Under the pieces are notes generated by a model that did no database searches, had not been told where the DNA came from, and saw only the letters and a program-made list of their open reading frames with translations. Source: a virus. From it: a DNA stretch of 33,194 nt. Position numbers and translations under genes: made by a program. This document shows, piece by piece, positions 1 to 33,194 of this stretch. Numbering within the stretch: the first letter of the stretch is position 1; the number at the start of each line of letters is the position of its first letter. The DNA lies in the IMG/VR virus record IMGVR_UViG_3300030102_005993, positions 1-33,194 of that record. One strand, 5' to 3'.

Positions 1-41
1 TTGTGTTATAATTAAAACAGCGGAAAATCTCTCGTCTCTCT

Positions 42-722
42 ATGGCATGTTTAATTTGTAACCTCCCTAATGTAGAGGTTTATGTAAGGAAAGAATATCT
101 CACTGACCATACATCTGGTTGGGGAGAGTTTGTAAAAGGTTGGTGGGTATCAGCAAAGAGTATTCCTGGTAGGGCATTTTATTTTGAAACCTATCTACCA
201 GAATATGCTGCAATGTATGATAAACTTCCTATCAGTGCATTTGTATCAGAACCAAAGACACCTGATCCTGATATGAGTCTGTATAATCTACAGTTCTGGA
301 ATTGTATGGACTATGGGATTGTAGCAGTCCAGAAGCAGTTCATTGGATCAATGGACTATGAGGTGCTGACAAGGGACCATGGGGTCCAGAAAGGCACCTA
401 TGTGTGTACTATTGATAATTATCATCAGGACATTGATACTGTTGATTACAGCACCTCTGAGATACCATCTGAGCATAAGTCACATAACCTGATTGAACTG
501 AACAATGGTCAGTATTGTTTGTATCCTAATAACAGAACTCGTATCTATGATAACAGTTTAACGCCTGAAAATCCAAAGATGCCTGACTTTAAGGTATCAA
601 CTGAATTTTATCAGGTGGAGAATGGTCATGACAGAATGGGACTTGGTGATGAGGACTCATATTTTTGGAAAACTACTCAGGATAAAAAGAAGGAAATCAA
701 CGATCTTGTAGATCCTCTTTAA
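42..722 (+). CDS. Conserved-looking phage protein of unknown function, upstream of gp25
   Basis: 226-residue soluble protein with no signal peptide or membrane segment visible. The N-terminus (MACLICNLPNVEVYVRKEYL) has a Cys-x-x-Cys pair at residues 3 and 6. The middle is rich in Trp, Tyr and acidic residues, with FYFETYLPEYAAMYDKLPIS near residues 46-65 and a TYVCTIDNYH stretch near 119-128. From memory, similar proteins occur in marine T4-like phages beside the baseplate genes, but I know no function and recognise no enzyme motif. The ATG at 42 is the first in frame after the window's left edge. There is no strong Shine-Dalgarno sequence, only a purine stretch near 21-26. The stop at 720-722 is followed by a late promoter, so this gene and gp25 may be in different transcripts. 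The coding call is firm and the function is unknown. Confidence 0.85.
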   Translation: MACLICNLPNVEVYVRKEYLTDHTSGWGEFVKGWWVSAKSIPGRAFYFETYLPEYAAMYDKLPISAFVSEPKTPDPDMSLYNLQFWNCMDYGIVAVQKQFIGSMDYEVLTRDHGVQKGTYVCTIDNYHQDIDTVDYSTSEIPSEHKSHNLIELNNGQYCLYPNNRTRIYDNSLTPENPKMPDFKVSTEFYQVENGHDRMGLGDEDSYFWKTTQDKKKEINDLVDPL

Positions 723-738
723 AAATCTAAATAACCCC

Positions 739-746
739 TATAAATA
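739..746 (+). promoter_or_regulatory. T4-type late promoter upstream of gp25
   Basis: A perfect TATAAATA octamer, the T4 late promoter element read by the gp55 sigma-like factor, lies in a 48-base gap 24 bases before the gp25 ATG. It is embedded in CCCCTATAAATAAA (735-748), which recurs exactly before gp8. It probably drives gp25, gp6 and the giant gene, as no other such element is visible before 15341. Confidence 0.8.
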
Positions 747-770
747 AAGACATATCATAGTGTCTAGATC

Positions 771-1172
771 ATGCCTGTTCAAAGGGTAAGCAAACCATTT
801 AAAGATATAAGTGCTACGTTTCAAACAAATCCTTTGAACAGTGATCTTATTGCATTGAATAATTCAAATGCAATATCAAGATCAATTCGTAATTTAATAC
901 TTACTGTGCCTGGTGATAAACCATTTCAACCAGATTTAGGTTCTGAAGTATATGATTCACTGTTTGATCAGTTAGATCAAATAACAGCAACATCAATACA
1001 ATCACAAATTGAAAATACTATTATTAGATATGAACCAAGAGTAAGTTTGACTAGTGTTGATGTAAAATCAAATATTCCTAATAATGCTTTTGATGTCTTA
1101 ATCACTTATGAAGTCATTGGTGTTGAACTTCCAACCCAACAAATCAATTTCGCATTAGAGCTCACTAGGTAA
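771..1172 (+). CDS. 25: Baseplate wedge subunit gp25 (gp25-like family)
   Basis: 133 residues, close to T4 gp25 (132). gp25 is a core baseplate wedge protein that joins gp6 and gp53 and helps initiate sheath assembly; the family is shared with type VI secretion TssE proteins. Family signatures visible are PGDKPFQPDLGSEVYD near residues 47-62 (the usual conserved Gly-Pro-rich stretch) and YEPRV at 87-91, which contains the hallmark Glu-Pro-Arg. The older lysozyme label for this family does not imply enzymatic activity. The start fits the late promoter 24 bases upstream. The stop TAA (1170-1172) directly abuts the gp6 ATG, implying translational coupling. In T4, gene 25 is not next to gene 6, so this is a rearranged order that I recall from marine T4-like phages. 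Confidence 0.95.
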   Translation: MPVQRVSKPFKDISATFQTNPLNSDLIALNNSNAISRSIRNLILTVPGDKPFQPDLGSEVYDSLFDQLDQITATSIQSQIENTIIRYEPRVSLTSVDVKSNIPNNAFDVLITYEVIGVELPTQQINFALELTR

Positions 1173-3341
1173 ATGCCTTTAGTAAATTTCAGTAATCTAG
1201 ATTTTAATCAGATAAAAACATCCCTAAGGGATTACCTTCGTGCGAATTCAAACTTCACTGATTATGATTTTGAAGGTTCTAATCTTTCCACCATCATTGA
1301 TCTGTTAGCATATAACACATATATCAATTCATATAATGCTAACATGGTGACCAATGAGGTCTTCATTGATAGTGCCACATTAAGAGAGAATGTGGTATCA
1401 TTAGCAAAGAACATTGGTTATACACCAAGACCAAGAAGATCAGCAAAGGCAGTAGTTTCATTTGCAGTTGATGTTAGTGGTACAACAACTGTTGCTGTTA
1501 CCTTAAAGAAAGGTATTGTTGCTACCACATCTGCTACTTTTGGATCAGCAAGTTTTACTTTTTCTATTCCTGAAGACATTACAGTTGGTGTTGATGAAAA
1601 TGGTTTAGCAACATTTGACTCCATCACAGTTTATGAAGGTGTCTACATTGAAGAGTCATTCAATGTTAACTCAAGAACACCCAACCAAAAATATAATCTT
1701 AGCAATAGTGGAATTGATACAAACTTAATTAGAGTTAATGTGCAAGATTCTGCAAACTCTAATATTGTTAGAAAGTATACACAAGGTAAAGGATTATTTG
1801 AGGTTAAAAGTGACTCACCTGTATTTTACTTACAGGAAATTGAAAATGAAAGATATGAAATTTTATTTGGTGATGGTATCTTTGGATTACCTGTCCAAGA
1901 ACCTAATGTGGTTAAAGTAAGTTATATTGTATCTAATGGCTCAGAAGCAAATAATATTTCAAGATTATCATATGCAGGGCAGTTAGTTAATAACAATGGT
2001 GCTTCCATTACTACAAACATTACTGCATTGTTTACTGACCAAGCATCTTTTGGTGGGGCAGAAATTGAAAGTGTAGAGTCAATCAAGAAGTTTGCTCCAC
2101 AAATTTATGCTTCACAAAATCGTGCTGTTACTGCAGTTGATTATGAAGCATTGATTCCAAAGATTTATCCAGAGGCAGAGTCTGTATCTGCTTTTGGTGG
2201 TGAAGAACTAACACCTCCAAAGTTTGGAAAAGTATTAGTTGCTGTCAAACCTATTAATGGTGTATTCCTCTCCACAACAATTAAGGATGATATATCAAGG
2301 CAACTGAAGAAGTTTTCTGTTGCTGGTATCATACCAGAGATTGTTGATTTAAAATATCTCTATGTTGAGACTAATTCATTTGTTTATTACAATGAAAATA
2401 AAGCACCTAGTGCAACAACAATAACTGGTCTCTGCAGAAACAATATTAATTCATATGCAAATTCATCAGAACTTAATAAGTTTGGTGCAAGATTCAAGTA
2501 TAGCAAATATCAGAATGTAATAGATAATAGTCATTCATCTATCACATCAAACATCACAACAGTGAACATGCGTAGAGATATGCAGGTTTTATTAAATGCA
2601 TTTGCAGAGTATGAAATTTGTTTTGGAAACAGATTCCATATCAAGAATCATGGTCATGGAACACATGGTGGTGAGATAGGTTTTAATATTAAATCATCTG
2701 GTTTTAAAGTTGCAGGTATTTCTGATACAGTTTATCTGGGTGATTCACCAGATCAAACATTAAAGAAGGGCACAGTATTCTTGTTTAAATTAAATTCTGA
2801 AACTGAATTTGTAATTGTTAAGCAAGATGTTGGATCAATTGATTATGTAAAAGGTGAAATCATGTTAGCACCAATTAATATCATTTCTACCGTAGTAAAT
2901 AGAGGTGAGTCATTGATTGAAATATCTGCTACCCCTTACTCCAATGATGTAATTGGTAAGCAAGATTTATATCTGCAACTTGATACATCAAATGTTACTA
3001 TTAATGCAGTAGCAGATGAAATTGCATCAGGTGATGATATCTCAGGTAGTAACTATATTGTTACTTCCTCTTACTCAAATGGAAAACTTGTTAGAGGTAA
3101 AGAGATCTTAGCATCTTCATCTACTGTAAGCACTCCAGTTGAATCTACCTCATCTCAACTCCCAGTTCAAAATACTGTTACAGTGATTTCTGGGATGGAT
3201 GGTACAACCACCACAACAACATATTCAGGTGACACATTTGGACAATCAACAACAGTCCCTAGTTCAGGAACTAGTTCATCAGGATCTAGTTCTGGTTCAT
3301 CATCAAGTTCATCATCTTCATCTTCATCTTCAGGTTATTAA
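1173..3341 (+). CDS. 6: Baseplate wedge subunit gp6
   Basis: 722 residues against 660 for T4 gp6, the protein whose dimers form the inner baseplate ring and link neighbouring wedges. The N-terminus (NFSNLDFNQIKTSLRDYL, with LAYNTYINSYNANMVTNEVF near residues 45-64) is typical of gp6/gpJ-like baseplate proteins, as are SLAKNIGYTPRPRRSAKA at about 76-93 and RAVTAVDYEALIPKIYPEAE at about 317-336. It follows gp25 without a gap. The surplus length is at the C-terminus: after about residue 660 the chain becomes Thr/Ser-rich and ends in an almost pure Ser/Gly tail (699-722). That tail has no counterpart I know in T4 gp6 and is likely disordered. The next gene starts 7 bases after the stop. Confidence 0.93.
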   Translation: MPLVNFSNLDFNQIKTSLRDYLRANSNFTDYDFEGSNLSTIIDLLAYNTYINSYNANMVTNEVFIDSATLRENVVSLAKNIGYTPRPRRSAKAVVSFAVDVSGTTTVAVTLKKGIVATTSATFGSASFTFSIPEDITVGVDENGLATFDSITVYEGVYIEESFNVNSRTPNQKYNLSNSGIDTNLIRVNVQDSANSNIVRKYTQGKGLFEVKSDSPVFYLQEIENERYEILFGDGIFGLPVQEPNVVKVSYIVSNGSEANNISRLSYAGQLVNNNGASITTNITALFTDQASFGGAEIESVESIKKFAPQIYASQNRAVTAVDYEALIPKIYPEAESVSAFGGEELTPPKFGKVLVAVKPINGVFLSTTIKDDISRQLKKFSVAGIIPEIVDLKYLYVETNSFVYYNENKAPSATTITGLCRNNINSYANSSELNKFGARFKYSKYQNVIDNSHSSITSNITTVNMRRDMQVLLNAFAEYEICFGNRFHIKNHGHGTHGGEIGFNIKSSGFKVAGISDTVYLGDSPDQTLKKGTVFLFKLNSETEFVIVKQDVGSIDYVKGEIMLAPINIISTVVNRGESLIEISATPYSNDVIGKQDLYLQLDTSNVTINAVADEIASGDDISGSNYIVTSSYSNGKLVRGKEILASSSTVSTPVESTSSQLPVQNTVTVISGMDGTTTTTTYSGDTFGQSTTVPSSGTSSSGSSSGSSSSSSSSSSSSGY
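3267..3338 (+). repeat. Trinucleotide Ser/Gly tract at the gp6 C-terminus
   Basis: The last 24 codons of gp6 are nearly all TCA, AGT, TCT and TCC serine codons plus a few glycines, forming a TCA/TCT-type microsatellite. Slippage in units of three would keep the frame, so tail length could vary between relatives. It probably encodes a flexible unstructured tail. Confidence 0.85.
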
Positions 3342-3347
3342 TAAGAA

Positions 3348-6300
3348 ATGGCGGTAGATAGAGTACAAATTCAGGATGTATTATCATCCCAGATTCCTTC
3401 TTATGTAAAGGATGATTTTCCTTTACTTGTAGAGTTTTTAGAAGAGTATTATGTTTCACAAGAAACACAAGGTGGAACTCTTGACCTGATTGAAAATCTT
3501 GATCAATATGTGAAAGTTGAAGAACTTGCAAATCTGAAGACAGAGGCACTATTGGGTGCTGATATTACAGCGACATCAACTACCATTCAACTATCTGCTG
3601 AAACTAATTTTACACAGGGATTCCCTGATAAAAATGGTCTGATACAAATTGGTGATGAAATCATAAAGTATAGCACTAAAACTGATATCACCTTAGAGGG
3701 GTGTGTAAGGGGTTTCAGTGGGGTTACACAGTATGTTAATACACTTGTGCCTGATAAGCAAGTATTTACATCCTCAACCCCTGCTGCTCATAAAACAGAT
3801 GACACTGTAAAAAATCTCAGTGTTCTCTTTTTACAAGAATTTTTTACAAAGTTAAAAACACAAGTTGCTCCTGGTTTTGAAAACAGATCCCTTGCAACTA
3901 ATTTAAATCAAAGAAATTTCATTACAAATTCAGATAGTTTCTACAAATCAAAAGGAACAGATGAATCATTTAAGTTGTTATTCAAATCAATTTATGGTGT
4001 TGATGTAGATATTATTAGACCCAATGAATCTTTAATTAGACCATCAGATGCAAAATATGTGGTCAGTCAAGATTTTGTAGTAGAAAAATATGTTGGGGAT
4101 CCACTAGATCTAAAAAATAGAACAATTTTTCAAAATTCTACAAATGCAAGAGGCACAGTAACAAAAGTAGAAAAATTAAATGTAGATGGTGATTTCTATC
4201 AAATTTCTATTGATACTGGATATCAAAGAGATATTGATGTTGATGGCACAATATATGGTAAGTTTGAACCCAATCCCAAAACAAAACTTATAAATTCTGT
4301 AGGGATTGGTGTAACAATCATTGATGTTGATTCAACTGTTGATTTTGAATCTTCAGGCACTTTGTCTCTTGTTGATAATATTGGAAATGAATTTATTGCA
4401 AATTACACTGATAAAAATTTAACACAATTTATTGGACTTACAACAACCACCAGCAGTTTCAATAAAGGTATTGATGTAAGAAAAAATGATTTTTCATTTG
4501 TTAATATTGGTGTAGGAACAGGGACACAAATAAAGGTTAGAATTCTTTCTACTTTGCAAGATATAGAATATACTGATGAAAATTTTGGATTGAGTGTAGG
4601 TGATAGAATTAGTCTAAAAACTATTGGTGTAGAGGATACAACATTTAAATCTGATTATTTTTATAATGTAAAGTCTAAACTTAACGTAAAATCAATAACA
4701 CTCTCTAATCCTGGCAGTAACATCTACACATTAGAATTTTTTGAGAATCATAATTTAGTAGTTGGTTATAATATTGAAATCACTGATATTGATTTAAGTT
4801 CCACAAAATCTGGTGAGATTACATCAGTAGATTCAAGCAAGATCTTAAATGTAAAGTTTGATTCATCAATTCCATCAACCACATTAAGTAATACTTTTGT
4901 AATTGAAAATCAACTCCTAAAAGGAAATTCTAATAATCTTACCATTGATAATATCAATGCTAATGTTCTTAATGCATATAAAAATAATGGAAAATATTTA
5001 ATTGCATCTAATAGTGTTCCAAACTATGAAGATGAAATAAGATGTGATGATAAGACATTCTTGTTTAGTGGAACAGCAAATAATGGTTTGTTAACTATAT
5101 CAACAAGTTCAGATCATGGTTTATATACTGGTGAATCAATTCAATATAACTACAGCAGAGTAAGCACAGCATCTACAACTGGTGGACAAACTTTTATTGA
5201 TACAACCACTAATGGTTTCAGTAATGTAGATGAAGGTATATATTTTGTAAAAAGAGTAGATGCTTTTAGTATCAGATTAGCAAAGAGTAAGGCAGATTTA
5301 CAAGATAACATATTTGTAATTCCTGAAGGCACAGTCAAAGATAACAAATTTACATACTATCCTTTCTTTGAAAAACCAATTAGCGGTCAGAAGATTTATA
5401 GAGAAATTGATGAACCAAATCAAGAAGCAGGTGTTTTCATAACAAAACCTGGAAAAATTGGTGTATTGATCAATGGTGTTGAAATTGATAACTACAAGTC
5501 ATCTGATGTTGTTTTTTATGGAGGAATAAAATCATTTGAGGTCACAAGTTCTGGTAAGAACTATGATGTTGTAAACCCTCCTATCATCAGTATGTCTGAT
5601 TCAACTGGAACTGGTGCTACAGGAACAGTTGCAGTTTCTGGTTCTGTATCTGAACTTAGAGTGATCAATAAGGGATTTGATTATCTAGAAACTCCTGTTG
5701 TAACAATTGATGGAGGTAGTCCTACAACTCCAGCAAAAGCAGAGGTCAACTTGATTGATGTTGATCATGTTATTCCTTTTAAAGCAGGCATTTTATTCAA
5801 CAATATTGATGGTGGTGTTGATACTAGTAATGATATTATTGGATTCTCAACATTCCATAATTTAAGAGATATTGAACAGGTAACATATAATGTGACAGAT
5901 ACTCCTGTAGTTGGTCTTGCTACAAATCAAGTTTATTTTGCAAAAGTTATTGATGGTACAAGAATAAAACTTTTCTCATCATTTGATGATGCAGATGTTG
6001 GTATTAATACTGTTAGTTTGACTGATGTTGGTAATGGACAACAAACATTTTCAACTGTTGAGAAAAAGAGAGTTGTAAGTAGTGTCATTATCTCTGATAA
6101 TGGTTCTGGTTATAAAAATCAAGAAAAAACAATTGCAGTAAGTGGTATTAGTACATCTCTTAATAAATTTGAAATCTTAAATCATGGTTATGATACAGGT
6201 GAGATAATTAGATATATCCCTAAAGTTACAGCAATAACTGGTATATCATCAGAGACTGATTACTTTGTTGGAAAAATTGATAATGATAATTTTACTTTAT

Positions 6301-9300
6301 ATGAGTTAGGAACTGGATCATTAGATAGAAGACATTATATTGATAATAATATCAGAGTCAATATTACAAAAGTAGGAGATGGATGTTTTAATTACAAACC
6401 CATTACTGTAACAGTCTCTGGGAGAGTTGGTGTTAATACATCTTTTGGTCAAAATATTGACTGTACATTACAACCAGTTGTAAGAGGTAGTATTATAAGT
6501 GCAGATGTTTCAAATGAAGGTGTTGGTTATGGGTCATCTGAGATTCTTAATTTTGATAGAAAACCAACTGTCTTTTTAAAAAGTGGTGAACTTGCACAAC
6601 TTACACCAATTGTGGTAGATGGTTCAATTGTAGAAGTTGTTGTTAATAATGGTGGAAGTGGATATAATTCACCACCAGAGTTAATTATCTCTGATGGATT
6701 ATATTGTAAACTGACACCTATCATTTCAAATGGTGTTATCACTTCAGTTGTTGTAGTATCTGGTGGAATTCAATATAAAAATGATTCACAAATAACTGTG
6801 CTACCAGCAGGAAGTGATGGTTCTATTGAAGTAAATATTAATCAATGGGTAGTAAATAAATTTGAGCAAAAGTTTAATAATTTAACTGATGATGATTGTA
6901 TTATAACTGAAGGATCAATTGATGGCACAACTCAACTTGCACATCTTTATGCTCCTAGAAATATTAGATCAGTAGTATATGGTAAAAAATCAAATGCAGA
7001 GGTTCAATATCAACACCCTGATTTAAACATTGTAGCAGGTTTAGAATCTGATTCTAAATATCACTCACCTATCATTGGTTGGGCATATGATGGTAGTCCA
7101 ATCTATGGCCCATATGGATATGACAAACCAGATGGTGGCACTGTAAGAAGAATGCTCAGTGGTTATGAACCTGTTATTGGTTCTAATAGACCACCTCTTA
7201 ATTTGTATCCTCTTGGATTCTTTGTTAACGATTTTGTATACAATGCCACAGGTGACCTTAATGAATCTAATGGTAGATTCTGTGTAACTCCTGAATTTCC
7301 AAATGGAAAATTTGTTTACTTCTCAACAATAGGACAAACACCTGAAAGTTCTGGTCCATTTAAAAATCTTAAGAAACCACAATTCCCATATTTTATTGGA
7401 AATGTTTTCCAGCATAAGCAAAATGAATTTAATTTTTTAAAAACTTCAAATCATGTTGACTATAATATAGTTGCAAATAATTGGAGAAGAATTACCACAC
7501 CATATAAGATTAATTCAAAATTTGGTGGGTATGACTATATTTTTAACTCTAATGATGTTAAAGAGCAAGTACTTGAAATTACTGCAGTATCAAAAGGAAG
7601 TGTAACTAGTGTTGGAATATTCACTGGTGGCACAAATTATAAAATTAATGATAGAGTTGTTTTCAAAGGTGATACTGTTGGAAAAACTGCAAGAGGTTTA
7701 ATTAATCAGATTGGTGGTAAACAAGTTGATTTTGTGGATATTGAGACTACCACATTTAATAATATTGAATTTACAAATGCAGGTGCTGCTAACAAACTTG
7801 TTGGTTTCATGACAACACCTCATAACTTAGAGAATGAAACTAGATTTAAGATATCTGGTTTATCTGAGTTCTTGCCTGGTTTAGACAAATATTATAATAT
7901 TGGAATTAATACTGGATCTTATATTCTTCTTGATGATGTTGATACAGTTGCAAACACTGGTATTGTTACTTTCTTCAGTGTTGGTGGTGCTTTCCAGTAT
8001 CCATTCATGAGACCAAATGATATTATAAAGATTGAGTCTGAAGAAGTAAAGGTTTTAAACAGTGATGTGCTTAACAATAGAGTTAGAGTTCTAAGAGCAC
8101 AGAATGGCACAACTGGTGCTGCTCATACAGGAAATGTAAAATTATTCCAAGATCCTAGAAGTTTTTCAATTAATGTAGGTGCATTAAAAACAACTAGAAT
8201 TCTTAAAACAAATACTGAACACTATTTCAACCCAGTTGATGCCTTGGGTATTGGAAGTTTGACTTCTGTTGGTGCTGGAAAAACAATTGTATTCTCAAAT
8301 CCAGGAGCAGGTGCAACAAACATTTTTGCACTTGAGCAACAATTGTTTATTCCCAATCATACATTTAAAGTTAATGATACTGTAACTTACAAAACTAATA
8401 CAGGTAGTTCAATTGAAGTGTGGAATGGAAGAAATGGAGAACCTTTAACTTCACTTTCTAATTTCTCATCACTTTTTGTTGCACCATTTAATGACAGTTT
8501 TATTGGATTATCATCAACTAAAGTTGGATTAGGGTCAACAGGTTATCGCGGTATTGTTGATGACTCTGTTGGACTATTTTATTTTACTGGTATTGGAACT
8601 GGTGAGTACCACAGTTTAGTAACTAACTTTGATAATGTTGCATCAGCAAGTGCAGAGAGAACAAAGGTTACTGTATCAACTGCTAATACACATGGACTTG
8701 TGAGAAATGATAAAGTTTTCTTCACATTAAATCCTACAAATGAGACAACAATAACTGTTAAGTATGATAATTTTAACAGAAGGATTATTTTTGACCCTCA
8801 ATCATTTATTGCATCATCTGTTGATATTACTAATAATACAATTGATGTAACAAAAAACATCTTTAAAACAGGTGATAAGATTATTCATACATCAAGTTCA
8901 CTATCTGGTGGTTTGGTTGATGAGAAAATGTATTATGTTTTCATGGATTCACCAACAAAATTGAAACTTGTTGAGGATAAATTTGAACTTAATAGAATCC
9001 AACCTAAATTTGTAAACATTACAAGTGCTGGAACTGGAACTTTATCAAAAATTAATCCAAATGTAACTACATCCACAAATCTTAAATTTGATTTATCTGA
9101 TACTTCACTGTCATTTATTTCTAACTCTATAAAATATCCTGCATTCAGTATGGAAATTTATACTGATTCTTTATTTGTAAATCAGTATTTAAGTTCTAAT
9201 GGTGAAAATGATTTTAATGTAAAAACATCTGGTGTTGTTGGAACAGATGGCATATTAACAATCAATATGAGTAATGCTCCAAATGCATTATATTATAAGT

Positions 9301-12300
9301 TTAATATTGCAAATGAATCTTTTATCTTAGATGAGAAAAAATTAGTTATTGATAATGATGTTGTATCATACAATTCAATATTTAAATCTAAATCAATTCT
9401 TGATGGACAATATGCTATAGCAGGAATTGGTAGCACAACATTTAATTTTGATATAGACAATACATCACCCATTGCTTCATACACCAGAACAACTGCAGAA
9501 CCAGATTATACAACTACATCAGTAACTGCTTTTGGATCTATTAAGAATGTTGATTTAGTTGATAACAATTATGGTTATCAAGCACTACCTGGTATTTCCT
9601 CAATTAAGAGTGGTATAGGAACAGGTGCAATTCTTTTTGCTGAATCAAATTCTATTGGTAAGATTCAAAACCAAAAATTCCAATCTAACAACATTGGTTG
9701 GAATTACCCTACAGATAAAACTCTTAAACCAACTGCTAATATCTCAGAAATTGTTGAAGTAAATCCCCTTGCTTCATTTGAAAAAATTGGCATTACAACA
9801 TCAGGTAATGATTATCTTGTTCCTGCCACCCTTGTTGTTAGAGATGGGTATACAAATGAAATTGTTGATTGTGTTTTAGATTATGAATTAGGTGATCTTG
9901 AGGTTAATATATTAACAAACTCAAGAGGATTCTATCCAACAACACCTAGAATTATTGCAACCAATAATTCAAATGGTTTTGAAATTGGAAGTCTTACTTT
10001 GACTGGAACCACTGTAAAATTAGATCTTACTAATCAATTTAATAGTGATGATGAGTATCCTTTTGTAATTGGCAATAAAGTATATGTTGAAGGAATTAAT
10101 ATAGGTATTGGTACAACTGGAAAAGGATATAATTCAGAGCAATACAAACATAAACTTTTTGAAGTTGTTGGTGTAAACACAAATCCTGGTGGTTCAGGTG
10201 CATATGTAGAGTACACATTGAAAGATGATCTTTCTACAAATGAAATTGCTGGTAATGTTATATCTTTAAATTCTGCAAAAGTAATCCCTGAATCACATTT
10301 GCCTATTTTTAAACCTGTTTTGGGTAAAAACAAATATCTTAAAGATGAAATTGTAAGATGGAATTCAAGTTCAGGTGTTGTTGAAAATTATGATGAAAAC
10401 ACTGATATTGTAAAAATAAAAACAATAGGTGAACTTTCAGTTGGAGAGACTTTATTAGGAAACTCTTCAAAGACAAGAGGAATTGTTGTTAAAAAGTTTG
10501 ACTTCCCAGCAGATATTAAAACTGGTGCTGGAACCACAATCAATTATGGTTGGCAGAATGATACAGGTTTCTTGAATAATGGTCTTCAAAGAATTCCTGA
10601 TAATGATTATCACCAGAGATTCTCATATTCACTTAAATCATCAGTACCATTTGATAAATGGGACAATACTGTTGGTTCATTAAATCATACAGCAGGATTT
10701 AAAAAGTTCTCTGATTTACAAGTTACAAGTCAATCTGAAGGAATTCTTACACCATCTGTAAATGACACTGAAATGTCATTTATTGTTGATTGTATTGGTG
10801 AGGGAGATTTAAATTGTTATTATGATTTTGATTTTGTAAGAGAAAATCTTTTTGATATTAATGGTGTCAGGTTCTCAGATACAGTTTTCTTTGAGAATAT
10901 TGTATTGACTGATTTCTTTGAATCAAAAGGCAATAGAGTTCTTAGTGTTGATGACATAAGTGGACAATTTGAAAGTAATGAGAGAGGAGAAGCATTTTCA
11001 AACATTAACACTTTTGATCCAACTGTAAAATTTGTTAAGTCATTGTTCTATATTCAAGATACAACATTTACAGATGAAAGACAATTCCAAGTTTCAACTG
11101 CAGTTGTTGATGATGATTTTGCATACATGACAAGTTATGCAGTATTGAATACTTTCCCCAACTTAGGATTTTTTGATGTAAACATTGAAGCACAAAGTTG
11201 GAATTTCCAATTTAATCCAACCAAGTTCAGTGTAAACAACTATTTGGTTTCTTCATTCTCATTTGCTTTTGAACCAGAAAATACAGGACTTGGAGTTACA
11301 TCATTTGGTGATATTATTCACTATGAAAGTCAAGAAGTAAATGTATCAACTGGTGCAACCACTAATATTGTTTCTGTTGGAACAAGTTTTAGATCATTAA
11401 AAGTGATGAACTTGTTAGTTACAGGGGATGAGTTCCATTTTGCTGAATTTAATATTCTCCACAATGGAACTGATGTTAGTTTTGTAGAATATAATAACAT
11501 TGATGAAGATTCAAATGTCTTGTATGGTGGTAGTGGTATTGGAACATATAGTGCTCAGATTAGTGGATCTGATTTACTTCTCAAGTTCCATCCAAATACT
11601 GGTATTGCAGCAACCTCTTACAGTCAGATTGTAAATACTGCAAGAGGAGCAAGCTTCCCTGGTATTAACACAATGAGCACTGCTAGAATTGGTAGTGCAT
11701 ATACATCAATTGCATCCTCTGGATCCCCTACTGCTCATGTTGTATCAAGTTATGATACAGTAAGTGCTGATGAAAATTATAGTGCATCTTATCAGGTTAT
11801 AACTGTAGAGGATACAGCAAATAATCATCATGAAATGTTTGAAATTGGAGTTGTAAATTCATTAACAATTCCAACACAAGGAATTGCTCCATTTGGTGTT
11901 GTTGAAACTGATTCATCACTTGGCACAGTTGGCATAGCAACCACTGGTAATTTAGTTCAGGTCACATATACTCCTAATCCTGGTATTGCTGTTGAGGTAA
12001 AATCTTTCTTTGTAGATCTAAGAGAACTTTCTCCAGACAATATTACTGATAATAAAATTGATATAAATGATGGTTATTTACAAGCACAAACTGGAAATTA
12101 TTTTGGAACCAAATCAAGTGTAAAAACTGATTTTAATCTTCTTCATAAGGGGGATCCAATATTTGAGAGACAATTTGATGGATCATCATCAACAACTGTA
12201 AACTTAACAGAAAATGTTATTTCTCTTCCAAATCACTTCTTCCAGAGTGGTGAGGCAGTTAAGTATAGCATCACAGGAACTGATGAAAGAATTGGAATTG

Positions 12301-15300
12301 TAACAACTGATTTTGGTGGTAGTGTTGGTTCAACAACCTTGCTTCCTACAGATATTTTTGCAATTAAGATTAATGATGCACAGATTGGTTTTGCAACAAG
12401 TCCAACTGATGCACAAGCAATTAATCCAGTTTTAATAGAATTTACTAATGTTGGTGTTGGTGACTCACATTTTGTAACCTCTACAAAACAAACAACAAAA
12501 ATGCTTGTGAGTGTTGATAATATGATTCAAGCACCTATTTCCAAAACTGGTATTGCTGCTACTTTGTCACAAAGTATTGTTTTTGATACACAATTTACTA
12601 CCAGTGGTATTACAACAATATCATCTAATGATATTATTAAAATAGATGATGAGTTTATGAGAGTAACATCTGTAACTGGTTCTGGAACAACAATGTTTGT
12701 TGAAAGACCAATTCTTGGGACTCAAATTGGAATTCATTCTATTGGTGCAAGTATTGAAAAATTTGTTGGAAACTTTACTGTAACTAACAACACAATAAAC
12801 TTTGTAAGTGCCCCCTATGGAAACATTCCAATTGGAACATCAACAAATCCACCAGATGAAAGGGATTTCACAGGAATTACTTCAAGTTCTACATTTAGTG
12901 GCAGAGTATTTACAAAGAGGGGATCAACTGGATCAATAAATGAAACTTATCATAAAAACTTTGTATTTGATGATTTATCTACACAGTTTACAGGTATTGC
13001 AAGTGAATTTACTTTAACATCTGAATCCTCTAATGTAACTGGTATTGCTACCAACTCTATCATACTTGTTAATAATATTTTCCAAACACCACAAGGTGCT
13101 AAATCTGATGAAGTTGGTGAATATGAAAATTTTGAAAGTGCTGGTGTTACAACTATTAGATTCTCTGCTGGTTCTGGAAACATAACTGGATATGATCAAA
13201 ACATTAGTGGTCTTCCAATTGGTGGAATGATTGTTTCTGTTGGTTCAAGTGAAGGTTTTGGATATCAACCACTTGTTGGTGCTGGTGGAACAGCAGTTGT
13301 ATCCATTGCAGGGACCATTCAATCAATCAGTATAGGTAATAGTGGTTCAGGATACAGAACAGGTGTTGTAACAGCATATAATGTGGGTGTACAGACATAT
13401 GATGGTGTTATTCCTGTATTGACCAATATTGGAACAGCAACAGTCAGTAATGGTCATGTAATAGGATTTGATATTACTAATCCTGGTGCTGGATTTACAA
13501 GCACAAATCCACCAGTTGTTGTTATTGATGAACCACTTAATTACACTGATATTCCCCTTGTTTACTCAACATCTTCATCAGGTGTTGGTGCTGAAGCAAC
13601 AATAAATGTTAAAGTTGGTCAGGGATCAAGTGTAATTGAGTTTGAGATTAACAATTTTGGATACGCATTTAAAAAAGGTGAAATACTTACAATCCCTGTA
13701 GGTGGTGCAACTGGCATCCCAACAAACACATCTCTTACATTTGAAGAGTTCCAAATTACAATTCAAGACACATATAGTGATAACTTTAATGGATACACTC
13801 CTGGAGAATTCCAAGTATTAGATAGAATTGATTTATTATTTGATGGTGTTAAGAAAGTATTCCCATTAACACTTGAATCTAATCCTGTCTCTATCAGAGC
13901 ATCACGTGAATCAAATATTGATGTTGACCAAACATTACTTGTTTTTATTAATGATGTGCTTCAGGTCCCTGGTGAATCTTATACATTTGAGGGTGGAAGT
14001 CAGTTAACATTCAATGAGGCACCTCAAGGACCTGAGTCTGGTATTCCACTAGGTGACACTTCAAGAATTCTTTTCTATAAAGGTGCAGGTGACACTGATG
14101 TTACATTTAAAAATGTTTTAGAAACAGTTAAAGTTGGTGACACCATTGAATTAAATCCTGATTTGGAAAGAGGACAATCTGATATATTTGATGAAAATAA
14201 GAGAGTCATTACTGGAATCACAACAATTGATGCTGCTACTACTAATCTGTATCCAGGACCTGGACTTGCTAACAATAGAACTGTTCAAAGACCTGCAACA
14301 TGGTGTAGACAAACAATTGATAGAAAAATTAATGGTCAATTTGTTGGCAAAGATAGACCAAAATATGAACCTAGTATCTTCCCTGCTGCATATCTCACAT
14401 CCTCAGTTTCAACTGCATCTACCATTGCATATGTTGATAGTGTAAGACCATTCTTTAATGGTTCTAATGAAGCATTTGTTAGATCTTTCCAAGACTCTGT
14501 GACATTAATCTCACAAGATACATTAACAAGTGCTACTGCTAGTGCAACTGTATCCACAGGAGGATCTATTTCTGCTGTCACAATTACTGATGGAGGTTCA
14601 GGTTATGACTTTACACCAACAGTGACTATTGCTGCACCTAGTGGTATTACAACTGCTCAGGCAACTGCTACTGCCTCTGTAACAGGTGGAGTTGTTACTA
14701 GTGTTTCTATCACTGGTATTGGAACTGGATATGATACACAACCACTGGTGTTGATTCAACCACCTAAAATAACATCAGAAATTATTGAAGTTAATTCTTA
14801 CTCAGGTGATGATGGTGTGATTGTTGGTGTTGGAAGCACTAATGTTGGAGCACAAAAACAGTTATTCTTTGATCTTTATATTCCAACTGATTCCTTCATG
14901 AGAGATACAAATCTTGTTGGAACTGCACAAACAATAAGTGGTATTAGTACAGGTGATACTATTGTTATTAAAGATACCTTCTTATCAATTGGTAGCACAT
15001 TTGCATCTGCTGTTGGTGTTGCTAACACTTTCCTTGATTGTGTGTATCAGGTTGAATCTGCTTCAACTCAAATGGTAACTGTACAAAATGAAAGTTCCTC
15101 TGGTATTGTAACAGCAGTTAGAAGAATCAATTGTAATGTTGATACATTTGGTTTAGGTATTGCAACACACACTCAAAGACCATCTCTTGGCAACTACAGT
15201 TGGGGTAAGATTAATTTTGCAGAGAGAGTAAAAGTTAAATCTTTTGATGCAAATAACAACAATGGAGTGATTGGTATTTCTACCTCTGGTCTTGTTCAAA

Positions 15301-15335
15301 GATCTGAACCTCTTAGATTTAAGAACTATACTTAA
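3348..15335 (+). CDS. Giant virion structural protein in the gp7 position, with a YHYH-like domain
   Basis: One unbroken frame of 3995 residues, lying where T4 has gp7 (1032 residues), between gp6 and gp8. The N-terminus (PLLVEFLEEYYV near 25-36; FYKSKGTDESFKLLFKSIYG near 198-217; RPNESLIRPSDAKYVVSQDF near 224-243) resembles the conserved head of large marine-phage baseplate proteins. Beyond it is a mosaic. Residues 71-130 hold an IGDEIIKY module, repeated at about 1554-1600 and 3089-3140. About eight 'NHG..(T/S)G..(I/V).Y' repeats lie between about 467 and 3024. GGSGY-type repeats cluster near 720-790, 1050-1160 and 3290-3800. A YHYH-type domain lies at about 1225-1335 (HSPIIGWAYDGSPIYGP at 1239-1255). 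No signal peptide or membrane segment is seen. I infer a wedge protein enlarged with surface beta domains; homology to gp7 is positional, not shown by sequence. There are 6 bases between the gp6 stop and this start. Confidence 0.85.
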   Translation: MAVDRVQIQDVLSSQIPSYVKDDFPLLVEFLEEYYVSQETQGGTLDLIENLDQYVKVEELANLKTEALLGADITATSTTIQLSAETNFTQGFPDKNGLIQIGDEIIKYSTKTDITLEGCVRGFSGVTQYVNTLVPDKQVFTSSTPAAHKTDDTVKNLSVLFLQEFFTKLKTQVAPGFENRSLATNLNQRNFITNSDSFYKSKGTDESFKLLFKSIYGVDVDIIRPNESLIRPSDAKYVVSQDFVVEKYVGDPLDLKNRTIFQNSTNARGTVTKVEKLNVDGDFYQISIDTGYQRDIDVDGTIYGKFEPNPKTKLINSVGIGVTIIDVDSTVDFESSGTLSLVDNIGNEFIANYTDKNLTQFIGLTTTTSSFNKGIDVRKNDFSFVNIGVGTGTQIKVRILSTLQDIEYTDENFGLSVGDRISLKTIGVEDTTFKSDYFYNVKSKLNVKSITLSNPGSNIYTLEFFENHNLVVGYNIEITDIDLSSTKSGEITSVDSSKILNVKFDSSIPSTTLSNTFVIENQLLKGNSNNLTIDNINANVLNAYKNNGKYLIASNSVPNYEDEIRCDDKTFLFSGTANNGLLTISTSSDHGLYTGESIQYNYSRVSTASTTGGQTFIDTTTNGFSNVDEGIYFVKRVDAFSIRLAKSKADLQDNIFVIPEGTVKDNKFTYYPFFEKPISGQKIYREIDEPNQEAGVFITKPGKIGVLINGVEIDNYKSSDVVFYGGIKSFEVTSSGKNYDVVNPPIISMSDSTGTGATGTVAVSGSVSELRVINKGFDYLETPVVTIDGGSPTTPAKAEVNLIDVDHVIPFKAGILFNNIDGGVDTSNDIIGFSTFHNLRDIEQVTYNVTDTPVVGLATNQVYFAKVIDGTRIKLFSSFDDADVGINTVSLTDVGNGQQTFSTVEKKRVVSSVIISDNGSGYKNQEKTIAVSGISTSLNKFEILNHGYDTGEIIRYIPKVTAITGISSETDYFVGKIDNDNFTLYELGTGSLDRRHYIDNNIRVNITKVGDGCFNYKPITVTVSGRVGVNTSFGQNIDCTLQPVVRGSIISADVSNEGVGYGSSEILNFDRKPTVFLKSGELAQLTPIVVDGSIVEVVVNNGGSGYNSPPELIISDGLYCKLTPIISNGVITSVVVVSGGIQYKNDSQITVLPAGSDGSIEVNINQWVVNKFEQKFNNLTDDDCIITEGSIDGTTQLAHLYAPRNIRSVVYGKKSNAEVQYQHPDLNIVAGLESDSKYHSPIIGWAYDGSPIYGPYGYDKPDGGTVRRMLSGYEPVIGSNRPPLNLYPLGFFVNDFVYNATGDLNESNGRFCVTPEFPNGKFVYFSTIGQTPESSGPFKNLKKPQFPYFIGNVFQHKQNEFNFLKTSNHVDYNIVANNWRRITTPYKINSKFGGYDYIFNSNDVKEQVLEITAVSKGSVTSVGIFTGGTNYKINDRVVFKGDTVGKTARGLINQIGGKQVDFVDIETTTFNNIEFTNAGAANKLVGFMTTPHNLENETRFKISGLSEFLPGLDKYYNIGINTGSYILLDDVDTVANTGIVTFFSVGGAFQYPFMRPNDIIKIESEEVKVLNSDVLNNRVRVLRAQNGTTGAAHTGNVKLFQDPRSFSINVGALKTTRILKTNTEHYFNPVDALGIGSLTSVGAGKTIVFSNPGAGATNIFALEQQLFIPNHTFKVNDTVTYKTNTGSSIEVWNGRNGEPLTSLSNFSSLFVAPFNDSFIGLSSTKVGLGSTGYRGIVDDSVGLFYFTGIGTGEYHSLVTNFDNVASASAERTKVTVSTANTHGLVRNDKVFFTLNPTNETTITVKYDNFNRRIIFDPQSFIASSVDITNNTIDVTKNIFKTGDKIIHTSSSLSGGLVDEKMYYVFMDSPTKLKLVEDKFELNRIQPKFVNITSAGTGTLSKINPNVTTSTNLKFDLSDTSLSFISNSIKYPAFSMEIYTDSLFVNQYLSSNGENDFNVKTSGVVGTDGILTINMSNAPNALYYKFNIANESFILDEKKLVIDNDVVSYNSIFKSKSILDGQYAIAGIGSTTFNFDIDNTSPIASYTRTTAEPDYTTTSVTAFGSIKNVDLVDNNYGYQALPGISSIKSGIGTGAILFAESNSIGKIQNQKFQSNNIGWNYPTDKTLKPTANISEIVEVNPLASFEKIGITTSGNDYLVPATLVVRDGYTNEIVDCVLDYELGDLEVNILTNSRGFYPTTPRIIATNNSNGFEIGSLTLTGTTVKLDLTNQFNSDDEYPFVIGNKVYVEGINIGIGTTGKGYNSEQYKHKLFEVVGVNTNPGGSGAYVEYTLKDDLSTNEIAGNVISLNSAKVIPESHLPIFKPVLGKNKYLKDEIVRWNSSSGVVENYDENTDIVKIKTIGELSVGETLLGNSSKTRGIVVKKFDFPADIKTGAGTTINYGWQNDTGFLNNGLQRIPDNDYHQRFSYSLKSSVPFDKWDNTVGSLNHTAGFKKFSDLQVTSQSEGILTPSVNDTEMSFIVDCIGEGDLNCYYDFDFVRENLFDINGVRFSDTVFFENIVLTDFFESKGNRVLSVDDISGQFESNERGEAFSNINTFDPTVKFVKSLFYIQDTTFTDERQFQVSTAVVDDDFAYMTSYAVLNTFPNLGFFDVNIEAQSWNFQFNPTKFSVNNYLVSSFSFAFEPENTGLGVTSFGDIIHYESQEVNVSTGATTNIVSVGTSFRSLKVMNLLVTGDEFHFAEFNILHNGTDVSFVEYNNIDEDSNVLYGGSGIGTYSAQISGSDLLLKFHPNTGIAATSYSQIVNTARGASFPGINTMSTARIGSAYTSIASSGSPTAHVVSSYDTVSADENYSASYQVITVEDTANNHHEMFEIGVVNSLTIPTQGIAPFGVVETDSSLGTVGIATTGNLVQVTYTPNPGIAVEVKSFFVDLRELSPDNITDNKIDINDGYLQAQTGNYFGTKSSVKTDFNLLHKGDPIFERQFDGSSSTTVNLTENVISLPNHFFQSGEAVKYSITGTDERIGIVTTDFGGSVGSTTLLPTDIFAIKINDAQIGFATSPTDAQAINPVLIEFTNVGVGDSHFVTSTKQTTKMLVSVDNMIQAPISKTGIAATLSQSIVFDTQFTTSGITTISSNDIIKIDDEFMRVTSVTGSGTTMFVERPILGTQIGIHSIGASIEKFVGNFTVTNNTINFVSAPYGNIPIGTSTNPPDERDFTGITSSSTFSGRVFTKRGSTGSINETYHKNFVFDDLSTQFTGIASEFTLTSESSNVTGIATNSIILVNNIFQTPQGAKSDEVGEYENFESAGVTTIRFSAGSGNITGYDQNISGLPIGGMIVSVGSSEGFGYQPLVGAGGTAVVSIAGTIQSISIGNSGSGYRTGVVTAYNVGVQTYDGVIPVLTNIGTATVSNGHVIGFDITNPGAGFTSTNPPVVVIDEPLNYTDIPLVYSTSSSGVGAEATINVKVGQGSSVIEFEINNFGYAFKKGEILTIPVGGATGIPTNTSLTFEEFQITIQDTYSDNFNGYTPGEFQVLDRIDLLFDGVKKVFPLTLESNPVSIRASRESNIDVDQTLLVFINDVLQVPGESYTFEGGSQLTFNEAPQGPESGIPLGDTSRILFYKGAGDTDVTFKNVLETVKVGDTIELNPDLERGQSDIFDENKRVITGITTIDAATTNLYPGPGLANNRTVQRPATWCRQTIDRKINGQFVGKDRPKYEPSIFPAAYLTSSVSTASTIAYVDSVRPFFNGSNEAFVRSFQDSVTLISQDTLTSATASATVSTGGSISAVTITDGGSGYDFTPTVTIAAPSGITTAQATATASVTGGVVTSVSITGIGTGYDTQPLVLIQPPKITSEIIEVNSYSGDDGVIVGVGSTNVGAQKQLFFDLYIPTDSFMRDTNLVGTAQTISGISTGDTIVIKDTFLSIGSTFASAVGVANTFLDCVYQVESASTQMVTVQNESSSGIVTAVRRINCNVDTFGLGIATHTQRPSLGNYSWGKINFAERVKVKSFDANNNNGVIGISTSGLVQRSEPLRFKNYT
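7020..7352 (+). other. YHYH-like domain inside the giant baseplate protein
   Basis: Residues about 1225-1335 of the giant protein match the pattern I know for the YHYH family: HSPIIGWAYDGSPIYGP (1239-1255), then a second block NGRFCVTPEFPNGKFVYF (1308-1325). In the family the second block usually ends with Tyr-His-Tyr-His; here the equivalent residues read FVYF, so the histidines that name it are absent. The fold is probably kept, and any metal-binding role is doubtful. Confidence 0.7.
13200..14760 (+). repeat. GGSGY-type repeat cluster near the end of the giant protein
   Basis: Coding-level repeat. Residues about 3285-3805 contain successive degenerate copies of a beta-strand unit of the form V.(I/V)..GGSGY...P.V.I, for example SISIGNSGSGYRTG, FDITNPGAGFTSTNPPVVVI and VTITDGGSGYDFTPTVTIAA. 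The same unit dominates gp14 (26617-28206) and occurs once or twice in gp8 and the DUF4815 protein. A segment of unrelated sequence (about 3520-3720) interrupts the cluster. Confidence 0.75.
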
Positions 15336-15340
15336 TCCCC

Positions 15341-15348
15341 TATAAATA
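15341..15348 (+). promoter_or_regulatory. T4-type late promoter upstream of gp8
   Basis: Perfect TATAAATA in the 33-base gap between the giant gene and gp8, 20 bases before the gp8 ATG. It shares the 14-base context CCCCTATAAATAAA (15337-15350) with the promoter before gp25. It probably drives gp8, the DUF4815 gene and the two small genes that follow. Confidence 0.8.
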
Positions 15349-15368
15349 AACAAAAAAGTCCTAATAAA

Positions 15369-16925
15369 ATGGCTGCGATTATAACTGATCAACTTCGTAT
15401 ATTAAATGCTAAGAATTTTGTTGCTGGAGTTCAATCCAGCAGTAATTCTTATTATACGTTCATTGGTTTACCCAATGCCACTGATTATTCATCTACATGG
15501 GAGAGCACACCACCATCTCCAAAAGACAATTTAGATGAATCAAATGATTATTGGGACACAATGATTGCCTTAAAAAAGGTTAGTAGTGGAGATATTGCTC
15601 AAGTTGTAACCAAAAATTCTTGGTCTTCTGGTAACATTTATGATATGTGGAGGAATGACATTTCAAGGTCAAATCCATCACAACCATCTGGTTCGTTTAA
15701 CATCTATTCAGCAAATTACTATGTGGTGAATAGTGATTTTAGAGTATACATTTGTCTTTACAATAATGCAAGTCCTGAGAATAACTTCAAAGGAAGTCCT
15801 TCACTTGATGAACCAACTTTTACAGATTTAGAACCAAAACCTGCAGGTTCTAGTGGTGATGGTTATATTTGGAAATACCTTTATACAATTAAACCTGGTG
15901 AAGCTATTAAATTTGATTCTACAAATTATATTCCAGTTCCAAGTGACTGGGGGAATACTACTGATACTGCAACTGTAAAAGCAAATGCTGGATCTAGTGG
16001 TCAAATCAAGATTGTCACCATTAGAAATAGAGGTGCTGGTCTGGGAAATGCAAATACTTATACTGGTGTTTCAATTAAAGGTGATGGACATAATGGACAA
16101 GCAACTGTTGTTGTAAATGCAGACAGTAAAATTCAATCTGTATCAGTTACAAATGGAGGATCTGGTTATACCTATGGAACAATTGATCTTTCAGAAAAAG
16201 GTGTAACTGGAACAACATCTCCAGTCTTTGATGTAATTATTCCTCCACCTGGAGGTCATGGACATGATATCTACACTGAATTAGGTGCTTTTAATGTCCT
16301 CACATATTCAAGATATGAAAATGATACTGAAAATCCTGACTTCATCACAGGTAATCAATTTGCAAGAGTAGGACTTATTGAAAATCCACAGCAGTTTGGG
16401 TCAAGTAGTCTCCTATCTTCTGACAAAGCAGCAGCAACTTATGCATTAAGACTTACTGGAACTGGTTATAGTTCTGTTGTTTTTACTGCTGATAGTGAAA
16501 TCACACAAACAGTAGGTCTTGGTTCTACTGCAGTTGGTAGAGTTGTTTCATATGATCAACTTACTGGTGTTCTTAAGTATTGGCAAGATAGAACAAATGT
16601 AGGATTTAATTCTGATGGAACACAGAATGCATCACCAGAATATGGATTTAAAAATATTCTTTTTGAGGCAGATGCTGGAGCAAATGTAGGTGGTAATGTA
16701 AACATTATTGGTGGATCAGCAACATTGCAGATTAGCACTTCATTTACAGGTGTTAGTACTGTAATAAATAATAGGACATATAACCTAGGTCAGGAATTTA
16801 CAATGGGTGTTGCGAATCCTGAATCTAAAAAATATTCTGGCAATATCATATATGTTGACAATAGACCTCCAGTAACTAGGTCTACCACCCAGAAAGAAGA
16901 CGTCAAAATCATTTTGCAATTCTAA
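15369..16925 (+). CDS. 8: Baseplate wedge subunit gp8
   Basis: 518 residues against 334 for T4 gp8, a dimeric beta-rich wedge protein that contacts gp6, gp7 and gp10. The N-terminal half matches the family: AAIITDQLRILNAKNFVAG at 2-20, YDMWRNDISRSNPSQPSG at about 91-108, YICLYNNASPENNFKGSPS at about 126-144, and GDGYIWKYLYTIKPGEAIKF at about 161-180. The extra length includes one or two GGSGY-type units (about 217-270, with SVTNGGSGYTYG) that are absent from T4 gp8 as I know it. They look like an insertion of the module that is abundant in the giant protein and gp14. The C-terminus (NIIYVDNRPPVTRS...EDVKIILQF) is also typical of gp8. The start sits 20 bases after a late promoter. The next gene begins 7 bases after the stop. 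Confidence 0.93.
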   Translation: MAAIITDQLRILNAKNFVAGVQSSSNSYYTFIGLPNATDYSSTWESTPPSPKDNLDESNDYWDTMIALKKVSSGDIAQVVTKNSWSSGNIYDMWRNDISRSNPSQPSGSFNIYSANYYVVNSDFRVYICLYNNASPENNFKGSPSLDEPTFTDLEPKPAGSSGDGYIWKYLYTIKPGEAIKFDSTNYIPVPSDWGNTTDTATVKANAGSSGQIKIVTIRNRGAGLGNANTYTGVSIKGDGHNGQATVVVNADSKIQSVSVTNGGSGYTYGTIDLSEKGVTGTTSPVFDVIIPPPGGHGHDIYTELGAFNVLTYSRYENDTENPDFITGNQFARVGLIENPQQFGSSSLLSSDKAAATYALRLTGTGYSSVVFTADSEITQTVGLGSTAVGRVVSYDQLTGVLKYWQDRTNVGFNSDGTQNASPEYGFKNILFEADAGANVGGNVNIIGGSATLQISTSFTGVSTVINNRTYNLGQEFTMGVANPESKKYSGNIIYVDNRPPVTRSTTQKEDVKIILQF

Positions 16926-16931
16926 AGAATT

Positions 16932-19900
16932 ATGCCACAGGAAACTAATCTCAATGTTGCTCCTTATTTTGATGATTTTGATGCAACTAAAAATTACAAT
17001 AAAGTTTTATTTAAACCTGCTTTTCCAATTCAGGCAAGAGAGTTAAATAATATACAATCAATTCTGCAGGGGCAGATTGAAGCAATGGGAGACAACCTCT
17101 TTAAAGAGGGTAGTGTTGTAATCCCTGGAAATTCGTCATATAAACCAAGATTTCATTGTATTCAAATACAATCTGAATTTTTAGGAGTTCCTGTTCAACT
17201 ATATCTTGATTCTTTAATTGGTCAAAAAATTACAGGTAGAACATCTGGTGTAACTGCAAAAGTTGTAACTTATATTACTAATGCACAATCTGATAATGGA
17301 AATTATACATTATATTTAAATTATGAAGATTCTAGTGATGATGGTAATTCAACTGAAGTTTTCTTTGACGATGAAATTCTTACATCAAACACTGCGTTAG
17401 CATTTGGTAATTCATTTATTGCTGCTGGTGAGGGATTTGCAAACACTATTATTTCAGGTGCAGCACAGGTAGGAACTGCATTTACATTGAGTGCAGGTAT
17501 CTTCTACTTAAGAGGTAATTTTGTTACTGTAGATAATCAAATCCTTATTCTTGACCAATATAATACACTTTCAAGTTATAGAATTGGTTTTCAGATTGAA
17601 GAAAAAATTATAACAGCAGATGATGATAACTCACTGTATGATAATGCAAGTGGTTTCAATAATTTTACAGCACCAGGTGCTGATAGATTCAAAATTACTG
17701 CCACATTAGCTAAAAAATCACTTGATAATTTTGACTCTCAAGGATTTGTGCAAATTGCTGAAGTTAATAATGGCAGATTGAAGAATGCAATCAATAACAG
17801 TCCAAGATATAATGTTTTAGGTAATGAATTAGCAAAGAGAACCTTTGAAGAATCAGGTCATTACTATATTAAAGAGTTACAAACTAAAATTAAGGAAAGT
17901 TTAAATGATCTTGAGGGAAATAGAGGAGTATATTTCTCAGATCAACTTACCCAAAATGGAGCAAATCCCTCTGATGATTTGATGGTTTTACAGGTTTCAC
18001 CTGGTAAAGCATATGTCAGAGGATATGAGACTGAAATTAAATCACCACAATTTCTTGATGTCCCCAAACCAAGGACATCAAGAACCCTTTCAAATATTGG
18101 TGTAACCTTTGATTTTGCACCAACACTTGCAGTTAATAATGTAACAGGAAGTGCCCCAATTGGATTTAACACAACTAACACACTTTCTTTAAGAACTCAA
18201 AGAGTTGGTGAAGATAAATTTAGCACTGTTGGTGAAGAAATTGGTAGAGCAAGAGTTTATGATTTTGCTTTAGAATCAGGTGCATATAATGCAACTAATA
18301 CTAATATCAATCAATGGGATCTTTCACTGTTTGATATTGAGTTTAAAAATCAAATTACTTTAAATCTATCCACCACACTGCAAAAATCAACTTTTATTCA
18401 GGGTGTAAAAAGTGGTGCAAGTGGATTTATTAATGAAACAATTACTGGTATTGGACACACCTTGTTTAATGTAAGAGGTGAATTCCAAAGAGGTGAAGCA
18501 ATCTCTATAAATGGTGATTCTGATCAATTGAGATTCATTGTTGATACCAGACAATTCTCATTAGGTGATGTAAAATCAGTTCTTGGATTTATTGGATCTG
18601 GAGTTGGAGCTGCTAATACATTCACTGCAGATGTTATCCAAAGTCCTATTTTAACTTTTGATAATGTAAGTATTACTGCAGCAAGTGCAGGAATTTCAAC
18701 AGTTTCTAGTCCTTCAGTTGGTGGAAGAACATTTGTTGGTGTTGTCACCACAGGTAATATTGTTCAGTTTGAAAGACCAGGATTTACTGATGTTTCTTTT
18801 GGAAGAGTTACTTCTATTGGTTCAACCAATTTTGAAATAGCAGGTGTTACTACTGTAATTGGTGTTGCTGATGGTGGTCTTCCAAGTGCTGGATTTGAAG
18901 CTAATGACCTAAAAGTTCTTACTTCAAAATTAGCAAATTCTCCTAATAGTAGTAATGAGTCTGGTAAGAATACACTATACAGTGTTCTTCCAAATTCAAA
19001 TGTAAAATCTGTTAATTTGAATGGTGCATCAGGTGTTATCAGAGTTAAGAAACTTGTAACTATTAGTAGTTCTGGTGAAACAGGAGCAATTGCAGTTGAT
19101 GATATTGATAACCAAACTTGGACTTCATTTGATGAAGAAAGATACTCACTTCAGAATGATGATGGAACAACTCAGATTTTAACAAAAGATAAATTTACAT
19201 TTAATACTGCAAGAACAGAAGTCACTATTCAAGGATTGACTGGCAGTGGTTCAGCAGTTCTTATTGGTACTGTTCTTCAATCTAAACTTACTGCAAAGAT
19301 TAAGAGAAAAAATATTGTTAACAAAATAACAATTAATAAATCATCTGATCCAACATCAGGTGTTGATGCAGTAGGATTTGCTGGAACAACCCTTAATGAT
19401 GGTCTTGAGTATGGTAATTACCCATTTGGAACCAGAGTACAAGATGATACAATATCTCTCAACAAACCAGATGCCTATGTTGTTCATGCAATATTTGAAT
19501 CAATCAATGTAGATGCACCCACTACTCCAACATTAACTGTCAGTAACATGACAGGACCAAGTGCAAATACACAAGATCTCAATATTGGTGATGTTTTTGT
19601 AGGTAATTTAAGTAAAGCAAAAGCAACATATCTTGAGCAATTATCCTCATCATCTATTGCTTTTGCATATGTTAATGATAAAACATTCCAAGATGGTGAA
19701 ATTATTTCTTTTGTGGACACTGGTGTTCAGGCAAATGTAAGTGATATTTTATTAGGTTCACCAAACATTACATCATCATTTGAATTTGATAATGGTCAGA
19801 GAAATGACATTTATGATATTTCTAGATTGAGAAGAAGAGCAGGTGCTCATGTTCCCACAAAACAACTTCTCATTTACTATGGTAATCTTGATTATGATCC

Positions 19901-22900
19901 AAGTGATATTGGTGATATTACAACTGCAAACTCTTATATCAATTGTAATTATAAAAATCAAGTTCAATCCACTAATGGATTTAGAAACACAGATCTGATT
20001 GATTTAAGACCAAGAGTCTCAGATTATACTGTGACTGAAGGTGGTAATTCACCATTTGAATTTGATGGTAGAACTTTTGATAATGGAAATCACAGTTCTA
20101 AGCATATTTTTGCAAGTGATGAATCAACTCTTGTTGCTTATGAATATTATCTGGGAAGAGCAGATAGAGTTTATCTGACCAGAAATGGAGACATTCAAAT
20201 TACTCTTGGTGCTCCATCAGATAGACCAGAACTCCCTGGTATTCTTCCTGGTGGTTTAAATATTGCAAACATCTTCTCTCCTCCATATCTTTTTGATGTA
20301 AAAGATACAAAAATTAAATTTATTGAGCATAAGAGATATCAAATGAATGATATCGCTAGACTTGAGAGAAGAATTAAAAATCTTGAGTATTATACATCAC
20401 TAAATCTTTTAGAACAAAATACACTTAACACATTTGTTGCTGATGCAAATGGATTAAACAGATTTAAATCTGGTATTTTCATTGATAACTTCTCTTCTTA
20501 TACCCCACAAGATGTTACTATTGGTATTAGAAACAGTATTGATCCAGTACAAAAAGTTCTAAGACCTGCTCATTATTCAACTTGTATAAATCTACAAGTT
20601 GGTAGTTCTGCAATTCCTGGAATTGGCACTGCTGCTCAATCAACTATTGATTCTAGATTTGCATCACTTGCTGGTCAAAGAGTTAGAAGATCAGGTAATG
20701 TAATTAGTCTAGATTACACTGAAGTTGCTGAAATATCTCAACCATACGCTACCAGAGTTGAGAATGTAACACCTTTCTTAATTGATTTTTATCAAGGAAG
20801 TGTTGCATTAAATCCAACCACTGATGTTTGGGTAAGCACTCTACCACCTGAAACTAATGATGTTATTATTGAAGGTAATTTTGAATCAATTGCAGCTGCA
20901 CTTCAGGCAGATGTTCAAGATGGTGCAGATGGTCTTAGAACTGGTGTAGCACCTACATTATGGGACTCCTGGGAAACAACTGGTATTAGTCTTGATCTCA
21001 CTGGATCTAATCAAACTGAATCTTTTGCTGCATTCTCTCAAAGAACAGGGCAATCAACAGCATCATTAGGTCTTGGTGGAAACAATGCAACCTTAAGCAC
21101 AATTAATTCAACTACACTTAATGGTGCAATTAACATTGAGCAGAATAGGACAGGTGTTCAGCAGACTGTAAATGAAATTCTTACAGATGCTGAATCATTA
21201 GGAACCAGAATTACCAGTAGATCTATCTCTAACTTTATGAGAGAGAGAAATATTGAATTTACTGGAACTAGAATGAAACCAAATACACAAGTATTTGCTT
21301 TCTTTGATAATGTAAATGTCACTGCTAGATGCACACCTAAATTGATTCAAGTTAATATGAACTCTGGTGTATTCCAAGTTGGTGAAGAGGTTGTTGGAAC
21401 AGTTCCTGGAGCAACTGAGCCAGGATTAAGATTTAGACTTGCTAGTGCAAATCACAAGTATGGTCCTTTCAATAATCCAAGTGATTTTTATGATAGCAAT
21501 CCTTATTTAAGAACTAATAATGTCCCTTCAGTATATTCTGCTCAAAGCACTATTCTCAATGTAGATACAGTAACACTTGCTTCTGAAGAAAATCCAACTT
21601 TTACTGGTCATGTTGTAAATACCATGATACTTCAAGGTCAAACAAGTGGTGCTGAGGCAACAGTTGCAAATGTAAATCTAATTACAGACAGAGTTGGAAC
21701 ACTGCAGGGTTGTTTTGAAGTTCCAGGTGAAAATGACCTGACAATGCAAACCTTTAATACTGGAAGGAATGTATTCAAACTGACCAGTAGTAATATTAAC
21801 AGTAGAATTGAAGGAACTGTTACAACTGAAGCAGAGGAAATCTTCTATTCACAAGGTGATATTGATACCACTGAAGAAGTAACCCTTTCTCTTAGAAATG
21901 CTAGAATTAGCACAGTTGATGTCACACCTGAAAGTCAAACTCTTAATTCTGATGTAGACCTTGATATTATCAATAACACAACTCTAAGACCTACACCTCC
22001 TCCTCCACCACCTCCAGCACCACCAAGACGTGGTGACCCTCTTGCTCAGACTTTTAAAATTGATGCATCAAGTGGAATCTATGCAACTAAGGTTGATCTG
22101 TTCTTCCAAACTAAAGATGATAATCTTCCTGTTACAATACAGATAAGAGAGACCACATTAGGAACTCCCAATAAAACTATTCTTGCATATTCAGAGGTTA
22201 CTCTTGATCCTGATGATGTCAATGTTTCTAATGATGGTGTAGTAGCAACAACATTTAGATTTGAATCACCTGTATATCTTAGAGCTGGTGCTGAATATGC
22301 TTTGGTTGTTCTTGCAAGTGTTACAACTTATAATCTTTGGATCTCAAGACTTGGTGAACCAGATGTAACAACTCTTGCTACAGAGTCTGGTAGAGTATTA
22401 GTAACTGAACAACCAGTTCTTGGATCTCTGTTTAAATCACAAAACTCTTCAGTATGGACACCAAGTCAATATGAAGATATGAAGTTTGTACTTCATAGAG
22501 GAGACTTTGTTGGATCTGGTAATGTTCAATTCTATAATCCTGAACTTGATGATAAGAATGAAGCAATTCCACCTGGTGGAATAGTTGCTGAATCTAGAAA
22601 GGCAAGTGTTGGTATTGGAACAACTGTTAATCAAGATGGTGTTTCTAACCCTCTTGTTATTGGTAATAAAATTATTCAGGTTAACACTGGAGCATCTGGA
22701 TTCCTCAAGAAGTTTGGTGGTATTGCCTCTGGCACACTTGATGTAACAAATAGTGGTATAGGATTTACACCATCAGTTGGATCATTTACTCATACAGGTG
22801 TTGCATTGACTGCTACCACTGGTCTTGGTGTTGATGCTACTGCTGATATTACTATTCTTGATGGTGTTGCTATTGGAGCAACAATCAATGCAGGTGGTAG

Positions 22901-24509
22901 TAATTATTCATTGGGTGATGTTTTAAGTCCTGTAGCATTTGGAACTAGAAAACTTGGCACAGGTATTCAGCTAACAGTTGGTATCATCACATCCCAGAAT
23001 ACACTTCTATTGAATAATGTTCAAGGTGAATTCAGCACTAATGCAAATGATTATCTTGAGTATGATTCAACTGCTGGAACCAGACTTTCAATAAATGCTG
23101 GTGTTGGTGGATCTGTTATTCCTACTGGTTCAACTATTATTAATGATGGACTTCACATTAAAGTCAAGCAAAGAAATCATGGAATGTACTCTACAACAAA
23201 TAGAGTTAAGATTAGAGGACTTAAGGGAACCAATACACCCACAAGTCTCACTCAAAATGTAGCAAGATCAAGTGTTGGTTCAATCTCAATTGCAAACACT
23301 ACTGGTTTTGATACTTTTGAAAATGTTGGTGTATCAAACACTAATCCAGGTTATGTCCAAATTGGAGATGAAATTATCAAATATGAAGGAATCACCTCTG
23401 GAACTGGCACAACTGGAACATTGACTGGCATAGGAAGAGCAGCAGAAGGAATTGCTGCTAGTCATGTAATTAATGACATAGTTACAAAATATGAGTTTAA
23501 TAATGTTTCACTGAGAAGAATTAATACAACTCATAATCTTCAAACTGTAACTAAGACTGATCCACTTGCAATTGACTCTTATCATATTAAAATTGATATG
23601 AGTGCAAATGGAACAGATAGAACTGGAGTAAGCACATTTGTTCCTGGACCTAATTTCCTTACAGATGGTGCAACAAACACTGGTATTGCAAAAGGATCTT
23701 ATAATATCCCATATTCATTAATTGTTCCTGATGTTACTGCTACAACACCTGAGGGTTCATTTATTCTTGCATCAGCAAGAACTATTTCTGAAACATCTGT
23801 TTCAGGTGTTGAGGCATCATTTGTTGATCAGGGATATCAAGATGTTCAGTTTAATCAAAAGAACTATTTTGAGTCTCAAAGAATGGTTGCATCATCAGTA
23901 AATGAAACTGAACAGTTAGCTGGATTATCTGGCAACAAATCATTCACTCTCAATCTTGACCTTTTGACTTATGATACTAGAATTTCACCAATGATTGATC
24001 TTAACCACTCCTCTGTTGTATTTGTTTCTAATAGAGTTGATGGAAAGATTACTGATTTCGCAACTGATCCAAGAGTTGTTGGTATCCCAGAGGATCCTAA
24101 CAGTATGCTTTATGTTACCAAAAATGTCACTCTTGAAAATCCTGCAACATCACTGAAAGTATTCCTTGATGCTTATGTTGCAACTTCAAGTGATGTAAGA
24201 TTATTCTATGCTCTTGACCAAGATGTTAGTGCAAAAGAAACTAAATTTAAACCATTCCCTGGAATCAATAACATTGATACTTATGGTAATGTAATTGATA
24301 TTTCTCTTGCAGATGGAACTCCTGATACTAAGAAGGAAAAGAGTGATAAACTGACTCAAACACCTGCTGTGAATGACTTTACTGAATATAAATTCACCAT
24401 GGATAATCTTCCTCCATTCAAGTCATTTAGACTTAAACTGATTGGAACATCTTCTAATCAAGCATGTGTCCCTCAATTTAGAAACCTTAGAGCATTAGCA
24501 TTAGCATGA
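16932..24509 (+). CDS. Giant DUF4815 baseplate/fibre-base protein (gp9-gp12 position)
   Basis: 2525 residues. The N-terminus (NLNVAPYFDDFDATKNYNKV at 6-25, PIQARELNNIQSILQGQIE at 32-50) is the DUF4815 signature of marine T4-like phages. Further hallmarks are YQMNDIARLERRIKNLEYYT at 1136-1155 (helical), MKPNTQVFAFFDNVNVTARC at about 1445 and a conserved-type ending FRNLRALALA. Residues 1687-1698 form a polyproline hinge. After it comes GDPLAQTFKI and a beta-rich segment (about 1701-1830) that could be a jelly-roll binding domain; that is inference. SGATA/GE-type modules lie near 95-150, 486-526, 886-928 and 1565-1600, and an IGDEIIKY module near 2140-2187. It occupies the place of T4 genes 9 to 12, so it probably forms the outer baseplate and the attachment site of tail fibres. 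The last bases overlap the next start as ATGA. Confidence 0.88.
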   Translation: MPQETNLNVAPYFDDFDATKNYNKVLFKPAFPIQARELNNIQSILQGQIEAMGDNLFKEGSVVIPGNSSYKPRFHCIQIQSEFLGVPVQLYLDSLIGQKITGRTSGVTAKVVTYITNAQSDNGNYTLYLNYEDSSDDGNSTEVFFDDEILTSNTALAFGNSFIAAGEGFANTIISGAAQVGTAFTLSAGIFYLRGNFVTVDNQILILDQYNTLSSYRIGFQIEEKIITADDDNSLYDNASGFNNFTAPGADRFKITATLAKKSLDNFDSQGFVQIAEVNNGRLKNAINNSPRYNVLGNELAKRTFEESGHYYIKELQTKIKESLNDLEGNRGVYFSDQLTQNGANPSDDLMVLQVSPGKAYVRGYETEIKSPQFLDVPKPRTSRTLSNIGVTFDFAPTLAVNNVTGSAPIGFNTTNTLSLRTQRVGEDKFSTVGEEIGRARVYDFALESGAYNATNTNINQWDLSLFDIEFKNQITLNLSTTLQKSTFIQGVKSGASGFINETITGIGHTLFNVRGEFQRGEAISINGDSDQLRFIVDTRQFSLGDVKSVLGFIGSGVGAANTFTADVIQSPILTFDNVSITAASAGISTVSSPSVGGRTFVGVVTTGNIVQFERPGFTDVSFGRVTSIGSTNFEIAGVTTVIGVADGGLPSAGFEANDLKVLTSKLANSPNSSNESGKNTLYSVLPNSNVKSVNLNGASGVIRVKKLVTISSSGETGAIAVDDIDNQTWTSFDEERYSLQNDDGTTQILTKDKFTFNTARTEVTIQGLTGSGSAVLIGTVLQSKLTAKIKRKNIVNKITINKSSDPTSGVDAVGFAGTTLNDGLEYGNYPFGTRVQDDTISLNKPDAYVVHAIFESINVDAPTTPTLTVSNMTGPSANTQDLNIGDVFVGNLSKAKATYLEQLSSSSIAFAYVNDKTFQDGEIISFVDTGVQANVSDILLGSPNITSSFEFDNGQRNDIYDISRLRRRAGAHVPTKQLLIYYGNLDYDPSDIGDITTANSYINCNYKNQVQSTNGFRNTDLIDLRPRVSDYTVTEGGNSPFEFDGRTFDNGNHSSKHIFASDESTLVAYEYYLGRADRVYLTRNGDIQITLGAPSDRPELPGILPGGLNIANIFSPPYLFDVKDTKIKFIEHKRYQMNDIARLERRIKNLEYYTSLNLLEQNTLNTFVADANGLNRFKSGIFIDNFSSYTPQDVTIGIRNSIDPVQKVLRPAHYSTCINLQVGSSAIPGIGTAAQSTIDSRFASLAGQRVRRSGNVISLDYTEVAEISQPYATRVENVTPFLIDFYQGSVALNPTTDVWVSTLPPETNDVIIEGNFESIAAALQADVQDGADGLRTGVAPTLWDSWETTGISLDLTGSNQTESFAAFSQRTGQSTASLGLGGNNATLSTINSTTLNGAINIEQNRTGVQQTVNEILTDAESLGTRITSRSISNFMRERNIEFTGTRMKPNTQVFAFFDNVNVTARCTPKLIQVNMNSGVFQVGEEVVGTVPGATEPGLRFRLASANHKYGPFNNPSDFYDSNPYLRTNNVPSVYSAQSTILNVDTVTLASEENPTFTGHVVNTMILQGQTSGAEATVANVNLITDRVGTLQGCFEVPGENDLTMQTFNTGRNVFKLTSSNINSRIEGTVTTEAEEIFYSQGDIDTTEEVTLSLRNARISTVDVTPESQTLNSDVDLDIINNTTLRPTPPPPPPPAPPRRGDPLAQTFKIDASSGIYATKVDLFFQTKDDNLPVTIQIRETTLGTPNKTILAYSEVTLDPDDVNVSNDGVVATTFRFESPVYLRAGAEYALVVLASVTTYNLWISRLGEPDVTTLATESGRVLVTEQPVLGSLFKSQNSSVWTPSQYEDMKFVLHRGDFVGSGNVQFYNPELDDKNEAIPPGGIVAESRKASVGIGTTVNQDGVSNPLVIGNKIIQVNTGASGFLKKFGGIASGTLDVTNSGIGFTPSVGSFTHTGVALTATTGLGVDATADITILDGVAIGATINAGGSNYSLGDVLSPVAFGTRKLGTGIQLTVGIITSQNTLLLNNVQGEFSTNANDYLEYDSTAGTRLSINAGVGGSVIPTGSTIINDGLHIKVKQRNHGMYSTTNRVKIRGLKGTNTPTSLTQNVARSSVGSISIANTTGFDTFENVGVSNTNPGYVQIGDEIIKYEGITSGTGTTGTLTGIGRAAEGIAASHVINDIVTKYEFNNVSLRRINTTHNLQTVTKTDPLAIDSYHIKIDMSANGTDRTGVSTFVPGPNFLTDGATNTGIAKGSYNIPYSLIVPDVTATTPEGSFILASARTISETSVSGVEASFVDQGYQDVQFNQKNYFESQRMVASSVNETEQLAGLSGNKSFTLNLDLLTYDTRISPMIDLNHSSVVFVSNRVDGKITDFATDPRVVGIPEDPNSMLYVTKNVTLENPATSLKVFLDAYVATSSDVRLFYALDQDVSAKETKFKPFPGINNIDTYGNVIDISLADGTPDTKKEKSDKLTQTPAVNDFTEYKFTMDNLPPFKSFRLKLIGTSSNQACVPQFRNLRALALA
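21990..22025 (+). repeat. Polyproline hinge in the DUF4815 protein
   Basis: Twelve codons encode P-T, seven prolines, then A-P-P (residues 1687-1698), followed by Arg-Arg-Gly-Asp. This is probably a stiff linker separating the baseplate-embedded half from the C-terminal beta-rich, possibly ligand-binding half. Confidence 0.85.
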
Positions 24510-24727
24510 GTTTAATACCAGTTGAAGGCAATAAGAACCTATTGAGAGATGGGAAGACTAATGCTCTAATTAATACTAATAAAGGTGAATTTCAAGCATA
24601 CATAAAAAATAGGGAGAAACTCTTATCTGATAAAGAAAGAGTTGACTCCCTTGAGAAAAAAGTTGATAATTTAAAAGGTGATCTAGATGAAATCAAGTCA
24701 ATGTTAAAAGCAGTAATCAATGGCTAA
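24506..24727 (+). CDS. Small coiled-coil protein, coupled to the DUF4815 gene
   Basis: 73 residues. The start codon overlaps the stop of the preceding gene (ATGA, 24506-24509), a classic translational coupling. The C-terminal half (about residues 36-72, with DSLEKKVDNLKGDLDEIKSM) has heptad-like spacing of Leu, Val and Ile and should form a coiled coil. The N-terminus (SLIPVEGNKNLLRDGKTNAL) has the look of a small conserved virion protein. No family is recognised. Its place between the outer baseplate protein and the neck genes suggests a minor structural or assembly part. The next gene starts inside its last codons. Confidence 0.85.
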   Translation: MSLIPVEGNKNLLRDGKTNALINTNKGEFQAYIKNREKLLSDKERVDSLEKKVDNLKGDLDEIKSMLKAVING

Positions 24728-25103
24728 CAATACAATCACCTTTAATCCAGACTCTAATGTAGCATTTGGTGTAAACCTTACAATATTGGAAGGTGCTGAC
24801 TTTAAGTCTACTTTTAAAGTAAATAAAGAGAATAAATCAGCATTTGATTTAACTGGTTATGCAATTCATGGTAAGATGAAAAAAAGTGTTGCTATTGGGG
24901 CATCTACTGGAGGGATACAAGGATTTACTGCTGGTATAACAAGTGCTGCTGCTGGTGAATTTAATATTTCTCTTACAGATACTATCACACAAGACTTAAA
25001 ACCAGGTAGATATTATTATGATATTAATGTTGTTAGTTCAGCATCAACAGTATATAAGATGGTATCAGGAAATGTGCTGGTAGAGGGGGGTCTCTCCGTC
25101 TAA
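24720..25103 (+). CDS. Small beta-sandwich virion protein (BppU-N-terminus-like)
   Basis: 127 residues. It begins 8 bases inside the preceding gene, again implying coupling. The pattern is a short extended N-terminus, LEGADFKSTFKVN, FDLTGYAIHGKMKKS near 41-55, then GEFNISLTDTITQDLKPGRY and YYDINVV, closing with GNVLVEGG. It matches small phage domains of the upper-baseplate BppU N-terminal type, in which an all-beta fold acts as an adaptor. This is a pattern match from memory and not a proven homology. Its placement next to the DUF4815 protein supports a baseplate adaptor or decoration role. The stop TAA (25101-25103) overlaps the late promoter of gp13. Confidence 0.82.
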   Translation: MANNTITFNPDSNVAFGVNLTILEGADFKSTFKVNKENKSAFDLTGYAIHGKMKKSVAIGASTGGIQGFTAGITSAAAGEFNISLTDTITQDLKPGRYYYDINVVSSASTVYKMVSGNVLVEGGLSV

Positions 25104-25109
25104 TAAATA
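25102..25109 (+). promoter_or_regulatory. Late promoter variant upstream of gp13, overlapping the previous stop
   Basis: AATAAATA, one base from TATAAATA, lies 21 bases before the gp13 ATG and shares bases with the TAA stop of the preceding gene. An AAGGAA purine stretch (25115-25120) about 10 bases before the ATG is the clearest ribosome binding site in the window. Confidence 0.6.
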
Positions 25110-25130
25110 TAGAAAAGGAAATAGTGTATA

Positions 25131-25994
25131 ATGGCACAACCTTCTTCAAGACAAGAACTTATAGATTATTGTTTAAGACAGTTGGGCGCTCCTGTCTTGG
25201 AGATAAATGTTGCTGATGAGCAAGTCCAGGACTTGATGGATGATGCTATTCAATATTTTCAAGAGAGACATTATGATGGTGTTGAGAAGGCATTTCTCAA
25301 GTACCAGATGACTGAAAAAGATATTGAAAGAGGTAAAGCAAGACCACCAGGTGCTAGAAGTGGAGAAACTCAAACAGGTATTACTTCAACCACAGTAAGC
25401 ACCACAGTTGGTGGAGATTCTACAAACTTTGCTTACTATGAAAACAGCAATTATATTCAAATTCCACCTCAAGTAATAGGTATTGAAAAGATCTTTAAAT
25501 ATGATGATGCTCAGTCTATAAGCAGTAGCAATATGTTCAGTTTTAAATATCAACTGTTTTTGAATGATATTTACTACTTTGGAAGCACTGATTTACTTTC
25601 ATATTCAATGTCCATGAGTTATTTGGAAACCATGGATTTTCTTCTGAATACACATAAGAGAATAAGATTCAACATTAGACAAGATAGAATGTATCTAGAT
25701 GTTGATTATGATAATATTAAAGAAGGAGAGTTTATTATCCTTGAGTGTTACAGAGCACTAAATCCTGATGATTATACAAGAGTTTACAATGATCCATTCC
25801 TCAAGAGATATTTAACTGCTCTAATCAAAAGGCAGTGGGGTCAAAATTTAATTAAATTTACTGGTGTGAAACTGCCTGGTGGGGTTGAGTTTAATGGAAG
25901 ACAACTTTATGATGATGGACAAAGAGAGTTAGATGAAATAAAGGTAGAAATGCTAAGTAAATATGAGTTGCCTCCATTTGACATGATAGGTTGA
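25131..25994 (+). CDS. 13: Neck protein gp13 (head completion)
   Basis: 287 residues against 309 in T4. gp13 and gp14 form the neck that closes the DNA-filled head before tail joining. The conserved N-terminal helical region is clear: RQELIDYCLRQLGAPVLEIN near 7-26 and EQVQDLMDDAIQYFQERHYD near 30-49. The C-terminus carries YRALNPDDYTRVYNDPFLKR and LIKRQWGQNLIKFTGVKLPG at about 209-255, also typical. The start is set by the AAGGAA ribosome binding site and the late promoter just upstream. gp14 follows 4 bases after the stop, so the pair is very likely co-translated. Unlike gp14, it has no inserted repeats. Confidence 0.95.
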   Translation: MAQPSSRQELIDYCLRQLGAPVLEINVADEQVQDLMDDAIQYFQERHYDGVEKAFLKYQMTEKDIERGKARPPGARSGETQTGITSTTVSTTVGGDSTNFAYYENSNYIQIPPQVIGIEKIFKYDDAQSISSSNMFSFKYQLFLNDIYYFGSTDLLSYSMSMSYLETMDFLLNTHKRIRFNIRQDRMYLDVDYDNIKEGEFIILECYRALNPDDYTRVYNDPFLKRYLTALIKRQWGQNLIKFTGVKLPGGVEFNGRQLYDDGQRELDEIKVEMLSKYELPPFDMIG

Positions 25995-25998
25995 TATT

Positions 25999-28503
25999 AT
26001 GCTCAATCCATTCTTTCTAAACAACTCTAAGCAAGAGCAAAATCTCATACAAAGTCTTGTCAATGAACAATTGCAGATGTATGGGATTGAGATTTTTTAC
26101 ATCCCTAGAAGGTATGTAACAAAAAATACTGTAATTAGAGAGGTAATACAATCAGAATTTGATAATGCTTATCCAATAGAAGCATATCTTGATAGTTATG
26201 ATGGATATGGTGGGCAAGGAACTTTACTATCAAAGTTTGGTATTCAAGAACAAGATGATTTGACACTTATTGTTTCAAGAGAGAGATATGAGAATTATAT
26301 TTCTCCTCTTATTAAAAATATTCCAAATATTGAGTTAGCTACTAGACCAAAAGAAGGTGATTTAATTTACTTTCCATTAGGTGATAGATTATTTGAAATC
26401 AATTATGTTGAGCATGAGCAACCATTCTATCAATTACAAAAAAATTATGTCTATACTCTGAAGTGTCAACTTTACAGATATGATGATGAAGTTATTGACA
26501 CTGGTGTAGAGACAATTGATGATGAAATTGACCAACTTGGTTTTATACAAAAATTACAATTGATTGGTGTTGCAACTTCAGCATCTGCATCAGTTACTGG
26601 TATTGCATCTGGATGTATAAGAAATATTGAAGTTACTAACATAGGTGGTGGTTATGCAGTAGCACCTGTTGTTGCAATATCATCTGCTCCTGCAGGTGGT
26701 ATTGATGCCAAAGCAGTTGCAATTTTAACAGATGATATTGTTACTTGTGATGGAACAAAAGGAGGATCAGTAAATGCAATACGTATTACTAATCCTGGTG
26801 TTGGATACACTACAATTCCATCAGTTGTTATAGTAGGAAGTGGGGGTGCAACTGCTAAAGTTGTTGGTATTGAGACAATTGGTGGAATTAGATCAATTAA
26901 TGTTAATTCTGGAGGAAATGGATATACTTCAGTGCCAACTGTTGGCATATCTACTCCAACACATGTAGGGGCAGCAGCAACTGCAACTATTGGTGTACCC
27001 ATAAGTGTTGGTGCTGGATCTAGTGTTATTGACACTACTATAAGTGTTGGTGTTGCTACTTATCTTTTCCCTGGTGGCACCACTGGTGGTGTTTTCTATA
27101 AGTCTGCTCCTACTGTTACATTTTCAGATCCAACAGGCACAGGTAATAATGCAACTGCCACAGCAACAATTCAAGATATTGCAATAAGTGGTGGTAGAGT
27201 AAATTCTCTATCAATTACTGATGAAGGCAAGTTCTATACAACAGTTCCTACAGTAACTATATCTGATCCTGGATTAAGTATTGCTTCTGCTACCATAGGA
27301 ATTGCTGGATCATCTATAGACCCAGGTTCTATAGCTTTCAGCACCACAGGTAGAGCATATACAAGTGCTCCAATTGTGGCAATCACCACATCTACTGGTC
27401 AGGATGCACCTACACAACATGCTACTGGTATTGCCACTATTCATCCTATTACAGGTGTAATAACAGCAGTTTCTTTTGACCCTGCTGATGCATGGGCAGT
27501 TGGAACTTCAGCAACTATTGGGGCAGGATATACTGTTGCTCCTAATATTGCTTTTGGATCACCATCACCTGTCCAAGCAACTGCAACTGCAACAATTTCA
27601 ATTGGTGGATCTGTAACAAGTCTTGCTATTGGAAATAGTGGATTTGGATACATATCTGCTCCAACTGTAACCATAGCAGCACCTTCTGGTGTTGGAACAC
27701 AATTCACTGCTACTGGTATTGCTACTATTAGGTTTAATTCTATTTCTACTTCTGGCACATTATCAACTACTTCTACATCAATATCAGGTATTACAACAGA
27801 AGGTATATTAGTTGGTGATAGAGTCAGATTAAGTGTTGGTAGCACAGAACTCTATAACTTTATCCCTGAAGCAACATTTGTAAGTGGTATTGGAGCAGGA
27901 ACAATAACACTTAATCAAGCATCAACAAATGTTGGTATAGCAACTTCAGTATTTGAATTTGGTATTGATCAATGTGGTATAGTAACTGATATTAGTATTA
28001 CATATGGTGGAGGTGGATATTTATCACCACCAACAGTCACTATATCTAATGATCCTATATTTAAAAATTATGTTGATTTAATATCTGGTGTAACTACAGC
28101 AATTGGTGTGGCAAATATGAATGCTGCTGGTGTTGTCACAAGTATATCAATAACAGATAGTGGTAGTCAATATGTACTTACACCAACTGTTCAAATTTCT
28201 GAACCTGTATCCACAAGCACTGGATCATTTATATTCAATGAAGTTGTAACTGGTTCTAGTTCTGGAACAACTGCAAGAGTTAAGTCATATGATGCTGAAA
28301 ATAATATTCTTGAAGTATCAATGATTGATGGTAAATTCACTGTAGGTGAAACAATAACTGGTTCAGAATCAGGTGCTGAACATACCCTAAAAAGTGGAGA
28401 GGAATTTGATACAGTGGATCCATTTGCTGACAATGATGGTATTGAAATTAGAGCAGATGAAATTATTGACTTTACCAAAACAAATCCCTTTGGTATGCCT
28501 TAA
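25999..28503 (+). CDS. 14: Neck protein gp14 with a large GGSGY-repeat insertion
   Basis: 834 residues against 256 in T4. The N-terminal part (about 1-185) is recognisable gp14: PFFLNNSKQEQNLIQSLVNE, IEIFYIPRRYVTKNTVIREV at about 30-49, and the Asp/Tyr-rich YTLKCQLYRYDDEVIDTGVE at about 152-171. The extreme C-terminus (807-834, with EIRADEIIDFTKTNPFG) is also gp14-like. Between them lie about 600 residues made mostly of eight to ten degenerate repeats of the form I...N.G.GY...P.V.I, for example RITNPGVGYTTIPSVVIVG and SITYGGGGYLSPPTVTIS, plus one SGTTA/GETITG module near 743-800. The insertion keeps frame and both ends, so this is elongation and not a fusion error. From memory, other marine T4-like phages have shorter versions. 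The inserted domain should project from the neck. Confidence 0.92.
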   Translation: MLNPFFLNNSKQEQNLIQSLVNEQLQMYGIEIFYIPRRYVTKNTVIREVIQSEFDNAYPIEAYLDSYDGYGGQGTLLSKFGIQEQDDLTLIVSRERYENYISPLIKNIPNIELATRPKEGDLIYFPLGDRLFEINYVEHEQPFYQLQKNYVYTLKCQLYRYDDEVIDTGVETIDDEIDQLGFIQKLQLIGVATSASASVTGIASGCIRNIEVTNIGGGYAVAPVVAISSAPAGGIDAKAVAILTDDIVTCDGTKGGSVNAIRITNPGVGYTTIPSVVIVGSGGATAKVVGIETIGGIRSINVNSGGNGYTSVPTVGISTPTHVGAAATATIGVPISVGAGSSVIDTTISVGVATYLFPGGTTGGVFYKSAPTVTFSDPTGTGNNATATATIQDIAISGGRVNSLSITDEGKFYTTVPTVTISDPGLSIASATIGIAGSSIDPGSIAFSTTGRAYTSAPIVAITTSTGQDAPTQHATGIATIHPITGVITAVSFDPADAWAVGTSATIGAGYTVAPNIAFGSPSPVQATATATISIGGSVTSLAIGNSGFGYISAPTVTIAAPSGVGTQFTATGIATIRFNSISTSGTLSTTSTSISGITTEGILVGDRVRLSVGSTELYNFIPEATFVSGIGAGTITLNQASTNVGIATSVFEFGIDQCGIVTDISITYGGGGYLSPPTVTISNDPIFKNYVDLISGVTTAIGVANMNAAGVVTSISITDSGSQYVLTPTVQISEPVSTSTGSFIFNEVVTGSSSGTTARVKSYDAENNILEVSMIDGKFTVGETITGSESGAEHTLKSGEEFDTVDPFADNDGIEIRADEIIDFTKTNPFGMP
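26617..28206 (+). repeat. Tandem beta-repeat array inside gp14
   Basis: About 530 codons encode eight to ten diverged copies of a unit of some 40-60 residues. Each has a core of (V/I)..I.(I/V)...G.GY...P.V.I, followed by a Gly/Ala/Thr-rich stretch such as GTGNNATATATI or SPVQATATATIS. Copies differ enough at DNA level that exact tandem identity is not obvious by eye, so the array is not a recent slippage product. The region is almost free of CpG. Confidence 0.85.
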
Positions 28504-28509
28504 TAAATA
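28502..28509 (+). promoter_or_regulatory. Late promoter variant upstream of gp15, overlapping the gp14 stop
   Basis: AATAAATA lies immediately on the TAA stop of gp14 (28501-28503) and 19 bases before the gp15 ATG. It has the same TAATAAATA arrangement as the gp13 promoter. The downstream leader is A-rich. Confidence 0.6.
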
Positions 28510-28528
28510 GAAAAAAATAAGTAAGAAA

Positions 28529-29536
28529 ATGTTTGAACATTTTTACAATGAAATCTTTAGATCAGTAATCATTGCTTTTGGATCTCTTTTCAATGGAATT
28601 GAGATTCATAAGAAAGATGCTAATGATGATACCTTTAGTATTACAAAGGTCCCACTTGCGTATGGTCCTACTCAAAAGTTCTTAGCAAGACTTGAGCAGC
28701 AGGCAGATCTAAACAAACCAGTTCAGATGACCCTACCAAGAATGTCATTTGAATTTATAGATCTGCAGTATGACCCTGGTAGAAAGGCAACACAAACTCA
28801 AGCATTTCATCCTGTTACTGATTCAGGGACAAAAACAAAAAAAGTTTTTATGCCTGTCCCATATAACATGGGTTTTGAACTTTCAATTATGACCAAATTG
28901 AATGATGATGCTTTGCAAATTGTTGAGCAAATTCTTCCTTATTTTCAACCTTCATACACACTTCCAATTAAACTTCTTGGTAGTCTTAGAGAAGTTGTTA
29001 ATGTTCCTGTGCAACTTGAAAGTGTATCAATGGTGGATGACTATGAAGGAAACTTTGATACTAGAAGAGCACTTGTTTATACTTTGAGATTCATTGCAAA
29101 GACTAATCTTTATGGACCAATTAGTGATGTCTCTAGTGATGTTATTAAAAAGGTTCAAGTTGGTTATGTTTCTGGTCAGAGAACATCATCTGGTCAGACA
29201 TATCAGAGAGATGTTTCATATAGTGTTGTACCAAGAGCAACTAAGAACTACTCTGGAAATATTCTAACAGAACTTGCTGAAAATGTTGATGCAACAGAGA
29301 CCATAATTACTGTTGCAAATGGATCAGCAATTACTGCCAAAGAATATATAACTGTTGGTGATGAGGAAATGTTTGTTGAATCTGTTGATGGTAATAATAT
29401 AACTGTTAAGAGAGGACAAGATAAGACCACATCTAGTAATCATGTCCTTGGAGCATCTGTCTCTGGTATTCAATCATCTGATTCTGGATTCATTGATATT
29501 GGCGATAACTTTGGTTTTGATGGTGGACTGATATGA
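28529..29536 (+). CDS. 15: Tail completion and sheath stabiliser gp15, with a C-terminal added module
   Basis: 335 residues against 272 in T4. gp15 caps the tail tube and sheath and forms the joint with the head. Key match: QIVEQILPYFQP at 130-141 is the same string I recall from T4 gp15, and the N-terminus (MFEHFYNEIFRSVIIAFGSL) also fits, starting like T4's MFGYFYN. The T4-like body ends near residue 215. Residues about 254-311 (ITVANGSAITAKEYITVGDE, then MFVESVDGNNITVKRGQDKT) form the IGDEIIKY-type module seen three times in the giant protein and once in the DUF4815 protein. This C-terminal addition probably faces outward. The gene ends in an ATGA overlap with gp16. Confidence 0.94.
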   Translation: MFEHFYNEIFRSVIIAFGSLFNGIEIHKKDANDDTFSITKVPLAYGPTQKFLARLEQQADLNKPVQMTLPRMSFEFIDLQYDPGRKATQTQAFHPVTDSGTKTKKVFMPVPYNMGFELSIMTKLNDDALQIVEQILPYFQPSYTLPIKLLGSLREVVNVPVQLESVSMVDDYEGNFDTRRALVYTLRFIAKTNLYGPISDVSSDVIKKVQVGYVSGQRTSSGQTYQRDVSYSVVPRATKNYSGNILTELAENVDATETIITVANGSAITAKEYITVGDEEMFVESVDGNNITVKRGQDKTTSSNHVLGASVSGIQSSDSGFIDIGDNFGFDGGLI

Positions 29537-29904
29537 CAGATGATAGTATCATAGACATCACACCAGGTAAGGAGAAACCTGCTCACCTTACCAAAGATGA
29601 TGTAGAGAAAGATTATGAATATACCAGAGGTAATCTTTACTCAATTATTGAAAAGGGACAAGAGGCAATTAATGGTATCTTAGAACTTGCTCAAGAGAGT
29701 GAGATGCCTAGAGCATATGAGGTTGCTGGTCAGTTAATTAAAAATGTTGCTGATGCCACAGACAAACTAATGACTCTTCAACAGAAACTCAAGGATGTTA
29801 ATGAGGAGCAGGTCAAGAAAGGACCCACTACAGTTAATAATGCCTTGTTTGTTGGGTCAACAGCAGAACTGCAAAAGTTATTGAAGAATAATACTGATAA
29901 ATAA
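29533..29904 (+). CDS. 16: Small terminase subunit gp16
   Basis: 123 residues against 164 in T4. gp16 forms rings that recognise viral DNA and regulate the gp17 packaging motor. The conserved core is DYEYTRGNLYSIIEKGQEAI at 27-46, then GILELAQESEMPRAYEVAGQ at 48-67 and LIKNVADATDKLMTLQQKL to about 86, all predicted helical. No long C-terminal domain is present beyond a short NNALFVGSTAELQKLL tail. The start overlaps the gp15 stop (ATGA at 29533-29536). The partner gp17 is not inside this window; two other genes follow first. Confidence 0.93.
   Translation: MTDDSIIDITPGKEKPAHLTKDDVEKDYEYTRGNLYSIIEKGQEAINGILELAQESEMPRAYEVAGQLIKNVADATDKLMTLQQKLKDVNEEQVKKGPTTVNNALFVGSTAELQKLLKNNTDK
29896..29903 (+). 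promoter_or_regulatory. Late promoter variant at the end of gp16
   Basis: GATAAATA spans the gp16 stop region, 42 bases before the fibre gene ATG. It has the same one-base variant as the element before the last gene (32323). It is likely the promoter for the fibre gene. Confidence 0.55.
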
Positions 29905-29936
29905 TACATCAGGGAGAGAAATCCCAAAGTATTATT
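29900..29936 (+). other. Two-tier RNA hairpin in the gp16-fibre gap
   Basis: AATAATAC (29900-29907) is the exact reverse complement of GTATTATT (29929-29936). Within the loop GGGA (29912-29915) pairs with TCCC (29922-29925) across GAGAAA. No U-run follows, so it does not look like a classical terminator. A transcript starting at the GATAAATA promoter would lack most of the left arm of the outer stem, so the full structure would form only in read-through RNA. Confidence 0.55.
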
Positions 29937-29945
29937 ACTAATAGA

Positions 29946-32324
29946 ATGTCTAATAAAGAGGATTTGCCGTCAATAAATGATTATCTAGAGGAGAGTGGAC
30001 TGCCCTCTTATAAAGATTTTATTGAAGAAGGAAAAGAATTACCATCAGTAGAAGAATATAAAACTTACCCTCTAGAAGAGGATCAAACCATTGAAGATGC
30101 AAATGGAAATACGTTTGCAGAAGTTATTGACGTTGTAAAAGCACCTGAATGGCAGGAATTAGTCAAATTAGTCAATGATGTAAGAAAACAAATACCTGAA
30201 ATACCTGAAATTAAGTCATATGATGATGAAATTGGTCAGATAAGTGAAAAAATTGCAGAAATTCAAGAAAATTTCTCTCAGTATGATTTAAAAAGTGATA
30301 AAATTTATGATCTAAGAGCAAAAAATGAAGAATTTGAGGCAAAATTAACTGAAATTGAGCAAAAAATACCTGAAGTGCCAGAGATTAGGTACTATGAAGG
30401 TGATATTGAGTTAATTTATGGTAAAATATCAAGAATTAAGGAAGAAATTGAATCTCTTCCTGAGGTAAAATACTACGAAAATGACCTTGATACACTTAAA
30501 TCAAGGATTGAAGAGGTAAATGACAATATTCCAACCTTCCCAAAGTGGGTTAATGAGGTAAATGAGGTCCCAGACTTTTCATGGATTGGCAAAACCTTTG
30601 GTGTTATAGATGATGACTTTAAAAAAGTAGAAAGTCACTTTGATTTAATTAAAGATACCATTGATTCAAGAGTTTCTGAACTAGTTGAAACTATTGAAGT
30701 CAAGGATTTTGAGCAAAAAGTTGATTTTAAAGATTTTAAGAATGTATATTCAGAATCTAAGGACAAAATTTATAAAGAACTTAAAGAAATCACTCTGAGG
30801 GTTTATGACCATAAGCATGAATTTAAAGATGATGACAGAAAACTAAAAAAAGCAATCTTAGGTGAGCAAAATAAGTTAAAACAAACTCTTGAGACAGAAA
30901 TTAAGAGGATCAATAAGGAAAGTGTAAAGACTGATGAGACAATTTTATCATATTTTACTAATCTGAAAGAAGAGGTAAGTAAAAAGTTTGATTCTCTTCC
31001 AGAAATCAAACATTATGACAGTGAAATTGATTCACTCAAACAAGATGTAAAATTTGTCAAGGTAAGTGTTAAAAGTTGTCTTGAAGATATTAAAAAAATA
31101 TCTGCAGATATAAAAAAGGCACAAGTTGACCTTACTGAGGGTCTACTTAATGAACCCCCTAATGAAAGAGAAACTGCTGGTGGACAAACTGATCCACTAA
31201 CACCTCTTGATCAAAAATTTGCCACTCTTGATGACCTGTCTAAACACTACAGGTTGTTTATAAACAGAATTCAAACTCAACTTTCCACAATGGGTGGTGG
31301 TGGAGCAGGATTTATTAAAGATCTTGATGATGTAACATTTGATGGAACAAATGGTCAATTACTAATTTATAATTCTACCACTTCAAAATGGGTTGGTATT
31401 GCCAGCACTGCAATTGGTGGTGCTGCAGATGAATTAGCAGAGAATACAACTGGTACAAATCTTGTACTTTCAGGAAACTTAAGTGTTGCTGGAATTGCAA
31501 CTTATGAAGATGTAAAAAACATTGACTCTATTGGAATCATTACTAGTAGAGATGATATTAACATCATTAATGATAATAAAAAGTTAAACATTGGTGCTAG
31601 TGCTGATTTACAACTTTATCACAGTGTTAGTGGTGGTGGTCAAACTTCTTTTATTGATAACAACACTGGACCTCTCTTCATTAGAAATAATGTAAATGAT
31701 GATGATGGTGGTAACATCATCATTCAAGCAAAGTCTGGTAAGGCATCTGCTGTATTTCAGGATGATGAGGGTGTAAGACTATATTATGATAATGCTGAAA
31801 AGTTTGAAACCATTTCAACTGGTGTTAATATAACTGGAGTCATAAGTGCAACTACAGCAAGAATTGGTTCAGCTACTACATTCTCAGAGGATTTAGTAGT
31901 TCAGGGTGATGCAAGAGTAACTGGCATTCTTACAATTGGAACAGCATCAATTACTCTTGATCCTAATGCCAAAAAGATTTCTGGTGTAGATGAAATTATT
32001 GTTGGAACTGCAAATACAATAAGTATAAAGCAAAACAATGAAGGTAATATTACTTTTGAAAAGCAGGATGGTAAAGAAGCATCAGTAGGTATTGGTACAA
32101 CAGTTTCAATCAACACCACTGGTATTATTACTGCTGCTACCTTACAAGCATCCACTGCATTTTTCCCTCCAATTTTAACCACAGCGCAAAGAGATGCACT
32201 TTCAGTTACTGAGGGTGCTATGATCTTTAACACAACAACTAAAAAAATGAATTTTTATGATGGCACAAATTGGGTAGAACTGCCTGGTATGACCTTGGGT
32301 CTCACTGTAGCACTTGATGGTTGA
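29946..32324 (+). CDS. Coiled-coil fibre or whisker-like virion protein
   Basis: 792 residues, probably a trimeric fibre. Residues 7-45 contain three short copies of an LPS..(D/E)(Y/F).EEG-like motif (LPSINDYLEESG, LPSYKDFIEEGK, LPSVEEYKTYPLEE), perhaps a docking sequence. Residues about 80-400 are strongly helical and charged, punctuated by PE(I/V)(K/R).Y at 87, 145, 172 and 352, as in segmented coiled coils. A glycine hinge lies at 450-455. The C-terminal half is beta-rich fibre sequence: FIKDLDDVTFDGTNGQLLIY at about 456-475 and TTAQRDALSVTEGAMIF followed by KKMNFYDGTNWVELPG near the end, both common phage fibre motifs. Domain order resembles T4 fibritin (wac) in style, but no sequence homology is claimed. 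Placed after gp16, it could be a neck, head or tail fibre. Confidence 0.88.
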   Translation: MSNKEDLPSINDYLEESGLPSYKDFIEEGKELPSVEEYKTYPLEEDQTIEDANGNTFAEVIDVVKAPEWQELVKLVNDVRKQIPEIPEIKSYDDEIGQISEKIAEIQENFSQYDLKSDKIYDLRAKNEEFEAKLTEIEQKIPEVPEIRYYEGDIELIYGKISRIKEEIESLPEVKYYENDLDTLKSRIEEVNDNIPTFPKWVNEVNEVPDFSWIGKTFGVIDDDFKKVESHFDLIKDTIDSRVSELVETIEVKDFEQKVDFKDFKNVYSESKDKIYKELKEITLRVYDHKHEFKDDDRKLKKAILGEQNKLKQTLETEIKRINKESVKTDETILSYFTNLKEEVSKKFDSLPEIKHYDSEIDSLKQDVKFVKVSVKSCLEDIKKISADIKKAQVDLTEGLLNEPPNERETAGGQTDPLTPLDQKFATLDDLSKHYRLFINRIQTQLSTMGGGGAGFIKDLDDVTFDGTNGQLLIYNSTTSKWVGIASTAIGGAADELAENTTGTNLVLSGNLSVAGIATYEDVKNIDSIGIITSRDDINIINDNKKLNIGASADLQLYHSVSGGGQTSFIDNNTGPLFIRNNVNDDDGGNIIIQAKSGKASAVFQDDEGVRLYYDNAEKFETISTGVNITGVISATTARIGSATTFSEDLVVQGDARVTGILTIGTASITLDPNAKKISGVDEIIVGTANTISIKQNNEGNITFEKQDGKEASVGIGTTVSINTTGIITAATLQASTAFFPPILTTAQRDALSVTEGAMIFNTTTKKMNFYDGTNWVELPGMTLGLTVALDG

Positions 32325-32330
32325 TAAATA
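32323..32330 (+). promoter_or_regulatory. Late promoter variant before the last gene, overlapping the fibre stop
   Basis: GATAAATA shares bases with the TGA stop of the fibre gene (32322-32324) and lies 23 bases before the ATG at 32354. It has the same GATAAATA form as the element at 29896. No Shine-Dalgarno sequence is evident between it and the start. Confidence 0.55.
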
Positions 32331-32353
32331 CTAAGAGACCTCATTTTATATCA

Positions 32354-33194
32354 ATGAAAAAGAAGTGTCCAGACGGAAAATATTATTGCTATACTGATAA
32401 AGTATGCAAAGACATTCCAAAAGGGTTCAAAATGGTTGGACCTATGGGGATGCTTCGTAAAGAGAATGGTCATTCTGTTGATGATGATTCTGAAAGCACT
32501 AAAAAGAATGGTAAGAAAAATGGTAGTGTTTCTAATGGCAATGGTAATGGCAATGGTGGTAATGGGAATGGGAGTGGCAATGGTGGATCCTCAGTAAGTG
32601 AGGATCTTAGAGATTGGTTTGGTTCAGGACCAAAGGGTGGAAAAGGTGGTGGTGGTTGGGATCGCTACAACACCAAAGGTGAGAGAATTGGCAAATGTGC
32701 AAGAGGTGAGGGTGAGGGCAAACCCAAGTGTCTTTCAAATGAAAAGGCATCAAAAATGTCTAAGGCAGAGAGAGCTGCTGCTGTAAGACGTAAAAGAAGA
32801 GAAGATCCAGTAGCAGACAGACCAGGCAAAGGAGGTAAGCCTATCATGACATCAAACAAAATTAAAGAGAGTTCATCACCACTGGTGAAACAAATTCTTG
32901 AAAAATTAGAATATGAAAGAGAGTGGAAACTTCTTGCTGAAAAGAATGTTCCAACCAATCCCTCTCTCTGGTCTAAGTTCAAGGCACAAGCAAAAGCAAA
33001 GTTTGATGTTTATCCCTCTGCATATGCTAATGGTTGGGCTGCTAAGAAGTATAAGGCAGCAGGTGGTAGTTGGAAGAAAGCAACTAAAGAAGAAGTAGAA
33101 TATCTTGATGAAAAGAAAGGTTGTGCTCATAACCATAAAGGAGAGGAGTGTCCTGTCCATGGTATGAAGGAGTGTCCTGACGAAAAAAAGATTG
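32354..33194 (+). CDS. Cys-rich protein with DUF6321-like and DUF5872-like segments (partial, runs off the edge)
   Basis: Open to the right edge; 280 residues visible, no stop. The N-terminus has a three-Cys cluster (KKCPDGKYYCYTDKVCKDIP, 3-22), followed by an acidic/basic stretch and an Asn-Gly linker (61-78). Residues about 83-165 (DLRDWFGSGPKGGKGGGGWD; YNTKGERIGKC; AAAVRRKRREDP; RPGKGGKPIM) match what I recall as DUF6321. Residues about 205-240 (KFDVYPSAYANGWAAKKYKA) match what I recall as DUF5872. Residues 257-275 hold CAHNHKGEECPVHGMKECP, a Cys/His cluster that could bind a metal. The basic RRKRRE patch suggests contact with nucleic acid. The family names are from memory and unchecked. 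The position past gp16 suggests a late structural or packaging-linked protein; the function is unknown. Confidence 0.85.
   Translation, partial: MKKKCPDGKYYCYTDKVCKDIPKGFKMVGPMGMLRKENGHSVDDDSESTKKNGKKNGSVSNGNGNGNGGNGNGSGNGGSSVSEDLRDWFGSGPKGGKGGGGWDRYNTKGERIGKCARGEGEGKPKCLSNEKASKMSKAERAAAVRRKRREDPVADRPGKGGKPIMTSNKIKESSSPLVKQILEKLEYEREWKLLAEKNVPTNPSLWSKFKAQAKAKFDVYPSAYANGWAAKKYKAAGGSWKKATKEEVEYLDEKKGCAHNHKGEECPVHGMKECPDEKKI
32534..32587 (+). repeat. AATGGN hexamer-like repeat encoding an Asn-Gly linker
   Basis: Eighteen codons alternate Asn and Gly (with one Ser) through near-repeats of AATGGC/AATGGT/AATGGG, residues 61-78 of the last gene. It is probably a flexible linker between the N-terminal Cys cluster and the DUF6321-like domain, with in-frame length variation expected. 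Confidence 0.85.

Follow-up and report, generated by a model that had tools for sequence, protein, structure and literature searches.

Head-closure proteins are regarded as conserved plumbing. In T4, gp14 (256 aa; PDB 9mkb, 9lu4-9lu7) is a hexamer placed between the gp13 dodecamer and gp15, and the stopper loops of its beta-barrel (residues 106-113) gate the channel (PMC12270204). Residues 178-256 become ordered only when the tail joins, and they then bind gp15 extensively (PMC12270204). The T4 neck also carries the whiskers and collar formed by fibritin (Wac), a separate coiled-coil trimer that is bound by domain III of gp13 (T4 residues 190-239; PMC12270204). Neck decorations other than Wac have been described for two myophages, as the neck fibres of Anabaena phage A-1(L) (PMC10966104) and the collar of Agrobacterium phage Milano (PMC10491603), and both consist of separate proteins. 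Within the cyanomyoviruses, a 2010 review describes phages without wac, g10, g11, g12, g34, g35 and g37, reports that a collar is lacking in S-PM2 by cryo-EM, and refers to one whiskered isolate that was unpublished (PMC2984593).

The locus examined here belongs to an uncultivated virus. The window, which is the whole stretch of 33,194 nucleotides that was analysed, sits inside an incomplete record of 53,428 bases. Its structural genes follow a T4-like order (gp6, a 3995-aa baseplate protein, gp8, a 2525-aa VrlC-like protein, gp13, gp14, gp15 and gp16, then a fibre-like gene and, where gp17 is expected, an ORF), and comparison with T4 and P-TIM68 places gp13-gp14-gp15-gp16 in the same succession. 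In contrast to fibritin and the A-1(L) and Milano decorations, the additional material in this neck is an extension of the head-closure protein itself. With 834 aa against 256 aa, gp14 is 3.3 times as long as its T4 counterpart, which shares the closure domain and has no repeats. Gene, position and closure domain are also shared with the gp14s of cultured marine T4-like phages (PHROG 460), among them P-TIM68 (471 aa), S-SM2 (481), S-SCSM1 (482) and S-PRM1 (656). The proteins of these four phages have the same repeat type and C-terminal domain as the window, and they differ in repeat number, with 4 in P-TIM68, S-SM2 and S-SCSM1, 8 in S-PRM1 and 10 in the window. An earlier note on this DNA, which had correctly put the protein at more than three times the T4 length, also supposed that repeat-bearing marine gp14s might form a known class, and such a class does exist in PHROG 460 and in GenBank entries. 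The literature searched, which covered few subscription papers, yielded no paper on gp14 repeats or repeat cassettes, and the block exchange of four- and ten-repeat forms reported below appears to be undescribed there. The features of the neck region are:

25131-25994, plus strand: gp13 neck protein, 287 aa, without most of the T4 fibritin-binding domain III (PHROG 211, 4e-47; alignment).
25999-28503, plus strand: gp14 neck or head-closure (Hc2) gene, 834 aa, long form (ORF; Pfam PF11649; PHROG 460 and 679).
25999-26532, plus strand: T4-type head-closure domain, aa 1-178 (sequence match of aa 2-168 to PDB 9mkb/9lu4; fold; dN/dS).
26602-26934, plus strand: repeats 1-3, about aa 202-312, found in short and long marine gp14s (repeat HMM; alignment occupancy).
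26947-28203, plus strand: long-form cassette, about aa 317-735, with six additional repeats (alignments; DNA breakpoints).
27733-27963, plus strand: non-repeat beta domain within the cassette, aa 579-655, between copies 8 and 9 (predicted beta).
28120-28263, plus strand: repeat 10, aa 708-755, adjoining the conserved C-terminal domain (repeat HMM).
28219-28407, plus strand: C-terminal FNE-type beta domain, about aa 741-803 (alignment; S-WAM1 and S-PM2 sequences).
28408-28500, plus strand: conserved C-terminal tail ...ADxIIDFxxxNPFG (NPFG invariant in the alignment of relatives).
28529-29536, plus strand: gp15 tail sheath stabiliser, 335 aa, compared with 272 aa in T4 (Pfam PF16724, 2.6e-81).

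Several other genes of the window were noted. Just upstream of the baseplate genes, a 226-aa protein (42-722) matches the PHROG 3704 'ferredoxin' family (1.4e-112). Almost no gap separates the VrlC-like protein (16932-25131; DUF4815) from gp13 after it, and the large host-recognition island that pelagimyophages and other cyanophages are reported to carry between VrlC and gp14 (PMC7029224) is missing at that place in the window.

The N-terminal part of gp14 is a head-closure domain of the T4 type. The protein matches PF11649 (4e-34; 118.7 bits, cut-off 25), PHROG 460 (2.5e-137) and PHROG 679, its closure domain matches T4 gp14 (9mkb/9lu4) at about 2e-29, and the fold of this domain corresponds to T4 residues 32-182 (Z 11-11.8, VIA-align). 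A profile of 55 relatives matched T4 over aa 1-168 only, with no T4 match beyond residue 168 of gp14. By its sequence, the C-terminus is recognisable as that of a marine gp14 and not as that of T4, and its FNE-type domain is also found in the repeat-less gp14s of S-WAM1 and S-PM2. Of the earlier view that both ends are recognisable, homology to T4 thus applies to the N-terminus, and the C-terminus is conserved among marine gp14s only. The tail is probably the counterpart of the gp15-binding T4 arm, a correspondence drawn without a sequence match to T4.

GGxGY repeats stand between the closure domain and the FNE/NPFG C-terminus. Residues 190-800 (26566-28398; 611 aa) are extra relative to T4. 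A repeat HMM with the consensus ISTAGSVTSITITNGGGGYTSAPTVTISSPTGSGAAAFATVGIATIGG detected 10 copies within aa 202-755 with i-Evalues of 1e-8 to 1e-15, of which copies 1-5 lie at aa 202-241, 253-295, 291-336, 344-394 and 396-439 and copies 6-10 at aa 443-482, 503-537, 533-578, 656-701 and 708-755. This HMM was built from gp14s and is not independent of them; a shuffle control is independent, and in it the motif [YF]-x(2,4)-P-x(0,1)-[VI]-x-[IFVL], which occurs 10 times in gp14, appeared 0.77 times on average and at most 3 times in sequences of shuffled composition. The internal insertion with the eight to ten repeats described earlier is therefore real, although what had been treated as one insertion of some 611 extra residues consists of two layers, a four-repeat extension and a six-repeat cassette. 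As judged from the alignments, the four-repeat layer is typical of the family and the cassette is present in only some relatives. The cassette adds a net ~375 aa beyond the short forms, with an ambiguous 3' border because the short form retains one repeat; the placement of repeat 10 is based on the repeat HMM and on the alignment of aa 362-462 of a short form (L007) with aa 744-844 of a long form (L095).

The extension is low in charge, and G, T, S, A, V and I account for 72% of its residues. No known fold was matched confidently by the repeats, and repeated matches were found at aa 579-655 only, all with Z below 8: to part of the Mystique tail tube 9n71 (Z 7.5-7.8), to 8eci (Z 7.6), to the JBD30 baseplate 8rk3 (Z 6.3-6.8) and also to Uba1-type beta barrels. 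At such scores the resemblances may reflect just a common arrangement. A search of the extension found no receptor-binding or sugar-binding family, and a Pfam match to CsgC (E 0.017-0.031) was discarded as below the cut-off. Members of the gp14 repeat family are also present in PHROGs of baseplate and tail-fibre proteins. Other ORFs of the window hold distant copies only, chiefly the 3995-aa baseplate gene (3348-15335), which encodes a YHYH domain (Pfam, 1.3e-20) and has two good gp14-type copies near its end (aa 3736-3812).

We compared the gp14s of related marine phages and found two length classes. Among 124 distinct complete proteins, 59 measured 450-500 aa and 65 measured 834-861 aa, with none between, in samples made up of the nearest relatives of each query; an intermediate length is known farther away (S-PRM1, 656 aa). 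Short forms carry 3-4 repeats and long forms 9-10. The first sample, picked by the closure domain alone, held 12 long relatives besides the window, with the rest short and no intermediates, and the second was picked by the cassette, so the ratio of 59:65 is not a frequency. One 513-aa outlier (L130) was excluded from the 124; it is a long-form gp14 in two frames (513 aa and a 339-aa ORF), probably split by a frameshift or sequencing error. Close cultured relatives (P-TIM68, S-SM2, S-SCSM1 and RN05-S) have gp14s of 471-489 aa with four repeats, and the more distant cultured phages have 0, 2, 4 and 8 copies. ACG-2014f (492 aa) has 2 detectable repeats, S-RIM2 (390 aa) and S-RIM32 (372 aa) have 2 each, and S-WAM1 (291 aa) and S-PM2 (292 aa) have none. 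The repeat number, for which variation among relatives had been sought, is thus not identical throughout but takes the values 0, 2, 4, 8 and 10. Drift of the slippage type was rejected for the close relatives, whose copy number is either about 4 or about 10.

Relatives of the cassette were found in at least 249 viral-contig stretches. Wherever the N-terminal domain was in view, the match lay in gp14, and the idea that the cassette is common to another gene was rejected on this basis; the other ten matches comprise nine ORFs truncated at the end of a contig and the one split gene. A search of 50,697 phage records returned no close cassette match and one weak partial match, in a 481-aa short gp14, which indicates that isolates so far miss the long form.

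Pairs of short and long forms locate the difference within gp14. The DNA of L007 (462 aa) and L095 (844 aa) is 89.7% identical up to about aa 287 of gp14, beyond which ~257 and 1,382 bases, respectively, cannot be aligned, and is then 82.9% identical. The same break inside gp14 was found in L007/L005, L012/L006, L011/L006 and L014/L015, and the five collinear pairs share 79-90% DNA identity on either side of it. A recent insertion in a single clade is unsupported, since the long or short label requires at least 9 changes on the closure-domain tree (a quick tree with SH-aLRT support only), at least 3 of which are forced by well-supported branches. In far relatives the cassette is 57-68% identical to that of the window and the flanking repeats 37-47%, and in one pair (L005/L008) the closure domain is 92% identical and the cassette merely 65%, a pattern that is expected of exchanged blocks. 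No systematic difference between long and short forms was observed in gp13, gp15, gp16 and the flanking genes where these were visible, and gp13 measures 277-291 aa in all relatives. From these comparisons, the four- and ten-repeat versions appear to be swapped by recombination, with the closure domain and the neighbouring genes unchanged.

In twelve pairs, dN/dS was 0.01-0.07 for the closure domain, 0.09-0.75 for repeats 1-3, 0.16-0.32 for the cassette and 0.06-0.31 for the C-terminal part. The extension is thus maintained as protein, at a rate of change several times that of the closure ring. These values indicate purifying selection on the repeats, which evolve faster than the closure domain; the higher rate could also mean relaxed constraint.

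The T4-like fold stops at about residue 178 (T4 numbering), and the extension begins where the T4 arm begins. By analogy with T4, gp14 of this phage would be a hexamer; the dodecamer assumed in the earlier note conflicts with the T4 structure (PMC12270204). Six extensions would occupy ~488,000 cubic angstroms, compared with ~91,000-246,000 for a channel with a diameter of 44-56 angstroms and a length of 60-100, where the diameters are the gp13 values of PMC12270204 and the lengths are assumed. Because their volume is two to five times that of a generous channel, the repeats are likely to lie outside the neck, a position to which topology and substitution rate also point. The tail is conserved to the invariant NPFG and is presumably anchored, so the repeats would form loops tethered at both ends and not free fibres. 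AlphaFold models of the 834-aa chain (pLDDT 68.9, pTM 0.43) and of the cassette alone (62.4, 0.42) are too weak to show a shape.

The layout of the protein, its two length classes, the block swap and the selection pattern were observed; beside them we set the following reading, to which we assign a probability of about 0.5: the C-terminal arm of gp14 is lengthened by an external beta-repeat array that includes a swappable cassette and may contact a surface. The protein would be a normal T4-type gp14 whose arm, which reaches gp15 in T4, has been extended by the array. Six copies would then place repeat-rich loops outside the head-tail joint, each held by the closure domain above and the conserved C-terminal tail below, and the resulting shape would resemble a decorated collar more than a set of free whiskers. 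The array would serve as a swappable surface cassette, of which a four- or ten-repeat version is traded by recombination. Its most likely use would be to make weak and exchangeable contacts with the surface of host cells or with other surfaces, and this adhesive role is a guess by analogy with other virion decorations. A more specific version, in which the four- and ten-repeat alleles give the neck two surface states and act as a collar-borne adhesin or shield without a whisker gene, strikes us as unlikely.

A possible though doubtful alternative is that the repeats wrap and stabilise the joint of gp14, gp15 and the upper sheath as a mechanical clamp, with no contact to the host or another surface. 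Such a role would suit the extensive binding of gp15 by the T4 arm (PMC12270204), the non-fibrous Milano collar that links neck to sheath (PMC10491603), the extra C-terminal stretch of gp15 (335 compared with 272 aa) and the purifying selection on the cassette. An interface of this kind should co-vary with gp15, the expected partner of the gp14 arm, yet among close relatives neither the length nor the identity of gp15 depends on the form, and block swaps without matched changes in the neighbours are better suited to an outer surface. The extra stretch of gp15, which sits where the gp14 arm should dock, is common to P-TIM68 and S-SM2 and missing in S-RIM2 and S-WAM1.

Relative to the external cassette that we favour, it is quite improbable that the repeats are a nearly neutral expansion, tolerated because they hang outside. 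The faster evolution of the repeats and the occurrence of 0, 2, 4, 8 or 10 copies in related phages would accord with neutrality. However, the cassette has a dN/dS of 0.16-0.32, a near-constant length and individually diverged copies, and the close relatives include no forms with 5-8 repeats, where slippage would give a ladder of lengths.

We regard it as very unlikely that the repeats stand in for the whiskers and collar of T4 and have assumed control of the long tail fibres, even though they are located at the neck. No match to T4 Wac was found at E<=1 in the 53-kb record, itself a fragment, which is consistent with the earlier statement that no separate whisker gene is seen between the baseplate genes and gp13. 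Synechococcus is outside the ten commonest organisms for wac matches, and 378 Synechococcus records match gp14. In alignment, the gp13 proteins of the window, P-TIM68 and S-SM2 show a gap of about 31 residues within the T4 190-239 region. The absence of a wac match and the reduced domain III fit a whisker-less neck, but the absence of wac is a family-wide trait that was already published (PMC2984593). S-PM2 lacks wac and shows no collar in cryo-EM (PMC2984593), and its gp14 is repeat-less, as is that of S-WAM1. Phages that have lost wac therefore do not need the repeats, and the long form is no general replacement for whiskers. Moreover, the T4 genes for long tail fibres, g34, g35 and g37, are absent from cyanomyoviruses (PMC2984593), and with them the known partner of wac. 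The proposal of collar-like projections made by the neck protein thus keeps its likely outside position and loses, through S-PM2 and S-WAM1, its role as a general whisker or collar substitute. A candidate for the missing whisker- or fibre-like protein is the 792-aa fibre-like protein between gp16 and gp17 (29946-32324), which has a coiled-coil-like first part. P-TIM68 also has a fibre-like gene at this place; in relatives the first ~490-650 residues are kept and the remainder often differs, which is typical of fibres.

An assembly artefact that joined gp14 to a repeat-bearing tail gene, as the presence of the repeat family in another gene of the phage might hint, is refuted by independent contigs, namely 65 distinct complete long ORFs, recovered from many metagenomes, that agree in their order, keep a continuous frame and are under purifying selection.

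For marine T4-like phages, the external-cassette reading means that a large and probably external module of the neck is swapped as a block while its surroundings remain unchanged. Its role can be tested directly in close natural pairs whose main difference is this block, and S-PM2 would be a useful zero-repeat control for imaging. The cassette is a candidate neck decoration in a virus group without whisker genes, and if the two-state adhesin or shield were true, these phages would tune surface contact without any whisker gene.
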